64,000 bases of DNA from Burkholderiales bacterium PBB2 (lineage in GTDB: Bacteria > Pseudomonadota > Gammaproteobacteria > Burkholderiales > Burkholderiaceae_C): positions 62,001 to 126,000 of the forward strand of contig NKIM01000010.1 in the NCBI GenBank assembly GCA_002255955.1. The letters are read 5' to 3'. The notes beneath the pieces were generated by a model. It worked only from the letters and a program-made list of their open reading frames with translations, did no database searches and was not told the origin of the DNA. Below, one piece after another: positions 1 through 64,000 of the stretch. Made by a program: the position numbers and the translations under genes. Positions within the stretch are counted from its first letter, which is position 1; each line of letters begins with the position of its first letter.

Positions 1-570
1 GGCGATGAACCAGCTGACCTGCTTGGGCACGAAGCGCTCTTCGTCGAGCTTCATGGCCTTGATGACGCGCTTGATGGCCGAGACGGAGTCCGATGCGTCG
101 AGGATCTGGAAACCTTGCGGCAGGCCGGCCAGCTTCCAGTGCGCGCGCAGAAAGCGGTTGCACAGGCCGTGGAAGGTGCCGATCCACATGCCGCGCACAT
201 TGACCGGCAACATCGTGCCCAAGCGCGTCTGCATTTCCTTGGAGGCCTTGTTGGTGAAGGTCACGGCCATCACGCTGCCCGGGGTCAGCTGGCCGGTCTG
301 CATCAGCCAGGCGATGCGGGTGGTCAGCACCCGGGTCTTGCCCGAACCGGCACCGGCCAGGATCAGGGCCGGCTCCTGCCCCAGCGTCACGGCGGCGTAC
401 TGCTCGGGGTTGAGGTTCTTGAGCAGGCCGCTGGAGGCCAAGGCCTGACCGGCGTCTTCCGCCGCCTCGGCGGCCAGCTGATGGGTGTCCGGGCCTTCGG
501 CGGCGGCGAACAAGTCCTCGTTCAGTTCTTCGGGCGGGGCTTCGGGGCGCGGGTCATGAGGCAGGTTCAT
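1..570 (-). CDS. uvrD: UvrD/Rep-type superfamily 1 DNA helicase, N-terminal part
   Basis: ATP-dependent 3'-5' DNA helicase of the UvrD/PcrA/Rep type, acting in nucleotide excision and mismatch repair. Only the first 190 residues are inside the window; the gene runs off the left edge, so it is partial, not broken. The start is the ATG at 570, preceded by a short divergent gap to the next gene. After an acidic, low-complexity leader of about 50 residues come the Q-motif (LNPEQYAAVT), the Walker A motif AGAGSGKT and motif Ia (VTFTNKAS), in the order of an SF1A helicase. The family is certain. Choosing UvrD over Rep is an inference, because the discriminating C-terminal part is outside the window. 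Confidence 0.9.
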   Translation of the reverse strand, partial: MNLPHDPRPEAPPEELNEDLFAAAEGPDTHQLAAEAAEDAGQALASSGLLKNLNPEQYAAVTLGQEPALILAGAGSGKTRVLTTRIAWLMQTGQLTPGSVMAVTFTNKASKEMQTRLGTMLPVNVRGMWIGTFHGLCNRFLRAHWKLAGLPQGFQILDASDSVSAIKRVIKAMKLDEERFVPKQVSWFIA

Positions 571-595
571 CGCCGCATTTTAGGTTTGCGGCATC

Positions 596-1009
596 ATGCG
601 GCCGATGAAAGCCACCGAAGACCTGCCCTGCCCCTGCGGCCGCGCCGCCTCCTACCGCCGCTGCTGTGGCCGGCTGCATGCCCAGTTTGCCGCCAGCAGC
701 GAGCTGCTGGCCGACAGCGCCGAGACCCTCATGCGCTCGCGCTACAGCGCCTATGTGCTCGATGAGCTGGCCTATCTGCAAGCGACTTGGCATGCCAGCA
801 CGCGGCCCGCCGTGCTGAGCCCCAATGAGCCGGGCCTGAAATGGCTGGGCCTGGAGGTGAAAAAGCATGGCCAGCAAGACGCTGACCATGCCTGGGTGGA
901 GTTTGTGGCCCGCTGCAAGCTGGGCGGGCGGGCCCAGCGCCTGCAGGAGCGCAGCCGCTTTGTGCGTGAGAACGGGGCCTGGTTCTATCTGGATGGCGAG
1001 CTCAGCTGA
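596..1009 (+). CDS. ychJ: YchJ family protein (UPF0225) with SEC-C metal-binding motif
   Basis: Small 137-residue protein of the YchJ/UPF0225 family, of unknown biochemical role. The N-terminus carries a SEC-C type zinc-binding signature, C-P-C-G then Y-R-R-C-C-G (residues about 12-25), of the kind that ends SecA proteins. The rest resembles the NTF2-like YchJ middle domain (S-R-Y-S-A-Y region and the conserved W-H). A second ATG three codons downstream (605) is an equally possible start. It is divergent from the helicase with 25 bases between, so the two may share a promoter region. Family assignment is secure; function is not known. Confidence 0.85.
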   Translation: MRPMKATEDLPCPCGRAASYRRCCGRLHAQFAASSELLADSAETLMRSRYSAYVLDELAYLQATWHASTRPAVLSPNEPGLKWLGLEVKKHGQQDADHAWVEFVARCKLGGRAQRLQERSRFVRENGAWFYLDGELS

Positions 1010-1018
1010 AGCGGCCGA

Positions 1019-1429
1019 TCAAGCAAATTCCTGGCGCACGCTGCGGGTGTTGAGCGTGTGCACCGTCCACAGGATGGCGGCACTCCAGATCAGGCACAGG
1101 GCGGCCAGCAAGAGGTGCGAACCGCTGACCCAGAGCAGCATGGGCGAAGCCAGCAGCAGGGCGACCAGCAGGCCGCGGCACAGGCGGCGCGCCCATTCGT
1201 AGCGGCGCAGCAAGCCTTGACCCCCGGTGATGCACAGGCCCGAAGCCACCAGCAGCGCCAGCATCAAGCCCAGGCCCCAGACGCTGCGCAAGCTGGGCAG
1301 GCCGGCGCCCACCCCACTGCCCAGCCAGAAGCCCATCAGCCCCAAACCGGCCAGGCCCAGCGCCATCAAAACCCAGGCCACGGCACTGACCCAGGGTGAG
1401 CGATATCCGACGTGAAAGACTTGCGGCAT
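1019..1429 (-). CDS. Small hypothetical membrane protein with about four TM segments
   Basis: Protein of 136 residues with about four hydrophobic stretches (near residues 12-38, 45-62, 74-92 and 98-118), so an inner-membrane protein. I chose the ATG at 1429 over longer in-frame starts because the hydrophobic domain begins just after it, GGAG lies about 8 bases upstream, and the longer N-terminus looks like translated noncoding sequence. I see no catalytic motif and do not recognise a family. It converges on ychJ with a 9-base gap. Confidence 0.7.
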   Translation of the reverse strand: MPQVFHVGYRSPWVSAVAWVLMALGLAGLGLMGFWLGSGVGAGLPSLRSVWGLGLMLALLVASGLCITGGQGLLRRYEWARRLCRGLLVALLLASPMLLWVSGSHLLLAALCLIWSAAILWTVHTLNTRSVRQEFA

Positions 1430-1524
1430 GGTGGGGACTCCTTGACAGCGCCAAGCTGCGGCGCTTTCTTCAGCAATCAAATGATGGGTTCTGGCGATGA
1501 CAGGATTGTTTCGACCGTGGCGCC

Positions 1525-1553
1525 GCCCCACCATCCCCCCCGAAAGGTGGGGC
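1525..1553. other. GC-rich hairpin in the divergent intergenic region
   Basis: Perfect 8-base inverted repeat GCCCCACC / GGTGGGGC separated by a 13-base loop, in the 264-base gap between the small membrane protein and truC. No U-tract follows on either strand, so it is not a typical terminator. It could be a leader structure for the minus-strand gene. The rest of this gap shows nothing I recognise. Confidence 0.4.
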
Positions 1554-1693
1554 GCGCTTGCACAGCGCACAGCCTGGCGGTTTTCCTCATGGCCACTGGA
1601 GAAAACCGCCCCATCCATGGGCTCGGAATCCCAGCGGCAGCCGCGCCGGTTTCTGCCCGCACCCCGCGCCCCAGGTAATACTCACGACCCACC

Positions 1694-2452
1694 ATGTTGC
1701 AGATCATCCACATCGACGAACACCTCGTCGCCATCGCCAAGCCCGCCGGCCTGCTGGTCCACCGCAGCAGCATTGCCGCGCAGGAACAGGTCTTCGCCCT
1801 GCAGCTGCTGCGCGATCAGCTGGGCCGCCCCGTCTGGCCGGCCCACCGCCTGGACCGCGGCACCTCTGGCCTGCTGCTGTTTGCACTCGACGCCGACACC
1901 GCTTCACAGCTGGGCCAGGCCTTTGAGCAAGGCCAGGCCCGCAAGCGCTACCTGGCCCTGGTGCGCGGCTGGCCGGCGGCAGCGGAAGGCCGCATCGACC
2001 ACCCCCTGGCCCGCGACCCCGAACTGCCCTCGGCCGGCCAGCCCCTCCTGGAATCACGCACCGACTGGCGCGCGCTGGCGCGCGTCGAATGGCCGCTGTC
2101 CGTGGACCCGCGCTTTGCCAGCAGCCGCTACAGCCTGCTCGAAGCCCGCCCCCTCACCGGCCGCCGCCACCAGATCCGCCGCCACCTCAAGCACATCGCC
2201 CACCCCATCATCGGCGACGCCACGCACGGCAAGGGTGCCCACAACCGCGCCATCGCCGCCTTCCTGGGCACGCAGCGCCTGTGGCTGCACGCGCTGGAAC
2301 TGAACATCCGGCACCCATGGACTGGAGAGGCGCTGCAGCTGCGCGCGGCGCCGGGTCCGGAGTGGGAGGCGATGTTGGGGCGCGGGGCGTGGCGGACGGG
2401 CGAGGGGGAGGATTGGGGGCAGGCAGGCTTTAGTGCGATGTGCTTGGGCTGA
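1694..2452 (+). CDS. truC: tRNA pseudouridine(65) synthase TruC
   Basis: RluA-family pseudouridine synthase of 252 residues. The active-site signature H-R-L-D-R-G-T-S-G (about residues 51-59) contains the catalytic aspartate. Further family blocks follow: the K-R-Y-L-A-L-V-R-G-W stretch, the T-G-R-R-H-Q-I-R-R-H-L block and the H-P-I-I-G-D block. The opening (I-H-I-D-E-H-L-V-A-I-A-K-P-A-G) and the absence of an S4 domain fit TruC, which modifies U65 of tRNA, better than RluA/C/D. The start is the ATG at 1694. The last 40 residues are more variable than in E. coli TruC. Confidence 0.85.
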   Translation: MLQIIHIDEHLVAIAKPAGLLVHRSSIAAQEQVFALQLLRDQLGRPVWPAHRLDRGTSGLLLFALDADTASQLGQAFEQGQARKRYLALVRGWPAAAEGRIDHPLARDPELPSAGQPLLESRTDWRALARVEWPLSVDPRFASSRYSLLEARPLTGRRHQIRRHLKHIAHPIIGDATHGKGAHNRAIAAFLGTQRLWLHALELNIRHPWTGEALQLRAAPGPEWEAMLGRGAWRTGEGEDWGQAGFSAMCLG

Positions 2453-2475
2453 ATCGAAGAATCCAAAGTCTGCCG

Positions 2476-3264
2476 TCACACGCTCGGTGCGTGCTGGACT
2501 GGGCCCTTCCACCGGAAACACTGCAAGACCTCGTGCAAGAGGCTCGACAAGTGCTGAAGCGATTGAGGGGAGATCTCGACTTCGCCGTAGTGCCCATCGC
2601 TCATGGTGCAGCCGAAGCGGTTGCCATTCAAGGAATTGAGCACAAGCACGCCGCCACCGGGAGCACTTATCAGTCGGTTCTCCACTGGCTGAAGTGTCAT
2701 GGGCTTCGGATTTCTTCCCGCACCAAGTCCGCGGGCGCGGTCTTCAAGGTGTTGCGTGGAGTTTCGGACGCCCCGTAAGTCGGGGAATATTGATCCAACT
2801 CTTGCCGATAACTCCCCAAGTTTCGCCGGAGCATCGGGTTCGGCTGCGAGTACAGCTAAGAATTTGTCAAAGCCGTCCAGTGCGTATACGAATGCCCTAG
2901 CCAAGATCGAGACCACGTTTCGCTCCAGCTCTCGCGGAACACAGCCGCTGCCCCATTTTTCGCGTTTGAACCGAACGTCAGCCTCATGCGAGATTCGCTC
3001 CCAAGAATGATGCGAAAAGTCAAAGCCGAGTTCCGCCTCCACTTCCCGTCGAATCTGAGAGCGGCGTTCTGAGTCTGCTTCCCACTGTTCCCTGGTGAAT
3101 CGAAAAGACTGCTGTGATTGGGCTTGCTCGAAAAGATTCAGTGCAGTGTTTGCCTCGTAGAACTGCGCCTGCAGGTTCCGAAGAAGTCCTCCAATTTTCC
3201 AGGCCCAATCACGGTCTGGGTAATCGAGCCATGTTCCTGGTGTTGTTACCTCGAAGATGTACAC
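2476..3264 (-). CDS. Hypothetical protein with a HEPN-like R-x4-H motif
   Basis: Protein of 262 residues with no family I can name. It starts at a GTG (3264) with GAGGA about 9 bases upstream. The N-terminal half is helical and rich in aromatic and charged residues (D-R-D-W-A-W-K, F-T-R-E-Q-W-E-A-D-S-E-R-R). Residues 164-180 contain R-N-S-T-Q-H-L-E-D-R, which matches the R-x4-6-H catalytic signature of HEPN ribonucleases. The C-terminal third looks beta-rich. The gene is less GC-rich than its neighbours and sits alone between truC and a hydrolase, in the manner of a recently acquired gene. The HEPN reading rests on one motif and is tentative. Confidence 0.55.
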   Translation of the reverse strand: MYIFEVTTPGTWLDYPDRDWAWKIGGLLRNLQAQFYEANTALNLFEQAQSQQSFRFTREQWEADSERRSQIRREVEAELGFDFSHHSWERISHEADVRFKREKWGSGCVPRELERNVVSILARAFVYALDGFDKFLAVLAAEPDAPAKLGELSARVGSIFPDLRGVRNSTQHLEDRARGLGAGRNPKPMTLQPVENRLISAPGGGVLVLNSLNGNRFGCTMSDGHYGEVEISPQSLQHLSSLLHEVLQCFRWKGPVQHAPSV

Positions 3265-3438
3265 ATGGAGTCCTCATCAGGTCTAACTTGGCGGATCGTT
3301 TACAAGCGTCCGAACATTTCGGCAAGCTCGGCCATCAATTCCATTTCGTCTCGAAGCTTTTGCCCGCCGCACTCAACCATAGTCCAAAGCCGAACTTGGC
3401 CGCGACCTAACCTATGCGAATGTGCGTCGTCGACATAC

Positions 3439-5388
3439 TCACGGCCCCTCAATCACCCGCATCTCCAACTGCGACGCCCGCTCCCCCGCGCGGAACAAGG
3501 TCTGCGTGGCCGGCTGGAAGTCCTCGGGCGCGGCGTCCTTGATGCGCACAAAGCGCTGAGGGTTGCGGTCCAGCAGGGGGAACCAGCTGCTTTGCACCTG
3601 GACCATCAGGCGGTGGCCGCGGCGGAAGTTGTGGTTGACGTCGGGCAGCTCGATGTCCAGGGCCATCACCTCGCCGGGCACGACGGCCTCGGGCTTGTCC
3701 AGGCCTTTGCGGAAGCGGGCGCGCAGGGGCTCGCCGCGCACCAGCTGCTGGTAGCTGTTGAGGGTCTGGCGCGGGGGCGGCACGTCGCTGGGCGGCGGGC
3801 CTGAAGGACTTTCGTCTTCCATGTCGTGCGGGTAGACATCGATCAGCTTGACGATGAAGTCGCTGTCGCTGCCGGTGGTGGACACATACAGGCGCGCCTT
3901 GATCGGGCCGGCCACGGTCAGGTCGCGTTCCAGCACCTCGGTCTGGTAAACAAGCACATCGGGCCGGGTGGCGGCAAAGCGCTGATCGCCCACCATGTAC
4001 TCGGCCGGCATGCCTTGGGCGGCGTAGCTGGTGAAGGGCACGGGCTTGCTGGGGTCGCTGACGTAACGGTCCACCGCCTCGGTGCCTGCACTGGCCTCGG
4101 GCCGCTTCCAGTCCAGCTTGCCGCCGGCCTGGAAGTAGAGCTGGCGCGGCTTGGCCTCGACCGGCGGCCAGGCCGGGTAGTGGCGCCAGACATTGCTGCC
4201 GGTCTCAAACATGGTGGCTTCGGCGATCTTGGCCTCTCCCTGACCGCGCAAATGCTGCTCGAAGAAGGGCAGCATCACCTGCTTCATGAAGTACTCGCTG
4301 TTGTTGCCGCCAAAGCTGACCGAGCCCATGGACTTGCCCGCGGTGCGGAACCAGCCGCCGTGTCGCCAGGGGCCCATGACGATCTGGTTGCTGATGCCGG
4401 GGTTGCGGCTTTCGATGCTGCGGTAGATGGCCAGAGGGCCGGGCAGATCCTCGGCATCGAACCAGCCGCCCACCGTCAGCACCGCGGCGCGCACGCCGTT
4501 CAGATGCGGGGTGATGGATTTCGGCTTCCAGTGCTCGTCGTAGCTGTCGTGCTCGATCAGGTCGTTGAAATAGGGGTTGCCCGGCGTGCCCAGGGTCTTG
4601 GCGATATTGCTGAGATTGCCGAGCTTGAGGAAGTAGTTGTAGGCATCGCCGCTGCTGTAGCGGAACTCGCCCCAGCGCGAGGGCTCGGAGGTGGGGTTGG
4701 GCTGGGGCTTGAAGCTGGTGAAGAAGCCGTAGTTGTGGGCCAGCATGAAGGCGCCGCCGTGGTAGCCGTCGTCGCCCTTGTAGTAATCGGCGATGGGCGC
4801 TTGCGGCGAGGCGGCCTTGATGGCCGGGTGCGAATCGATGATGGACGCGGCGCTGTAGAAGCCGGGGTAGGAATTGCCCCAGATGCCGACCCGGCCGTTG
4901 TGGCCGGCCACATGGTCAAGCAGCCACTGCACGCTGTCGTGCATATCGCTGCTTTCGTCGACATCGTTCTTGCTCTTCTTGTTCGGCACATGGGGCGTCA
5001 TCTCGACAAAGCGCCCCTCCGACATATTGCGGCCGCGCACGTCCTGGCAGACCAGGATGTAGCCGGCCTTGAGGAAATCCTCGCTGGGCGCCAGGCGGCC
5101 GCTGTAGCGATCCGAGCCATAGGGCGCGCAGCTGTAGGGCGTGCGCGTCATCAGGATGGGGTACTTCTTGCTGCTGTCCTTGGGCACGTAGACCGTGGTG
5201 GCCAGGCGCACGCCGTCGCGCACCGGGATGCGGTACTCGTACTTGGTGTAGTTGGCCTTGAAGTCATAGGGCGCCGGGGCGGCGCTGCCCGAAGAACCGG
5301 CTGCTTGAGCCAGCACCGCGCCAGAACCCAAGAGCAAGCAAGCAAACAGTGCGGCGGACGCCACCGGCGAAGAAGAGCGCATGGGCAT
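3439..5388 (-). CDS. Secreted CocE/NonD family alpha/beta hydrolase (X-Pro dipeptidyl-peptidase family)
   Basis: Exported serine hydrolase of 649 residues. Residues 1-28 form a signal peptide (a hydrophobic L-F-A-C-L-L-L-G-S-G core ending A-L-A-Q-A). The alpha/beta hydrolase domain holds the nucleophile elbow G-N-S-Y-P-G; the final 250 residues are the beta-rich jelly-roll domain of PepX_C type. The family includes cocaine esterase, glutaryl-7-ACA acylase and X-prolyl peptidases, so the substrate, an ester or an amide, cannot be read from sequence. The protein probably acts in the periplasm. It is monocistronic, divergent from rarD, with 174 bases of empty sequence downstream. Confidence 0.85.
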   Translation of the reverse strand: MPMRSSSPVASAALFACLLLGSGAVLAQAAGSSGSAAPAPYDFKANYTKYEYRIPVRDGVRLATTVYVPKDSSKKYPILMTRTPYSCAPYGSDRYSGRLAPSEDFLKAGYILVCQDVRGRNMSEGRFVEMTPHVPNKKSKNDVDESSDMHDSVQWLLDHVAGHNGRVGIWGNSYPGFYSAASIIDSHPAIKAASPQAPIADYYKGDDGYHGGAFMLAHNYGFFTSFKPQPNPTSEPSRWGEFRYSSGDAYNYFLKLGNLSNIAKTLGTPGNPYFNDLIEHDSYDEHWKPKSITPHLNGVRAAVLTVGGWFDAEDLPGPLAIYRSIESRNPGISNQIVMGPWRHGGWFRTAGKSMGSVSFGGNNSEYFMKQVMLPFFEQHLRGQGEAKIAEATMFETGSNVWRHYPAWPPVEAKPRQLYFQAGGKLDWKRPEASAGTEAVDRYVSDPSKPVPFTSYAAQGMPAEYMVGDQRFAATRPDVLVYQTEVLERDLTVAGPIKARLYVSTTGSDSDFIVKLIDVYPHDMEDESPSGPPPSDVPPPRQTLNSYQQLVRGEPLRARFRKGLDKPEAVVPGEVMALDIELPDVNHNFRRGHRLMVQVQSSWFPLLDRNPQRFVRIKDAAPEDFQPATQTLFRAGERASQLEMRVIEGP

Positions 5389-5612
5389 GAAGAGACCTTG
5401 AGGTGTACAGAGTCACGAAGTCGGCGCCGGGCGCAGAGCCGGCGTCGGCGGCCTTTCGCAAGACCTGACCCCCTGCCCTCGCGCGCCACAAGATTGGCGA
5501 TTGGGCCACGCGCGCAGCCCCTTGCGAAGCACGTATTTGCCCGACATGACTTTTGACATCCACAGCACAAGCACCCAGAGCCAGCACGCGCACCTGGACT
5601 GACAATGCGCGG

Positions 5613-6545
5613 ATGAACCGCAGCCCAGCACCATCGTCTTCAGCCGCCGCCTCGGCCAGCCGCGGGGTTCTCTTCGCCGCCCTGTCCTACACCCTCTGGG
5701 GCCTGTTCCCGCTCTATTTCAAGCAGATCGCCCAGGTACCCTCGCTGGAGGTGGTGGCCCACCGCACGCTCTGGTGCCTGATTTTTCTGCTGGGGGTGCT
5801 GACGGTGCTCAAGCGCTGGGCCTGGCTGGGCCAGGTGCTGCGCCAGCCCAAGGTGCTGGCAGCTTTTCTGCTCTCGGCCCTGCTCTTGTCGGTGAACTGG
5901 CTGACCTACGTCTGGGCAGTCCAGAACGACCATGTGCTGGACGCCAGCCTGGGCTACTTCATCAACCCCCTGGTCAATGTGGCCCTGGGCTTTGCGGTGC
6001 TGCATGAGCGCCCACGGCCGCTGCAGTGGCTGGCCGTGGCCTTGGCGGCGGCGGGCGTGCTGTGGCTGACGCTGCAGACCGGCCGCCTGCCCTGGGTGGC
6101 CCTGGTGCTGGCGGCCAGCTTCGGCGTTTACGGCCTGCTGCGCAAGATCGCCAGCCTGGGTGCGCTGGAGGGCCTGACCCTGGAGACCTTGCTGCTGGCG
6201 CCCCTGGCGGCTGCAGCCATGGGCTGGTGGACCTGGCAGGGCCAGAGCGCCCTGTCCCATGGCGCCGAGGCGCCCACCACCCTGCTCTGGCTGCTGTTTG
6301 CCGGCCCGCTGACCGCCGCGCCCCTGCTGCTGTTCGCCGCCGGTGCGCGGCGCATTCCCATGGCCACGCTGGGCCTGCTGCAGTACATCTCGCCCAGCAT
6401 CCAATTCATGCTGGGCGTGTGGCTGTACCACGAGCCTTTTGCAGCCACGAGACTGGTGGGTTTTGGTTTGATCTGGGCGGCCCTGGCGATTTACAGCATC
6501 GAAGGCCTGCTCCGCAGCAGGCAGGCTCCGGCCGCAACGGTCTGA
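5613..6545 (+). CDS. rarD: EamA family transporter RarD
   Basis: Inner-membrane permease of the drug/metabolite transporter superfamily, 310 residues with ten hydrophobic segments. The N-terminal block L-S-Y-T-L-W-G-L-F-P-L-Y-F-K and the H-R-T-L-W motif are characteristic of the RarD branch rather than of generic EamA proteins. Also RarD-typical are the A-S-L-G-Y-F-I-N-P-L block near residue 110 and the L-L-Q-Y-I-S-P-S block near residue 255. I chose the ATG at 5613 because the 20 residues in front of it in the longer frame look noncoding. Substrate unknown (RarD is linked to chloramphenicol resistance in some species). Confidence 0.85.
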   Translation: MNRSPAPSSSAAASASRGVLFAALSYTLWGLFPLYFKQIAQVPSLEVVAHRTLWCLIFLLGVLTVLKRWAWLGQVLRQPKVLAAFLLSALLLSVNWLTYVWAVQNDHVLDASLGYFINPLVNVALGFAVLHERPRPLQWLAVALAAAGVLWLTLQTGRLPWVALVLAASFGVYGLLRKIASLGALEGLTLETLLLAPLAAAAMGWWTWQGQSALSHGAEAPTTLLWLLFAGPLTAAPLLLFAAGARRIPMATLGLLQYISPSIQFMLGVWLYHEPFAATRLVGFGLIWAALAIYSIEGLLRSRQAPAATV

Positions 6546-6574
6546 CTCATGGCCGCGCAGCCCTCGGGCGCGAT

Positions 6575-8455
6575 TCAGCCGGCCGGCGCTCGTGCCATCA
6601 GGGCAGCCAGCCCGGTACTCAGCGCCGGCAGCAGCGCGATCAGCAGCGTGCCCACAAAGATGGCCAGCATGGCCGGCAAGACCGCCCGGCCCACATAGCG
6701 AATGGACTTGCCGAACATGGCGGCGGCGAAGTAGATGTTCATGCCCGCCGGCGGGCAAAGGAAGCCGACCTCCATCGCCGCCAGAAAGATGATGCCGAAG
6801 TGCACGGGGTCGATGCCGTAGCTCTGCGCCAGCGGCAGCAGCAAGGGCACCAGCACGGCGATGGCCGCAAAAATCTCCATCAAGGCGGCAGCCACAAACA
6901 GGAAGGCGCACAGCGCCAGCAAGAAGAGGTATTTGTTGGGAATCGCCCCCTGCACCCACTCCACGGCCAGATCGGGAATGCCCGCATCGACGAGGAAATT
7001 GGTCAGCGCCAGCGCCATGCCAAGAATCAGCATCACGCCGCCGATCAGCTGCGCGCATTCCGAAAGGCAGCGCCCGAGCAGGCGCGCGCTGAGCTCACGG
7101 TGCGCCACAGCCTGGGTCAGCAGCGCATAGGCGGCCGTCAGTGCGGCGCTCTCGGTGGGCGTGGCCAGGCCGCCGGCCAGGGAGCCGATCGCCACCACCG
7201 GCGCCAGCAGCTCCCATTTGGCAGCCCAGGCCGCCGCCAGCGCCTGGCGCGCATTCGGGTGCGAGCTGGACACCGGAACCGCCGTGCCGCTGCCCCGCAG
7301 AAAACCGCCGAACAGCAGCAGGCAGACGACCATCACCAGCGCCGGCAGCAAGCCGGCCAGAAACATGTCCATGATGGGCACCCGGGCGATCACCGCGTAC
7401 ATGATCAAGGGCACCGAGGGGGCCAGGAGCACACCCAGGGCACTGGCACTGGTAACCAGGCCGATACCGCGTTGCTCCGGGTAGCCAGCATTGCGCAGCA
7501 AGGGCAGCAGCAAGCCACCCAGCGCCAGAATGGTCACGCCGCTGCCACCGGTGAAGGCCGTGAAGGCCGAGCACAGCACCGCCGCCGCCAGCACCGTGCC
7601 GCGCGCGCCACCACCGAACACGGCCACGAACAGCGCACCCAAGCGCTGCGCCGCCCCGGTGCGCGCCATCACCAGACCGGCCAGGGTGAACAAGGGCAGC
7701 GCCGGCAGCGAGGGGTTGACCGTGATCTGGTAGTGCGACAAAGCAATGGACGCCAGCGGCAGGCCATCACTCCAGAACAAGGCCAGCGCCAAGCCGCCCA
7801 GCACCGCGAACACCGGCGCACCGGCGACGAGCGCAAGCAGGAGCAGCGCCAGCGCCGGCCAGAGCCGGCCGCCCTGGCCATCCGCCACCGAGGCCAGCAA
7901 CCAACCGCCCAAGGTCAGCAGCACAGCGCAGGCGATTTGAGGGAACTGACGGCTTGCGCAGCGCATGCCCAGCTTCAAGCCCAGCCAGGCGAAACCCAGG
8001 GGCATGCAGGCCTGCACCCACCAGACCGGCAGCCCGTAGGCCAGCGGATGCGCGGTTTCGATCTCGCTGGCCACAAAGCGCCAGCTGGCCCAAGTCAACA
8101 TGCCGCACAACAGGGCCGAGCCGCCTTTGGCGAAGGCCTGCACCCAACGCTGTTGGCGCTCGCTGCCCCGCTGGGCCAGGCTGCTGCCCAGAGTGCTCAG
8201 GTGGCCGTGGCGCTCGGCCGCGATGGCACCGAACATGGCCAGAAGCAGGCCCAGATGCTGCACCAGCACGGGTGCGTTCTCGATGCCCCGGCCCATCACG
8301 GGGCGCAACGCCAGCTCGGCCAGCGGCAGCAGCACCATCAGCGCCAGAGCCAGAGAAGCCAGGCCTTCGTCAACCCGGCTCAGGCTTGGCGCGAAGGGGC
8401 TGACGCTCGGCGACGTGCGGTACGGGTCCGGCGCCCCTTCCAAACGCATGCTCAC
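6575..8455 (-). CDS. TRAP transporter permease, fused small (DctQ) and large (DctM) subunits
   Basis: Inner-membrane part of a tripartite ATP-independent periplasmic transporter, which imports organic acids using an ion gradient. It has 626 residues. About 170 N-terminal residues with four TM segments correspond to DctQ; the remaining 450 residues with many TM segments are DctM, with the typical P-P-A-G-M-N and F-L-A-A-M-E-V-G-F blocks near the C-terminus. Fused QM proteins are common in beta- and gammaproteobacteria. The GTG start overlaps the stop of the upstream substrate-binding gene by four bases, so the two are translationally coupled. An ATG two codons downstream (8449) is an alternative start. 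Confidence 0.88.
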   Translation of the reverse strand: MSMRLEGAPDPYRTSPSVSPFAPSLSRVDEGLASLALALMVLLPLAELALRPVMGRGIENAPVLVQHLGLLLAMFGAIAAERHGHLSTLGSSLAQRGSERQQRWVQAFAKGGSALLCGMLTWASWRFVASEIETAHPLAYGLPVWWVQACMPLGFAWLGLKLGMRCASRQFPQIACAVLLTLGGWLLASVADGQGGRLWPALALLLLALVAGAPVFAVLGGLALALFWSDGLPLASIALSHYQITVNPSLPALPLFTLAGLVMARTGAAQRLGALFVAVFGGGARGTVLAAAVLCSAFTAFTGGSGVTILALGGLLLPLLRNAGYPEQRGIGLVTSASALGVLLAPSVPLIMYAVIARVPIMDMFLAGLLPALVMVVCLLLFGGFLRGSGTAVPVSSSHPNARQALAAAWAAKWELLAPVVAIGSLAGGLATPTESAALTAAYALLTQAVAHRELSARLLGRCLSECAQLIGGVMLILGMALALTNFLVDAGIPDLAVEWVQGAIPNKYLFLLALCAFLFVAAALMEIFAAIAVLVPLLLPLAQSYGIDPVHFGIIFLAAMEVGFLCPPAGMNIYFAAAMFGKSIRYVGRAVLPAMLAIFVGTLLIALLPALSTGLAALMARAPAG

Positions 8456-9471
8456 TGCCCCTTGCCGGCGCGGTAGGCCTTGAGGTGCTGAAAGACCTCG
8501 TCAAAGGTCTCGGCGGGCACCATGCTGCCGCGAATGCGTGGGTAGAGGCGCTCGGCCAGCTCGCTCCACTCGCGCATCTGCTCGGGCGTGGGCTTGTTGA
8601 CTTTGAGGCCGCGCTTCTTCATGGCCTCGACCGCTTCGTCCACCTCGCGGCGCGCTTGCTGGCGCATGGCCAGACCGGCCTTTTCACCGCCGACCTTGAG
8701 CGCCCGCTGGGCCGCCGGGCTCATGGCGTCCCAGGCTTTCTTGGTGACCACCAAGGCGCCGACGATGGGCGCCCAATTGATGTCCAGCATGTTCGAAGCC
8801 GTGTTGTAGATCTGGCTGGCCAACGCGAAATACGGCGTGGCGGGCACCACATTGATCATGCCGGTCTGCATGGCCGGCAGGATGTCGGCGGTCTCCAGCG
8901 GCACCGGCGTGTAGCCCAGGTTCTTCATGATGGCCTGCTGCTCGGGCTCCGAACCCCAGGCAAAGAACTTCATGCGTTTGAAGTCTTCGGGCCGCTGGGC
9001 CGGCTCCTTGGAGAAGAATCGCACCCAGCCTGCATCGCCCCAGGCCACCACCACAAAGCCCCGCTCCAGAAAACGCTGCTCCATGGCCGGGCGCATCTTT
9101 TCGCGCACATGGTCAACCTCTTCCCAGCCACGAAACAGCAAAGGCAGGTTCTGCAAAGCGGCCACGGTAGGCTCGATCTCGCGCAAGCCCACCACCGACA
9201 TCAGCGCGCCTTGCAGCTGACCGATGCGCATGCGGCGCGCCAGCTCGGCCTCGCCGCCCTGGCTGCCATCGGTGAAGACCGTGAACCGGGCTTGGCTGCC
9301 CTGCGCGGCACGCCAGCCCTCGCCCATCTCCATCAGCTGCTGGTGGTACTGCGAGTTCTTGGGCACCAGGCTGCCGATGCGCAGCTGCACCGGTGCTTGC
9401 GCCCAGCTCGCGCTGGCGGTGCACAGGGCCAGGAGGCAGGCGGCGGCATGGCGACGGTGGATTCGGGTCAT
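8452..9471 (-). CDS. dctP: TRAP transporter periplasmic substrate-binding protein (DctP type)
   Basis: Periplasmic solute receptor of 339 residues feeding the fused QM permease encoded immediately downstream. The first 25 residues are a signal peptide (L-L-A-L-C-T-A-S-A-S-W-A-Q-A). The mature part shows the DctP fold pattern, including the R-M-R-I-G-Q-L-Q-G-A block, a W-G-D-A-G-W block and the F-F-S-K-E-P hinge. The ligand cannot be deduced; in these TatT-associated TRAP systems it is usually unassigned. It lies 57 bases after the TatT gene, in one operon. Confidence 0.88.
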   Translation of the reverse strand: MTRIHRRHAAACLLALCTASASWAQAPVQLRIGSLVPKNSQYHQQLMEMGEGWRAAQGSQARFTVFTDGSQGGEAELARRMRIGQLQGALMSVVGLREIEPTVAALQNLPLLFRGWEEVDHVREKMRPAMEQRFLERGFVVVAWGDAGWVRFFSKEPAQRPEDFKRMKFFAWGSEPEQQAIMKNLGYTPVPLETADILPAMQTGMINVVPATPYFALASQIYNTASNMLDINWAPIVGALVVTKKAWDAMSPAAQRALKVGGEKAGLAMRQQARREVDEAVEAMKKRGLKVNKPTPEQMREWSELAERLYPRIRGSMVPAETFDEVFQHLKAYRAGKGQ

Positions 9472-9528
9472 GGTGTTGTCGAAGTTAGGTGTTTGCAGCG
9501 CAAGCTGCGGTGGCGGGCCGCCCCAGCC

Positions 9529-10392
9529 TCAGAACAAATCGTCGGCACTGTCGAGCAGCCACTGCGCGCGCTGGCGCATCAGCTGGTTGCCCAGGCTGTT
9601 GCCGGGAACGGCCAGGGCCTGGCGCAACAAGGCCTCGAAGGCCGCACGGTCGCCTGCGGGCTGGGCCAGCGACTCGGCCTGGCCGACATACACGCCGGCA
9701 TTGCGGCCAGCCGCGGCCGTGAGCGCTTGCGCAAACAAGGCCTCGGCACGACGGCTGCTGCCGCCGGGGCGCGCGGCTTCCAGCGTGCCCAGCAGAGCGG
9801 CAAGTCCGCCCTCGCCATGCAGGGGCTGGGTGGCAAAAGCCAGCTCGGCCAGGCGCTGGGCCTGCGGCAGATCGGCCACGATATCCGGGCTGTGCTTGGA
9901 CAAGGAGATGTAGGCCGCCCAGGAGGCCGCGGCCCAGTAGGCCAGGCCCACCTGCTCGCTCGGCAGCGGCGGCAGCGGCTGTGCCATCTGCAAGGCCTGA
10001 CGCAAGCCGCCGCCATGCCGGGCTTCCAAGGCCGCCATGGCATGGCGATGGGCGCGCAAGTACAAACGCGCGGCGCGCTGGCGCAGCTGCAGCGCAGCGC
10101 GGGCGTCGCGGCTCTCCAGGCGCTCGGCCTCGAAGGCCACGAAGGCATAGGCGTACTGGGTGAAACCGCCGGCCACCGATTCGGCCAGGGCCAGATGGTC
10201 CGGCGTCTGGCGCAGCAGAGATTCCGAGAGCTTCAGGTAAAAGGCGGCGGATTCACGCGCCAGCCCCAGATCTTCCTCTTCCGCCTGGCCCTGGCTGGCC
10301 AGCTCGTCCGCCACGCTGCGCACCAGCATCAGGCGTGGCGAACAGGCGCTGAGCAAGCTGGCCAGCAACAACAAGGCAATCAATCTGGCCAT
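9529..10392 (-). CDS. TRAP transporter TatT-like lipoprotein (TPR-type helical repeats)
   Basis: Lipoprotein of 287 residues. The first 18 residues end in the lipobox L-L-S-A-C, so Cys18 should be lipidated. The ATG at 10392 was chosen because it puts this signal at the very N-terminus; the longer in-frame version has 27 improbable leading residues. The rest is almost entirely alpha-helical and alanine-rich, as expected of the TPR-like TatT component described from Treponema, which binds the TRAP receptor. It is the first gene of the operon tatT-dctP-dctQM, which supports the assignment. I infer that it works with the DctP protein in the periplasm. Confidence 0.8.
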   Translation of the reverse strand: MARLIALLLLASLLSACSPRLMLVRSVADELASQGQAEEEDLGLARESAAFYLKLSESLLRQTPDHLALAESVAGGFTQYAYAFVAFEAERLESRDARAALQLRQRAARLYLRAHRHAMAALEARHGGGLRQALQMAQPLPPLPSEQVGLAYWAAASWAAYISLSKHSPDIVADLPQAQRLAELAFATQPLHGEGGLAALLGTLEAARPGGSSRRAEALFAQALTAAAGRNAGVYVGQAESLAQPAGDRAAFEALLRQALAVPGNSLGNQLMRQRAQWLLDSADDLF

Positions 10393-10516
10393 CTGGGCTT
10401 GGGGCGGTGTGGTCAAGTGACCGATGGCCGGCGAGTCTAGGCTGGCATGATGAAACCGGCGTGACGCCGTCAAGACAGGAGCAGGTCAGTTCACAGTCCG
10501 AGCATGAAGGCATGGC

Positions 10517-11224
10517 ATGGCCGTCACACGGGCAGCCCAAACTACGGGACCCATGACAACTGACCCTTCATCTTCTAACCCCCATGAGGCTTCGCCGCCC
10601 GGGGCCTTTCAGCCACCTCACCAGCGCTTGCGGGAAGCCGCAGCACGCTTGAACGCTGAAGCGGTGAGCCTGGCTGAGCTCGCGACGTTGCAAGGCTCTG
10701 CTGGATTGGGCTCGCTGCTGCTGGTGCTGGCCGCACCTTGTGTCTTGCCCGTGCCCGGCGTGGGCAACGTCATGGGCTTGGCGCTGATGATGCTGGCCGT
10801 GCCGATCTGGCGCGGCGACCCAGTCGGCGCCCTGCCCGCGCGCGTGGCGGCTTTTCAGATGCCGGCTCGCTGGGCACGCCGCGCATTGCTGATGATGGCT
10901 TGGCTCTATGAGCGAGCGGCCCACTTTGCGCGAGGGCAGCACGGGCTCGGTTCGCTCACACAGGCCGGGCCGCGCCCTTGGATGGCCGCACTCGTGGCCT
11001 TGATGGGCGCCTTGATTTTCTTGCCCCTGCCGCTGGGCAATGTGCTGCCAGCCTTGTGCATGGCAATGCTGGGCCTGGGGCTGGCCTTGCGAGATGGCTT
11101 GCTCTTGCTTTACGCATGGGCTGCCGGCCTGCTGGCCTGCATTTACAGCACGGCCTTGGGCCTGGCCGCCTGGCACTGGGGCTTGGCCCCCGTGTGGCGC
11201 TACCTTGGGGCTGACGCGGGCTGA
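10517..11224 (+). CDS. ExoD family membrane protein
   Basis: Protein of 235 residues of the ExoD family, named after a rhizobial gene needed for exopolysaccharide production and alkali tolerance. Family features are the cytosolic N-terminal third, a G-L-G-S-L-L-L-V-L-A-A-P-C-V-L-P-V-P-G-V-G first membrane segment, and several later hydrophobic segments (near 160-180, 180-200 and 205-220). The start at 10517 has GAAGG in front of it; an internal ATG at 10553 is a possible alternative. It is divergent from the TRAP operon and convergent with ahpF. Biochemical function is unknown. Confidence 0.8.
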   Translation: MAVTRAAQTTGPMTTDPSSSNPHEASPPGAFQPPHQRLREAAARLNAEAVSLAELATLQGSAGLGSLLLVLAAPCVLPVPGVGNVMGLALMMLAVPIWRGDPVGALPARVAAFQMPARWARRALLMMAWLYERAAHFARGQHGLGSLTQAGPRPWMAALVALMGALIFLPLPLGNVLPALCMAMLGLGLALRDGLLLLYAWAAGLLACIYSTALGLAAWHWGLAPVWRYLGADAG

Positions 11225-11267
11225 TGCCCGTCTCACCAGTCCCAAGCGCCAGCCAGGCGCCTCGGGT

Positions 11268-12830
11268 TCACAGGACCGGCTGACGCATCAGGTAGTCAAA
11301 CGCGCCGAGCGCCGCCTTGGCGCCGTCGCCTGTGGCAATGATGATTTGCTTGAAGGGCACGGTGGTCACGTCGCCGGCGGCAAACACGCCGGGCAGCGAG
11401 GTCTGGCCCTTGGCATCGACGATGATCTCGCCGTGCTTGCTCAGCTCGACCACGCCCTTGAGCCACTCGGTGTTGGGCACCAAGCCGATCTGCACGAACA
11501 CGCCTTCCAGCTCGATGCGGCGCGCCTCACCGCTGTTGCGGTCGATGTAGTTGAGGCCGTTGAGCTTGCCGCCCTCGCCGGTGAACTCGGTGGTTTGGGC
11601 CGAGGTGTGGATGGTGACGTTGGGCAGGCTCTTGAGCTTGTTGACCAGCACCGCATCGGCACGCAAGGCTTCGCCGAACTCGATCAGGGTGACATGGGCG
11701 ACGATGCCGGCCAGGTCGATGGCCGCTTCCACGCCGGAGTTGCCGCCGCCGATCACCGCCACGCGCTTACCCTTGAACAAGGGGCCGTCGCAATGCGGGC
11801 AGTAGGCCACGCCCTTGTTCTTGTACTCCTGCTCGCCGGGCACATTGACATTGCGCCAGCGTGCGCCGGTGGACAGGATGACCGAGCGCGACTTGAGCGT
11901 GCCGCCATTGGCCAGCTGCACCTCGATCATGCCGCCGGGCTCGGCCGCCGGAATCAGCTTCTCGGCGCGCTGCAGATTCATGATGTCCACGTCGTAGGCC
12001 TTGACATGGCCTTCCAGCGCAGCAGCGAACTTGGGGCCGTCGGTTTCGAGCACGGACACATAATTCTCGATCGCCAGGGTGTCGTTCACCTGACCGCCAA
12101 AACGCTCGGCCGCCACACCGGTGCGGATGCCCTTGCGGGCGGCGTACACGGCCGCAGCCGCGCCGGCCGGGCCACCGCCGACGATCAGCATGTCGTAGGG
12201 CGCCTTCTCGCTGAGCTTGGCAGCATCGCGGGCGGCGGCGCCGGTGTCCAGCTTGGCCACGATCTCTTCCACCGTCATGCGGCCCGAGCCGAAGAACTGG
12301 CCGTTCAAGTAGATGCTGGGCACGGCCATGATCTCGCGGGCATTGACCTCGTCCTGGAACAGGCCGCCGTCGATGACCACGGTCTTGACGCGCGGGTTCT
12401 GCACCGCCATCAGGCTCAGGGCTTGGACCACATCGGGGCAGTTGTGGCAGCTCAGGGACATATAGACCTCGAAGCTGAAGTCGCCGTCCAGGCCGCGGAT
12501 CTGCTCGATCACCTCGGGTTCGACCTTGGGCGGGTGGCCACCCACCCACAGCAGGGCCAGCACCAGGGAGGTGAACTCATGGCCGAGCGGAATGGCGGCG
12601 AAGCTGAGCTTCATGTCCGAACCCATGCGGTTCAGGCTGAAAGACGGGCGGCGTTCGGCCTGGCCGTCAGTCTTGAGCGTGATCTTGTCCGACATCGCCG
12701 CGATGTCTTGCAGCAGGCCGAGCAACTCGCTCGAGGCCTCGCGCTCATCCAGGCTGGCGATGATTTCGAAAGGTTGGGTGACGCGCTCGAGGTAGGCCTT
12801 GAGCTGGGTCTTCAGTTGTGCGTCCAACAT
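11268..12830 (-). CDS. ahpF: Alkyl hydroperoxide reductase subunit F
   Basis: NADH-dependent flavoprotein of 520 residues that re-reduces the peroxiredoxin AhpC. In order it has an N-terminal tandem thioredoxin-like domain with the redox pair C-H-N-C, the FAD-binding G-G-G-P-A-G motif, the thioredoxin-reductase active pair C-P-H-C-D, the NADH-binding G-G-G-N-S-G motif, and the C-terminal [11 protein letters not shown] contact. Length equals that of E. coli AhpF. The ATG at 12830 is preceded by GGAGAAGC; in-frame codons upstream are noncoding. It lies 187 bases after ahpC on the same strand, and the two are probably cotranscribed. Confidence 0.95.
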
Positions 12831-13017
12831 GATGCTTCTCCGTTTTCGGGGTGTACAGGCGTGGCGCTGCGAAGCCACTCTGAAAACGCCCTGAGGTTCA
12901 GCCGGAGAGGCCGGGGCGCTTTCAGCGGAGCTTGAACAACAGATCTCGCTGAAGGGGAATCGCAAGCCCTCCCGGGCCTGCGAATTCAATCGTCATTCGA
13001 TCCAGTCTGAAGCAGAC

Positions 13018-13581
13018 TTAGATCTTGCCGACCAGGTCCAGCGAAGGAGCGATGGTCTTGGCGCCTTCCTTCCACTTGGCCGGGCACACTTGGCCGGGGT
13101 TGGCGGCGGTGTACTGGGCGGCCTTCAGCTTGCGCAGGGTTTCCGACACGTCGCGGGCGATTTCGTTGGAGTGCACTTCGGCGGTCTTGATGATGCCGTC
13201 CGGGTTGATCACGAAGGTGCCGCGCAGCGACAGGCCTTCTTCTTCGATGTGCACGCCGAAAGCGCGGGTCAGCTTGTGGGTCGGGTCGCCGACCAGGGGG
13301 AACTTGGCCTTGCCCACGGCCGGCGAGGTTTCGTGCCAAACCTTGTGCGAGAAGTGGGTGTCGGTGGTGACGATGTAGACCTCGGCACCAGCCTTTTGGA
13401 ACTCAGCGTAGCTGTCGGCCGCGTCTTCGACTTCGGTCGGGCAGTTGAAGGTGAAAGCCGCCGGCATGAAGATCAGCACGGACCACTTGCCCTTCAGGCT
13501 TTCGTCGCTGACGGTGATGAACTTGCCGTTGTGGAAGGCTTCGGTCTTGAAAGGCTGGACTTGGGTGTTGATCAAGGACAT
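13018..13581 (-). CDS. ahpC: Alkyl hydroperoxide reductase subunit C (2-Cys peroxiredoxin)
   Basis: Typical 2-Cys peroxiredoxin of 187 residues that reduces hydrogen peroxide, organic hydroperoxides and peroxynitrite, paired with AhpF. The peroxidatic cysteine is in F-T-F-N-C-P-T-E near residue 47; the resolving cysteine is in P-G-Q-V-C-P-A-K-W near residue 166. The ATG at 13581 has AAGGAAACGTC before it and matches the standard AhpC N-terminus (M-S-L-I-N-T); the longer frame adds 38 improbable residues. It is first of the two peroxide-defence genes and, by family precedent, is probably regulated by OxyR, although I could not identify a clear OxyR site. Confidence 0.95.
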   Translation of the reverse strand: MSLINTQVQPFKTEAFHNGKFITVSDESLKGKWSVLIFMPAAFTFNCPTEVEDAADSYAEFQKAGAEVYIVTTDTHFSHKVWHETSPAVGKAKFPLVGDPTHKLTRAFGVHIEEEGLSLRGTFVINPDGIIKTAEVHSNEIARDVSETLRKLKAAQYTAANPGQVCPAKWKEGAKTIAPSLDLVGKI

Positions 13582-13682
13582 GACGTTTCCTTTGGGTTGA
13601 TAGAGAAACAAAACAGAACAGAACAGGACAAGCTCAAAAACTTGCGACTGATGAATCATAAAAGCAAGCCCCGGCTTGCAGG

Positions 13683-13696
13683 TTTGATTAATCAAA
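13683..13696. promoter_or_regulatory. 14-base perfect palindrome upstream of ahpC
   Basis: TTTGATTAATCAAA is a perfect palindrome lying about 100 bases upstream of the ahpC start, in an AT-rich stretch between ahpC and lysA. It is the right size for a dimeric repressor or activator site. It does not match the spaced ATAG elements of OxyR, so the bound regulator, if any, is unknown. Confidence 0.35.
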
Positions 13697-13770
13697 TCAC
13701 TGTCATTGCTTGCGCCTATTGAGCCGGACTATCAAGAACCAGATCGAGGCGTCACGTCTTTGTCATCGGC

Positions 13771-15024
13771 TCACAGACCCGCTTCCAGCGCCAGCAGTTC
13801 CTCCACCGTCTGCCGGCGGCGGATCAGGCGCTGCTGATCGCCATCCACCAGCACCTCGGCCGCCAGCGGCCGGCTGTTGTAATTGCTGGACATGGAGGCG
13901 CCGTAGGCCCCGGTGTCGTGAATCACCAGCAGATCACCGACCTGGGCGGCCGGCAGCAGGCGCGGCTCGACCACGCCACCGTCCACTTGAGTGAACACAT
14001 CGCCCGATTCGCACAGCGGGCCGGCCACCACCGTGGGCCGCTCGGCGCGGGCCGCTTGGCCGTCGGCCGGCAACAGGCTCATAGCATGAAAAGCACCGTA
14101 CATGGCCGGGCGCATCAGCTCGTTGAAGCCGGCGTCGACCAGCACGAAATGGTTGCGGCCCACGTCTTTGCTGGCGCGCACCTCGGCCAGCAGCACGCCG
14201 CTCTCGGCCACCAGGTAGCGGCCCGGCTCGATCTCCAGCTGCAAGGCGTGGCCCAGCAGGGTTTGCGCCTGCTGGCGCGCCTGGTCCCAGAGGCCGAAGT
14301 AATGCGCCGTGTCGATGACCGGCTCCCCGGCTCGGTAGGGAATGGACAGGCCGCCACCGGCCGAGATCGCCTGCAAGTCCATGCCGGCCGCCTGCACCTG
14401 GCGCACCAGGTCCACCATGGCGCCGCAGACCTCGGACAGGTGGCGGTAGTCCACGCCCGAGCCGATGTGCATGTGCAGGCCGATCAGGCGCAGGCCGTGC
14501 GCCTGCACCGCCGCCAAGGCGGCCGGCAGGTCGGCATGCCAGATGCCGTGCTTGCTGTGCTCGCCACCGGTGTTGGTCTTGTTGCTGTGGCCGTGCCCGA
14601 AGCCAGGGTTGATGCGCAGCCAGACGCCATGGCCGGGCGAGGCTGCGCCCAGCTGGTGAAGCATGTCGATGGAGCCGGCGTTGACCGGCACCTGATGCTC
14701 GGTCACGGTCGCCAGGGTCTCGCGGTCCAACAGATCGGCCGTGAAGACGATGTCCGAGTGCACCGAGCCATCGGCGCGGTAGCCGGCCGCCAAGGCACGC
14801 AGCACCTCGCCGCGCGAGACGGCATCGACCTTGACGCCCTGCTCGCGCATCAGCCGCAGGATGTGGGTGTTGGAGCAGGCTTTTTGCGCAAAGCGGATGG
14901 CATCAAAGGCCCGCAGCGCAGCGATGCGCTCACGGATGGTGCCTGCGTCGTAGACCCACAAGGGCGTGCCGAAGGTCTGAGCCAGGGCTTGCAGGCGGGT
15001 GGGGGTCAGGGTGGCAGCAGGCAT
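13771..15024 (-). CDS. lysA: Diaminopimelate decarboxylase
   Basis: PLP enzyme of 417 residues that converts meso-diaminopimelate to L-lysine, the last step of lysine biosynthesis. The PLP lysine is in F-A-Q-K-A-C near residue 49. The glycine-rich S-A-G-G-G-L-S loop, the C-E-S-G-D-V-F substrate/dimer motif and the D-T-G-A-Y block follow in family order. It is transcribed away from a LysR-type gene, exactly the lysA/lysR arrangement of E. coli, in which LysR activates lysA. It runs in the same direction as ahpC with a 189-base gap. Confidence 0.93.
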   Translation of the reverse strand: MPAATLTPTRLQALAQTFGTPLWVYDAGTIRERIAALRAFDAIRFAQKACSNTHILRLMREQGVKVDAVSRGEVLRALAAGYRADGSVHSDIVFTADLLDRETLATVTEHQVPVNAGSIDMLHQLGAASPGHGVWLRINPGFGHGHSNKTNTGGEHSKHGIWHADLPAALAAVQAHGLRLIGLHMHIGSGVDYRHLSEVCGAMVDLVRQVQAAGMDLQAISAGGGLSIPYRAGEPVIDTAHYFGLWDQARQQAQTLLGHALQLEIEPGRYLVAESGVLLAEVRASKDVGRNHFVLVDAGFNELMRPAMYGAFHAMSLLPADGQAARAERPTVVAGPLCESGDVFTQVDGGVVEPRLLPAAQVGDLLVIHDTGAYGASMSSNYNSRPLAAEVLVDGDQQRLIRRRQTVEELLALEAGL

Positions 15025-15081
15025 GGGCGGGCTCTATCGGACGGGGTTTGGGGAATGGCTGAAGCATGCCTGCCCTGCGTC

Positions 15082-15119
15082 ATTCATTCAAATATTCATT
15101 TATAAACGCTCCATTCATT
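15082..15119. promoter_or_regulatory. Candidate LysR operator: three ATTCATT repeats
   Basis: In the 112-base AT-rich gap between lysA and lysR the heptamer ATTCATT occurs three times (15082-15088, 15094-15100, 15113-15119), in direct orientation with start-to-start spacings of 12 and 19 bases. LysR-family regulators bind the region between divergent promoters, so this is a natural operator candidate. The assignment is from position and repetition only. Confidence 0.4.
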
Positions 15120-15136
15120 TTGGATATGCTTATCTC

Positions 15137-16063
15137 GTGAACCCGGACATCAGCCTGCGCCATATCGAAGTCTTCCGCGCCGTCATGACGGCCGGTAGCG
15201 TCACCGAAGCCGCCCAGCTGCTGCGCAGCTCACAGCCGACACTGAGCCGGGAGCTGGCGCGGCTGGAGCAGTTGCTGGGCTATGCGCTGTTCGAGCGCCA
15301 ACGCGGGCGCTTGCGGGCCACGGCGCGGGGCCTGGCCTTGTTCGACGAGGTGCAGCGCAGCTACCAGGGCCTGGACCGCATCCGCAGCCGCGCCGCGCAG
15401 CTGGGTCGGGACGAACAGGTGCAGTTGGCCGTGCTCTGCCTGCCTGCGCTCAGCCATGCCCTGCTGCCCACCGCCTGCGCTGACTTTCTGGTAGCCCACC
15501 CGGCGGCGCAGCTGTCCATCACGCCGCAGGAATCACCGCTGCTGGAGGAATGGATGGCCGCCCAGCGCTTCGATCTGGGCCTGAGCGAGCAGCAGACGCA
15601 CAGCGCCGAGGGCACACAGCGGGTGCCGGTGCTGACCCTGGATGAGGTCTGTGTGCTGCCGGCGGGCCACCCGCTGTTGGAGCGACGGGTCTTGCAGCCG
15701 GCCGACTTCGAAGGCCAGGACTTCATCAGCCTTTCGGCCGAGGACCCTTACCGCCTGCAGCTGGATACCTTGTTCGCCGAGGCCGGCGTGCAACGCCGCT
15801 TGCGCGTGGAAACCCACAGCGCTGTGGCCGTGTGCGCGATGGTCCAGCAAGGCCTGGGCCTGGCCATCGTCAATCCCTTGACAGCGCTGGCCCTGGCCGG
15901 CCCGGGCCTACAGCTGAGACGCTTCAGCGTATCCGTGCCTTTTCAGGTCTCGGCCCTGCTGCCGATGTACCGGCCGGCGCAGCCGCTGGCACAAAGCTTT
16001 CTGCAGGCCCTGCAGGCTCAGGCTGAGCGCATGAGCCGCGCCTTGGAGCAAGCGCTCCGCTAA
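15137..16063 (+). CDS. lysR: LysR-type transcriptional regulator, probably the lysA activator
   Basis: Regulator of 308 residues. Residues 5-65 form the winged helix-turn-helix of LysR proteins (L-R-H-I-E-V-F-R-A-V then A-A-Q-L-L-R-S-S-Q-P-T-L-S-R-E-L-A-R-L-E); the rest is the periplasmic-binding-protein-like effector domain. I chose the GTG at 15137 because the helix-turn-helix then begins about seven residues in, whereas the longer frame prepends 46 residues read from the promoter region. Position, divergent from lysA, argues for the specific LysR that activates lysA in response to diaminopimelate; that specificity is inferred from context. Confidence 0.85.
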   Translation: MNPDISLRHIEVFRAVMTAGSVTEAAQLLRSSQPTLSRELARLEQLLGYALFERQRGRLRATARGLALFDEVQRSYQGLDRIRSRAAQLGRDEQVQLAVLCLPALSHALLPTACADFLVAHPAAQLSITPQESPLLEEWMAAQRFDLGLSEQQTHSAEGTQRVPVLTLDEVCVLPAGHPLLERRVLQPADFEGQDFISLSAEDPYRLQLDTLFAEAGVQRRLRVETHSAVAVCAMVQQGLGLAIVNPLTALALAGPGLQLRRFSVSVPFQVSALLPMYRPAQPLAQSFLQALQAQAERMSRALEQALR

Positions 16064-16068
16064 ATCAC

Positions 16069-16863
16069 TCAGAGCCGCTCGATGCGCGCGTAAGCCGAAT
16101 CGTTGTGGATGGACTCGAAGTTCTCGACGTCCACCGTGTAGCGGCCGATGCGCGGGTCGGCGTTCAGGCGCAAGGCCACATCGCGCACCAGATCCTCGAC
16201 GAATTTGGGGTTCTCGTAAGCATGCTCGGTGATCCACTTCTCGTCGCTGCGCTTGAGCAAGGGCCAGATTTCGCTGGAAGCGCTTTCCTCGGCGAAACGC
16301 ACCAGTTCTTGCCAGCTGACCGGCTGGGCGCCGATTTCGGCACGCACCGTCACCAGCGAGCGCTGGTTGTGGGCGCCGTAGTCAGAGATTTCTTTGGAAC
16401 AGGGGCACAAGCTCTTGACCGGCACGGCCACCTCGGCCCAGACCGTGGTCTGGCCGGCGCGGGTTTCAGAGATCAGGCGGCCTTGGTAGTCCAGCAGGCT
16501 CTCGATGCCCGAGACCGGTGCGCGCTTGCGGATGAAGAAGCTGAAAGCCACTTCGATGCGGCCCTCGACCGCCTCCAGCTTGGCCAGCATCTGGCCATGC
16601 AGCTCACGCAGCGAGGCGGCATCCAGCGGCGCCTGCAAGGCGTCGAGCCAGGCGACGAAGCGGGACATGTGCGTGCCCTTCTTCTCGGCCGGCAGGCTGA
16701 CGTCCAGCGTCCAGGTGCCGACGGTGGGCTGCGCCTGCGTGCCGACCTGAATCTGCAGCGGGTAGCGCACATCCTTGACGCCGACGCGCTGGATGACGAG
16801 GTGGCGCTCATCGCGCTCGCTCTGGGTGTCGGGAATGTGGAGGGCGCTGGTGACTTGGTTCAT
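16069..16863 (-). CDS. folE2: GTP cyclohydrolase FolE2 (type IB)
   Basis: Enzyme of 264 residues catalysing GTP to 7,8-dihydroneopterin triphosphate, the first step of folate and queuosine-precursor synthesis. It belongs to the FolE2 (COG1469) family, which is unrelated in sequence to FolE and can use metals other than zinc. Visible family blocks are [22 protein letters not shown] with the conserved metal-ligand cysteine, and G-A-H-N-Q-R-S. It converges on lysR with a 5-base gap and lies 115 bases after dxs on the same strand. Confidence 0.93.
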
Positions 16864-16978
16864 GCAATCGGGTGCGCGGCCCGTCGATGTGGCCGCAGAA
16901 ATTACGGGATAACCCTGAAGCCCTCAGCTTGCCAGCAAGCCACCAACCTTGCCGCGGCAAGGTCTTGGCGGCCATGCC

Positions 16979-18913
16979 TCACTGATTGGCGGCGGGGCGC
17001 AGCAGGCTGGGTCGGGCGCCGAAGCGCTTGAGGATGGCTTGTTCGATGCCGCTGGCGTCCAGGCCGCAAGCCGCCATCAGCTTGGGCACCTCGCCGTGCT
17101 CGATGAATTCATCAGGCAGGCCCAGCACCAGCACCGGCGGATTGAGGCCGGCGGCTTGCAAGGCTTCCATCACGGCCGAGCCCGCACCGCCCATCAGGCA
17201 GCCGTCTTCCACGGTGACGAGGGCATCGTGCGTGCGTGCCAGCTCGGTGACCAGCTCGACATCGAGCGGCTTCACAAAACGCATATTGGCCACGGTGGCG
17301 TCGAGTTGCTCGGCCGCCTCCAAGGCCGGGTAGAGCAAGGTACCGAAAGCCAGGATGGCGATGCGCGGCGCACCGGCCGCGCCCGCGAGCTGCGGCTTGC
17401 TCGATTGCCGGCGCAGCTCGCCCTTGCCCCAGGGCAGGAGGCTCATGGTCTTCTGGACTTCCACGCCCACGCCAGCGCCACGCGGATAGCGCACCGTCAC
17501 CGGGCCGCTGTGCTGGTAGCCGGTGAAGAGCGCCTGGCGGCATTCGTTTTCATCCGCCGGGGTCAGCACCGCCATATTCGGGATGCAGCGAGTGAAGGCG
17601 ATGTCGTAGTTGCCGGCGTGGGTGGCGCCATCGGCCCCGACCAGACCGGCACGGTCCAGGGCGAACAGCACCGGCAGGTTCTGTAGGGCCACGTCGTGGA
17701 TCAATTGGTCATATGCACGCTGCAGGAAAGTGGAATAGATCGCCACCACCGGCTTCATGCCCTCGCAAGCCATGCCGCCGGCCACCGTCACCGCATGCTG
17801 CTCGGCGATACCGACATCGTGGTAGCGGGTCGGGAAGCGCTTGTGGAACTCCACCATGCCCGAACCTTCGCGCATGGCCGGCGTGATGCCGATCAGGCGG
17901 CTGTCGGCCTCGGCCATATCGCAGAGCCAGTCGCCGAAGACCTGGGTGAAGCTGATCTTGGCCGGCGCTGCCGATTTGACGAAACCGACCGATGGGTCGA
18001 ACTTGCCGGGTGCGGCGTGGTACTTGACCGGATCGGCCTCGGCCAGCTTGTAGCCCTGACCCTTCTTGGTGACCACATGGAGGAACTGCGGGCCCTTTTT
18101 GCTGCGCAGATTCTCCAGGGTCGGAATCAAGGCATCGAGGTCGTGGCCATCGATGGGGCCGACGTAGTTGAAGCCGAACTCTTCGAAGATGGTGCCAGGC
18201 ACAACCATGCCCTTGGTGTGCTCTTCAAAGCGCTTGGCAAATTCGTACAGCGGCGTGTTCTTCAACACCGATTTGGCGCCTTCACGCGCTGAGGCGTAGA
18301 AGCTGCCGCTCATCAGGCGGGCCAGGTATTTGTTCAGCGCGCCGACCGGCGGGCTGATCGACATGTCGTTGTCGTTCAGGATCACCAGCACATCGCCCAT
18401 CACGCCGCCGTGGGCGACACCGGCATTGTTCAACGCTTCGAAAGCCATGCCGGCCGTCATCGCCCCGTCACCGATGATGGCCACGGCCTTGCGGTCCTCT
18501 CCCTTGATCTTGGCGGCCATGGCCATGCCGTGGGCGGCCGAGATGGAGGTGCTCGAGTGACCGGTGCCGAAGGTGTCGTACTCGCTCTCGTCGCGGCGCG
18601 GAAAGCCACTGATACCGCCGAAATGGCGGATGGTGGCGAGCGCGTCGCGGCGGCCGGTCAAGACCTTGTGCGGATAGGTTTGATGGCCCACATCCCAGAC
18701 CAGACGGTCGTGCGGCGTGTTGAACACATAGTGCAGGGCCACGGTCAGCTCGACCGTGCCCAGATTGGAGCCCAGATGACCGCCGATGCGCGAATTGGAC
18801 AAGGTGTCCAGCACATAAGCGCGCAATTCACCGGCCAGCTTGGGCAGCTCGGTGCGAGGCAGGCGGCGCAGATCGGCCGGGCTGTTGATGGTGTGCAGCA
18901 GAGAGTCACTCAT
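16979..18913 (-). CDS. dxs: 1-deoxy-D-xylulose-5-phosphate synthase
   Basis: Thiamine-diphosphate enzyme of 644 residues condensing pyruvate and glyceraldehyde-3-phosphate, the first and rate-limiting step of the MEP isoprenoid pathway. The N-terminal TPP-binding part has [10 protein letters not shown] and the [16 protein letters not shown] motif; the central pyrimidine-binding part has G-I-A-E-Q-H-A-V-T; a transketolase C-terminal domain follows. The length is normal. It lies 21 bases downstream of ispA, so xseB-ispA-dxs form one operon, an arrangement widespread in proteobacteria. Confidence 0.96.
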
Positions 18914-18934
18914 GGATGATGGTGCCGCGTTTGC

Positions 18935-19849
18935 TCAGTTGTCTCGTTCCACGACCATATCGGCCAGCAGGCCCAACCAGGCAGTGTTGCGCAGGCCGGT
19001 GGCCGCCAGGGCCCGATGGGCGTCGTCGCGCAGCTGGCGAGCCAGGGCGCGGGCAGGCTCCAGGCCCAGCACCGACACGTAAGTCGGCTTGTTGGCGTCC
19101 TGGTCCTTGCCGGCAGTCTTGCCCAGCACGGTGGAGTCTTGGGTCACATCGAGGATGTCATCGACCACCTGGAAGGCCAGGCCGAGGGCCGCGCCGTAAT
19201 CCGACAAGGCCTGGCGCGCGGCCGGGCTGATGTCGCCGCAGGCTGCGCCCATCATCACACTGGCTTGCAGCAAGACGCCGGTCTTGCGGCGGTGCATGTC
19301 ACGCAGCGTGCATTCATCGAGCTGCTTGCCCACGCTGGCCAGGTCGATGGCCTGGCCACCGGCCATGCCAGCATGGCCGGCCGAACGGGCCAGCAGGCTG
19401 CACAAGCGGGCTTGCAAGGCCGGCGCCATGTCGGAGTCCGCCTCGTCCGGTGTCAGCACCTCGAAGGCCAGGGCCTGCATGGCGTCGCCCGCCAGCATGG
19501 CCTGGGCCTCGCCGAACTTGACGTGCACGGTGGGCTTGCCACGGCGCAGCACATCGTCATCCATGCAAGGCATGTCGTCATGCACCAGAGAGTAGGCATG
19601 AATCAACTCCACCGCACAGGCGGCGCGCATGGCCGCGCCCGGATGACCGGCCACGGCTTCGCAGGTGGCCAGCACCAGCAAGGGGCGCAGGCGCTTGCCG
19701 CCGTCGAGCACCGCATAGCGCATGGCTTCGCCCAGACCGGCCGGGGCATCCTCGGGGACAAAGGCGTCCAGCGCTGATTCACAAGCAGCGAGCGAGCGCT
19801 GCATCCATTGTTCAAACACACCAGCATCCACGCTCAGGACTCTCCCCAT
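18935..19849 (-). CDS. ispA: Farnesyl diphosphate synthase (polyprenyl synthetase family)
   Basis: Short-chain trans-prenyltransferase of 304 residues joining isopentenyl and dimethylallyl units to farnesyl diphosphate. The first aspartate-rich motif is D-D-M-P-C-M-D-D-D and the second is [13 protein letters not shown] near the N-terminus binds the diphosphate. Start choice is uncertain: the ATG at 19849 overlaps the end of xseB by 16 bases, and a GTG at 19831 has GGGGAGAG just in front and would not overlap. It is between xseB and dxs and supplies the step after the MEP pathway. Confidence 0.93.
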
Positions 19850-20121
19850 TGTTTCAATCCCTCGCCCTCCAGCACCTTGACTTGTTGTTCTACGGCCTGC
19901 AGTCGCGATCGGCACAGCCCCAAGAGGCCGGCACCCCGCTTGTAACTCTCCAGCAACTGATCGAGCGGCAGCTGGCCACCCTCCATATCGGCCAGCAAAC
20001 GCTCCAGCTCAGCGAGCGCCTGCTCGTAGCTGAGATGTGCCAAATCCTCCTCCGCCTGCGAGGCGGCGGCTTTGGATGCGGCTTTGGACGCGCTGCTGGA
20101 TCGGGTCATTGTTCGAGACAA
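19834..20121 (-). CDS. xseB: Exodeoxyribonuclease VII small subunit
   Basis: Small subunit of exonuclease VII, 95 residues, which with XseA degrades single-stranded DNA. The core [20 protein letters not shown] is the family signature, followed by L-E-S-Y-K-R-G and the C-R-S-R-L block. The N-terminus is a serine/alanine/lysine-rich extension of about 25 residues, longer than in E. coli (80 residues total there). First gene of the operon with ispA and dxs, the usual genomic partners. Confidence 0.92.
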
Positions 20122-20445
20122 GCAAACCGCGATTGTAGTCAGTGCGCCACGCCCGCCCGCAGCGGCAATGTCAGCCGGCCGCCACGACTGAAACGGCGGG
20201 TAACTTGACAGGCCGGGGCGCTTGAAGGCTGGCCTGGGTACAATCCCGCCTCCTTGCCTGCTCGCAGCACGGCAAGCCCCAGAGTAGAAACCCGCACGGG
20301 GCGCCGTTCAGCAGCACCCCAGCTTGCTTCTCCTGGGCTGCATGCTTTTTCATCCTTTTCTTTTCCACAGCAGGCCTGCGCGCATCTGGCGCGGCCGGTG
20401 TTGGCATGGGCCGACACCCCGGTTCCTAGGAGACCCACTTGGATC
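20122..20445 (+). other. Intergenic leader upstream of the Rieske oxygenase gene
   Basis: A 324-base noncoding gap between divergent xseB and the Rieske gene. It contains an imperfect hairpin around 20309-20342 (CCCAG against CTGGG, extended by GCAG against CTGC) and a pyrimidine-rich stretch (TTTTTCATCCTTTTC) before the ribosome-binding site AGGAGA at 20428-20433. A TTGACA and a TACAAT are present but 28 bases apart, so I do not call a promoter. It could be a structured 5' leader. Confidence 0.35.
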
Positions 20446-21603
20446 ATGTCCGACCTGAGCATCGCCCTCTCAGTGATTGAAACACCGCACAGCTCCGGCG
20501 CCAGCCCTGCCAACTCGGCAGGCGCCAGCACCGTCACCCAGCTGCCCGTGACATCCTATTTCGATGAAGCTCTGTTCCAGCGCGAGCAGGCGCTGATCTT
20601 CCAGGCCGGCCCGCGCTACATCGGCCATGCCCTGGCCGTGCCGGAGGTGGGCGACTACTACGCCCTGCCGCAGGAAAAAGAAGGCCGCGCCCTGGTGCGC
20701 ACCCCCAAAGGCCTGGAGTTGATCTCCAACGTCTGCCGCCATCGCCAGGCTGTGATGCTGCGCGGCCGAGGCAACACCCGCAGCAACATCGTCTGCCCGC
20801 TCCACCGCTGGACCTACAGCCTGCAGGGCGAGCTGATCGGTGCACCGCATTTCGATCACGATCCCTGCCTGAACCTGAACAACTACAAGCTGCGCGAGTG
20901 GAACGGCCTGCTGTTCGAGGACAACGGCCACGATGTCGCCGCCTCGCTGAAGAATCTAGGGGCAGCTGCCCAACTCGATTTCTCGGGCTATGTGCTGGAC
21001 AAGGTCCATGTGCACGAGTGCGACTACAACTGGAAGACCTTCATCGAGGTCTACCTCGAGGACTACCACGTCGGCCCCTTCCACCCAGGCCTGGGTCAAT
21101 TCGTGACCTGCGACGATCTCGCCTGGGAGTTCGGCGAGCACCATTCGGTGCAGACCGTGGGCATTCACAAGGATCTGGCCAAACCCGGCTCGCCCGTCTA
21201 CCAGCGCTGGCATGAACAGTTGCTCAAGTACCGCGAAGGCCGCCCGCCGGAATCGGGCGCTATCTGGCTGACCTACTACCCGCACATCATGGTCGAGTGG
21301 TACCCGCATGTGCTGGTGGTGTCCACACTGTTCCCACAAGGCCCGCAAAAGACCGCCAACATCGTCGAGTTCTACTACCCCGAGGAAATCGCCGCCTTCG
21401 AGCGCGACTTCGTCGAGGCCCACCAGGCTGCCTATATGGAAACCTGCGTAGAAGACGACGAAATCGCCCTGCGCATGGACCAAGGCCGGCGCGCCCTGAT
21501 GGAGCGTGGCGACAACGAAGTCGGCCCCTACCAGAGCCCGATGGAAGACGGCATGCGCCATTTCCACCAGTGGTACCGGCGCGAGATGAAACTGGATCGC
21601 TGA
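20446..21603 (+). CDS. Rieske 2Fe-2S aromatic-ring-hydroxylating oxygenase, alpha subunit
   Basis: Oxygenase component of 385 residues. The Rieske cluster ligands are C-R-H followed about 20 residues later by C-P-L-H (near residues 101-125). The mononuclear iron site is in the segment E-D-Y-H-V-G-P-F-H. Together they make a complete ring-hydroxylating oxygenase alpha subunit, which takes electrons from a separate reductase. No reductase or beta subunit is adjacent, so the electron donor is encoded elsewhere. The ATG at 20446 was chosen because AGGAGA lies upstream and the longer frame runs through low-complexity noncoding sequence. The substrate is unknown; quaternary amines, carnitine-like compounds or aromatics are all possible. 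Confidence 0.85.
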   Translation: MSDLSIALSVIETPHSSGASPANSAGASTVTQLPVTSYFDEALFQREQALIFQAGPRYIGHALAVPEVGDYYALPQEKEGRALVRTPKGLELISNVCRHRQAVMLRGRGNTRSNIVCPLHRWTYSLQGELIGAPHFDHDPCLNLNNYKLREWNGLLFEDNGHDVAASLKNLGAAAQLDFSGYVLDKVHVHECDYNWKTFIEVYLEDYHVGPFHPGLGQFVTCDDLAWEFGEHHSVQTVGIHKDLAKPGSPVYQRWHEQLLKYREGRPPESGAIWLTYYPHIMVEWYPHVLVVSTLFPQGPQKTANIVEFYYPEEIAAFERDFVEAHQAAYMETCVEDDEIALRMDQGRRALMERGDNEVGPYQSPMEDGMRHFHQWYRREMKLDR

Positions 21604-21633
21604 GCGCCCAGCCACCCTCTGCCCAAGCCCTCG

Positions 21634-21674
21634 CAACGCCCTGCGCAGCCGTCCTGCCGGGGCGTTGTCTTTTC
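21634..21674 (+). terminator. Rho-independent terminator after the Rieske gene
   Basis: Perfect 8-base stem CAACGCCC / GGGCGTTG (21634-21641 and 21660-21667), GC-rich loop, followed by TCTTTTCT. It lies about 30 bases after the Rieske stop codon and before the EamA transporter. Confidence 0.7.
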
Positions 21675-21704
21675 TGAGCCCTACCCTCGATTGCTCTGCC
21701 CGCC

Positions 21705-22625
21705 ATGTCCGCCTCCTTGCTGATCATCGCCGCCACGTTCTTGTTCGCCAGCATGGGCGTCTGCGTCAAGCTGGCCTCGGCCTACTACGACGCCAGCGAG
21801 ATCGTCATGTACCGCAGCCTGATCGGCGTGCTGCTCGTGGCAGGCATGGCACTGGCGCAAGGCAAAAGCCTGCGCACCTCCGTGCCGCTCAAGCACTTCG
21901 GCCGCAGCCTGGCGGGCGTGCTGGCCCTCTCGCTGTGGTTCTACTCGATCAGCCAGCTGCCCCTGAGCACGGCCATGACGCTGAGCTATATGTCCTCGGT
22001 CTGGATGGCGGTGTTCATGATTCTGGGCGCCCTGCTGTTCAAGACGGCGCCGGTCCGCCCGCGTCTGGTGGCTGCGGTGCTGCTGGGCTTTGTCGGCGTG
22101 GCCCTGGTGCTGCGCCCGACCCTGGCGCAAGACCAGATCACGGCTGGCCTGATCGGCCTGGTCGCCGGCATGCTCTCGGCCCTGGCCTATTTGCAGGTGG
22201 CCGGCCTGGGCCGGGCAGGCGAACCGGAGTACCGCGTGGTGTTTTACTTCTCGCTGGGCGGCGTGCTGGCCGGGGCGCTGATCACATTCGGCATGCAACA
22301 GCTGGGCCTGAGCCAGGGCCTGCACGCGCACAGCCTGAAAGGCGCCGGCCTGCTGCTGGCCGTCGGCCTGCTGGCCACCGCGGCCCAGCTGATGATGACG
22401 CGCGCCTACGGCCGTGGCAAAGCCCTGGTCAACGCAGCACTGCAGTACCTGGGCATCGTGTTTTCGGTCGGCTATGCCATGCTGTTCTTCGGCGAGCAGG
22501 TCGATGCCGGTGCGCTGATCGGCATGGGCTTGATCGTGGCTGCGGGCGTGGGCGCCAGCTGGGCGCAAGCCGGTAGACAATCACTGCCCGTACCCGCCGC
22601 AGCCCAGGAATCGCGCACGCCATGA
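21705..22625 (+). CDS. EamA/DMT family transporter
   Basis: Inner-membrane transporter of 306 residues with ten hydrophobic segments arranged as two EamA repeats. It opens directly with a hydrophobic helix (L-L-I-I-A-A-T-F-L-F-A-S-M-G) and has the typical Y-R-S-L-I-G motif after the second helix and Q-Y-L-G-I-V-F near the ninth. The substrate is unknown; family members export amino acids, purines and other metabolites. Its stop overlaps the start of the following sulfurtransferase by four bases (ATGA), so the two are co-translated, which might hint at a sulfur-containing substrate. Confidence 0.85.
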   Translation: MSASLLIIAATFLFASMGVCVKLASAYYDASEIVMYRSLIGVLLVAGMALAQGKSLRTSVPLKHFGRSLAGVLALSLWFYSISQLPLSTAMTLSYMSSVWMAVFMILGALLFKTAPVRPRLVAAVLLGFVGVALVLRPTLAQDQITAGLIGLVAGMLSALAYLQVAGLGRAGEPEYRVVFYFSLGGVLAGALITFGMQQLGLSQGLHAHSLKGAGLLLAVGLLATAAQLMMTRAYGRGKALVNAALQYLGIVFSVGYAMLFFGEQVDAGALIGMGLIVAAGVGASWAQAGRQSLPVPAAAQESRTP

Positions 22626-23497
22626 ACCCCGCTCGCTTTCAGACCCTGATCTCCGCCACTGAACTGCAGCAGGCCCAGGCCGCCGGCCAGGCCCTGCTGC
22701 TGATCGACACCAGCTTCGACCTCGCCGACACCGCCGCCGGCGAACGCAGCCATGCCCAGGGCCACCTGCCCGGCGCGCATTACCTGCACCTGGATCGTGA
22801 TCTGAGCGCCGCCAAGACCGGGCCGGATGGCCGTTTCCGCGGCCGCCACCCCCTGCCCGATCGCGCCGAGTTCGCTGCCCGCATGGCCGCACTCGGCCTG
22901 CGCCCGGGCCTGCAGGTCGTGGCCTACGACGGCCAAGGCGGCATGTATGCCGCCCGCCTGTGGTGGATGCTGCGCTGGATCGGCCACGCCGAGGTGGCCG
23001 TGCTGGACGGCGGCCATGCCGCCTGGGTGGCGGCCGGTGGCGCGCTGAGCACCGCCCCGGCGCTGACGGAAGCGAACCCCAGCACCTCGCCCCTCCCCCT
23101 GCCCGACAGCCTGCTGCCCCAGCTGGATGCCGATGCGCTGCAGCGTCAGCTGGGCCGCCTGCGCCTGATCGACGCGCGCGCGCCCGAGCGCTTCCGAGGC
23201 GAGGTGGAGCCGCTGGACGCCAAGGCCGGCCACATCCCCGGTGCCCGCAACCGCCTGTTCAAGACCAATCTGCAGGACGATGGCCGTTTCAAGCCGGCCG
23301 AGCAGCTGCGTCAGGAATTCCACGGCCTGCTGGCGCCGTTCGCCCCGGCGGAGGTGGTGCACCAGTGCGGCTCGGGCGTCACCGCCTGCCACAACCTGCT
23401 GGCCATGGAGCATGCCGGCTTGAGCGGCTCGCGCCTTTACCCCGGCTCCTGGAGCGAATGGTCCTCGGACCCAAGCCGGCCGGTGGCCCAGGGCTGA
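22622..23497 (+). CDS. Sulfurtransferase with two rhodanese domains
   Basis: Thiosulfate or 3-mercaptopyruvate sulfurtransferase of 291 residues. The N-terminal rhodanese domain is non-catalytic; the C-terminal domain carries the active-site cysteine in the loop C-G-S-G-V-T-A (near residue 246). G-S-G-V-T is the loop form typical of mercaptopyruvate sulfurtransferases, but the substrate is not certain from sequence. Also present are G-H-L-P-G-A and G-H-I-P-G-A-R-N at the ends of CH2A-type motifs. It is translationally coupled to the EamA transporter by a 4-base overlap. Confidence 0.88.
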   Translation: MNPARFQTLISATELQQAQAAGQALLLIDTSFDLADTAAGERSHAQGHLPGAHYLHLDRDLSAAKTGPDGRFRGRHPLPDRAEFAARMAALGLRPGLQVVAYDGQGGMYAARLWWMLRWIGHAEVAVLDGGHAAWVAAGGALSTAPALTEANPSTSPLPLPDSLLPQLDADALQRQLGRLRLIDARAPERFRGEVEPLDAKAGHIPGARNRLFKTNLQDDGRFKPAEQLRQEFHGLLAPFAPAEVVHQCGSGVTACHNLLAMEHAGLSGSRLYPGSWSEWSSDPSRPVAQG

Positions 23498-23586
23498 AAA
23501 CCTGACTGGGCATTTCACTTGACATAGCGCAAGATGGGCGGGCGGTCCTGCCCTGAAACTGAACCCCACAACAACGGAGGTTTGCC

Positions 23587-24021
23587 ATGTTCAAGCGCAT
23601 TCTGGTGCCCACTGACGGTTCTGACATTTCCACCAAGGCCACCCACACGGCCATCGCCCTGGCCAAGGTGCATGGCGCCACGATTTACTCGCTGAGCGTC
23701 AAGGAACCCTTCCCCTACAGCGCCGTGTCGGAAATGCAGCCGACGCCGCCGCAGGAGTTCTTCGACGCGCAGGAACGCATCGCCAGTGCCCGCGTCAAGG
23801 CCGTGCTGGCCCTGGCCGAAGCGGCCGGCGTGCCCCATGAAGGCCACACCCTTGAAGCCCTGCACGCCTGGGAGGCCATCATCGAGCACGCAGGCAAGAA
23901 CGACTGCGATCTGGTCGTCATGGCCTCGCACGGCCGCCGCGGCGTGCAAGCACTCCTGCTGGGCAGCGAGACCCAGAAGGTGCTGACGCACTGCACCGTG
24001 CCGGTACTGGTGGTTCGCTAA
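23587..24021 (+). CDS. Universal stress protein UspA family
   Basis: Cytosolic 144-residue single-domain universal stress protein. The N-terminus M-F-K-R-I-L-V-P-T-D-G-S and the C-terminal nucleotide-binding signature G-x2-G-x9-S (read here as M-A-S-H-G-R-R-G followed by L-G-S-E-T-Q-K-V) place it with the ATP-binding subgroup. Such proteins rise during stress and growth arrest. ACGGAGG stands in front of the start. It is monocistronic, with a strong terminator after it. Confidence 0.9.
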   Translation: MFKRILVPTDGSDISTKATHTAIALAKVHGATIYSLSVKEPFPYSAVSEMQPTPPQEFFDAQERIASARVKAVLALAEAAGVPHEGHTLEALHAWEAIIEHAGKNDCDLVVMASHGRRGVQALLLGSETQKVLTHCTVPVLVVR

Positions 24022-24044
24022 ACCTTCACCCTCGCCCAAAAATC

Positions 24045-24080
24045 AAAGGCCGGGCTGCAGCGTGCAGCGCCGGCCTTTTT
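24045..24080 (+). terminator. Rho-independent terminator after the universal stress gene
   Basis: AAAGGCCGG pairs perfectly with CCGGCCTTT (24045-24053 with 24070-24078); inside it GCTGCA pairs with TGCAGC around a 3-base loop. The helix ends in a run of five T. With A-runs on the left side it could also act on the minus strand, for the convergent ZIP gene. Confidence 0.9.
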
Positions 24081-24131
24081 CACGGGCGCCCGAGATTGCG
24101 CTCGGCCTCCGTGATGACCTCAGTGATCACA

Positions 24132-24908
24132 TCAGTGGTGGCCTGACACCGCCACCACCACCAACGGAATCGCCAAACCGGCACTCAGCCACAAGAGCTG
24201 CAGCCAGGTTTCGCGCAGCGGCAGACGGCGTTGCAGCTGCGGGATCAAGTCAGCCACCGCCACGTAAATGAAGCTGCTGCTGGCCGCCACCAGCAGGAAG
24301 GGGAACAAACTTTCCCAGGGGCCGACCACAAAATAGCCCAGCACCCCGCCCAGCACCGCCGACAGGCCCGAGATGGCATTGAACAGGAGCGCCTTGCCGC
24401 GCGAGAAGCCGGCATTGAGCAGCACGATGTAGTCGCCCACCTCTTGCGGGATCTCATGCGCAATGATGGCCAGCGAAGTGACCAGACCCAGATGCGGGTC
24501 AGCCAGAAAAGCTGCCGCGATGATGATGCCGTCGCAGAAATTGTGGATGCTGTCGCCCACCAGCACGCTCAGGCCGCCGCGCCCGGCTTGCTCGACATCG
24601 AAATGGTGATGGTGGTGGTGACCATCGCCCTCGTGGTGGTGGTTGTGGCGATAGAGCTCGGCCTTCTCCAGCAGAAAGAAGAACAGCAGGCCGCCCAGCA
24701 GGGTCATGAACAAGGCATGCGGGCTGGCCTGGCTCTCAAATGCTTCGGGCAGCACATGGAGCAAGGCCGTGCCCAGCAGCACGCCGGTGGACAGACCCAC
24801 CAGGTGTTTCACCACCCGCCCCAGCAAGGTGACGGTCACACTGGCCGCGATCAGCACCGAGAGCAGGCCGCCACTGAGGGTGGCCAGCACGATATAAAAC
24901 AGAGTCAT
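24132..24908 (-). CDS. ZIP family divalent metal transporter
   Basis: Inner-membrane metal importer of 258 residues with eight hydrophobic segments. The long cytosolic loop between TM3 and TM4 (about residues 92-112) is histidine-rich and may act as a metal sensor or buffer. TM4 and TM5 have the metal-binding signatures H-N-F-C-D-G and H-E-I-P-Q-E-x-G-D. Zinc is the usual substrate, with iron or manganese possible. I chose the ATG at 24908 since the first helix begins right after it; the longer frame adds 26 improbable residues. Confidence 0.9.
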   Translation of the reverse strand: MTLFYIVLATLSGGLLSVLIAASVTVTLLGRVVKHLVGLSTGVLLGTALLHVLPEAFESQASPHALFMTLLGGLLFFFLLEKAELYRHNHHHEGDGHHHHHHFDVEQAGRGGLSVLVGDSIHNFCDGIIIAAAFLADPHLGLVTSLAIIAHEIPQEVGDYIVLLNAGFSRGKALLFNAISGLSAVLGGVLGYFVVGPWESLFPFLLVAASSSFIYVAVADLIPQLQRRLPLRETWLQLLWLSAGLAIPLVVVAVSGHH

Positions 24909-24996
24909 GTCATTCCAGGTGGTGGGTGCCGGCGGGTGCCCACACCGGCCGCGGCGCGAGGCAAGCGCCCGCCCACAACCGGTCATAAAAACAAAG

Positions 24997-25016
24997 GGGA
25001 GGCTGTTCAGCCTCCC
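24997..25016. other. Perfect 9-base hairpin between divergent ZIP and ppx genes
   Basis: GGGAGGCTG and CAGCCTCCC are separated by two bases, so the structure is nearly a continuous palindrome. It sits in the 266-base gap between the divergent starts of the ZIP gene and ppx. A-runs on its left side give a short T-rich tail on the minus strand. It may be a leader structure or a regulator site; nothing else in the gap is recognisable. Confidence 0.45.
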
Positions 25017-25174
25017 TGCAGCCGCGGTGGACCGGCCTGGACGGCCGCCACCTGAGCTCTGATCTTCATCTTAGCAAGCCTGTCAAGCGCCATGATCCCC
25101 ACGCAGCGCCACGCAGCGCCACACCGATGGCGAGCCGACACAGAGCTGCCTCGGTTTGCGCCGACAATGCCGCC

Positions 25175-26710
25175 ATGAATTTTCCTGCCGCCCCCCGCGC
25201 CGTCGAGTTTTCGCCGCCGGCCACCGCCCCGCTTGCCGCCATCGACATGGGCTCCAACAGCTTCCGCCTGGAGATCGCCCACCTGCCACGCGGCCAGTAC
25301 AAGCGCCTGGAGTACCTGAAGGAAACCGTGCGCCTGGGCGCCGGCCTGGACAGCGAAGGCATGCTGACCGAGGCGGCCATGCAGCGCGGCTTGGACTGCC
25401 TGCGCCGTTTCGCCAGCCGCCTGGAGGGTTTCCCTGCCGCGCGCGTGCGCGCCGTCGCCACCCAGACCCTGCGCGAAGCGCGCAACCGCAATGCCTTCCT
25501 GGCCCGCGCCCGCGAAGCCCTGGGCTACCCGATCGAGGTGATCTCGGGCCGCGAGGAAGCACGCCTGATCTTCGCCGGCGTCGCGCGCCTGCAGCCCTCC
25601 AACCTGCCGCGCCTGGTGATCGACATCGGCGGCCGCTCGACCGAGATGATTCTGGGCCGCGGCCGCAAGCCGCTGACGGCCGAATCCTTCCAGGTGGGCA
25701 GCGTCAGCCTGTCGCTGCGTTTTTTCCCTGACGGCCAGTTCACGCCCGAGGCCTTCCGCGCCGCCCAGGTGGCCGCGGGGGCCGAGCTCGAAGAAGCTTT
25801 CGCCCTGTTCAAACCCACCATGTGGCAGGAGGCCCTGGGCTCCTCGGGCACCGTGGGCGCGGTGGCTCAAATCCTGGCGGCCAGCGGCCAGACCGATGGC
25901 CGCATCACGCCCGAAGCCTTGCGCTGGTGCATCGAGCGCGCGCTGGAAGCCGGCAGCATGGACCGCCTGGACATGCCCGGCCTCAAGGAAGACCGCCGCG
26001 CCGTGGTCGGCGGCGGCCTGTGCATCCTCTACACCTTGCTGACCCAATTCGGCATCCCCGAGCTGCGGTCGGCCAAGGGCGCGCTGCGCCAGGGCGTGAT
26101 CTTCGACCTGGTCGAACGCCTGGAAACCGAGCGAGCCGGCGAGGGCGCCACCGTGCTGGACATGCGCGAGGCCTCGGTCGCCGCGCTGCAAAAGCGCTTC
26201 AGCGTCGACCTGCCCCAGGCCGCCCGCGTGCAAGACCTGGCCCTGCGCCTGCACAAGCAGCTGGCACCGCGCGCCAGCCGCACCCTGCAGCGCGAGCTGG
26301 CCTGGGCCGCCGCCTTGCACGAGATCGGCATGATGGTCTCGCACCACGACCACCACCGCCACAGCGCCTACCTGCTCTCGCATGTGGACGCGGCCGGTTT
26401 CTCGCAAGACCAGCTGCGCCGCCTGGCCGATCTGGCCCTGGGCCAGCGCGGTGGCCTGCGCAAGCTGGAAGCGCAGATGAGCGACGAAAGCCTGCTCTGG
26501 CAACTCTTGAGCCTGCGCCTGGCGGTGATCGCCTGCCATGCCCGCGGCGTGACCGAGCCCAAGGCCCTGAGCCTGCGTCGCAACGGCCGCCAGATCACCC
26601 TGAGCCTGCCCAAGGCCCTGCCCAACACCCAGCCACGCGCGCTCTACCTGCTGCAGGAAGAAGCGCAGGCCTGGGCCCGCTCGGGCGTGCTGGAATTGCT
26701 GCTGGCCTGA
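25175..26710 (+). CDS. ppx: Exopolyphosphatase (Ppx/GppA family)
   Basis: Protein of 511 residues of the Ppx/GppA phosphatase family, hydrolysing inorganic polyphosphate from its end, or (p)ppGpp-related pentaphosphate. The ASKHA-fold N-terminal motif is A-I-D-M-G-S-N-S-F-R-L; the second phosphate-binding block is V-I-D-I-G-G-R-S-T-E; and the C-terminal helical part has the HD-like H-E-I-G and H-H-D-H-H-R-H-S segments. The first ATG that gives the standard N-terminus is 25175. It converges on the ppk operon, so synthesis and breakdown of polyphosphate are encoded side by side. Confidence 0.9.
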   Translation: MNFPAAPRAVEFSPPATAPLAAIDMGSNSFRLEIAHLPRGQYKRLEYLKETVRLGAGLDSEGMLTEAAMQRGLDCLRRFASRLEGFPAARVRAVATQTLREARNRNAFLARAREALGYPIEVISGREEARLIFAGVARLQPSNLPRLVIDIGGRSTEMILGRGRKPLTAESFQVGSVSLSLRFFPDGQFTPEAFRAAQVAAGAELEEAFALFKPTMWQEALGSSGTVGAVAQILAASGQTDGRITPEALRWCIERALEAGSMDRLDMPGLKEDRRAVVGGGLCILYTLLTQFGIPELRSAKGALRQGVIFDLVERLETERAGEGATVLDMREASVAALQKRFSVDLPQAARVQDLALRLHKQLAPRASRTLQRELAWAAALHEIGMMVSHHDHHRHSAYLLSHVDAAGFSQDQLRRLADLALGQRGGLRKLEAQMSDESLLWQLLSLRLAVIACHARGVTEPKALSLRRNGRQITLSLPKALPNTQPRALYLLQEEAQAWARSGVLELLLA

Positions 26711-26721
26711 GGCCGCTGGGC

Positions 26722-26760
26722 GGCGCCCGAGCCTGATCGACTCAGAGCTGATCGGGCGCC
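26722..26760. terminator. Inverted repeat between convergent ppx and sixA
   Basis: GGCGCCCGA and TCGGGCGCC (9 of 9 paired) flank a 21-base loop. The right arm overlaps the last codons of sixA. No clear U-tract is present on either strand, so it is a candidate bidirectional terminator or a stabilising 3' hairpin only. Confidence 0.45.
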
Positions 26761-27248
26761 AGCACCGTGTGCAGGGTCACCTCAGGGCGGCCATGGCGCT
26801 CCCGCGCGCGCAGCCACCAGATGGCCCCTTTCTTGACCGCCCAGGCCTGATCCTGTGCGCTCAGCAAGAGCGCGGCCACGCGGCCCAGGGTGGGCTGATG
26901 GCCGACCACCAGCACTGAGGCTGCATCGGCGCCCGGGTCCGGGCTTGGGCCCGTCAATGACCAGCCCGCCGCCTCCAGCAGCGCCTGCGGCTGCGCATCG
27001 GGCAGCAAGGCCGGCAGCAGATGCAGATCGCGCCCCAGGGCCAGGGCGGTGCGATGCGTGCGCACCGCCGGGCTGGCGATCACGCGGCAGTTCGCGGCCA
27101 GGCGGCTGTTCAGCCAGGCGGCCATGCGCTGGGCCTGGCGTTCGCCCTTGGGCGTGAGCCGGCGGGCCACATCCGTGCCGCCCTCGGGCAGCAACTCGGC
27201 CTCGGCATGGCGCCAGAGAATCAGATCCACGGCCCGCGCCCCATCCAC
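26742..27248 (-). CDS. sixA: Phosphohistidine phosphatase SixA
   Basis: Histidine phosphatase of 168 residues. The catalytic signature is L-W-R-H-A-E-A-E (residues about 10-17), with the partner residues in A-S-P-A-V-R-T-H-R-T and V-V-G-H-Q-P-T-L-G. SixA removes phosphate from phosphohistidine proteins such as ArcB or the nitrogen phosphotransferase system. It follows ppk with no gap, so the two are co-transcribed and probably coupled, as is common in betaproteobacteria. Confidence 0.88.
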   Translation of the reverse strand: MDGARAVDLILWRHAEAELLPEGGTDVARRLTPKGERQAQRMAAWLNSRLAANCRVIASPAVRTHRTALALGRDLHLLPALLPDAQPQALLEAAGWSLTGPSPDPGADAASVLVVGHQPTLGRVAALLLSAQDQAWAVKKGAIWWLRARERHGRPEVTLHTVLAPDQL

Positions 27249-29303
27249 TCAGTGATCCGACTGATAGCGCTTCATCAGCGCCTGCTGGGCGCTGCAGCCC
27301 TGGTCGGAGATGCGGCTGGAGCGGCCGTCGGGGCCCAGCTGCCAGGCGTCCAGGCTGTCATGCAGATAGGGCAGCAGGCCCTCGTCGATGACGCGCTGGC
27401 GCAGGCGGGCATCGACCACCGGCCAGGCCACCTCGATGCGGCGGAACATATTCCGGCTCATCCAGTCGGCGCTGGAGAGGTAGAGCGCCTCATCCTCCTC
27501 GCCAGGGCCCCAGCGGAAATAGCAGATGCGGGTGTGCTCCAGGAAGCGCCCCACCACCGAGCGCACGACGATGTTGTCGCTGACACCGGGCAGACCCGGC
27601 GGCAGCATGCAGGCGCCGCGCACGATCAGGTCCACCTTGACCCCGGCTTGCGAGACGCGCAGCAGGGCCTGGATCAACTCCAGATCGGTCAGCGCATTGA
27701 TCTTGATCACCACCCGGGCGGGCTTGCCGGCCAGCGCCGCCTGCTCGACTTGAGCCAGGTACTCCAGCATGCGGCTGTGCATATTGAAGGGCGCCAGCAG
27801 CAAGCGCTTGGGCGGCTTGATCTTGCCCAGCGAGGCGAGCTGGCGGAACACCGCATCGGCGTCCGAGGTCAGCTCTGGGTCGGCCGTGAGATAGCCGAGA
27901 TCGGTGTAGAAACGCGCCGTGCGCGGGTTGTAGTTGCCGGTGGACAGATGGGCATAACGCCGGAACTTGGCGCCCTCGCGGCGCGTCACCAGCAGCAGCT
28001 TGGCATGCGTCTTGTAGCCGACGATGCCGTAGACCACTTGCGCACCCACCGCCTCCAGGCGCTCGGCCCAGTTGATATTGGCCTCTTCGTCGAAGCGGGC
28101 CTTGAGCTCCACCACGGCCATCACTTCTTTGCCGCGCCGCGCCGCCTCGATCAGCAGATCCATCAGCACCGACTTGCTGCCGGTGCGGTAGATGGTCTGC
28201 TTGATGGCCAGCACGTCCGGGTCCTCCACGGCCTGGCGCAGGAACTCCACCACGGGATCGAAGCTCTCGAAGGGGTGGTGCAGCAGCACATCGCCCTTGC
28301 GCAGGCGGTCGAACAGCGATTTCTGGCGCGGCAGGCGGCCCTGGGGCCAGATCGGCTCATGGTCGGCGAAGCGCAGCTCGGGCGCTTCGGTCTGGTCGAT
28401 CAGCTCGTTCAGACGCACCAGATTGACGGGGCCGTTGACCCGGTACAGGGCCGCCGCCGGCAGGCCGAACTGCTCCAGCAGGAACTGCGACAACTCGGCC
28501 GGGCAGGTGTTCACCACCTCCAGGCGCACGGCCCGGCCGAAGTGGCGCGTGGTCAGACCCGAGCGCAGAGCGTGGCGCAGATTGGCCACCTCTTCCTCAT
28601 CGACCTCAAGGTCGGAGTCGCGGGTGACACGGAACTGCGAGAAGGCCTCGACCTTGCGGCCGGAGAACAGGTCTTCGAGATGCGCGCGGATCACGCTGGT
28701 CAGCAGCACAAAGGCCTGCTGGCCGTCGCTGATGGAGGCCGGCAGCTTGATCACCCGCGGCAGCACACGCGGCACCTTGACGATGGCGATACGGTTGTCG
28801 CGGCCGAAGGCATCCTTGCCCGAGAGCCGGGCAATGAAGTGCAGGGATTTGTTGGCCACCTGCGGGAAGGGGTGGGCCGGGTCCAGGCCCACCGGCACCA
28901 GCAGCGGCCGCACCTCGCGCTCGAAGAACTTGGCCACCCACTGGCGCTGCGCCTCGTTGCGGTCGGCATGGTTGAGCACGACGATGCGCTGCGCACGCAA
29001 GGCCGGCATGACCAGGTCGTTGAAGACCGAGTACTGCTCGTCGATCAAAGCGTGGGCGGCGCGCCCCACCCGCTCAACATCGCGGTTATTGACCAGGCTC
29101 TCGGGATCGCGCGCGGCGTCCAGCATGTCGGCGAAACGCACCTCGAAAAACTCATCGAGGTTGGACGAGACGATGCAGATGTAGCGCAGCTGCTCCAGCA
29201 AGGGCACGTCGGCGCGCTGGGCCTGGGCCAGCACGCGCCGGTTGAATTCAAGAATGGCCTGCTCGCGATTGAGCAGCTGGACGGGCACTTGAGGAACGGT
29301 CAT
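27249..29303 (-). CDS. ppk1: Polyphosphate kinase 1
   Basis: Reversible ATP:polyphosphate phosphotransferase of 684 residues, the main polyphosphate-synthesising enzyme, membrane-associated in many bacteria. In order there are the N-terminal helical domain (R-E-Q-A-I-L-E-F-N-R-R), the head domain, and two phospholipase-D-like domains. The catalytic histidine is in Y-K-T-H-A-K-L and the second conserved histidine in H-L-S-T-G-N-Y-N-P. Length is normal. It is flanked by the sixA gene (zero gap) and a metallophosphoesterase 82 bases upstream. Confidence 0.95.
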   Translation of the reverse strand: MTVPQVPVQLLNREQAILEFNRRVLAQAQRADVPLLEQLRYICIVSSNLDEFFEVRFADMLDAARDPESLVNNRDVERVGRAAHALIDEQYSVFNDLVMPALRAQRIVVLNHADRNEAQRQWVAKFFEREVRPLLVPVGLDPAHPFPQVANKSLHFIARLSGKDAFGRDNRIAIVKVPRVLPRVIKLPASISDGQQAFVLLTSVIRAHLEDLFSGRKVEAFSQFRVTRDSDLEVDEEEVANLRHALRSGLTTRHFGRAVRLEVVNTCPAELSQFLLEQFGLPAAALYRVNGPVNLVRLNELIDQTEAPELRFADHEPIWPQGRLPRQKSLFDRLRKGDVLLHHPFESFDPVVEFLRQAVEDPDVLAIKQTIYRTGSKSVLMDLLIEAARRGKEVMAVVELKARFDEEANINWAERLEAVGAQVVYGIVGYKTHAKLLLVTRREGAKFRRYAHLSTGNYNPRTARFYTDLGYLTADPELTSDADAVFRQLASLGKIKPPKRLLLAPFNMHSRMLEYLAQVEQAALAGKPARVVIKINALTDLELIQALLRVSQAGVKVDLIVRGACMLPPGLPGVSDNIVVRSVVGRFLEHTRICYFRWGPGEEDEALYLSSADWMSRNMFRRIEVAWPVVDARLRQRVIDEGLLPYLHDSLDAWQLGPDGRSSRISDQGCSAQQALMKRYQSDH

Positions 29304-29385
29304 CGATTCATTCTATGGATGAAATATGACAGTTCCGTGAGCCGAACGGACTACACCAGCAGCCCTGCCGTGCAAGCATGTTCGG

Positions 29386-30270
29386 CTAGCGCCCCTGCGT
29401 CGCCAGCTCCGTGCGCGGCGGCGCCACGCTGCGGCCGGCCAGCACCGTGCTGTGGGCGCTCCAGTCGAGGATTTCCAGCTGCCCGTCGGCATGCTCGACC
29501 AGGGCAGTCAGGCTCTCGACCCAGTCGCCGTCGTTGGCGTAGAGGATGCCGTCGATCTCGCGCAGTTCGGCATGGTGGATGTGGCCACACACCACGCCGT
29601 GCACGCCGCGCTTGCGCGCCTCGCGCGCCACCGCCACCTCGAAATCGGAAATGAAACTCACCGCCCGCTTGACCTTGAGTTTCAGGTACTTGGACAAGCT
29701 CCAGTAGGGCAGGCCCAGGCGGGCGCGCAGGCTGTTGAGGTGGCGGTTGAGCTTGAGCGTCAGCTCGTACAAGGTGTCACCCACATGGGCCAGCCACTTG
29801 GCGCACTGGATCACGCCGTCGAAGAGATCGCCGTGGGTGATCCAGAGCTTGCGGCCATCGGCCGTCTCATGCACCCATTCCTTGGCCACTTCGATGCCGC
29901 CGAAGTTGTGGCCCAGGTATTTGCGCGCGAACTCGTCGTGGTTGCCGGGGATGAAGACCACGCGGCAGCCCTTGCGCGCCTTGCGCAGCAGCTTTTGCAC
30001 CACATCGTTGTGGGCCTGCGGCCAGTACCAGCTGCGGCGCAGCTGCCAGCCATCGATGATGTCGCCCACCAGGAAGAGCTGCTCGCACTCCACCTCGCGC
30101 AAGAACTCCAGCAGCGCCACCGCCTGGCAGCCTGGCGTGCCCAGGTGCAGGTCCGAGATCCAGACCGTGCGGTAGCGCCGGCTCGGCGGCTCCGCCGGGC
30201 CGTCCTCGGCCTCGGGAGGGTGGGCGGCCAAGGCCCAGTCTGCGCGGGAGGTGGCGGGGTCGTGCGGCAT
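29386..30270 (-). CDS. Calcineurin-like metallophosphoesterase, LpxH-like
   Basis: Metal-dependent phosphoesterase of 294 residues. Metal-binding blocks appear in order: D-L-H-L-G, G-D-I-I-D-G-W, G-N-H-D-E, T-H-G-D-L-F-D and C-G-H-I-H-H. The last blocks and overall order resemble UDP-2,3-diacylglucosamine pyrophosphatases, which act in lipid A synthesis, but the protein is about 50 residues longer than LpxH and belongs to the YbbF-like subgroup often annotated that way without proof. The ATG at 30270 gives a shorter N-terminus; an earlier frame start at 30306 is less likely. First gene of an operon with ppk and sixA. Confidence 0.8.
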   Translation of the reverse strand: MPHDPATSRADWALAAHPPEAEDGPAEPPSRRYRTVWISDLHLGTPGCQAVALLEFLREVECEQLFLVGDIIDGWQLRRSWYWPQAHNDVVQKLLRKARKGCRVVFIPGNHDEFARKYLGHNFGGIEVAKEWVHETADGRKLWITHGDLFDGVIQCAKWLAHVGDTLYELTLKLNRHLNSLRARLGLPYWSLSKYLKLKVKRAVSFISDFEVAVAREARKRGVHGVVCGHIHHAELREIDGILYANDGDWVESLTALVEHADGQLEILDWSAHSTVLAGRSVAPPRTELATQGR

Positions 30271-30377
30271 GGCGGGCAGTCTCGACCGGGCCCATGTCGC
30301 GGCCATGGCAGGCCTGTGACGCTTCCATGACGCCAGCCCTGCGGCAGCGGCGCGCCCGCGCCTCGATAATCACGCCC

Positions 30378-31313
30378 ATGCATCTGATGATTCCCCACGC
30401 CAGCGCCCTGGGCGAGGCATGCCAGCACAGCCTGGGCGAGCTGAACCTGCCCCATTTGAGCGAACTGCTGGGCCGCCTGAGCCCGGACGGCGCGGCCATC
30501 GGCGACGACGAGTACAGCCTCAACACCCCGCAGGAACTGGCCCTGGCCCAGCTGCGCGGCAGCCAGGCCGCGCCGGGCGAGCTGCCCACCGCTGCGTGGC
30601 TGGCCCGCAGCCTGGGGCTGGACGAGCGCCTGGCCTGGGCACGCCTGACGCCCCTGCATCTGGCCGTGGGGGCTGACCACATCACCGCCTACAACCCCGA
30701 GGAGCTGCAGCTCAGCGAGTTCGATTCGCGCGCCCTCTTCGAGGCCCTGGCCGAGCTCTGGCCCAGCCAGGAGGGCTGGGCGGCGCAATGGGTGGACAGC
30801 CAAACCTGGCTGATCGGCCACGCCAGCCTGCAAGGCCTGGCCAGCGCCAGCCTGGACCGCATCCTGGCCCGCAATGTGGCGGCCTGGATGCCCGAGGCCC
30901 GACTGCTGCGCCGCCTGCAAAACGAGATCCAGATGCTGCTGCACGAACACCCGCTCAACCAGGCACGCGAGCAGCGCGGCGTGCTGGCCGTCAATTCGGT
31001 CTGGATCAGCGGCTGCGGCCGCGCCGAGGGCGGCGAACTGCCCGCGCAGCTGCAATTGGACGAGCGCCTGCGCGCGCCTTTGTTGGCGGGTGACTGGGCC
31101 GCCTGGTCGGAAGCCTGGGTGGCCCTGGACGCCGGCCCGGTGGCGCGCGCGCTCGACCTGGCGCGCAAGTCCCACCCCTCGCTGCGCCTGACCCTGTGTG
31201 GCGAGCGCTTCGCGCAGTGCTACAGCCTGCGCCCCAGCGGCGCCCTGCAAGGCCTGTGGCAGCGCCTGAGCCCACCGCGCGCCAACACCACCGAACTGCT
31301 GGGGGCCCTGTGA
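30378..31313 (+). CDS. Phosphoglycerate mutase-like hypothetical protein
   Basis: Protein of 311 residues of a family annotated in Burkholderiales as phosphoglycerate mutase or conserved hypothetical, found next to recJ. I see the conserved opening M-I-P-H-A-S-A and a segment A-V-N-S-V-W-I-S-G-C-G near residue 205 that is reminiscent of the metal-dependent mutase family, but no complete set of catalytic motifs. Enzyme activity is therefore doubtful. The ATG at 30378 was chosen over upstream codons that read through the divergent promoter. Its stop overlaps the GTG start of recJ (GTGA). Confidence 0.6.
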   Translation: MHLMIPHASALGEACQHSLGELNLPHLSELLGRLSPDGAAIGDDEYSLNTPQELALAQLRGSQAAPGELPTAAWLARSLGLDERLAWARLTPLHLAVGADHITAYNPEELQLSEFDSRALFEALAELWPSQEGWAAQWVDSQTWLIGHASLQGLASASLDRILARNVAAWMPEARLLRRLQNEIQMLLHEHPLNQAREQRGVLAVNSVWISGCGRAEGGELPAQLQLDERLRAPLLAGDWAAWSEAWVALDAGPVARALDLARKSHPSLRLTLCGERFAQCYSLRPSGALQGLWQRLSPPRANTTELLGAL

Positions 31314-33058
31314 ACGCGCCCCGCCTGCTGCCGCGCGAGGTGCCGCCTCGCACCGCCTGGGCACTGGAACAAGCCGGCATCGCGCCGCTTCTGGCGCGCC
31401 TGTTCGCCTCGCGCGGCGTCAGCTCGGCCGAAGAGCTGGACGACGGCCTGGCCCGCTTGCTGCCCCCCGAGGATTTGAAAGGCATCCAGGAGGCCGCGCG
31501 CTTGCTGGCTGACTGCATCGAGCAGCGCCAGCGTATCTGCCTGGTGGCAGATTACGACTGCGACGGCGCCACCGCCTGCACCGTGGCCCTGCGCGGCCTG
31601 GCCCTGCTGGGCGCGGCGCCCGAGCAGCTCTGCTACGTGGTGCCCGACCGCGCCATCCATGGCTACGGTCTGACGCCAGCCATCGTCGAGCTGGCCCTGC
31701 CGCAACGGCCCCAGCTCTTGATGACCGTGGACAACGGCATTGCCAGCATGGCCGGCGTGGCCCATGCCAAGGCCCTGGGCCTGCGCGTGCTGGTGACCGA
31801 CCACCACCTGCCCGCCGTGATTGACGGCCGGATCGAGCTGCCCGCGGCCGACGCCCTGGTCAACCCCAGCCAGCCCGGCTGCGGCTTTGCCAGCAAGAAC
31901 CTGGCCGGCGTGGGCGTAGCTTTTTACGTGCTGCTGGCCCTGCGCAGCGAGCTGCGCCAGCGCGGCCGCTACGACAACACACCGCAGCCCAAACTCGACG
32001 GCCTGCTGGACCTGGTGGCCCTGGGCACGGTGGCCGATGTGGTCAAGCTCGACGCCAACAACCGCCGCCTGGTCGCGCAAGGGCTCAAGCGCATGCGTGC
32101 CGGCAGGGTGCAGCCTGGCATCGCCGCCCTGTTCACCGCCGCCGGCCGCGACTGCAGCCGCGCCAATGCCTTCGACCTCGGCTTTGCCCTGGGCCCTCGC
32201 ATCAATGCCGCCGGCCGGCTCTCGGACATGACCCTGGGCATCGAATGCCTGCTCAGCGACGACCCGACCCGCGCCCTGGAACTGGCACGTCAGCTCGACG
32301 CCATCAACCGGGAAAGGCGCGAGATCGAAGCCGATATGCGCGAGCAGGCCGAGTTCAAGCTCGACGAACTGATGCAGGACCCGCGCCTCAAGGGTGAGCC
32401 CCCCGCCGCCCTGGCCCTGTTCGAACCCGAGTTCCACGAGGGCGTGGTCGGCATCATTGCCTCGCGCCTCAAGGACCGCATCCACCGGCCCACCTTCGTC
32501 TTCGCCCGTGGCGCCGACGGTCAACTCAAGGGCTCAGGCCGCTCCATCCCCGGCTTTCATCTGCGCGACGCCCTGGACCTGGTCAGCAAGCGCCACCCCG
32601 AGCTGCTCAAGAAGTTCGGCGGCCACGCCATGGCGGCCGGCTGCACCCTGGCCGACGACGGCTTCGAGCGCTTCGATCAAGCTTTGCAAGACGTGGCGGC
32701 CGAATGGCTGGACGCAGCCGCCCTGACCCGCACCTTGCGCACCGATGGCCCCCTGGCCCCGGAGCTGTTCACCGCCGACACCGTGCGCGCCCTGGACGCC
32801 CAGGTCTGGGGCCAGGCTTTCGAAGCGCCGCTGTTCTGCGACCGGGTCGAGGTGATCTCGCAGCGCATCGTCGGCGAGCGTCACCTCAAGCTGCGCCTGC
32901 GCCAGGGGGGTGCCCTGCGCGATGCGATCTGGTTCGGCCACATCGAGCCGGTGCCCGAGCGCGGCCTCTTGGCCTACCGCCTGAGCCTGGACGAATACCA
33001 GGGTCAGCAGCGGGTGCAGATGATCGTCGAGGCGATGACGGAAGAGGCCGGCGCCTAA
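31310..33058 (+). CDS. recJ: Single-stranded-DNA-specific exonuclease RecJ
   Basis: 5'-3' single-strand DNA exonuclease of 582 residues acting in RecF recombination, mismatch and base-excision repair. The DHH-family motifs are present: A-D-Y-D-C-D-G-A-T, V-D-N-G-I, T-D-H-H-L-P, and in the DHHA1 part K-G-S-G-R-S-I-P-G and G-G-H-A-M-A-A-G. The GTG at 31310 is the right start: it overlaps the previous stop by four bases and begins the normal N-terminus (N-A-P-R-L-L), whereas the longer frame reads into the neighbour. Confidence 0.94.
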   Translation: MNAPRLLPREVPPRTAWALEQAGIAPLLARLFASRGVSSAEELDDGLARLLPPEDLKGIQEAARLLADCIEQRQRICLVADYDCDGATACTVALRGLALLGAAPEQLCYVVPDRAIHGYGLTPAIVELALPQRPQLLMTVDNGIASMAGVAHAKALGLRVLVTDHHLPAVIDGRIELPAADALVNPSQPGCGFASKNLAGVGVAFYVLLALRSELRQRGRYDNTPQPKLDGLLDLVALGTVADVVKLDANNRRLVAQGLKRMRAGRVQPGIAALFTAAGRDCSRANAFDLGFALGPRINAAGRLSDMTLGIECLLSDDPTRALELARQLDAINRERREIEADMREQAEFKLDELMQDPRLKGEPPAALALFEPEFHEGVVGIIASRLKDRIHRPTFVFARGADGQLKGSGRSIPGFHLRDALDLVSKRHPELLKKFGGHAMAAGCTLADDGFERFDQALQDVAAEWLDAAALTRTLRTDGPLAPELFTADTVRALDAQVWGQAFEAPLFCDRVEVISQRIVGERHLKLRLRQGGALRDAIWFGHIEPVPERGLLAYRLSLDEYQGQQRVQMIVEAMTEEAGA

Positions 33059-33067
33059 AATGCCCCG

Positions 33068-33973
33068 GTGAATCCAAACCTCGACCGCCAACCCGTCCAC
33101 CAGTGGGCCCTCCACCACCTCAGCAATGCCGATTTGCATTGCCACTCGCGGGTGTCCGACGGCACCTTGCAGCCCGAGGAACTGGCGGCGCGGGCCAAGG
33201 CCAATGGCGTCGAGCTCTGGGCCCTGACCGACCACGACGAGGTGGGCGGCCAGCAGCGCGCGCTGGAAGCCGCCCAGGCCCTGGGCCTGGCCTACCTGAC
33301 CGGGGTGGAGATTTCGGTCAGCTTTGCCGGCCGCGTGGTGCACATCGTCGGCCTGGGCTTTGACCATCACAACGAGGCCTTGATCCAGGGCTTGCGTGCC
33401 ACCCGAGGTGGCCGCGAGCCGCGTGCCCGCGAGATGGCGGCCGGTCTGGCGGCGGTGGGCATCCGCGGCGCTTTCGAGGGCGCGCTGCAGTATGTGGGCA
33501 ACCCGGAGCTGATCTCGCGCACCCATTTCGCCCGCTTCCTGGTCGAGGCCGGCCACTGCAGCGACATCAGCGAGGTGTTTCGCCGCTTCCTCACCGAGGG
33601 CAAGCCCGGTTATGTCGAACACCGCTGGGCCGGTCTGGGCGATGCCGTGCGCTGGCTGCGCGAGGCCGACGGCATGGCCGTGATCGCCCACCCGGCGCGC
33701 TACGGCTTCACGCCCACCGAGGAGTACGCGCTCTTCACCGAGTTCATCGCCCACGGCGGCCGCGGCGTCGAGGTGGTGACCGGCAGCCACACGGCCGCTG
33801 AGGCCGCCAAGTACACCGAGACGGCACTGGAGTTCGGCCTGCTGGCCTCGCGCGGCTCCGATTTCCATTCGCCCGACGAGAGCCGCATCGACCTCGGCCG
33901 CCTGGACGCCCTGTCCGGCCGCCTGCAGCCGATCTGGCTGGAGCTGGCGGACCGGGTGCATCCGCCGCAGTGA
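33068..33973 (+). CDS. rnm: PHP-domain phosphoesterase, RNase AM / nucleoside bisphosphate phosphatase (YciV)
   Basis: Protein of 301 residues of the YciV (Rnm, RNase AM) group. The PHP metal-binding motifs are H-C-H-S-R-V-S-D-G-T near residue 20, L-T-D-H-D-E near residue 55, the A-H-P-A-R block near 208 and the C-terminal G-S-D-F-H-S-P. Family members remove nucleotides 5' to 3' from short RNAs and mature 5' ends of rRNA, or hydrolyse 3',5'-nucleoside bisphosphates. It starts with GTG nine bases after recJ. The next gene is yciO, the same neighbour as in E. coli. Confidence 0.88.
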   Translation: MNPNLDRQPVHQWALHHLSNADLHCHSRVSDGTLQPEELAARAKANGVELWALTDHDEVGGQQRALEAAQALGLAYLTGVEISVSFAGRVVHIVGLGFDHHNEALIQGLRATRGGREPRAREMAAGLAAVGIRGAFEGALQYVGNPELISRTHFARFLVEAGHCSDISEVFRRFLTEGKPGYVEHRWAGLGDAVRWLREADGMAVIAHPARYGFTPTEEYALFTEFIAHGGRGVEVVTGSHTAAEAAKYTETALEFGLLASRGSDFHSPDESRIDLGRLDALSGRLQPIWLELADRVHPPQ

Positions 33974-34057
33974 GGGTGTGAACCCTGGCCGCGGGACGCG
34001 CGTGTCTTTTTCGCACCGCCCCGCGCACGCGCGCCGGAGCCAGCGCCACAATGGCCC

Positions 34058-34684
34058 ATGGCTCAGTTCTTCGAAGTTCACCCGGACAACCCGCAGCCCC
34101 GCTTCCTGAAGCAGGTGGCGCAAATCCTGCACGGCGGCGGCATCGCCGCCATCCCCACCGACTCCAGCTATGCCCTGGTCTGCCATCTCGACGACAAGGC
34201 GGCAGCCGAAGCGCTGCGGCGCATTCGCGGCGTCGACGACAAGCACCACCTGACCCTGCTCTGCCGAGACCTCAGTGAGCTGGCCAGTTATGCGCGCGTG
34301 GACAACCGCCAGTACCGCCTGCTCAAGATGGCGACGCCGGGGCCCTTCACCTTCATCCTGGAGGCGACCAAGGAAGTGCCGCGCCGCCTCTCCCACCCCT
34401 CGCGCCGCACCATCGGCCTGCGCGTGCCCGATCACCGCGTGACCCAGGACCTGCTGGCCATCTTTGGCCAGCCCCTGCTGGCCACCACCTTGATCGCGCC
34501 CGGCGACAGCGAACCTTTGAATGACGCGCAAGAGATCTCCGATCGCCTGGACAAGCAGCTTCAGGCCATCCTGGACGCCGGCGCCTGCGCCCGAGAACCC
34601 ACGACCATCATCGACATGAGTCACGAAAACCCAGAATTGCTGCGCCAGGGGCGCGGAAATGCGGCAAGTCTGGGGCTTTTTTAA
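34058..34684 (+). CDS. yciO: Sua5/YciO/YrdC family protein YciO
   Basis: Protein of 208 residues with a YrdC domain, related to threonylcarbamoyl-AMP synthase. The N-terminal phrase Q-F-F-E-V-H-P-D-N-P-Q and the blocks I-P-T-D-S-S-Y-A-L, C-R-D-L-S-E-L and P-G-P-F-T-F-I-L-E-A-T-K-E-V-P-R-R match YciO of E. coli closely. YciO lacks full TsaC activity in E. coli and its role remains open. It lies 84 bases after rnm, conserving the yciV-yciO pairing. Confidence 0.9.
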   Translation: MAQFFEVHPDNPQPRFLKQVAQILHGGGIAAIPTDSSYALVCHLDDKAAAEALRRIRGVDDKHHLTLLCRDLSELASYARVDNRQYRLLKMATPGPFTFILEATKEVPRRLSHPSRRTIGLRVPDHRVTQDLLAIFGQPLLATTLIAPGDSEPLNDAQEISDRLDKQLQAILDAGACAREPTTIIDMSHENPELLRQGRGNAASLGLF

Positions 34685-34726
34685 CTTGACCACGAGACGG
34701 GCTTTGCGATGATCCTTCAGTCTTCC

Positions 34727-34759
34727 AGCAGCCTGCCGAAGATCCACGGGTAGGCTGCT
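34727..34759 (+). other. Hairpin between yciO and the chemoreceptor gene
   Basis: AGCAGCCT and AGGCTGCT pair over eight bases with a 17-base loop. It is followed by CACACAAAAAAA, not by a T-run, so it is a poor plus-strand terminator; it may be a leader structure of the chemoreceptor mRNA. Confidence 0.35.
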
Positions 34760-34827
34760 CACACAAAAAAACAGGGTGGCAGCGTCAGCCGTGGATGTTT
34801 GTTGTCATTAGGAAGAAAGCGCCCGCC

Positions 34828-36378
34828 ATGAGTCTTCTCTCAAAACTGCGTATCAGCCAGCGCTTGGGTTTGAGTTATGCCGTCCTGATCGTTCTGCTGA
34901 TCATCATCGGCAGTTACGGCGCCTACAGCGCCAACCGGCTGGCCAAGGATCTGGACACCACGGCCAACCAAAGCCTGGTCAAGATCGCCGCAGCGAACTC
35001 GCTGGAAGGCAATGTCAATGTGATCGCCCGCGCCGCACGCGATCTGCTGCTGCTGGACGAAGCCCGGCAGATCAAAAAGCAGAAAGCCGCCATCGACGGC
35101 GCCGTGCAGGAGAGCGAGAAACAGCTCTCCAGCCTGCAAAGCAGTCTGGACGGCAGTGAAGAAACTGCTCAGGTCGAGAAGGTCAAGGAAGCCCAGGCCA
35201 AGTTCTTCGCCTCGGTCAACAAGTTCCGCAAGGTACAGCAGGACGGCAGCCCCGATGAGGCGCGCGAGAGCCTGATCACCGATGTGCGTCCGGCCCAGCA
35301 GGCCTATCAAGACGGCCTCAAGGGCCTGGTCGATCTGCAATTCGAGAGCGCCCACGACCTGGCCGTCGCCGGGGGTGAGCTGGCCCGTAATTCCGTGCTG
35401 GTGACCGTCGTGCTGGTGATCGCCGCGGTGGTGATCGGCGGCGCCGGTGGCCTGGCAATCGCACGCTCCATCGTCAGCCCGGTCAAGCAAGCCCAAGCCG
35501 CGGCCGATGCCATCCGCAACGGCGACCTGACCCACACCATCGGCGTGGCTGGCAGCGATGAGCTGGGCCAGATGCTGGAGGTGATGCAAGGCATGCAGGA
35601 AGCGCTGTCCGGCGTGGTCAGCAGCGTCAGCGCGGCCGCCGCCGACGTGGCGCAAAGTTCCAGTCAAATTGCCAGCGGCAACAACGATCTGTCCGACCGG
35701 ACGGCGCGCTCGGCCTCCAGCCTGCAGACCACCGCCGCATCGGTGGAGCAGATCGCTGCCAACCTCAGCGGCGCCAGCGAGTTGACCCGCAAGGCGGCCG
35801 GCATCGCCAGCAAGGCCCGCAACTCGGCCAGCGCCGGCGGCAAGGCCGTGGCCCAGGTGGTGGCCACGATGGAAGAGATCAGCGCCAGCTCGCGCAAGAT
35901 TGGCGACATCATTGGCGTAATCGATGGCATCGCCTTCCAAACCAACATCCTGGCCCTGAACGCTGCCGTGGAAGCGGCGCGTGCCGGCGAACACGGCCGC
36001 GGCTTCGCGGTCGTGGCATCCGAAGTGCGCGCCCTGGCCTCGCGTGCGGCCTCGGCCGCCAAGGAGATCAAGGTGCTGATCCAGGAATCCACGGTCAAGG
36101 TGGAAACCGGCACCGACCTGGTCAACAACGCCGGCGTGACCATCAGCAGCGTGGTCAACGAAGTCAACGACATGGGTCAGCTGATCGAGGAAATCTCGCA
36201 CTCGGCACAGGAACAGGCGGCCGGCGTCGGCATCGTCAACAACGCCATGAACGAGCTCGATCGCAGCACCCAGCAGAACGCCAGCCTGGTGAGCGAACTG
36301 AGCCATTCCACCGAAGCCCTGACCAGCAGCTCCTCGCGCCTGCTGGAGGCTGTCGGCTTCTTCCGTACCCATCGCTGA
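34828..36378 (+). CDS. Methyl-accepting chemotaxis protein
   Basis: Membrane chemoreceptor of 516 residues. TM1 is at about residues 12-34, a periplasmic four-helix-bundle sensor domain spans about 40-190, TM2 about 192-212, then a HAMP domain ([11 protein letters not shown]) and the long cytoplasmic coiled coil. The signalling tip has the near-invariant [20 protein letters not shown]. It signals to CheA/CheW; no che genes are near. The ATG at 34828 has AGGAAG about nine bases upstream. There is no C-terminal methyltransferase-tethering pentapeptide. The ligand is unknown. Confidence 0.92.
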
Positions 36379-36431
36379 GCGCAGAGCGATCTGTTTTGCC
36401 ACTCCATCCAAGACCACAGCAGAGGAACAAC

Positions 36432-36782
36432 ATGACCCCTTCGAATCGACCCACGCTGCTCACCCAGATGCTGCGCGCATCGGCTGGCCTGCTCGGCGCC
36501 CTCCTGATCGCCACCAGCGCCACGGCCTCCCCCAAGGTCTTGAAGAAGGTGCCGCCTGAGTTCCCGGCGGCTGCAACCAAGAAGAACATCAAGACCGGCT
36601 CGGTCAAGGCCAAGATGAACATCGGCCCGGACGGCAAGGTCATCGATGTGCAGATCCTCGAATCCGAACCGCCGCGCATCTTCGACCGCGCCGTGACCGA
36701 GGCCCTGATGGAATGGCGCTTCGAAGGCAACGGCGAAAAGCAAACCCACGAAGTCAAACTCGTCTTCAGTAGCGAGGACTGA
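36432..36782 (+). CDS. Small secreted TonB C-terminal-domain protein
   Basis: Protein of 116 residues. Residues 1-30 are a signal peptide (L-L-G-A-L-L-I-A-T-S-A-T-A-S), followed directly by one TonB C-terminal domain (P-P-E-F-P-A-A-A-T-K then G-S-V-K-A-K-M-N-I and A-L-M-E-W-R-F). Unlike true TonB it has no TM anchor with a proline-rich spacer, so it cannot reach ExbB/ExbD as TonB does. Short periplasmic TonB-like proteins are frequent in betaproteobacteria, role unknown. AGAGGAAC precedes the ATG at 36432. Confidence 0.8.
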   Translation: MTPSNRPTLLTQMLRASAGLLGALLIATSATASPKVLKKVPPEFPAAATKKNIKTGSVKAKMNIGPDGKVIDVQILESEPPRIFDRAVTEALMEWRFEGNGEKQTHEVKLVFSSED

Positions 36783-36789
36783 ACGTGGA

Positions 36790-36819
36790 CAGGCAAAGCC
36801 GCCTGCGCGGCTTTGCCTG
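36790..36819. terminator. 13-base-pair perfect hairpin between convergent genes
   Basis: CAGGCAAAGCCGC pairs perfectly with GCGGCTTTGCCTG around a 4-base loop, just after the TonB-domain gene and before the convergent glutaredoxin gene. No clean U-run follows, but position and stability suit a bidirectional transcript end. Confidence 0.6.
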
Positions 36820-36887
36820 CCTCGTTCAGGACGGCCCGCATGCTTGCGGGCCGGCTGAGTTCGCACACACCGGTGCCAGCGACAAAG

Positions 36888-37289
36888 CTAGCGCTGCACA
36901 GCCCCCGCCTGCTCCAGCAGCGCCACCATCCGCGCCCGATCCAGACCCACGATGACCTGACCTCGAACCAGGAAGGTGGGCGTGCCCTGCGCCAGGGTCT
37001 CCCGGAAACGCTGCGCGCACTGCGCATTGCTCTCGATGAAGCACTCGGCGTAGGGAATGCGCTCCGCTTCAAACCATTCACGCGCCTGGGTGCAGTAGCT
37101 ACAGCTGCGGCTGGATAGCATCACGATATCGCCCGGTTTTGCCCTCTCCCGAAGGCTTTGCGCCTGGCCCTCATGCAGGCCTTGGCGAGCCCAAGTGCTC
37201 AGCCCCCACACCACGGCGACGATCACCAGCAGCGGCCAGAGCTCGCGCCAAGTCACCGCCCCCAAAGACAAAAGGCGGCGCCGACTCAT
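36888..37289 (-). CDS. Membrane-anchored glutaredoxin-like protein
   Basis: Protein of 133 residues with an N-terminal membrane anchor (about residues 16-36) followed by a glutaredoxin/thioredoxin-like domain. The redox motif is C-S-Y-C near residue 65, and a cis-proline sits in G-T-P-T-F. A single anchored domain with the motif just outside the membrane suggests thiol-disulfide exchange at the inner membrane, most likely on the periplasmic side; orientation is inferred. It is the last gene of the ybaK-plsY-ridA operon, 37 bases after ridA. Confidence 0.8.
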   Translation of the reverse strand: MSRRRLLSLGAVTWRELWPLLVIVAVVWGLSTWARQGLHEGQAQSLRERAKPGDIVMLSSRSCSYCTQAREWFEAERIPYAECFIESNAQCAQRFRETLAQGTPTFLVRGQVIVGLDRARMVALLEQAGAVQR

Positions 37290-37326
37290 TTCGACACCGC
37301 CCTTTTGCCGTGTTGACGCCTGCCGC

Positions 37327-37677
37327 TCAAACCGCGGCGGTCACGACGATCTCGACCTTCCACTCCGGCCGGGCCAGCTTGGCCTCGACCGTAGCGCGCG
37401 GCGGCGTGTGGCCTGGCACCACCCAAGCGTCCCAGGCGGCGTTCATGCCGGGGAAATCGGCCAGGTCGGCAATGTAGATCTGGGCGCGCAGGATCTTGCT
37501 CTTGTCGCTGCCGGCACGGGCCAGCAAGGCGTCGATCATGGCCAGCACCTGGGCCGTCTGGCCGGTGATGTCCTGGCTGGCGTCTTCCGGCACCTGGCCG
37601 GCCAGGTAGACCACGCCGTTGTGCACGGCCATCTCGGACATGCGGGCGCCGACATCAAAACGTTGGATCGTCGTCAT
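37327..37677 (-). CDS. RidA family protein
   Basis: Protein of 116 residues of the RidA/YjgF family. The archetype deaminates reactive enamines and imines made by PLP enzymes. Present are G-V-V-Y-L-A-G-Q-V-P and the C-terminal W-V-V-P-G-H-T-P-P-R-A-T-V-E-A-K, with the conserved arginine and glutamate. The canonical C-x-R context is altered, so it may belong to a Rid subfamily other than RidA. Start ATG at 37677 overlaps the plsY stop by four bases; longer in-frame starts read into plsY. Confidence 0.85.
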   Translation of the reverse strand: MTTIQRFDVGARMSEMAVHNGVVYLAGQVPEDASQDITGQTAQVLAMIDALLARAGSDKSKILRAQIYIADLADFPGMNAAWDAWVVPGHTPPRATVEAKLARPEWKVEIVVTAAV

Positions 37678-38402
37678 TTCGTTGCTTGCCTTTCCTTCTT
37701 CTTGGGATGCTTGTGCGAATGGCCGTGGGCATGGACTGCCTCGGGACCATGCGGGTGTTTCTTGCTGCTGCCGGCGGGCGGCGCTGCGGCCGCCTTCTGG
37801 CCCAGGCGGCTTTCGGTGCCATTCATAAGCTTCTTGATATTGGCGCTGTGACGCCAGACCAACAGCAGGCCCATCAGCACCAGCACGCCGACATTGGGGC
37901 CGGTACCCCAACCGAACATCTCGTAGATGGGCGCGAACGCGGCGGAGACGATGGCCGCCAGGGACGAGTAGCGGGTGAAATAGGCAATCGCCAGCCAGGT
38001 CAGCAGCGTGGCGGCACCCAGCACCGGGTTCAGCGCCAGGATCACACCGGCCGCTGTGGCCACGCCCTTGCCGCCCTCGAAGCGGAAGAACACCGGCCAC
38101 AAATGACCCAGGAATGCGGCCAGGCCGACCAGAGCCGCCGTGCCTTCGCCGAGACCGAAGCGGGCGCCGAACTGCAGCACCAGCAGCACCGGCACATAGC
38201 CTTTCAGCGCGTCAAACACCAGGGTCAGAATCGCCGCCGCCTTGTTGCCCGAGCGCAGCACATTGGTGGCACCAGGGTTGCCCGAGCCGTAGCTGCGAGG
38301 ATCGGACAAGCCCATGGCCCGGCTGACGATGACGGCAAAGGACAGGGAACCGACGAGGTAGCCGACGAGCGCGGCCAGAACAGGGAAAAGAGTATCTTGC
38401 AT
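37674..38402 (-). CDS. plsY: Glycerol-3-phosphate acyltransferase PlsY
   Basis: Inner-membrane enzyme of 242 residues that transfers acyl groups from acyl-phosphate to glycerol-3-phosphate, the first step of phospholipid synthesis. About five TM segments are present, with the family motifs G-S-G-N-P-G-A-T-N-V-L-R, the F-E-G-G-K-G-V-A-T loop and the third motif near residue 165-190. Normal PlsY ends near residue 200; here about 35 residues follow that are rich in proline, histidine and lysine (for example H-A-H-G-H-S-H-K-H), an unusual possible metal-binding tail. Confidence 0.92.
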   Translation of the reverse strand: MQDTLFPVLAALVGYLVGSLSFAVIVSRAMGLSDPRSYGSGNPGATNVLRSGNKAAAILTLVFDALKGYVPVLLVLQFGARFGLGEGTAALVGLAAFLGHLWPVFFRFEGGKGVATAAGVILALNPVLGAATLLTWLAIAYFTRYSSLAAIVSAAFAPIYEMFGWGTGPNVGVLVLMGLLLVWRHSANIKKLMNGTESRLGQKAAAAPPAGSSKKHPHGPEAVHAHGHSHKHPKKKERQATK

Positions 38403-38408
38403 GGGGCG

Positions 38409-38903
38409 CTATTCTGCACTGGCGCACTGCACCGCCCGCGCCTGCAGCAGCTCCGGCAGAACCCGCGGGTCCAAACCCACCAAGTAGCCGCGCCGCCCGC
38501 CATTGATGCAGATGCGCTCCAGCGCCAGGATGCTGGCCTCGACATAGACCGGCATGGTCTTGCGCGTGCCAAAAGGCGAGGTGCCGCCGACCAGATAGCC
38601 GCTGTGGCGCTGCGCCACCTCGGGCTTGCAGGGCTCGACCTTTTTGCACGGGATCTGGCGCGCCAGTTCTTTCAAGCTGACCTTTTGGTCGCCGTGCATC
38701 AACACGATCATGGGCTGGGCGCGCTCGTCCTGCATGACCAGGGTCTTGACGACCTGGTGCTCGGGCACACCGAGCTGACGCGAACTTTCAGCGGTACCGC
38801 CATGCTCGACATAGTCGTAGACATGCTCGCTGAAGGCGATCTGGCGCTGGCGCAGGAACTGCGTGGCCGGGGTCTCGCTGACATGGGCTGTTTTCTTGGA
38901 CAT
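38409..38903 (-). CDS. ybaK: Cys-tRNA(Pro)/Cys-tRNA(Cys) deacylase YbaK
   Basis: Trans-editing enzyme of 164 residues that hydrolyses cysteine mis-attached to tRNA-Pro. The YbaK/EbsC domain is evident: T-P-A-T-Q-F-L at the N-terminus, V-K-T-L-V-M-Q, the catalytic lysine block near D-Q-K-V-S-L-K-E-L-A, and the G-Y-L-V-G-G-T-S-P-F-G signature. The ATG at 38903 gives the standard start; upstream codons are noncoding. First gene of the operon ybaK-plsY-ridA-glutaredoxin, six bases before plsY. Confidence 0.92.
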   Translation of the reverse strand: MSKKTAHVSETPATQFLRQRQIAFSEHVYDYVEHGGTAESSRQLGVPEHQVVKTLVMQDERAQPMIVLMHGDQKVSLKELARQIPCKKVEPCKPEVAQRHSGYLVGGTSPFGTRKTMPVYVEASILALERICINGGRRGYLVGLDPRVLPELLQARAVQCASAE

Positions 38904-39343
38904 GCGGGGAATTTTCACCGATGTCGACGCTGACTCAAGACCGGAGGCTGACAAGCCAGAAGCTAGGGGTTGTGAGTGCGCCTGTGCGGCCTAGCATGGG
39001 CATCGGAGCGGTACGGATCGCGGCAGTTGGAACTGCCAAAGCCCGCACAACAACCGCCCGGCCGCCACCGCGGACTGCCTTCAGCCAGGGCAGCCGCGGC
39101 CCGGCCTCGCTGCCATGCCCAGCCCGATGCTGGCTGCACCACGGGCCTCATGCAGCGTTTCTTCGTTGGGTTTGCGAGCTGCGCGCTGTGCGCAGTGCTG
39201 CGTTGATTTCAACGCCCTCGCCCACGCCCTTGCTTTGTCTTCTCATTCGTCTTGTCGTTTCACTCAACCTGGTCAGCCGGCCTCCGCACGAGCCCGCCTG
39301 CCACCGGCCCTGCCCTGCGCGGGCCATTTTTGGGAGTTGCACC
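38904..39343. other. 440-base noncoding region between ybaK and the protease gene
   Basis: This gap holds the divergent promoters of ybaK and of the protease. I see no tRNA, no long repeat and no convincing ORF: in-frame extensions of the protease through it are low-complexity and arginine/alanine-rich. A pyrimidine-rich segment (about 39215-39270) and GGGAG at 39332-39336 precede the protease start. Confidence 0.4.
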
Positions 39344-40387
39344 ATGGAAGAACATCTGGACCTGAGCCGCGAGTTTCCCGCCCCAAGCCTGCAAGAGGCG
39401 GTGCTCAAGCTCAAATCCCGCAAGGCCAGCGCCCGCGTGCCGGCCGGTCTCAGCGAAAAACTGCTGAGCCAGGCACCCGCCATGATCGAAGTCGACGGCC
39501 GCAGCTACCCGCGCGGTACCGAAGCGGTGGAGATCAAGTCCCTGAGCAAGGCCGCGGCGCTCAGCGACAAGGGCATTGAAACCGGGACCGAAGCCTTCAT
39601 CCCCGAGCATGTCGATGTTGAATTCAGCGCCCGCCTGGAGCCGGCCAGCCTGCGCCGGCCCAAGTTCATCGAGCGCTTGGACTACCTGCCTGAAGCCAAA
39701 CCGGGGGCCAAGACCATCTTCGGCGCCGACGGCCGGCGCGTGTTCTACAGCAATGCCTACCCCTGGCGCTGCAATGGCCGGGTAGAAAGCCCGCTGGGCA
39801 ACGGCAGCGGCGTGATGGTGGGGCCGCGCCATCTGCTGACCTGCTCGCATGTGATCGACTGGCGACCCAACAACACCACGGGCTGGCTCAAGTTCACGCC
39901 GATGTACTACAACGGCAGCGCGCCCTACGGCGCAGCCTACGGGGTGCGCACCTATTTCAAGGTCAAGGTGACGCCGCCCTCCATCGACAGCAACGAGGCC
40001 AAGTTCGACTACGTGGTGGTGGTGCTGGATCGCAATGTCGGCAATGCCACCGGCTGGCTGGGCACCAAGTCCTACAGCGACAGCTGGGACGGCGGCGCCT
40101 ACTGGACCCATGTCGGCTACCCCGGCGACCTGACCGGTGGCCAGCGCCCGATCTGGCAGGAAGGCATCGCCCTGGACGGTGATTTCTGGAGCCCGGACTC
40201 GCATGAAAGCATGAGCCACCAGGGCGATGTCTGGCCGGGCCAGAGTGGCGGTGCGTTCTGGGGCTACTGGGATGGCCAGCCCTATGCCGTGGCCGTGCAA
40301 AGCGCCCACAACGCCAGCAACAACTTCGCCAGCGGCGGCTCGGATCTGGTGGACCTGGTGATCCGCGCGCGCAACGAGCACCCCTGA
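39344..40387 (+). CDS. Trypsin-like serine protease without a signal peptide
   Basis: Chymotrypsin-fold serine protease of 347 residues. The catalytic triad is readable: His in L-L-T-C-S-H-V-I (near residue 170), Asp in F-D-Y-V-V-V-V-L-D (near 225) and Ser in G-Q-S-G-G-A-F (near 305), resembling the glutamyl-endopeptidase/V8 subgroup. The 140 N-terminal residues could be a propeptide. There is no hydrophobic signal peptide after the ATG at 39344 (GGGAG lies about 8 bases upstream), which is unusual for this family; export could use another route, or the protein may be cytosolic. Upstream in-frame codons offer no better start. Confidence 0.8.
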   Translation: MEEHLDLSREFPAPSLQEAVLKLKSRKASARVPAGLSEKLLSQAPAMIEVDGRSYPRGTEAVEIKSLSKAAALSDKGIETGTEAFIPEHVDVEFSARLEPASLRRPKFIERLDYLPEAKPGAKTIFGADGRRVFYSNAYPWRCNGRVESPLGNGSGVMVGPRHLLTCSHVIDWRPNNTTGWLKFTPMYYNGSAPYGAAYGVRTYFKVKVTPPSIDSNEAKFDYVVVVLDRNVGNATGWLGTKSYSDSWDGGAYWTHVGYPGDLTGGQRPIWQEGIALDGDFWSPDSHESMSHQGDVWPGQSGGAFWGYWDGQPYAVAVQSAHNASNNFASGGSDLVDLVIRARNEHP

Positions 40388-40431
40388 GCCTGCGGCCTCC
40401 ACAACCGCCTGAGCTGAGGTCGAAGGCGCGG

Positions 40432-40465
40432 CAGCGTTCTGGCCCGAGAATCGGGCCCAACGCTG
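40432..40465. terminator. Long interrupted hairpin after the protease gene
   Basis: CAGCGTT pairs with AACGCTG and, inside it, GGCCCGA pairs with TCGGGCC around a 3-base loop, giving 14 base pairs with one small internal loop. It lies about 45 bases after the protease stop. There is no T-run, so it may be a Rho-assisted end or a leader structure of the following transporter gene. Confidence 0.45.
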
Positions 40466-40495
40466 CTGCCGGCCGCCGTGCCGAACCTGTCGACC

Positions 40496-41656
40496 ATGAA
40501 GCCTTCTTCGCCCCAGCCCTCCTCGGCCCCGCATGACGCGCCGCGCCAGGACATCACCCGGATCCTGTTGGCCGTGCTGGCCGTGGCCCTGCTGATCTTT
40601 GCCTCGCTTTGGGTCCTGCAGCCCTTTCTGGGCGCCAGCGTCTGGGCCACCATGGTGGTGGTGGCCACCTGGCCTTTGATGGAAAGCTTGCAGACCCGGC
40701 TCTGGGGCCGGCGTGGTCTGGCCACGGGCGTGATGGTGCTGGGCCTGCTGCTGCTGCTTTTTGTGCCGCTGTCGATTGCGCTGTCCACCGTGGTGTCACA
40801 TGCCGACCAGGTGATGAGTTGGGCGCCCAAGCTGCTCGATGCGGAGATCCCCGAACCGCCCACTTGGTTGGCCGGCCTGCCTGTGATCGGTGAAAACCTG
40901 GCGGCCTTCTGGCACAAGGTGGCGCAAGAGGGCCTGAGCTCACTGCTGGCCATGATCAAACCCTATGTCGGCAGCAGCCTCAAGTGGACGGCCGCGCAAG
41001 CTGGCAATCTGGGCATGGTCGGCCTGCAGTTCCTGCTGACCGTGGCCATCGCGGCCATCCTCTACAGCGAGGGCGAGAACGCCGTCCAGCATGTGCGCCG
41101 TTTCGTCCGCCGCTTGGCCGGGGAGCAAGGCGACGCCGTCGTCACCCTGGCCGGCCAGGCCATCCGCGGCGTGGCCCTGGGCATTGTGGTCACCGCCCTG
41201 GTGCAAACCGCGCTGGGCGGCCTGGGCCTGTGGATCAGCGGCGTGCCCTTCGCCGGCCTGCTGAGCGCCGTGATGCTGATGGCCTGCCTGGCCCAGATCG
41301 GCCCGGCCCTGGTGCTGGCGCCGGCCGTGGCCTGGTTGTACTGGAGTGGCGACAGCGGCTGGGCCACGGTGCTGCTGATCTGGACCCTGCTGGTGACCAC
41401 GCTGGACAACTTCCTCCGCCCCTGGCTGATCAAGAAGGGCGCCGACCTGCCCTTGCTGCTGATCTTCGCCGGTGTGATCGGCGGCTTGTTGGCCTTCGGC
41501 CTGGTGGGCCTGTTCATCGGCCCGGTGGTGCTGGCCGTGACCTACACCTTGCTGGAAGCCTGGATCAACGAGGGCCTGCCGGCGAAGGCACAGGCGCTGC
41601 GCGAGAAGACGGCGGCGCGCCAGGCTTCAGGCGGGCGCCGCGCACCTCGAAACTGA
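40496..41656 (+). CDS. AI-2E family transporter (PerM/YdiK type)
   Basis: Inner-membrane protein of 386 residues of the AI-2E transporter (formerly UPF0118) family, which includes the quorum-signal exporter TqsA and Na+/H+ antiporters. About seven to eight TM segments are visible; conserved blocks include F-L-R-P-W-L-I-K-K-G near residue 320 and P-L-L-L-I-F-A-G-V-I-G-G-L near 335. Substrate unknown. I prefer the ATG at 40496; an in-frame GTG six codons upstream is possible. The last 92 bases overlap the end of the convergent pbpC. Confidence 0.85.
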   Translation: MKPSSPQPSSAPHDAPRQDITRILLAVLAVALLIFASLWVLQPFLGASVWATMVVVATWPLMESLQTRLWGRRGLATGVMVLGLLLLLFVPLSIALSTVVSHADQVMSWAPKLLDAEIPEPPTWLAGLPVIGENLAAFWHKVAQEGLSSLLAMIKPYVGSSLKWTAAQAGNLGMVGLQFLLTVAIAAILYSEGENAVQHVRRFVRRLAGEQGDAVVTLAGQAIRGVALGIVVTALVQTALGGLGLWISGVPFAGLLSAVMLMACLAQIGPALVLAPAVAWLYWSGDSGWATVLLIWTLLVTTLDNFLRPWLIKKGADLPLLLIFAGVIGGLLAFGLVGLFIGPVVLAVTYTLLEAWINEGLPAKAQALREKTAARQASGGRRAPRN

Positions 41657-43739
41657 TGCGCTGCAGCTCGCGGCCGCGGCCGTCCAGCAGGCGCAGCTGA
41701 TGCCGCCCCGGCCAGGGCGCCCAGTTCAGCTGACGCCCGCGGCCGAGGATATTGCCGTCCAGCTCCCATTGGCCGTCCTGCCCCTCGAAGCGGATCTTCT
41801 GTGCCTGCGGGGGCATGTCGGGGTCGAGCGCAAACAGGCTGCCGTCCACCGGGCTGACGATGCCCAGGGCCGAAGCCTGGCGCTGCAACTGGCTGCCCGC
41901 GCCCCAGCGCGCCTGCTCGGTGCCGCGCACAAACCACTCGCGCCGTGCCGGTTCGGCCACGCCGTCGAACTGAACCGTCAGCGGCAGGACTGTGGCCGGC
42001 GCCGCCGGCGCACGCGAAGGCCGGCCTTGGTGCAGATAGCGCATCAGCCCGGCCCAGACCGGCGCCGCGCCGCTGATGCCGCTGACCCCGTGCATCGGCG
42101 CGCCACTGGCATTGCCGACCCAGACACCCACGGTGTAACGATCACTGAAACCCAGGCACCAGTTGTCGCGCATGTCCTTGCTGGTGCCGGTCTTGACCGC
42201 CGCATAGCTGGCCAGCGCCAGCGGGCTGTCCAGGCCGAAACCGATGGCGCGGGCGTTGTTGTCGGCCAGCATGTCAGCGACGATGAAGCTGGCCCCGGCG
42301 TCGGCCACACGGCGGCGGCCGGCCTGCGCTTGGGGCACCTGCGCCAGAAACTGCACTGGCCCCAGCACGCCCCCATTGGCCAGGCTGCGGTAGGCATTGG
42401 CCAGGTTTAGCAAAGACACATCGGCGCTGCCCAGGGCCAGCGAGAGGCCGTAAAAACCTGCCGTCTCGCCCAGCTGCAGGCCGAGCTGGTTCAGGCGCTC
42501 AAACACCGCGTCGCTGCCCAGCATGGCCATCAGGCGCACGGCGGGTACATTGAGGCTGCTGCCCAGGGCACTGCGCGCAGAGACGAAACCCTTGAACTGG
42601 CGGTCGTAGTTCTGCGGCACGTAGAGGCCCGCGGGCGTGTTGATTTGCGCCGGTGAATCCTCCAGCAGGCTGGCGGCCGTGATCAGGCGCCGCTCCAGCG
42701 CCAGCTGGTAGATGAAGGGCTTGAGCGTGGAGCCCGGCTGGCGCCGTGCCAGCACGCCGTCCACCTGGGCGGCGGCCGAGAAGGCGCCGCTGCTGCCCAC
42801 CCAGGCGCGCACCTGGCCGCTGGCGTTGTCGAGCACGAGTACCGCGCCGTCTTCGACATTGCGGCCGTTCAGCTCGGCCAGCTGGCTCTTGAGCAGCTGT
42901 GCGGCATAACGCTGCAGATGAGCGTCCAGGCTGCTGCGCTGGCGCGCCGGGCCCTCGGGGCGCAGCAGCTGGCGGGCGATATGCGGCGCCAGCTGCTCGC
43001 CCAAGGGCATGGTGGCCGGGCGCAGCAAGGCCGCCTCGGCTTGGCCGGCCACGGCCTCGCAACCCAGGCCTTGCAGCTTGAGCAGGCCGCAGGCGCGCTG
43101 GCTCCAGGCGGCCGCGCTGGCATTGGGCGCGCGCAGCAAAGCGGCGGCCAGGGCACCCTCCACCGCCGTCAAGCCAGCCGGATGCTTGCCGAACAGCACT
43201 TGCGAGAGCGCATGGATGCCGACCAGCTCGCCGCGAAAGGGCACGCTGTTGACATAGGCCTCGAGGATTTGCGCCTTGGTCCAGCGCCGTTCCAGCTGGG
43301 CTGCCAGCCAGACCTGGCCCAGCTTCTGGCCGGCGCTGCGGCCGCCGGCCGGGCGGGCCAGGCCGGCGTCGATCAAGCCGGCCAGCTGCATGGTCACCGT
43401 CGACGCACCGCGCGTGCGCTGGTTCCAGAGATTGGCCCAAGCGCTGCTGGCCACGGCGCCCCAATCGACGCCGCTGTGCTGGTAGAAGCGCCGGTCCTCG
43501 CCCAGCAAAATCGCCTGCAGCAAGGCCGGCGAGAGCTGGTTCAAAGGCAGCCAGTCCAGCGCGCGCCGCTGAGGATCCAGGCGCAGGGTCTGCAGCGGCT
43601 CGCCACGGCGGTCCAGCAAGGTGTAGTCCGACACGCGGTGCGCGGCCTTCAGCTCCTGGAAGCTGGGCTGGGCCCAGGCCGGTGCACTCGCGGCGAGCAG
43701 GCCGGCCAGCAGCCATGCCCCGCGAGCGCCACTCCTCAA
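41565..43739 (-). CDS. pbpC: Penicillin-binding protein 1C
   Basis: Bifunctional peptidoglycan synthase of 724 residues: a signal/anchor segment (about residues 9-24), a glycosyltransferase 51 domain with E-D-R-R-F-Y-Q-H-S-G, a transpeptidase domain with G-S-T-L-K (SxxK), S-S-L-N (SxN) and K-T-G-T-S (KTG), and a C-terminal PBP1C-specific beta domain. The TTG start at 43739 overlaps the stop of the alpha-2-macroglobulin gene by four bases; no in-frame ATG is near, so rare-start coupling is likely. PbpC is the standard partner of bacterial alpha-2-macroglobulin. The 3' end overlaps the convergent transporter by 92 bases. Confidence 0.93.
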   Translation of the reverse strand: MRSGARGAWLLAGLLAASAPAWAQPSFQELKAAHRVSDYTLLDRRGEPLQTLRLDPQRRALDWLPLNQLSPALLQAILLGEDRRFYQHSGVDWGAVASSAWANLWNQRTRGASTVTMQLAGLIDAGLARPAGGRSAGQKLGQVWLAAQLERRWTKAQILEAYVNSVPFRGELVGIHALSQVLFGKHPAGLTAVEGALAAALLRAPNASAAAWSQRACGLLKLQGLGCEAVAGQAEAALLRPATMPLGEQLAPHIARQLLRPEGPARQRSSLDAHLQRYAAQLLKSQLAELNGRNVEDGAVLVLDNASGQVRAWVGSSGAFSAAAQVDGVLARRQPGSTLKPFIYQLALERRLITAASLLEDSPAQINTPAGLYVPQNYDRQFKGFVSARSALGSSLNVPAVRLMAMLGSDAVFERLNQLGLQLGETAGFYGLSLALGSADVSLLNLANAYRSLANGGVLGPVQFLAQVPQAQAGRRRVADAGASFIVADMLADNNARAIGFGLDSPLALASYAAVKTGTSKDMRDNWCLGFSDRYTVGVWVGNASGAPMHGVSGISGAAPVWAGLMRYLHQGRPSRAPAAPATVLPLTVQFDGVAEPARREWFVRGTEQARWGAGSQLQRQASALGIVSPVDGSLFALDPDMPPQAQKIRFEGQDGQWELDGNILGRGRQLNWAPWPGRHQLRLLDGRGRELQRISFEVRGARLKPGAPPSSRAAPVPSPAGPR

Positions 43740-46700
43740 GGTGCCACCTCCAGCGCCGCCTGCGGCAGCTCGGCAAAGTTCTCGGGCGCGTACATGGCCT
43801 CGACCCGGGTGCCGGGCAGCTGGAAGCGGCCGGCATTGTTCAGGCGCACGGTGTACTCCAGCACATGCTTGCCGCGCGGCAGGCGCTCGAAGTAGGCGCG
43901 CCAGGCCTCGTGGCTGCGCTCCTCAAAGCTGGGGCGCACGCGTGCATCGTCGGCCGCCTCATTGCTACGACTGAGCTCGGCCACGCGCTCGGCGCCGAGG
44001 ATGGCGCCGCCCGCCGGCAGCGGATCGGCCAGCACCACCCAGGCCATATCGCTGCCCGCCTCCAGCTCCAGGCGCACGCGCAGCACATCGCCACGGCTCC
44101 AGCGCCCGGCCACCTTCTGCTCCACGGCCTGCACCGTGCGTTGCAGGCGGTAGCCCGCGCTAGCGGCCTGCTTGAGCGGCACGGCCGCCAGCGATTGCAC
44201 GGTCAGCCAGGGCTTGCCCGCACCCTTGTGCTCCACGTTCAGGGTGCCGCTGTTCCAGGGCAGCAGGAGCTTGCCGCCTTCGGGCTGGCGCGTCCAATCC
44301 AGGACTTGCAGCGGCGCCGGGCTCAGCGTTGCCTCCGTCTTGCCTGCGGGCTTGACGCCCTCAAAGCGAGCCGCGAACTTGTCCAGCGCCAGCACGCCCC
44401 AGAGATTGGCCGTGGTGCTGCTCCAGGCTCCACGCTGCTGGCGGCCCAGGCTGCCCTGCAGCAGGCGCGGCAGCTCCTCGGCCCAGCCGGCTTCATCCAG
44501 GACGGCCAGCATCAGGCGCGAGGCGTTGGCATCGGCGCTGTCCATCAGCCACCACCAGGCATCGCTCTCTTCGGTGCTGAAACGCAGCACCGTGCCCTGG
44601 TAGCTCAGGCGGCTGCGCAGCAAGGCCTGGGCCTCGGCCAGGCGCTGGGCACGCTGCGGCGCCTGCGCCATGCGCTTGTGAATGTTGAGCCAGTCGATCA
44701 CGGCGGCCGTCGGCCAGGCTCCCAGGGCCTTGGCGTTGACGGTGCTGAGCCCCGCGGGCGTGGCGCGGCCGTAGCGCGACAAGGCCTCTAGCGCCGCCAG
44801 GCGGCGCACATCAGCATCCAGCTCGGCGCTGCGCGGCGACCAGCTGGGGCGGCTGATGCGTCCGTCGATATAGGCCGTCAGGCCTTGCAGCATCTTCTCG
44901 CGCAGGGCCACCGGGATGTCGCGCCCAGCCTCGTGTGCGGCGGCCAGCAGGTAGGCGGTCAGGCGCTCGCTGCCGCGCGGCGCCTCATCGGGGCGCGGCG
45001 GGAAGTAGTGGGCCAGACCATCGCGGTCCAGGTAGGACGGCATGGCCGCCAGCACCGCCTGCCACAGCGCTGCGTCATGCAGACCCAGGGCCTTGGAGGT
45101 TTGCTGCTCCAGGCAGCTGTAGGGGTAGGTTTCAAAGAAGCGCCTCGGCCCGGGCAGATCGCCGGCCAGGCGGCGCTGCAGCACCAGCTGCACGCCACCG
45201 CGCTTGGCGCCGGATTCGGGCCAGGCGCCAGCGGGCGGCGCCACGGGCAGACTCATGCGGCCATCGAGCTGGCTCAGGCTGGCCTGCCAGACCTGCACCG
45301 GCACGGCGGGCAGCACGCGCTGGCTGACGCGCAGCTGGTCGCGCGCCAATGCAGGGCCGGGGCTGGCCGCGCCCTGCTCCGTCGCCGTGGCCTGCCACTG
45401 CAAGGCCTGCGCGCCCTCGGGCACCTTGAGCGTCCAACTCAGCTCACGCGCTTCACCGGCCGCCAGCTTCAAACTCTGGGCCGGCAGCTGCAGCACCGGC
45501 AGAGCAGGAGCGGCCCCATCCGCCGCCTGAGGCTGCGCCTGCAACTCGGCCCGCAGATTCATCGCCCGGCCGCTGCTGTTGCGCAGGGTCAGATTGGCCT
45601 GAAACTCATCGCCCTCGCGCACCAGCGGCGGCAGGCCGGACAGCACTTGCAGATCCTGCGTCACCCGCACCGTGGCCTGGCCCGTGCCGAACTGGTGGCT
45701 GCCGGCATCGGCCACGGCGACCAGGCGGAAGCTGGTCAGTGAATCGTTGAGCGGCACCTCGATCAGCGCTTCGCCGCGCGCATCGAGCTTGACCGTGCTG
45801 CGCCAGAGCAAGAGCGTATCGAAGAGCTCGCGGGTGGGCGCACGGCCCCCGCCGCCGCCGGCCGCCACCGCCTTGCGGCCGTAGTGGCGCCGGCCGATGA
45901 TTTCGCTCTGCGCCGTGGCCGTGTCCACGCCCCAGCTGCGCTGCTGGATCATGGCCGGCAGCAGCTCCCAGCTGCCGTTGCCGCGCAGGGCCAGCAGGCC
46001 TTCGTCCACGGCGGCAAAAGCCAGTTCAGCGCCGGGCACCGGGCGGCCATCCTGGGTGACCTGCACGCGGGTACGCACGGTTTCACGCACGCCGTACTGG
46101 CTCTTCTCCGGGCTGACCTTGACCTGCAGCTGGTGCTCGGCCAGGCCCACCTGCACGGCGGCCACGCCAAGCTTGAAGGACGGCTTGGCCAGGTCCACCA
46201 TGGCCGTGGGCGCCGGGGTGTTGCGCCCCTCGCGCCAGGCGGCCCACCAGTTGAGCGGCTCGCGCCAGCCCCAGCTGAAGAAAGAATACCAAGGCACCTG
46301 CTGGATGCGCCCACGCAGGGCCAGCACACTGACGTAGACATTGGGCGCCCAAGCGCGCTCGATCTTGAGCTCGAAGCTGGGGTCGCGGCCGGTCAGCTTG
46401 ACGACGCGGGTGTCGATCACGCCCTCGCGCTCGATCGCCACCAGGGCCGTGGCCTCACGAAAGGGCATGCGCACCTGGAAACGTGCGGTCTGGCCCGGCT
46501 CATAACGCTTCTTTTCAGCGAGCACATCGATGCGGTCGTCGTTGTCCTGGGCAAACCAGAGTTCACCCTCCTGGCTCATCCAGGCGCTGGCCGCCGCCTG
46601 GCTGGGCCGGCCTTCGCTGTCCTTGGCACTGAGCACCAGCTCCACCTCGCCCGAGACATCGAGCTTGGCCTCGCAGGCCAGAAGGCCCTGGGCATCGCTG

Positions 46701-49700
46701 CTGCCGCTGCAGACCGTGCCCAGGTCCTTGAGTTCGGTGCGGTTGTCGTAGGCATAGAAGCCACCCACCATGCGCTTGCGGCTGCTGATGGTCTGTCGCA
46801 GCTGCGCCTTGACCTCCAGGCGCTGGCCGGCCACCGGCTTGCCGGCCGTGTCCAGAGCCAAGGCGCTGAAGGCCAGGCTGCCGCGGTTGTTGGACCAGCT
46901 GCGCGTGCGCAGGCCCAGCACCAGCTTGGAGGGCCACAGCGCCACGGTCTGGTTGACGCTGCGCACCTCGCCATTCGGGTCGCTGTAGCTGAGCTCGGCC
47001 AGCAGTTCGCTGGGCCGGCTCAGGGCCGGCAGGTTCTTGATGACGGTTTCGGCCGCGCCCTGGCGGTCGGTGACGGCGGGCTGCTTGTCCAGCACCAGGC
47101 GGGTGTCGCGCGCCGGGCCGGCGCCCTCCTCGCCCTCGCCTTCGTCCTGAAAGCGCTCGGCCTCACCGAGGCCGCGCGGCGGCTCGAAGCTGAACTCGTC
47201 GTAGCCTGGGAAGCGCAGGCTGCGCGGGCGCAGCAAGGCGCTGAACTTGAGCGGCGCCTGGGCCATGGGGCCGCCGGACTGGTAATTGAGCTGCGCGCCC
47301 AGGCGCAGCTCCTTGGGCGCCACCTGCACCGCCTTGGGCGCGCTCAAGGTGGCGCTGATCAGGGGCACGCGGAACTCTTCGACATGGAAACTGCCGGCCA
47401 TCCAGCTGCGGGCTTCGCCGTCACCGGCGCCGCGACTTTCGCGCAGCAGCTCGATGCTGTAGCTGCCCAGCTTGGCGCCGGCGGGTATCACCCACTGCGA
47501 GCTGGCACTGCGCGGGCTGGGCCAGCTGATCGGCAGCTCGACTTCGCTGCCGCTGCCCAGATGGGTCAGCTTGAGCTTGGTGGGCAGTTGCTCGGGTGCC
47601 GCCAGCTTCAGACCCTGGCGGGTCTCCAGGCGGAAGAAATGCTTCATCGACACGGTCTCGCCGACGCGCAGCAGGCTGCGGTCCAGCACCGTGTGAGCGC
47701 GCACCTCGGGGCTGCCGGCACCATAAATCGTCGGCAGATTGAAACGCCAGGGCTCGATGCCGCGGTTCCAGTTGCTGAAGACAAAGGCCATATCGGGCGC
47801 GCCGCCGCCTGCATCGGCTTTCTGAGCCGTCACGAAGAAACCGCGCTCGGCCACGCAACGCTTCTCGTCCCAACCCGGGGGCTGAAGCGCCTGCTGCACC
47901 AGAGCGCGGCCCTGGGCATCGGTGCGGCCGCTCCACAGCGGCTTGCCGGCGCAATCGTGCACCACCACCTCGACCCCCTCGACGGGCTGGCCGCGATCCA
48001 GGCGGGTCACCCAGACCAGGCTGTTCTCGCGCGACCATTTGAAATGGACACCCAGATTGGTGACCAGCACGCCGGTGCGCACAAACATGGGCGCGGTCTT
48101 GTCCAGCAAGGCCTGGCCCAGGCGCGGCGAACGCAGTTCCACCACGTGGTAGCCCGGCTCATTCAGAGGCAGGCCGATGACTTCAAAAGGCCGCGACTCG
48201 GCGCCTTGCGGCGGGGTCGGAGGCGGCGGCAGCTTGAGCGTTTGCGCCTGCGGGTCTTTGTCCAGCAAGGCCAGCTCGCGGCTGGCGATGTGGCGCATCT
48301 GCTTGCGCGCCACGGGCTGGCCGCGGCCATCGGTCTCTTGCAGGGTCTCGTACCACTGCCCCTCGGGCAGACCGGCCTCACGCGCGCTGAGCTGGCTTTC
48401 GTGATATCGGCTCACCCGCGCATACCAGGCCAGCACCTCAACGGGGCTGCTCAATCGCTTGACGCGAATTTCGCCGGGCGCCTGCGCAGCGCTACCGCCA
48501 CCCCAATCGCTTTGCACATGGCGCATGGTGATGGGCAGCAGGGCCGGCTCTTTGCCCCCGGGCTCGCGCTCGATCACACCAAACGGTGCGGCTGCGAACT
48601 TGGCCAGCGGCGGCGATGCACCGGTGGCCACTTGCAGGGGAAAGCTGGCCGCATTGGCCAGAGGCCGGCCGGTCATGTCCTTGATGCCGGCCGGCATCTG
48701 CAGGCTGAACGCGGCGTTCTCGGCCAGCGGAAAGGGAAACTCCAGCATCGACAGCTCGGCCGACTCCTCGCCCTTGGGCTTGAGCGGTTTCAGCAGCTGG
48801 CCCGAGGCCGATTTCAGCGTCAGCTGCAGAGCCTGCTCACGCGGCACCGGCGCACTGAAGAGCACCCGCATTGGCCGCACCGGCATGCAGGGCACATTGG
48901 CACGTTCGCGCTCGCAGGAGAACTCCGCTGTGAAGGGGCGCCGCACCTGGTAGGCATGGGTTTCGTCCGCGCGCCGCTTGGCGGCCGCCTGGGGCCCCGC
49001 GTCGCTGTTGGACCAGAGCAGACGCATCTTGGTGGCCTGCGGCAGCGGCCGCTGGCAGTGCAGCAGCCAATGGCTGCCAGGCAACCGTGCCGCCGCCTGG
49101 CTGCGACCGCGCGACTTGAGTACGGCAGCCAGCGCCTCACCCTGCACCGCCTGCACCGGGATGCGCTCGCCCAGGCCCTCCACCTCGCACCAGGCGCGCT
49201 GGCGCAGCTGGGTTTCGCTGATGGCGCCGTTGAAACGGAGCAGGAAATGCTGGTCTTCCTCAATTTCGCTGCCCGGCCAGGGTTGCACCTGCTGCAAACG
49301 AACCGGGCCGGTTCGAAAGCTGAAACTCTGCGGTCCGCTGAGCGCGCCACCCACGGCTTTGAAGCTGTCCAGCACGCGCACCTCACAGCTTTGTTCCGGC
49401 CCCACGCCCGAGCCTGGGCTGCCGGCACGCCAGACCCACTCGCGCGCGTTGTTCCATCGACCCTCGTCCAGCTTCAGGCTTTTGCCGCCGCAACTCAGGC
49501 TCACCGGCGCAGGCAGGCGCGGATCGCCTGCGGGCACCACAGGCTCGGAAAAGCTGACACGCAGCTGATGAAACTCAGCCACCTCAGCGTTGGGAGACAC
49601 GCTCAAGGTGGCCGCGGACAGCGCCGGCAAGCTCAGGCTCAGCAGAAGCAAACCGGACAGCGATGGAGCCGCCCATGGCGACCGGCTCGCCCTCGGATCA

Positions 49701-49747
49701 CGAGCCAGCCCCGAGTAGCGGCTGAACCTGTTCTTCTGTTGTCCCAT
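43736..49747 (-). CDS. Bacterial alpha-2-macroglobulin (YfhM type) with thioester
   Basis: Very large periplasmic protease-trap protein, 2003 residues. A positively charged 25-residue leader and a hydrophobic segment (near residues 30-45, ending L-S-A-A) form an export signal; there is no lipobox cysteine, unlike E. coli YfhM. Many macroglobulin-like beta domains follow, then the thioester motif C-L-E-Q at residues 1545-1548 in the context P-Y-S-C-L-E-Q-Q, then the helical thioester domain and C-terminal domain. A thioester-bearing alpha-2-macroglobulin covalently captures proteases entering through a damaged outer membrane while PBP1C repairs the wall; this pairing is established for the family. 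It is first gene of the pair with pbpC. Confidence 0.93.
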   Translation of the reverse strand: MGQQKNRFSRYSGLARDPRASRSPWAAPSLSGLLLLSLSLPALSAATLSVSPNAEVAEFHQLRVSFSEPVVPAGDPRLPAPVSLSCGGKSLKLDEGRWNNAREWVWRAGSPGSGVGPEQSCEVRVLDSFKAVGGALSGPQSFSFRTGPVRLQQVQPWPGSEIEEDQHFLLRFNGAISETQLRQRAWCEVEGLGERIPVQAVQGEALAAVLKSRGRSQAAARLPGSHWLLHCQRPLPQATKMRLLWSNSDAGPQAAAKRRADETHAYQVRRPFTAEFSCERERANVPCMPVRPMRVLFSAPVPREQALQLTLKSASGQLLKPLKPKGEESAELSMLEFPFPLAENAAFSLQMPAGIKDMTGRPLANAASFPLQVATGASPPLAKFAAAPFGVIEREPGGKEPALLPITMRHVQSDWGGGSAAQAPGEIRVKRLSSPVEVLAWYARVSRYHESQLSAREAGLPEGQWYETLQETDGRGQPVARKQMRHIASRELALLDKDPQAQTLKLPPPPTPPQGAESRPFEVIGLPLNEPGYHVVELRSPRLGQALLDKTAPMFVRTGVLVTNLGVHFKWSRENSLVWVTRLDRGQPVEGVEVVVHDCAGKPLWSGRTDAQGRALVQQALQPPGWDEKRCVAERGFFVTAQKADAGGGAPDMAFVFSNWNRGIEPWRFNLPTIYGAGSPEVRAHTVLDRSLLRVGETVSMKHFFRLETRQGLKLAAPEQLPTKLKLTHLGSGSEVELPISWPSPRSASSQWVIPAGAKLGSYSIELLRESRGAGDGEARSWMAGSFHVEEFRVPLISATLSAPKAVQVAPKELRLGAQLNYQSGGPMAQAPLKFSALLRPRSLRFPGYDEFSFEPPRGLGEAERFQDEGEGEEGAGPARDTRLVLDKQPAVTDRQGAAETVIKNLPALSRPSELLAELSYSDPNGEVRSVNQTVALWPSKLVLGLRTRSWSNNRGSLAFSALALDTAGKPVAGQRLEVKAQLRQTISSRKRMVGGFYAYDNRTELKDLGTVCSGSSDAQGLLACEAKLDVSGEVELVLSAKDSEGRPSQAAASAWMSQEGELWFAQDNDDRIDVLAEKKRYEPGQTARFQVRMPFREATALVAIEREGVIDTRVVKLTGRDPSFELKIERAWAPNVYVSVLALRGRIQQVPWYSFFSWGWREPLNWWAAWREGRNTPAPTAMVDLAKPSFKLGVAAVQVGLAEHQLQVKVSPEKSQYGVRETVRTRVQVTQDGRPVPGAELAFAAVDEGLLALRGNGSWELLPAMIQQRSWGVDTATAQSEIIGRRHYGRKAVAAGGGGGRAPTRELFDTLLLWRSTVKLDARGEALIEVPLNDSLTSFRLVAVADAGSHQFGTGQATVRVTQDLQVLSGLPPLVREGDEFQANLTLRNSSGRAMNLRAELQAQPQAADGAAPALPVLQLPAQSLKLAAGEARELSWTLKVPEGAQALQWQATATEQGAASPGPALARDQLRVSQRVLPAVPVQVWQASLSQLDGRMSLPVAPPAGAWPESGAKRGGVQLVLQRRLAGDLPGPRRFFETYPYSCLEQQTSKALGLHDAALWQAVLAAMPSYLDRDGLAHYFPPRPDEAPRGSERLTAYLLAAAHEAGRDIPVALREKMLQGLTAYIDGRISRPSWSPRSAELDADVRRLAALEALSRYGRATPAGLSTVNAKALGAWPTAAVIDWLNIHKRMAQAPQRAQRLAEAQALLRSRLSYQGTVLRFSTEESDAWWWLMDSADANASRLMLAVLDEAGWAEELPRLLQGSLGRQQRGAWSSTTANLWGVLALDKFAARFEGVKPAGKTEATLSPAPLQVLDWTRQPEGGKLLLPWNSGTLNVEHKGAGKPWLTVQSLAAVPLKQAASAGYRLQRTVQAVEQKVAGRWSRGDVLRVRLELEAGSDMAWVVLADPLPAGGAILGAERVAELSRSNEAADDARVRPSFEERSHEAWRAYFERLPRGKHVLEYTVRLNNAGRFQLPGTRVEAMYAPENFAELPQAALEVAP

Positions 49748-50047
49748 GCACCCTCCCAGGCGATCTGCGTCAAAGCGAGGGGCAGTCTAGCCGCTCTACT
49801 CCGGGCCTCCGGGCCCACGGCGGTCAACAAGATTGGGATTGAGCAACAGCTCGTGACAAGCCCCTGGCGGTGCCAGCACAAGAACCAGCAGTCGAGCTCG
49901 AGAGGATGCGGGGACGGGGATGGGGATGGGGATGGGGGTGGAAATAACTGCGCAAGAACCGCAAGCCCTCAGCACTCAGACCGATGGCAGAGTCCAAGCG
50001 CCAGTAGGAGCTGTAGCCGCGCTGAACACGAAGCCCGAGCCCAATGG
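49748..50047. other. Noncoding region upstream of the alpha-2-macroglobulin gene
   Basis: About 300 bases with no convincing gene in any frame. It should contain the promoter of the alpha-2-macroglobulin-pbpC operon (reading leftwards). The only structured feature I see is the run of G tracts at 49910-49938, described separately. Confidence 0.4.
49910..49938 (+). repeat. Tandem GGGGAT repeat, potential G-quadruplex
   Basis: Five runs of four or five G (49910-49913, 49916-49919, 49922-49925, 49928-49931, 49934-49938) separated by exactly two bases, mostly AT. This meets the usual sequence criterion for an intramolecular G-quadruplex with very short loops on the plus strand. It is 163 bases from the alpha-2-macroglobulin start and 160 bases from the tRNA fragment. 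Confidence 0.75.
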
Positions 50048-50078
50048 AAAAAGGGTCAGATGTTTTCACATCTGACCC
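50048..50078 (-). terminator. Rho-independent terminator of the original tRNA-Pro gene
   Basis: On the minus strand GGGTCAGATG pairs perfectly with CATCTGACCC around a 6-base loop and is followed by TTTTT. It lies 16 bases beyond the CCA end of the tRNA-Pro fragment, where a tRNA terminator belongs, so the native downstream sequence of the tRNA gene is preserved here. Confidence 0.9.
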
Positions 50079-50094
50079 GTCATCACTTTTTAAA

Positions 50095-50139
50095 TGGTCG
50101 GAACGGTGGGATTCGAACTCACTACCCCTTGCACCCCAT
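50095..50139 (-). other. tRNA-Pro(GGG) 3' fragment, attachment site (left end of the element)
   Basis: Read on the minus strand, these 45 bases are the anticodon-loop 3' half, variable loop, T-arm and acceptor 3' strand with encoded CCA of a proline tRNA with anticodon GGG; it starts GATGGGGTGCAAG and ends CGTTCCGACCA. The D-arm and 5' half are absent: homology stops sharply at 50139. The T-stem has one A-C mismatch (GTGAG against CCCAC), compatible with decay of a non-functional copy. An integrase follows 166 bases away. This is the displaced 3' end left by integration into a tRNA gene. Confidence 0.8.
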
Positions 50140-50270
50140 CCTATTAAACGCGGAATTTACGGGTTTTCCCTGGACGCTGACAAACGACGAATTCTCTTGA
50201 AAATCAATTAGTTATAACCGAAAGTTAATCTAACGACGTTCAGCGCGATTCGCCAAAATCCGCGTTCCGG

Positions 50271-50291
50271 TTTACCCATGGGTTTACCCAT
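50271..50291. repeat. Direct repeat TTTACCCAT just upstream of the integrase start
   Basis: TTTACCCAT occurs at 50271-50279 and again at 50283-50291, one helical turn (12 bases) apart, with the palindrome ACCCATGGGT across the junction. The second copy ends two bases before the GGAGG ribosome-binding site of the integrase, a position suited to autorepression or to binding by an excisionase. Function is inferred from position only. Confidence 0.4.
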
Positions 50292-50305
50292 TGGAGGCTA
50301 TCGAA

Positions 50306-51739
50306 ATGACTCGCTACCCCCGCCAAGGCAAAGGTCGCCGCTGGACGGCAAAAGAACTCCAGGCTGTTCCCGCCGCATGGAAAGGTGACACGTTAAGCGA
50401 CGGAGATGGTCTGAGCGGCGAAGTAAGAACGTCCTTGGACGGGGACGTGTCCGTCGCATTCCGCTATGCCTTCAAGTGGGAGGGCAAGGTGAGTTGGCAC
50501 TATTGCGGCACCTGGCCGATGAACAAGTTAGAGGCCATACGAACGGAGCGCGATCACGCCCGGTATCTGGTTAAATCCGGCGTTAGACCCACAGATGCCA
50601 AGCGAGCGTCAAAGATTGAAGCCCAAGCGCAGGTCGAAGCAGTGCTAGCGGAAGTGGCGCGCAAAGACGCAGAAGACCAACCTGTGCGTGTGATGTATGA
50701 GTCATGGCTACGCGATGGCGTTGCGCGCGCCGACGGTAACGCGGAGATACGCCGCAGCTTCGAGAAAGATGTCCTGCCCAGCATTGGCACCAAGCCGGTT
50801 CGCGAGGTCACTGAGCACGACCTGCGCGCCCTGCTTCGTCAAATGGTGAAACGTGGCGTGCATCGCCAGACCGTTCGCACCTACAACGACATCGGCCAGA
50901 TGTTCGCCTGGGCCGAGAAACGTAAACCGTGGCGCGGCCTGAGGGCCGACGGCAACCCCGCTGAGCTGTTGGAGATCGAGAAAATTCTCCCTTCCGACTC
51001 TGCCGCCGACAAACCGCGCGAGCGGGTTCTATCCGCAGAGGAACTGAGGGAGTTGCGTGACATCCTTGAAGGCATGGAGACCGTCTATGCAGCCTTGCCG
51101 GCCGGGCAGAAATACGGCACCGCCCGACCGCTCAAGAAAGAAAGCCAGCTCGCACTTTGGATCTGCCTCAGCACAGCATGCCGCATTGGCGAACTGCTGA
51201 TGGCCCGCTGGGAGCATGTCAACTTAGATAGCTGCGAATGGTTCGTGCCCGCAGACAACACCAAGACCAGCGTCGACTGGCGCGTCTACCTCTCCGACTT
51301 CGCATGCCGACAGTTCAAGACCCTGAAAGCACTGACGGGCGACACGCCGTACTGCTTCCCTGCTCGCACAGCCAAAGCAGAAGCAACGGCTCAGCATGTC
51401 TGCGTCAAGAGCGTCTCCAAGCAGATTGGAGACAGACAAACTCAGTTCAAGAACCGCAGTGGCCCATTGAAGAACAGGCGGAATGACAACAGCCTAGTGC
51501 TCGCCCAGGGAACAAAAGGCGAATGGACGCCACATGATCTGCGCCGGACAGCCGCAACCATGATGCAGGCCCTAGGCGTTCTTCCCGACATCATTGATCG
51601 TTGCCAGAACCACGTGCTAGCCGGCAGCCGGATTCGCCGGCACTACATGCACCACGACTACGCAGAAGAGAAACGAGCAGCTTGGGCAAGACTCGGAGAC
51701 CAAATTGAAACCGTCATCAACAATCGGCCAGCCGCCTGA
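50306..51739 (+). CDS. int: Tyrosine-type site-specific recombinase (integrase)
   Basis: Integrase of 477 residues of the P4/phage family that catalyses integration and excision at the tRNA-Pro site. The N-terminus is the arm-binding DUF4102-like domain, then the core-binding SAM-like domain (about residues 125-205), then the catalytic domain. The catalytic arginine is in T-A-C-R-I-G-E-L (near 293), H-D-L-R-R supplies His410 and Arg413, a third residue is in Q-N-H-V, and the nucleophile is Tyr447 (R-R-H-Y) or Tyr452 (H-H-D-Y). I chose the ATG at 50306 because GGAGG lies 8 bases upstream; a TTG five codons earlier overlaps that site. Confidence 0.92.
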   Translation: MTRYPRQGKGRRWTAKELQAVPAAWKGDTLSDGDGLSGEVRTSLDGDVSVAFRYAFKWEGKVSWHYCGTWPMNKLEAIRTERDHARYLVKSGVRPTDAKRASKIEAQAQVEAVLAEVARKDAEDQPVRVMYESWLRDGVARADGNAEIRRSFEKDVLPSIGTKPVREVTEHDLRALLRQMVKRGVHRQTVRTYNDIGQMFAWAEKRKPWRGLRADGNPAELLEIEKILPSDSAADKPRERVLSAEELRELRDILEGMETVYAALPAGQKYGTARPLKKESQLALWICLSTACRIGELLMARWEHVNLDSCEWFVPADNTKTSVDWRVYLSDFACRQFKTLKALTGDTPYCFPARTAKAEATAQHVCVKSVSKQIGDRQTQFKNRSGPLKNRRNDNSLVLAQGTKGEWTPHDLRRTAATMMQALGVLPDIIDRCQNHVLAGSRIRRHYMHHDYAEEKRAAWARLGDQIETVINNRPAA

Positions 51740-52032
51740 AGTTGAGTTAGCACTGAACCCCAAGATTGGGTAGATTAGGTAGAGGACACAGCAACGCCCC
51801 ATTCACCGCCCAACTTCTTGTCTGAGGTACGCATAGCCGTCAATCCTTAGCCGCTTGTATACCTACCGAACTTGGCCCTTATTCAAGTGCGCATTCCGCA
51901 CCGATTTGAGGGGCGCCAGCCACAGTAACTGCACGTTTACTCGTCTTAGCGCCCCGCGTTTACCCTGAATTCTCGCTTTGATCACCGAGCCGTACGTATC
52001 TCTGTGGAAAATCGAGTTTCTTAGGGGGTAAG
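51740..52032. other. 293-base gap between the integrase and the defence operon
   Basis: Noncoding and relatively AT-rich, and presumably holding the promoter of the operon that follows. A 7-base inverted repeat GGGGCGC / GCGCCCC (51910-51916 and 51949-51955) flanks 32 bases and could be a regulator site. The ribosome-binding site AGGGGG at 52023-52028 precedes the GTG start. No transcription start can be defined by eye. Confidence 0.4.
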
Positions 52033-53937
52033 GTGAACAAAAACAACCAACAATCTGAGGCGGATCTCAGTCCGCCGTCTAGCGCGTGGGTGCGCTTTTT
52101 GCGTAGTTATGGTCCGACACCCAATAACCTCACGATGTTCGATGAATACGTGTCAGGTGCTTTGGGGCGGGCCAAGGTCAAGCCGATTAGCTTGTCTACT
52201 CCGCTGCTCGACGCAATGGTCAAGCACATCGAATCAAAGGCTCCAGGCTCGATCTTGATTGCCGGCACGGCGGGGGATGGCAAGACCTACCACTGCCGGG
52301 CCCTGTGGAGCCACATCGGCGGCGACCCCAAGGTGTGGGCAGGCAAGGGGAACGTGAAGGAGCATCGCTTGGCTGATGGTCGCCTGGCAGTGTTCATCAA
52401 GGACTTGTCCGAATTCAATGGGCAAGAGAGCGATCTCCCGCTACAGCGCCTCGAGAAATCGGTCCTCGGCGGCGACGATACGGAAATCGTGATCCTCGCG
52501 GCCAATCACGGCCAGCTCCTCGACCGCTTGCGAGACTTGGGCAAGCGGCAGGACCGCGTACATCCATTGAGGAAGCCCTTACAGGAACGTTTCCTGCAAG
52601 CCGGGCCAGCGCCCGATCGCCTGACCGTGTTCGACCTTAGTCGCTCGACCAGTCGAAAGACGCTAGATGAAGTGGCGAAAGTCGTTGCTGGACACCCAGA
52701 ATGGTCCAACTGTGCACGCTGCTCCTTGAAGGCTGACGGAAAGGTGTGCCCAATCGACGAGAACCGCCGCCGGATGCTCGGCGAGGACGACAACGGGCAG
52801 CTTGCGCGCCGTCTTGGAGACTTGGTCGAGATCGCCCGCCTCAACGGACTCCATCTGCCGATGCGCGATTTGCTGGCCTTGTGCTCCAACATGATCCTGG
52901 GCTATGCCGACGCGAAGGCGGCCAAGGAGAACCTGATGACCTGCGCCGACGTGCCCCAAATTCAAGAGGGCGGTCACATCGGCAAGGCAAGCATTTACGC
53001 CAACGCCTTCGGCGCAAATCTACCGAGGCGCAGAGCGTTCGACCGCCCTGTCTTCAAGGCCTTGGCGAGCTTTGGGGTTGGCGAAGAGACCACCAACGCA
53101 GCCGATGGGCTGCTGGTGTATGGCAAAGACGATTCGCGGCTCCAGGCCGACTTTATGCGTTTGGTGGCCAGCGACCTGGTGTACGGGGCGACGGCAGACT
53201 TCCGGGCGGCCCAAGACGCCTATCTCGAAGGCCACGAGGGCGCGCGCGTAGAGGATGGTCCCACTGAATTCATGGAGATGCTCGAGGACCAGCGCAGAAG
53301 GTTGTACTTCACTCTTCCAGAGTCCGAGCCGGGCTATCCCCGGTGGTCGATGACGGCCTTCCGCTTCGCAGGCGAATACTTAGAGATCATCGAATCGCTC
53401 AAGGCCAAAACCCCGGTTACTGAAGCCACACGTGGTCGAATCGCTCGAGGGCTGAACCGAATCATGACGGGCCTGCTCGTGGAGAACGTCGATCGCATCT
53501 TCATCGCCAGCTCCGGCGGTTTCACGCAGAGCCGGGTGAGTGTGCTCTGCGACCACGAGACGCCTTCACGCAGACAAAGCGGAGTAGGAATGGCCATCAA
53601 GCTAGACGAGGAGACCGGCCGCCCGCAGCTCGATGTCTCGCTCTCGCCAGGCCCCGGCAATTCGGTGGCCTTCGACCTGACACCCATCCGGCATGAATTC
53701 CTGTCTCGCGTCGCCGAGGGCGCGCTGCCGGCGAGTTTTTCGAACGAGTGCCTCGAAGACCTACTTGCCTTCAAAGCGAAACTGCTACGAAAGGCCGAGA
53801 TTGTCCGCAAGGCCAGATTTGCCGGCGATGACGATGAGGTCGGCGGAGAGTCCTCGGCCTTGACGCTGAACTTCATCGATATCGAGCCGGGTGGCCGAGG
53901 CTTCGCCCGCCCCGTTACCGTGAGGACCCCGGCATGA
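52033..53937 (+). CDS. AAA-type ATPase, DptF/SspF-like restriction subunit
   Basis: Protein of 634 residues starting at GTG. Walker A is G-T-A-G-D-G-K-T (residues 78-85). A Walker B-like strand (L-A-V-F-I-K-D-L-S-E-F, 119-129) and a sensor-like I-V-I-L-A-A-N-H-G (152-160) follow at AAA spacing. Cysteines C227-x2-C230-x8-C239 look like a metal or iron-sulfur site. Size, N-terminal ATPase, cysteine cluster and the genes that follow match DptF, one of three proteins of phosphorothioation-dependent restriction (DndFGH/SspFGH). It is the first gene of a five-gene operon; its stop overlaps the next start by four bases. Family assignment is by eye from motifs and gene order. Confidence 0.7.
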   Translation: MNKNNQQSEADLSPPSSAWVRFLRSYGPTPNNLTMFDEYVSGALGRAKVKPISLSTPLLDAMVKHIESKAPGSILIAGTAGDGKTYHCRALWSHIGGDPKVWAGKGNVKEHRLADGRLAVFIKDLSEFNGQESDLPLQRLEKSVLGGDDTEIVILAANHGQLLDRLRDLGKRQDRVHPLRKPLQERFLQAGPAPDRLTVFDLSRSTSRKTLDEVAKVVAGHPEWSNCARCSLKADGKVCPIDENRRRMLGEDDNGQLARRLGDLVEIARLNGLHLPMRDLLALCSNMILGYADAKAAKENLMTCADVPQIQEGGHIGKASIYANAFGANLPRRRAFDRPVFKALASFGVGEETTNAADGLLVYGKDDSRLQADFMRLVASDLVYGATADFRAAQDAYLEGHEGARVEDGPTEFMEMLEDQRRRLYFTLPESEPGYPRWSMTAFRFAGEYLEIIESLKAKTPVTEATRGRIARGLNRIMTGLLVENVDRIFIASSGGFTQSRVSVLCDHETPSRRQSGVGMAIKLDEETGRPQLDVSLSPGPGNSVAFDLTPIRHEFLSRVAEGALPASFSNECLEDLLAFKAKLLRKAEIVRKARFAGDDDEVGGESSALTLNFIDIEPGGRGFARPVTVRTPA

Positions 53938-55493
53938 GTGAGATCCTCAGACGGCCCGAGATTAAGAGCGTCGACTTCACTGTCGATGAGAACATCTGGG
54001 GCCACCGGCTCTATGACGAGCAGCTACCGCATTTAACGGTACTCGAGTTCCTCGGCGCTCTGGGCTCCAACCTAGACAAGCCGCTGCGGCCGCACGAAGG
54101 CCTCGGCGGTGCCTTCAAGTTTCAGCCGCAACGTCAGATTCGCCTGCGCGGGCTGCTCTTCAACAATCCATACGTCGAATCGATCTCTGAGAGCGCCCAA
54201 CCCGACGAAGAAAAGTGGCGGCAGTGGTTCGAGAAGTTCGCCCAAGGCTCGACCGGCAACGGTGATGGCGCCGAGGACATGAGCTACCTGCGCCATTCGT
54301 TCGCGAACTTCGACGACTTCGCCAAGGCCGTGGAGCTGCTGCGCTCGTCTTCGTTCGAGTCTCGAAGCAACAAGCGTTGGAGCTCCAAGTTCGTCTTTCC
54401 CTTTGGCCCTGACGCCCTCTACGAGGACTTGGAGATCGACTCCAAGGGCAAGATGAGCAACGACCGACGCTTCTTCGCCCGCACCGGTGAGCTGCTCTAC
54501 ATGATGCTCACGAGGGCCAAGCGCGGCGCCGAGCTCGGCGATCTGCTGGCCAAGCGCCTCTTCGATCGCGAGGCTCCGATGAATCGGCTGGCTCGCGCGA
54601 TGCAAGGAGCACCGCAGAGGGCCGAAGACTCTCGGCAGTCGGGCTACCTGCCCGAGGTCGCCAACCCGCGCTTCGACCAGATTTGCGAAGACTGGCTGTC
54701 GATCCTGGCTAAGGACATGCCGATTTACGACGCCTTGGAGCATCTGATCGCCATCTCCGGGCTCAACATGCTGCTCTACTTCCTCGAGCGGGCCAAACGC
54801 ACGGCAGGCGACGACGATGCAGTAGAGATCGTCTGCGAGATTGTCTCCAAGGAACGCACCAAAGTACGGGCACTCTCCGGCGACAGCTACCAGTTCAACC
54901 AAGGCCTGCCCGCCAAAGCGGTTCGCGCCCATGTCGAGTCAATACGAATGACCGACCTTTGGGGCAAAGCCGCCGCCAGCGAGTTCCCCGAAGCCGAGCG
55001 CGTGAGGCTCATGCGGGAGCGATTCCAATGGCCGTCAGCCGAAGGTGGGGACGATGAAGACTACTCGGGCGAGAACCCCGACATCTTGGTCGGCAAGCTT
55101 ATCGAGCTGGCGCTCGCTCGCCATGAACAGCACGTCGGCAAGATCCACGCATCCTGGTCGCGGGCGATTGGACTGAGCTCGCGACGCCTTTCCCGCCGGA
55201 CACGCTACGCCCCCAACGACCGCCTCTTGAAGTCAATCGTGGTGACCATCGTCGACGATCGAATGCAGTTCGACGAGTTTCTGGCCGAAGCCAAACGTCG
55301 CTATGGCTTGGTCCTTGGCGATGCCGAAGGGGCGCGCCTGCTCGACGCGAAGCTGGTCGACCAAGAGGAGCTCAGCGAGAACCGCGACAACCTCGAAACT
55401 AGGCTCGTTGGGTTGGGCCTGGTCCGCAGGCTTTCTGACTCCTGCTCTTTTGTTGAAAACCCGTTCGCGTTCAAGGGAGAGGCTGCATGCTAA
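53934..55493 (+). CDS. DptG-like subunit of a phosphorothioation-dependent restriction module
   Basis: Protein of 519 residues with no P-loop or nuclease motif that I can see. It is mixed alpha/beta, with charged helical stretches. Near the C-terminus the segment R-Y-A-P-N-D-R-L-L-K-S-I-V followed by M-Q-F-D-E-F-L-A-E-A-K-R-R-Y-G has the look of a winged-helix or DNA-contacting domain. It is assigned as DptG only because it sits between a DptF-like and a DptH-like gene, overlapping both (four bases with the first, seven with the second), and has a fitting size. By itself it would be a hypothetical protein. Confidence 0.55.
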   Translation: MSEILRRPEIKSVDFTVDENIWGHRLYDEQLPHLTVLEFLGALGSNLDKPLRPHEGLGGAFKFQPQRQIRLRGLLFNNPYVESISESAQPDEEKWRQWFEKFAQGSTGNGDGAEDMSYLRHSFANFDDFAKAVELLRSSSFESRSNKRWSSKFVFPFGPDALYEDLEIDSKGKMSNDRRFFARTGELLYMMLTRAKRGAELGDLLAKRLFDREAPMNRLARAMQGAPQRAEDSRQSGYLPEVANPRFDQICEDWLSILAKDMPIYDALEHLIAISGLNMLLYFLERAKRTAGDDDAVEIVCEIVSKERTKVRALSGDSYQFNQGLPAKAVRAHVESIRMTDLWGKAAASEFPEAERVRLMRERFQWPSAEGGDDEDYSGENPDILVGKLIELALARHEQHVGKIHASWSRAIGLSSRRLSRRTRYAPNDRLLKSIVVTIVDDRMQFDEFLAEAKRRYGLVLGDAEGARLLDAKLVDQEELSENRDNLETRLVGLGLVRRLSDSCSFVENPFAFKGEAAC

Positions 55494-58400
55494 CCGACCG
55501 CATCATCGGGCGCGTCGGCGCGGACCTCCTCGCCAAGCGCATTTCCAACCCCGACCAGCCGGGGGATTCTGCAGCACTCTTCCGGCTAGACAAGCTCTCG
55601 TCGAACCAGATCGCAGCGGTGGCGAGGTCGATCCTCGCCAATCCTGATCTGCTCACTCGCGTGGATCTCATGATCCCAGAGGCTTTGGTCGATGGCCAGG
55701 GCCTCCCGCCTGAGATCCTGATCTCGCACAACGCCGGCTACGTCCGCAACAACGCGGCGACAGCAAAGGCGGCGATCCTCACGGCCAACGGCAACGAGCA
55801 CAACTTGGCCGACACGCTCGGACACGTCATGGCGATTGGCGCCAAGGAGATGCGCGCTGATCCTGAACCTTGGGTCGAGGCGGCCTTGCACGCGGGCGGC
55901 GTTTCGCCCGTTCCGGACGATCGCGTTGTGTTCCATGCGGCGCTGTGCGGCCTACTGGCTTCTTCCGAGTTATCGCTCGTACAGCTTGGTGAGTTTTGCT
56001 CCGAAATCGTCGAGGCCATATCGACTCGCGGCCTAGCCATCCGCGACGCGGTGGGTTTCGCCCTGCCTCGCGCTGGCCTGCCCCGCGACAGCGCTCTGTT
56101 CTCTAACGCCAAGAGCTTTGGTGCGTTTCCGAAGCCATGGCAGAAGGCCTTCGCAAAGCTCTACACACAGCGCGCACCGTTGCTCAAGAAACTTCGCCAG
56201 AACGGCCAGCCCCTGGATCCTGAGGATCTGGCCGAGCGCATTGCAGCCAACGCCGCCGAGATCGCCGAATCCGCTCGCCTTGCTCTAAACGCTTTCGCTG
56301 CGGCCCCCGCTGGTGACCATGAAGCGGCCTACGCCCTGGCTCAGTTCGAATGGGAGGCCGATGGTGTCTACCTAGCCTTCGACAAGCCCAAGGAGAAGCA
56401 GCTCGGTTTGGCCGATGCCACAGTTCGCTTTTTCGACCACGACTGCGACCAAGAGAATTCGCTCGATCAGGAGGGTCGAAAGCTGCTGGAGGACTTGAAG
56501 TCGCGCGAACGCCGCTCCGACTTCACCGAAGACGACGAGGAATTCTTCGTCAAATACCGCAGGCTGCTCGAACAGGACGTCAAGCTATGTGCACGTTGGG
56601 AGAAGGCTCTCTACGGCAAGCCGATTGAGTGCAACGATTTCTTCGACGGTTTCGCCCGCGTGGTCAACAGTCTGCATGCGGGACTGCGTAACGCCGAGGG
56701 CGATCGGATCCTGCGCTTCACCGTGACCAAGGGTCGCAAGGAGTGGCGCGAACGCTTCAACTACGACGCCGGCAGCTATTTCTCAGCGATGTATCGAGGC
56801 TTGAAGGAGCTGATGGGCTCCAAGGCCGAATGGAACGTGGAGCGCCTCGGCAACGCGAGCCTGCCGGACCCTCTTTTCGAATACGAGGCTTTCTTCGCCA
56901 AAGAGAAGGAACTACGCAACGACAAAAAGAACAAGGTCCGCCCGAATTCGTCGCTCTCGCGCGTGGCCTTGCAGATCAAGTTCGACGTGGCCCTGATCCA
57001 AGTCTTCAAGGACAAGGAGACGGTACTCGCCAAGACCCAACTCCTGTGGAGCTACAAGCCCACGTCCATTGGCCTGTCGATGGTCGCCGACATGCGCCGC
57101 CTGCTGGAGAAGGGCGCGGTCGGCTGCACAGAAGTCCCGCGTCGCCTGGTCAGCAAAAAAGGTGGGGTACAGAACGTCTCTCTGCTCGACACCGGCACCT
57201 TGGAGGCCACCTACTCCACAGACGCCGGCTCGCTGGTACCTGCCGCCAACAAGCTGCGCAGCCTGCGGGCCGACATCAAGTCCAGAATCAAGGATCTGGC
57301 TGAGGGCGGATACCTGACCCCATTGCAACGCGACGAAGTCAAGGCGTCCTGGGACAAGTTTGAGGAGGACTACATCAAGGCGATGGAGGACTTCGTCTCC
57401 ATCGGCCTGCACGGCGAGGCCGTCATGCGCCAGGCCGAGTCCTTCGGCTCGCTGATGTCGACCCTCATGTCACAGGCTCGCGGCGATGTTTGCCGTTCGC
57501 GCCTGGTCGCTGAGATCCTGTCGGTCGGCACCGCCCGTGTAGCCGGCGACAACCCCGCCTTGATCGTCCCGCCTTGGCATCCCGAGCGCATGAAGGCGCT
57601 GGCAGTGAAGTCTCGAAGGGTGGCTGGCTTTGCCACTCATCTGCTCTCAAGCGCCAGCATCCTTTATGGCGACCGCGAGATCTTCATGCGAGAACTCTCC
57701 GACGAGATTGCCCACCCGTTCTACCCCGAGATCGCCGTCCTCAACCGGGCCGGCGCTCCGACACTGGTCTCGGAGAGCAGCACAGTCAACGGCTATAGCC
57801 TCTTGGAGTCGCCAACGCGCGGCGCGGAGGACGCCATGACTGACGTGGATCCGGCAGCAGCCGCAAAGCAAGCGCGCGAGCTTTTGGAGCGCTATGTCGG
57901 TCTGCAGCCCCATGAGGCCTCGAACCTCAGTGTTGTGCTCTACAACGCCGACGCGGCCGAACTGCCACTGGCGACGGTGCGTGAGCTTTCGTCGATCCAC
58001 GAAGACGGTAAGTTGCAATGCAGCGTATCCGTGCGCCACTCGGATCCTGCGAAGCTTCGCAGGGTCTACGGCGAGCTAGTCAATAAGGCGGGGGATGACC
58101 CGGATCTGCCCGTGGTCAGCGAGACCAGCGACAACTTCATGTCCAAGCTGCGCATCTCGGTCACGCCAATCTCGGCGACTCCTGTCGAGAGCGCCAGGGG
58201 CTTTAAAGCTTTCGACGTGGCCTTCTTGCATGATGTGGTGTCGCGTGCCGCCCAGTCCGAATGGCTCTCGGTGCCGTGGACCAACGACCGGCCGAACCTC
58301 GAACACGCCCCATCGCGCTGGTCCTACCGCAGCGTCTCAGGCGAAAACGAGCTCAAATCGACAACCTACTTGGCCTGCCCTTGGCAGACAGCCTCCGGTT

Positions 58401-60907
58401 GGGCCTACATTTCCGCCGTGGCCGCCGTTTGTCGCCAGCTCGACGCGTTGCCTGGCGAGCGCTACCTGCCAGCCCGGCGCATTTCGTTGCAAAGCCCTGC
58501 CTTGGCGTCGATGATCAAGGACGCCCACGAGCTGGCCGAATGGGTCGCCACCTACGACGAGCTGCTCGACAAGCGCCAGCTCCAGCACAACGCCATCACG
58601 GTCGTTCGCTACCGCCGCGGCTCCACCAACGGCCGCAACATGATCGTGAGCTCTACATCCGAGCTGCGCCTGTTGGGTGTGCTGGTGCGCCGCCGCTTGG
58701 ATGAGTTGAATTTGCAGCTCGACGCCTCGGAAATACAAGCCGCTGCCGACAAGGCGAAGCGCGATGCACTTTCAGTCTCCGGCGACATCGTGCTCCGGGC
58801 AGCAAAGCGCGGCGTCTCCGCAGGCGAAATGATCGGTCTAGTGCTCAGCCGCTATCTACTCGCCGAAGAGTTCAGAGCCGCGGCGGGCGGGGGCCAGGTC
58901 TTGACCGCCTATTTTCTGCTTGACGACTACGCAAGCTGGCTCTCGCAGCCTGAGAGCCGCATCGCCGACATTCTTGCTCTCAATGTCGAGGAGCGTGAGG
59001 AGGTCGTCCGGGTGGTCATCTCGATCGTCGAGTCGAAGTATGTCGCAACCGACGGCCTAGCCAAGGCGCGGCGCGATTCCAAGGATCAGCTCCTTGCCAC
59101 GCTGGGCATGTTCCGTGAGGCGCTCTTTGGCGCGCCAGGCCGGCTCGATCGCGACGTATGGCTTGCTCGCTTGGCCGATATGCTTATCGACGCGGACATC
59201 CCGCCGGGGATGACAGGCCTGATGGAACGCGCCCGTGCGAAGCTTCGTGAGGGAGATGTGGAGATTTCGCTTCGCGGCTACTCGCACGTATATGTCCACA
59301 ATTCAGACGTTGGCTCGGCCTCGGCGTCCGACCAGGAGCTTTTGGAAGAATCAGACGGTGTAAAGGCCTGGCAAGAAGTCTTCGATCGCCCAGACCTTCG
59401 CAAACTCGCCGAGGCCTATGCCAAGGGCGCCGGCGCACTCGACGCCCGATCGGGTCTCGGTGCCCATCGACCGTGGGACGGACACGACTTCAAGAAGCCA
59501 GCGACTCGCGTCCCATGGCTCGCTGCTATGGGGCAACTAGCCAGCGGTGTTAACGACTCCATCATCAAAGCCGCTACAGAGCCCGAGAAAGTTGACGGGA
59601 TGCCTACGGCCAGCATCCAAGAGCAAGAGCCTGTAAAGCCTGCGCAAAGCCCTTCCCCAACCGAGGCCGCGGTGCCTGAATTGGCCCATGAGGTGGCCAC
59701 CTCGTCTGCCTCGTCCACGAACCTCGGCGCTGCGCTCTCCGCGCTCGTGACTTCCAAGTCTGCTAGCGGTAAGCAGTCGGATACCGACCGCGAGGAGTGG
59801 GCCCAGGATGTCACCAAGAAACTGAAGGCTGCCCTCAACAGCTACGGGTTGCAGGCTGCAATCCTCGGTACTCGGCTGACTCCAAATGGCTGCCTCGTGC
59901 GCTTGGCTGGCTCCGACCGGCTGCGAGTCGAGGACATCGAGAACAAGCGCACGCAGCTGTTGACCACGCACGCGATAAACCTCGTGACAGTCCAACCCAA
60001 GCCGGGCGAGATCGTGGTGACGGTCGCTGGCTCCAAACGCCAGGCCGTGTCGCTGTGGGAGCTGTGGTCGCGCCGCGAGCTCAACCGCAACGTTGCTGGC
60101 ATCAACACGTCCTTCCTCTTGGGGCTCCAAGAAATCAACGGCTCGCTGCTGTATCTAAACCTCGGCGCAGAGTTTGGCGGGCTCTCGTCCCACGAGCCGC
60201 ATTCGCTGGTGGCCGGCGCGACCGGCAGCGGCAAGTCGGTGCTGATTCAAGCGATGCTGCTGGATATCGCCGCGACCAACCCGAAGGATCTAGCGCAGAT
60301 CGTCCTGATTGACCCCAAGATGGGCGTGGACTACGCCCCCTTAGCCGATTTGCCGCATATGCGCGAGGAAATCGTCACTACCAAGGAGAAGGCCAGCGAG
60401 GTCCTAGAAGCGCTGGTGCAGGAGATGGAAGACCGCTACCGCGCGTTCGCCAAGGCACGGGCCCGCGACCTACCGACCTACAACGCCAAGGTCACGGTAG
60501 AGGAGCGATTGCCAATGGTCTTCCTCGTCCACGACGAGTTTGCGGACTGGATGCTAGATGACGCTTACAAAGCGGCTGTGGGCGCTGCCGTGCAGCGTCT
60601 GGGTGTGAAGGCTCGCGCGGCCGGCATTCACCTTATCTTCGCAGCTCAGCGACCCGACAAGGACGTGATGCCGATGCAGCTTCGCGAGAACCTCGGTAAC
60701 AGGCTGATCTTAAAGGTGTCCAGCGAGGCGACCTCCAAGATCGCGCTCGATCGGCCTGGCGCTGAGCTGCTGCTTGGCAGAGGGCACTTGGCTGCCAAGC
60801 TCAACGGGGAGCAGGGGCTAGTTTTCGCGCAAGCCCCGTTCCTGTCGGATCAAGAGATTGAGGCCGCCGTAGCAGCGATCCGTGCTGACAACGAATCGGC
60901 GGCTTGA
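55487..60907 (+). CDS. Giant DptH-like protein with C-terminal FtsK/HerA-type ATPase
   Basis: Protein of 1806 residues. The last 300 residues are an FtsK/HerA-type motor: Walker A A-G-A-T-G-S-G-K-S (Lys1583), D-P-K-M-G-V-D-Y after it, Walker B M-V-F-L-V-H-D-E-F (Asp1683, Glu1684) and the sensor strand L-I-F-A-A-Q-R-P-D. This fits DptH, the translocase-like restriction subunit that probably moves along DNA in search of unmodified sites. The first 1500 residues show no motif I recognise. A proline/serine/alanine-rich linker (near residues 1365-1420) separates the two parts. It overlaps the DptG-like gene by seven bases and is followed after 29 bases by a DUF262 gene. Confidence 0.7.
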   Translation: MLTDRIIGRVGADLLAKRISNPDQPGDSAALFRLDKLSSNQIAAVARSILANPDLLTRVDLMIPEALVDGQGLPPEILISHNAGYVRNNAATAKAAILTANGNEHNLADTLGHVMAIGAKEMRADPEPWVEAALHAGGVSPVPDDRVVFHAALCGLLASSELSLVQLGEFCSEIVEAISTRGLAIRDAVGFALPRAGLPRDSALFSNAKSFGAFPKPWQKAFAKLYTQRAPLLKKLRQNGQPLDPEDLAERIAANAAEIAESARLALNAFAAAPAGDHEAAYALAQFEWEADGVYLAFDKPKEKQLGLADATVRFFDHDCDQENSLDQEGRKLLEDLKSRERRSDFTEDDEEFFVKYRRLLEQDVKLCARWEKALYGKPIECNDFFDGFARVVNSLHAGLRNAEGDRILRFTVTKGRKEWRERFNYDAGSYFSAMYRGLKELMGSKAEWNVERLGNASLPDPLFEYEAFFAKEKELRNDKKNKVRPNSSLSRVALQIKFDVALIQVFKDKETVLAKTQLLWSYKPTSIGLSMVADMRRLLEKGAVGCTEVPRRLVSKKGGVQNVSLLDTGTLEATYSTDAGSLVPAANKLRSLRADIKSRIKDLAEGGYLTPLQRDEVKASWDKFEEDYIKAMEDFVSIGLHGEAVMRQAESFGSLMSTLMSQARGDVCRSRLVAEILSVGTARVAGDNPALIVPPWHPERMKALAVKSRRVAGFATHLLSSASILYGDREIFMRELSDEIAHPFYPEIAVLNRAGAPTLVSESSTVNGYSLLESPTRGAEDAMTDVDPAAAAKQARELLERYVGLQPHEASNLSVVLYNADAAELPLATVRELSSIHEDGKLQCSVSVRHSDPAKLRRVYGELVNKAGDDPDLPVVSETSDNFMSKLRISVTPISATPVESARGFKAFDVAFLHDVVSRAAQSEWLSVPWTNDRPNLEHAPSRWSYRSVSGENELKSTTYLACPWQTASGWAYISAVAAVCRQLDALPGERYLPARRISLQSPALASMIKDAHELAEWVATYDELLDKRQLQHNAITVVRYRRGSTNGRNMIVSSTSELRLLGVLVRRRLDELNLQLDASEIQAAADKAKRDALSVSGDIVLRAAKRGVSAGEMIGLVLSRYLLAEEFRAAAGGGQVLTAYFLLDDYASWLSQPESRIADILALNVEEREEVVRVVISIVESKYVATDGLAKARRDSKDQLLATLGMFREALFGAPGRLDRDVWLARLADMLIDADIPPGMTGLMERARAKLREGDVEISLRGYSHVYVHNSDVGSASASDQELLEESDGVKAWQEVFDRPDLRKLAEAYAKGAGALDARSGLGAHRPWDGHDFKKPATRVPWLAAMGQLASGVNDSIIKAATEPEKVDGMPTASIQEQEPVKPAQSPSPTEAAVPELAHEVATSSASSTNLGAALSALVTSKSASGKQSDTDREEWAQDVTKKLKAALNSYGLQAAILGTRLTPNGCLVRLAGSDRLRVEDIENKRTQLLTTHAINLVTVQPKPGEIVVTVAGSKRQAVSLWELWSRRELNRNVAGINTSFLLGLQEINGSLLYLNLGAEFGGLSSHEPHSLVAGATGSGKSVLIQAMLLDIAATNPKDLAQIVLIDPKMGVDYAPLADLPHMREEIVTTKEKASEVLEALVQEMEDRYRAFAKARARDLPTYNAKVTVEERLPMVFLVHDEFADWMLDDAYKAAVGAAVQRLGVKARAAGIHLIFAAQRPDKDVMPMQLRENLGNRLILKVSSEATSKIALDRPGAELLLGRGHLAAKLNGEQGLVFAQAPFLSDQEIEAAVAAIRADNESAA

Positions 60908-60936
60908 GTCGCGCAACTGTGCGCTGACAATTAGGG

Positions 60937-61983
60937 ATGAATATGAAGATCAAACAACACAACTGGACAGTTTCAAAGCTATTCACAGACCGGCCAGGCA
61001 TCAACTTGAATCCGACATGGCAACGGGGTGCTGCATGGAAAGATCACAGGAAGATTTTGCTGATCGACTCGATCTTGCGCGGGATGGACATCCCCAAGGT
61101 CTATCTGCGCAAGCTTCCCGCCAATGGGGCTCACAAGCACGACGCGGTTGACGGGCAGCAACGGATCCGAGCAATTTGGGATTTCAGGGCAGGTGTCTTC
61201 TCCCTCAACCATCCGGATCCGCTCCCGCCGGTCGGCGAACACCCCATCCATGGGCTAGCGTTCTCCGAGCTGCACAAAAGCCTGCGCGACCGGTTCGACG
61301 CCTTCGAGATCAGCGTCGCCGAGATCACTTCTGCGGACAACGATGAGATCACAAATCTTTTTGCGCGGCTGCAGCTTGGCGTCGCACTCAATCCCGCGGA
61401 GCTTCGCAACGCGATGTTGGCCCCGGCTCGGCACATCATCGATTCGATTGCGACCGGCCATCCCTTCTTCGATTCGACAAAAATCTCCGACACGCGATAC
61501 AAGCGCCAGGACTTCGTCACTCACGTGTTCGCGATGGCCGCATACAAGGGCCAAAAGAACATCAAGGCTCCAGACTTGAAAAAGATGATTCTTGAGTTCG
61601 GTCCCGACAAAGCTCCGGATCTCTTGGACTTTTCGTTGGCAGTGAACGATGCACTGACTGTGCTAGGAGAGGTCGACGGACTATTGAAGCGTCGGATCAC
61701 GCAGAAGTGGCTCTTCGTCGACTTGGTCTGGCTGATCATTCAACAGCAGACCGCTGGTCTCGAAGTCAATGCCGACGACCTGGCCGAGAGCTTCATGGAG
61801 TTCGATGAATTACGCAGGAAATATACGAGCAAGCCCGAGGACTTGTTGCAGGCAGAGGGAACGACGAAACAGGTTCGCCTCAACAAGGCCCTTTACGACT
61901 ACATCATGGCCTTCCGCGCACAAGGCGCGACCCATGCAAACTTGAAGACTCGGAACACCGCGCTTCGAGCCTACTGTCTGTAA
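60937..61983 (+). CDS. Stand-alone DUF262 (DGQQR, ParB-like) protein
   Basis: Protein of 348 residues with a DUF262 domain. The signature runs N-P-T-W-Q-R-G-A-A-W (residues 25-34), L-I-D-S-I-L-R-G-M-D-I-P-K (42-54) and D-G-Q-Q-R (72-76). The domain is related to the ParB/Srx fold and in several restriction proteins (GmrS/GmrSD type) it binds or hydrolyses nucleoside triphosphates. The HNH/DUF1524 half of GmrD is missing, so this is not a complete type IV enzyme. The second half is helical and unassigned. It has a second possible ATG two codons later (60943). It lies in the same operon as the module above. Confidence 0.85.
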   Translation: MNMKIKQHNWTVSKLFTDRPGINLNPTWQRGAAWKDHRKILLIDSILRGMDIPKVYLRKLPANGAHKHDAVDGQQRIRAIWDFRAGVFSLNHPDPLPPVGEHPIHGLAFSELHKSLRDRFDAFEISVAEITSADNDEITNLFARLQLGVALNPAELRNAMLAPARHIIDSIATGHPFFDSTKISDTRYKRQDFVTHVFAMAAYKGQKNIKAPDLKKMILEFGPDKAPDLLDFSLAVNDALTVLGEVDGLLKRRITQKWLFVDLVWLIIQQQTAGLEVNADDLAESFMEFDELRRKYTSKPEDLLQAEGTTKQVRLNKALYDYIMAFRAQGATHANLKTRNTALRAYCL

Positions 61984-61994
61984 AAAGGTTCGAC

Positions 61995-62882
61995 ATGGCA
62001 TTTGATCCAAACAAGATTCCTGTGGCGCTGCGGCAGGCCTATGGGGCACGGCGTTGCGCGGTTCTGGTTGGCGCTGGCGCATCAAAAGGCGCAGGGTTGC
62101 CGCTCTGGGGTGAGCTGCTCACCAAGATGATTGACTCTGCCGTTGCCCACAAGTTAATCACTCCGGAGCGAGAGGCCGAGTACCGGGACTTGGCGACCCG
62201 GACAGAAAAATTCCTAATGGTGGCATCCGGACTCAAGGACGATCTTCGGAGCCACTTCGATCAATTCATCGAAGAGACGTTCGTCGCACCCAAACCTCAG
62301 CCAACCAAATTACATGAGGCGCTAGTCGCGCTGGACAAGCTCCAGTTCGTTCTGACGACAAACTACGACACACTCCTCGAGCGCTCATTCAGGAGGCGCA
62401 ATGACGACGTGTCGGTGTGCAACTTCACCGACGCGGGCGAGGTTCAGCGTCGATTGTCCCGGCGCGAGTTCTTCATCCTTAAAGCTCACGGCGACGCGAC
62501 GAAGCTTGCCGATAAGATCGTCTTGACAGATGTGGACTACCGGAACTTGCTGTTTGGTCAGCGGGCCTATCAGAGCATGCTTTCCACCATGTTCACAATG
62601 TTCACGTTTATCTTCGTCGGGGCTTCGATGACCGACCCGGAAATCTCACTGCTGCTGAGCTATATCGCGGATTCCTTTTCGCCCAATGCGGGGCCAACAC
62701 ACTACGCATTGATGGCCGACGAGGACGTGACTCAAGTTGAGAAGGACCGCTGGTTCAAGGATTTCAAAATCCAATTGATCACCGTTAGCAAGCAGGACAA
62801 CTACGCCGAGCTCACAGAGTTTCTCCATGCGCTGGGAGCTTCAGCGGCGCCTGCCGCAGCTGACGCTCCAGCGGCTCACTAG
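61995..62882 (+). CDS. SIR2-domain protein, candidate NAD-consuming defence effector
   Basis: Protein of 295 residues consisting almost only of a SIR2-like domain. NAD-binding and catalytic residues are intact: G-A-G-A-S (26-30), the G-L-P-L-W loop, T-T-N-Y-D (121-125, conserved Asn123) and K-A-H-G-D with His165. This SIR2_2-like class occurs in bacterial defence proteins, where it depletes NAD+ instead of deacetylating proteins; there is no zinc-binding cysteine set typical of sirtuin deacetylases. AAAGG precedes the ATG, 11 bases after the DUF262 gene. No fused sensor is present, so recognition must come from partners. The last 15 residues are alanine/proline-rich. Confidence 0.85.
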   Translation: MAFDPNKIPVALRQAYGARRCAVLVGAGASKGAGLPLWGELLTKMIDSAVAHKLITPEREAEYRDLATRTEKFLMVASGLKDDLRSHFDQFIEETFVAPKPQPTKLHEALVALDKLQFVLTTNYDTLLERSFRRRNDDVSVCNFTDAGEVQRRLSRREFFILKAHGDATKLADKIVLTDVDYRNLLFGQRAYQSMLSTMFTMFTFIFVGASMTDPEISLLLSYIADSFSPNAGPTHYALMADEDVTQVEKDRWFKDFKIQLITVSKQDNYAELTEFLHALGASAAPAAADAPAAH

Positions 62883-62950
62883 TGAAGTGTCTAGACTATC
62901 TTGGACAGCCTCGGGGCGCGATGGGCTGACGGCTCCGTAACCTGTAGTAC

Positions 62951-63793
62951 TTACTTGTGGCAAACGGCGCAGGATCCGTTGCCCTCGTCGACCCCGTAAA
63001 TGTCGTCGATGTCGTCCGGGCAGGCTTTCACAGGTCGCAGCGGATTGATGGGGATGGCCTTGAGCATGCGCGCTCGGCGGATCCCGTATTCGGCCTGGAT
63101 TTCCGCGACGCGCTCCGGCTGCTCCATGTCGGAGAGCGATTCGCCCTTGGACCAGGTGAACGGCGAGCCGTGTTCCAAGGCGTCCTTTTCGAGCGCTTTG
63201 GCTGCCTCGTAGGCGCCAGGGTGTTTCTCTCGCAGGCGCACCCACTCGATTTTTTGCTGGAAAAAGCAGAAGGTGCAGCCACTGCGCGAGCGCCACTCGT
63301 AATACTTGGGGTAGCCAACGCCGGAGTTCTCCAAGATGTCGATCACGCCGGCCTTGTCGATGCCGGCCTCTCGGAAGGGCAGCTTGACGAAGAGGTTCTC
63401 AGCTTTGGCCGCGTAACCCTCGCGGTAGTCCTCATCGGCGCGGATGGCCACATAGGACGTAACTTTGTCACCGGCAGCAAGCATCGGCCTAACCCACTCC
63501 TCGAACGGGGCTAGCTTCAACTTTCGGGTGCACCAGCGCGAGTTGGGGTTGGGCAGGAAGTGGTTGTACTGGCGCAGCCAAAACCTGAAGTCGCGGTTGG
63601 GGTTCAACCGCAGGATCGGCTTGTGCAGCTTGCCCTCCAGCTTTGCCAAAAACTCATAGACTTCAGGCAACTCTTCTCCGGTGTCGGTGTAGAAGTAGTC
63701 GATGTCGATTTCAGGGTGCTTGGCAGCCATGTAGACGGCAAGCGCCGCGCTATCCTTTCCGCCTGAGATCCCTAGAACATGCCGCTCAGCCAT
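62951..63793 (-). CDS. PAPS-reductase-family protein, DndC/SspD-like sulfur transferase
   Basis: Protein of 280 residues with an ATP-pyrophosphatase PP-loop S-G-G-K-D-S (residues 10-15). Six cysteines are set for a metal or iron-sulfur site: C88 (S-R-W-C-T-R-K-L), C173-x2-C176 (G-C-T-F-C-F-F-Q), C258 and C275-x2-C278 at the extreme C-terminus. DndC and SspD, which activate DNA sulfur in phosphorothioation, are of this family; DndC is larger (over 400 residues), so the size is closer to SspD. Assimilatory PAPS reductases are similar in size but lack this cysteine pattern and context. It is convergent with the SIR2 gene and overlaps the preceding gene by eight bases. Confidence 0.7.
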   Translation of the reverse strand: MAERHVLGISGGKDSAALAVYMAAKHPEIDIDYFYTDTGEELPEVYEFLAKLEGKLHKPILRLNPNRDFRFWLRQYNHFLPNPNSRWCTRKLKLAPFEEWVRPMLAAGDKVTSYVAIRADEDYREGYAAKAENLFVKLPFREAGIDKAGVIDILENSGVGYPKYYEWRSRSGCTFCFFQQKIEWVRLREKHPGAYEAAKALEKDALEHGSPFTWSKGESLSDMEQPERVAEIQAEYGIRRARMLKAIPINPLRPVKACPDDIDDIYGVDEGNGSCAVCHK

Positions 63794-64000
63794 TGGCTCC
63801 CTCCATGTCGCTTGACGCCAGCTTCATCCCGACCTTGGCCAGGATGGCCAGCAATACGTCGGTTCCCAAGCCTTGGCCCGCGAGCATCGAAGCGAGCTCG
63901 TCGGCCTTGGCATCCACAGTCTTACGATGCCGATCTGAAATCGCGAACGAACGCGAGATCGTCTTAGTGTTTGCGCCCGCGCCGATAACGACCGCGATGG
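63786..64000 (-). CDS. 3' end of an unidentified gene upstream of the sulfur-transferase gene
   Basis: The last 71 codons of an open frame that enters from beyond the right edge. The readable part contains I-A-V-V-I-G-A-G-A-N-T-K near the edge and ends S-S-D-M-E-G-A-N-G before TGA. It is mostly helical with no motif I recognise. Its stop codon lies eight bases inside the start of the PAPS-reductase-like gene, so the two are one operon. From context it could be the gene before dndC or sspD in a modification operon, but I do not assign it. Confidence 0.6.
   Translation of the reverse strand, partial: IAVVIGAGANTKTISRSFAISDRHRKTVDAKADELASMLAGQGLGTDVLLAILAKVGMKLASSDMEGANG

Follow-up and report, generated by a model that had tools for sequence, protein, structure and literature searches.

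Several described phosphorothioate (PT) defense systems offer points of comparison for the locus analyzed here. The SspABCD-SspFGH system (Wang et al. 2021, PMC8092258) is similar in that its SspB, SspC, SspD, SspF, SspG, and SspH all have strong counterparts in our locus. In V. anguillarum FF-93, IscS serves together with SspBCD (PMC8092258), and here, likewise, no sspA is seen at the locus and IscS is encoded elsewhere on the chromosome. Neither DUF262 nor SIR2 is mentioned in the available part of the text of that paper (PMC8092258), whereas here a pair of such proteins is encoded within the FGH operon. The SspABCD-SspE system (PMC9646914, PMC13251355) also has a DGQQR-bearing DUF262 domain encoded beside the PT-writing genes; in SspE, however, this domain shares its chain with an HNH (DUF1524) nickase, whereas here the DUF262 domain stands alone, is only weakly similar to the N-terminal domain of SspE, and has a SIR2 protein as its partner. 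In the IscS-DndBCDE-DndI system (PMC11662687), too, a DUF262 protein is encoded as part of the FGH operon: dndI is cotranscribed with dndFGH, yet its product functions independently and can work with just the modification genes. That system differs from ours in its Dnd-type modification and its DUF262-HNH fusion. In both SspE and DndI, PT is sensed by the DUF262 domain by means of a P-x-Y-Q patch and an NTPase motif, DGQQR (PMC9646914, PMC13251355, PMC11662687). Wang et al. counted 2,678 occurrences of sspBCD, of which 2,211 (a share stated as 83.9%) had neither sspFGH nor sspE in their vicinity; among the possible explanations, they listed restriction partners that have yet to be discovered (PMC8092258).

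Gene content of the Ssp locus

The window analyzed here is a stretch of 64,000 nucleotides from Burkholderiales bacterium PBB2. Together with the sequence beyond its end, it encodes what is, by gene content, a complete SspBCD-SspFGH PT defense system. All six open reading frames of the preliminary description are present, with the same coordinates and sizes. The left edge of the island is marked by a tyrosine integrase gene (positions 50291..51739, + strand; Phage_integrase, E = 6e-15; Arm-DNA-bind_3, E = 1.9e-7). The operon starts with sspF (52033..53937, + strand; GTG start; 634 aa; PADLOC SspF model, 9.3e-258), which encodes a P-loop protein whose AAA domains score only under the Pfam cut-off, and continues with sspG (53934..55493, + strand; 519 aa; PADLOC SspG, 1.5e-225) and sspH (55487..60907, + strand; 1806 aa; PADLOC SspH, E = 0), whose product has a C-terminal FtsK/HerA motor at approximately residues 1567-1723 (FtsK_SpoIIIE, 6.7e-34). 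The sspF and sspG genes overlap by 4 bases, and sspG and sspH by 7 bases. After a gap of 29 bases comes the gene for a 348-aa DUF262 (GmrSD_N) protein (60937..61983, + strand; Pfam, 7.9e-16, over the cut-off) and, 11 bases further, the gene for a 295-aa SIR2 protein (61995..62882, + strand; SIR2_2, 1.3e-27, over the Pfam cut-off). These two genes are a continuation of the sspFGH operon, with the SIR2 gene in the last position.

This operon faces the contiguous genes sspD, sspC, and sspB. The first of these (62951..63793, - strand; 280 aa; PADLOC SspD, 5.6e-134) encodes a PAPS-reductase-like PP-loop protein. Only the 3' end of sspC lies in the window (63786..64000, - strand, on to 67124 in window-extended coordinates; 1112 aa in full; PADLOC SspC, E = 0), and sspB (67117-68100 in window-extended coordinates; PADLOC SspB, 6.7e-119) lies entirely beyond its end. 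The island also contains Lamassu and PD-Lambda-1 genes. A comparison of positions 49701-50300 with the following 33 kb revealed no exact repeat of at least 14 bases that could represent att sites. Between the convergent operons, the best terminator hairpin was no better than those in shuffled sequences (z = -0.14); terminator-like sites numbered 7 versus a higher mean of 10.7 in shuffles, and a promoter scan found none.

The preliminary description had recognized a PT-type restriction module linked to a DUF262-SIR2 pair, which holds, and the link is conserved. It had considered the module DptFGH-like, which does not hold, and had offered a fail-safe role for the pair, which is unlikely. The three large proteins are SspF, SspG, and SspH, as shown by the model scores given above. 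In the NCBIfam scan, they had no match up to E = 1 to the models that had been named for them, TIGR03238, TIGR03236, and TIGR03237 (dnd_assoc_3, dnd_assoc_1, and dnd_assoc_2, respectively). These three models had no match in the whole genome either (E <= 0.001), although 14 control genomes were also without a match, so that this search had no positive control. With no match to these family models, a Dnd/Dpt assignment was rejected. The gene facing the operon does encode a PP-loop protein, as had been proposed for a sulfur transferase, but one that can be identified as SspD, its similarity to DndC being weak (best E value, 2.6e-7). A search past position 64,000 for the remaining ssp writers, suggested earlier, yielded sspC and sspB; sspA was not observed at the locus, with none beside sspB in L002. 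An IscS scoring over its cut-off is encoded elsewhere in the genome (G000:C17) and is a candidate for the PT role.

Features of the DUF262 and SIR2 proteins

In alignments, the DUF262 protein displays the motifs P26-T-W28-Q29-R30 and D72-G-Q-Q-R76. The P-x-Y-Q patch thus reads P-T-W-Q, with Pro and Gln kept and Tyr replaced by Trp. This aromatic residue is Trp in 7 of the 8 loci with a DUF262-SIR2 pair (SIR2-type loci) and Tyr in the remaining one (L004), whereas SspE and DndI have Tyr. Because P-x-aromatic-Q-R and DGQQR are also present in some DUF262 proteins that are not associated with Ssp, these motifs are no proof of PT sensing. Membership in the SspE family was rejected: the protein has no HNH/DUF1524 domain or GmrSD_C match, does not match the SspE model up to E = 1, and has 348 residues versus approximately 770 to 820 in SspE. 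Its closest PADLOC model is NsnA (3.6e-31, residues 3-210), which we take to be the DUF262 gene of Menshen. In that system, however, the DUF262 gene is paired with a predicted OLD nuclease (PMC10952713), whereas here it is adjoined by sspH and the SIR2 gene. Profile comparison gave a probability of 99.7% for a relationship with the kinase-type DUF262 proteins described below and of 84.9%, over only 57 columns, for one with the N-terminal domain of SspE. Solved structures provided no sequence match up to E = 1, and the AlphaFold models of the two proteins of the pair are poor (pLDDT 50.7 and 39.4).

The SIR2 protein contains the motifs G26AGAS, T121TN123YD, and H165GD. Residues N123 and H165, presumably the catalytic Asn and His, are invariant in seven aligned SIR2 sequences, including the one from the window. 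The closest PDB chains are those of the defense NADases ThsA (1.2e-12), DSR2, and KomC, and the matches include an entry with the H171A mutation of DSR2. These proteins likewise have a SIR2 domain with the catalytic Asn and His but differ in the partner, which here is a DUF262 protein in a PT locus. The catalytic motifs are intact, and their match to those of NADases suggests that the protein is itself an NADase.

Distribution and exchange of the pair

The DUF262-SIR2 pair adjoins SspBCD in all 8 SIR2-type loci, which come from beta- and alphaproteobacteria and one Bacteroidota plasmid; sspFGH is present in the fetched stretches of 7 of them. All 4 genome-contig relatives (4/4) retain the F-G-H-DUF262-SIR2 order facing D-C-B, as does L067, from another genome of the same family. 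The listings covered 40 of 46 and 40 of 177 matching records; among these, the plasmid records that are clearly closest for both proteins all have the pair next to Ssp genes (3/3), as judged for one of them, a second S. americanum record, from matches to DUF262, SIR2, SspD, and SspH at the same spacing. In a search of 399 genomes of the family (E <= 1e-40), the pair was found beside Ssp genes in each of the 3 genomes with matches, which include that of the window and that of L005. In the Hymenobacter locus L004, the genes are arranged as sspB-C-D-DUF262-SIR2, and sspFGH is absent from the 37 kb covered; the pair therefore follows the PT writers rather than FGH. Orthologous pairs away from Ssp genes were not found in the collections searched, among them the plasmid records, the genome contigs, and the 399-genome family. 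Two scans of viral contigs revealed no relative of either protein, phage records gave weak matches only, all with <60% identity, in a single record for SIR2 and in 22 records for DUF262 (10 of which were listed), and the DNA of the pair had no match in E. coli genomes.

The pair is inherited and exchanged as one unit. Across seven loci (21 nonindependent pairs), the divergence of DUF262 correlates with that of SIR2 at r = 0.99, whereas the correlation of either with six Ssp proteins is 0.16 to 0.34 (about 0.2 for FGH), and the trees of the cassette and of the Ssp proteins conflict. Near-identical Ssp loci carry different cassettes, as in L005/L066 versus L067: between two loci, the Ssp proteins are 96 to 100% identical, yet DUF262 and SIR2 are only 46 and 58% alike. 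Fourfold sites, only 25 to 42% identical in distant pairs, were taken as saturated for dating the exchange.

Other occupants of the same slot

A second DUF262 lineage occupies the same Ssp slot in 7 loci, with an adjoining protein kinase gene in 6 of them and an IS instead in L013. SspE of other loci sits in this slot as well, facing sspD. Of 39 Ssp loci that could be evaluated, 8 had SspE in the slot, 8 had a GHKL pair, and 3 had the DUF262-SIR2 pair. In 5 of the 15 loci with a cassette of the SIR2 or kinase type (L004, L011, L012, L019, and L029), the fetched stretch contains no sspFGH; only one of these five is of the SIR2 type. The two DUF262 lineages do not form one clade in a tree test (p-AU 0.00029), which rejects a shared Ssp-specific ancestor, with the long branches among the non-Ssp rows as a caveat. 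As judged from this long-branched tree, DUF262 was thus apparently recruited to Ssp two or more times, not counting SspE.

Possible mechanism and alternatives

We give a probability of about 0.5 to the pair being an NADase cassette under PT control, with DUF262 reading the status of the DNA and SIR2 depleting NAD+. In such a scheme, SspBCD, with the chromosomal IscS, would write the PT marks, and SspFGH would damage DNA that lacks them, an activity known for a different Ssp system. Acting as an NTPase, the DUF262 protein would check DNA for PT marks, as the corresponding domains in SspE and DndI do; where those are fused to an HNH nickase, it would control a separate SIR2 enzyme. Unmarked phage DNA would cause SIR2 to be released or licensed, and the consumption of NAD+ would stop phage growth in the cell. 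The switch would probably work in the DndI-like direction, with PT keeping the pair off, rather than by SspE-like licensing. The constant position of the pair beside Ssp genes wherever it is found, the DUF262 precedent in SspE and DndI, and the defense NADases as nearest relatives of SIR2 are consistent with this scheme; the Trp in place of Tyr, the non-Ssp carriers of the motifs, the greater proximity to NsnA than to SspE, and the rarity of the pair (3 of 39 loci) count against it.

It is less likely, but still plausible, that the pair is an independent, PT-blind abortive infection module, a Menshen-like sensor with an NADase, for which the Ssp locus is a mere insertion hotspot. The nearest PADLOC model, the separate histories of the cassette and of FGH and BCD, the many unrelated cassettes accepted by the slot, and the Lamassu and PD-Lambda-1 genes of the island would all fit. 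However, orthologous pairs away from Ssp genes did not turn up in the collections searched, and the same slot has recruited two DUF262 lineages and also hosts SspE, a proven PT-dependent effector.

The remaining alternatives tie the pair to SspFGH. Its place in the sspFGH operon in the window and close relatives, and the presence of sspFGH in 7 of 8 SIR2-type loci, could suggest a fail-safe, with SIR2 killing the cell only when SspFGH is inhibited or firing on SspFGH-made DNA damage; suicide backups have been proposed for Dnd neighborhoods (Rakesh et al. 2024, PMC10853773). Suicide by NAD+ loss upon failed restriction, the function offered in the preliminary description, is nevertheless improbable because 5 of 15 cassette loci of both types, albeit only one of the SIR2 type, have no sspFGH in the fetched stretch; the divergence of the cassette does not track that of FGH either. 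Since SspFGH is toxic to cells that lack PT (PMC8092258), the final element of its operon might instead serve as a restraint, with DUF262 and SIR2 regulating SspFGH or guarding against its toxicity upon PT loss. We regard this as very improbable, given a locus (L004) whose fetched stretch has the pair but no FGH, the effector-like appearance of SspE and the kinase in the same slot, and the match of the SIR2 motifs to NADases.

Implications for PT-based immunity

Extending the PT-controlled NADase reading to the kinase type is tentative, with odds somewhat short of even: PT marks might gate cell-level effectors too, through a standalone DUF262 reader with a swappable partner, SIR2 NADase or protein kinase, in cassettes that are allelic between near-identical Ssp loci. 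The L005/L066 and L067 loci, with their different cassettes, are a natural swap experiment. The window locus and its relatives provide concrete partner candidates in a defined slot of sspBCD loci, and PT-gated cassettes, if real, would account for some of the many sspBCD loci for which neither sspE nor sspFGH was reported. They would also, as far as we know, be the first case of immunity with NAD+ depletion under the control of a mark on the DNA backbone. PT immunity may use NAD+ loss or phosphorylation besides DNA damage and may thereby also work by shutting down the infected cell.

Identity and gene order of the PBB2 locus

All six open reading frames of the preliminary description are present in the window (G000:C27:62001-126000), and PADLOC models assign four of them to SspF, SspG, SspH, and SspD (E values from 5.6e-134 to 0). 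The fourth gene encodes a DUF262/GmrSD_N domain (7.9e-16), its sole Pfam match up to E = 1, and the fifth encodes a SIR2_2 domain (Pfam, 1.3e-27). Extending the sequence past position 64,000 in search of ssp writer genes, as had been proposed, revealed sspC (63786 to 67124 in numbering carried past the window end; 1,112 aa) and sspB (67117 to 68100; 327 aa), both confirmed by PADLOC, so that the locus reads sspF-G-H-DUF262-SIR2 facing sspD-C-B. The earlier assignment to DptFGH was not borne out, as the dnd_assoc_1-3 models matched neither the three large proteins nor, in a genome scan in which no positive control matched either, anything else. No sspA was seen adjoining sspB; an IscS scoring above the curated cutoff is encoded on contig C17 of the same genome, and in V. 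anguillarum FF-93 IscS is described as working with SspBCD (PMC8092258). SspG and SspH (window positions 53934 to 60907) also match MAD7 (NCBIfam, 9.5e-8, below the cutoff) and mad8 (7.2e-22) of MADS, hinting at a kinship of this methylation-associated system with the Ssp restriction components.

Also in this island, at L002:8144-13044 of the stretch fetched past the window (72043 to 76943 in extended numbering), are a Lamassu LmuA/LmuB pair (4.3e-36 and 7.2e-115) and a gene resembling PD-Lambda-1 (5.7e-131). Directly ahead of the integrase, on the reverse strand at 50095 to 50139, lies a sequence that resembles a tRNA 3' end and has matching copies in relatives; ARAGORN detected no tRNA in the window. 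GC content is 57 to 63% after this sequence versus 67 to 72% to its left.

Linkage of the DUF262-SIR2 pair to Ssp genes

A tblastn search of 72,556 plasmids with the DUF262 protein matched 46 records, and among the 40 listed the best three covered 99% of the query at identities of 50.7, 50.7, and 32.3%. The same three records gave the best SIR2 matches (62.5, 62.5, and 41.2%) among 40 of 177 records listed, none of the others exceeding 33.2%. Sinorhizobium americanum CCGM7 has the order DUF262-SIR2-sspF-G-H facing sspD-C-B-A; a second S. americanum plasmid record, known from its matches alone, has identical match values, and Hymenobacter sp. YIM 151858-1 encodes sspB-C-D-DUF262-SIR2 with no sspFGH within 37 kb. 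When the single DUF262 protein was used to scan 84,980 species genomes, a search that reaches close relatives only, four loci were recovered, each of which keeps all eight genes in order. Within the family, a SIR2 profile recovered 3 of the 399 genomes searched at E ≤ 1e-40 (that of the window, the one represented by loci L005 and L066, and the newly found L067), and the full order is kept in all three. The same profile gave six matches among 369 genomes of the class at E ≤ 1e-15; apart from that in the window, they are distant SIR2 proteins, five in all (59 to 125 bits versus 563), with no DUF262 detected by profile within ~1.5 kb on each side. As a control, nine plasmid-borne DUF262 genes of other types had no SIR2, kinase, or Ssp genes nearby by annotation or profiles in stretches of 7.5 to 7.9 kb (24.6 kb in one case); on one of these plasmids, L058, sspD lies ~46 kb from the DUF262 gene. 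SspB, SspC, and SspD adjoin the pair in all eight SIR2-type loci. The linkage of the pair to Ssp genes is conserved in plasmids, species genomes, and the family.

A parallel cassette pairs DUF262 with a downstream protein kinase gene and is found in Pseudanabaena (L009), on two Asticcacaulis plasmids (L011 and L012), and in three genome loci (L019, L029, and L068); the two products tested, from L029 and L068, match Pfam Pkinase (1e-19 and 4.2e-22). The arrangement in L068, sspF-G-H-DUF262-kinase facing sspD-C-B, parallels that of the window. On a Sphingopyxis plasmid (L013), a kinase-type DUF262 after sspH is followed by an IS element, with no kinase seen, and sspD lies ~40 kb away. A plasmid search for the kinase-type DUF262 matched 658 records; of the 40 listed, five exceed 42% identity, all with Ssp genes, and the remainder reach at most 35.3%. 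All three of SspB, SspC, and SspD are present in 5/7 kinase-type loci (in L009, SspD is in two frames and the end of SspC lies at the stretch edge); SspFGH is found within the fetched stretch in 3/7 kinase-type and 7/8 SIR2-type loci. In the DUF262 tree, the SIR2-type (7 sequences; support, 99/96) and kinase-type (6 sequences; 98/98) proteins each form one group; a single clade uniting the two was rejected (p-AU, 0.00029).

Inheritance and exchange of the pair

Between L005 and L067, SspF/G/H are 100/99/96% and SspD/C/B 98/98/98% identical, yet DUF262 shares only 46% and SIR2 58% identity. The window and L008 display the opposite pattern, with SspF/G/H at 61/65/67% yet DUF262 at 87% and SIR2 at 90%. 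Across seven loci (21 non-independent pairs), divergence of DUF262 correlates with that of SIR2 at 0.99, and that of either protein with the six Ssp proteins at 0.16 to 0.34; correlations are 0.99 to 1.0 within FGH, 0.97 to 0.99 within BCD, and 0.90 to 0.94 between these sets. DNA similarity breaks at the 3' ends of sspH and sspD. The cassette grouping is rejected by the FGH (p-AU, 3e-64) and BCD (8.6e-6) trees, and their groupings are rejected by the cassette tree (p-AU, 0.004). From the identities, correlations, and conflicting trees, it follows that the DUF262-SIR2 pair is one unit of inheritance and swapping.

Effector exchange across Ssp loci

SspD searches of the phylum (11/398 genomes) and order (12/399) at E ≤ 1e-40 and of the family (21/399) at E ≤ 1e-60 together gave 41 distinct genomes with 42 loci, including the window; the other 41 loci were fetched. 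Loci were annotated with local profiles, and for some proteins Pfam and PADLOC were used as well. Leaving out L037 (without SspB and SspC) and L035 and L070 (at contig ends), 39 loci were compared at the variable effector position, or slot. DUF262-SIR2 and DUF262-kinase occupy it in three loci each, SspE in eight, a GHKL-ATPase pair in eight, and a helicase-GHKL(-PLD) set alone in five. Six loci have SspFGH with nothing else recognised (only SspH precedes the contig end in L073; the L086 match is weak and divergent), one has a divergent second set, and five show no occupant by profiles, including L020, with a helicase/PLD protein by Pfam, and L080. SspFGH (SspGH in cut stretches) accompanies each of the five named occupants in some loci. 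Given this variation, the slot is a place of effector exchange, at which DUF262-SIR2 is uncommon.

The GHKL pair (L030:8561-12909, L028, L031, L034, L085, L075, L077, and L084), jointly with SspE the commonest occupant, combines an ATPase of ~780 to 820 aa with an uncharacterised partner of 640 to 690 aa; the two partners tested (L030 and L077) had no Pfam or PADLOC match. The helicase/GHKL/PLD-nuclease set recurs beside SspBCD in L021:6616-10968, L025, L076, L081, L083, L019, L023, L029, and L014; no PLD was seen in L076 or L029. A DndB-like gene adjoins sspA/sspBCD in L011:22653-24980, L012:20664-22991, and L080:6801-9191. The divergent set in L018:956-13229 consists of SspG/H- and SspB/C-like proteins (279 aa and 1,500 aa) facing a normal sspDCB. 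One genome carries two Ssp-FGH-SspE loci (L078 and L079) on two contigs with equal profile scores, and sspG is present as two overlapping open reading frames in L033:3771-5329.

Relation to known systems and likely mechanism

SspFGH, SspE, and DndI are already known. No description of DUF262-SIR2 or DUF262-kinase as an Ssp component was found in the literature searched, mainly open-access journal papers; where SIR2 and SspB were mentioned in one paper, this was in separate sections only. A comparative genomic study of phosphorothioate (PT) systems (Rakesh et al. 2024; PMC10853773) proposed suicide nucleases in Dnd neighborhoods, and neither SIR2 nor DUF262 occurs in its main text.

The likeliest activity of the SIR2 protein is that of an NADase, since Asn123 and His165 are kept in seven aligned sequences and its matches among solved chains include ThsA, DSR2, and KomC. 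DUF262 domains are described as hydrolyzing NTP through a DGQQR motif, near which SspE and DndI sense PT by a P-x-Y-Q patch (PMC9646914, PMC13251355, and PMC11662687). The window DUF262 has DGQQR, but its patch reads P-T-W-Q. These motifs are compatible with PT sensing but are no proof of it, because some DUF262 proteins outside Ssp also have P-x-aromatic-Q-type and DGQQR motifs. Genetic association favors PT control of the pair, which accompanies the PT writers SspBCD even without FGH. We prefer a DndI-like switch, in which PT would hold the candidate NADase off, because an NADase needing only PT would imperil every uninfected cell.
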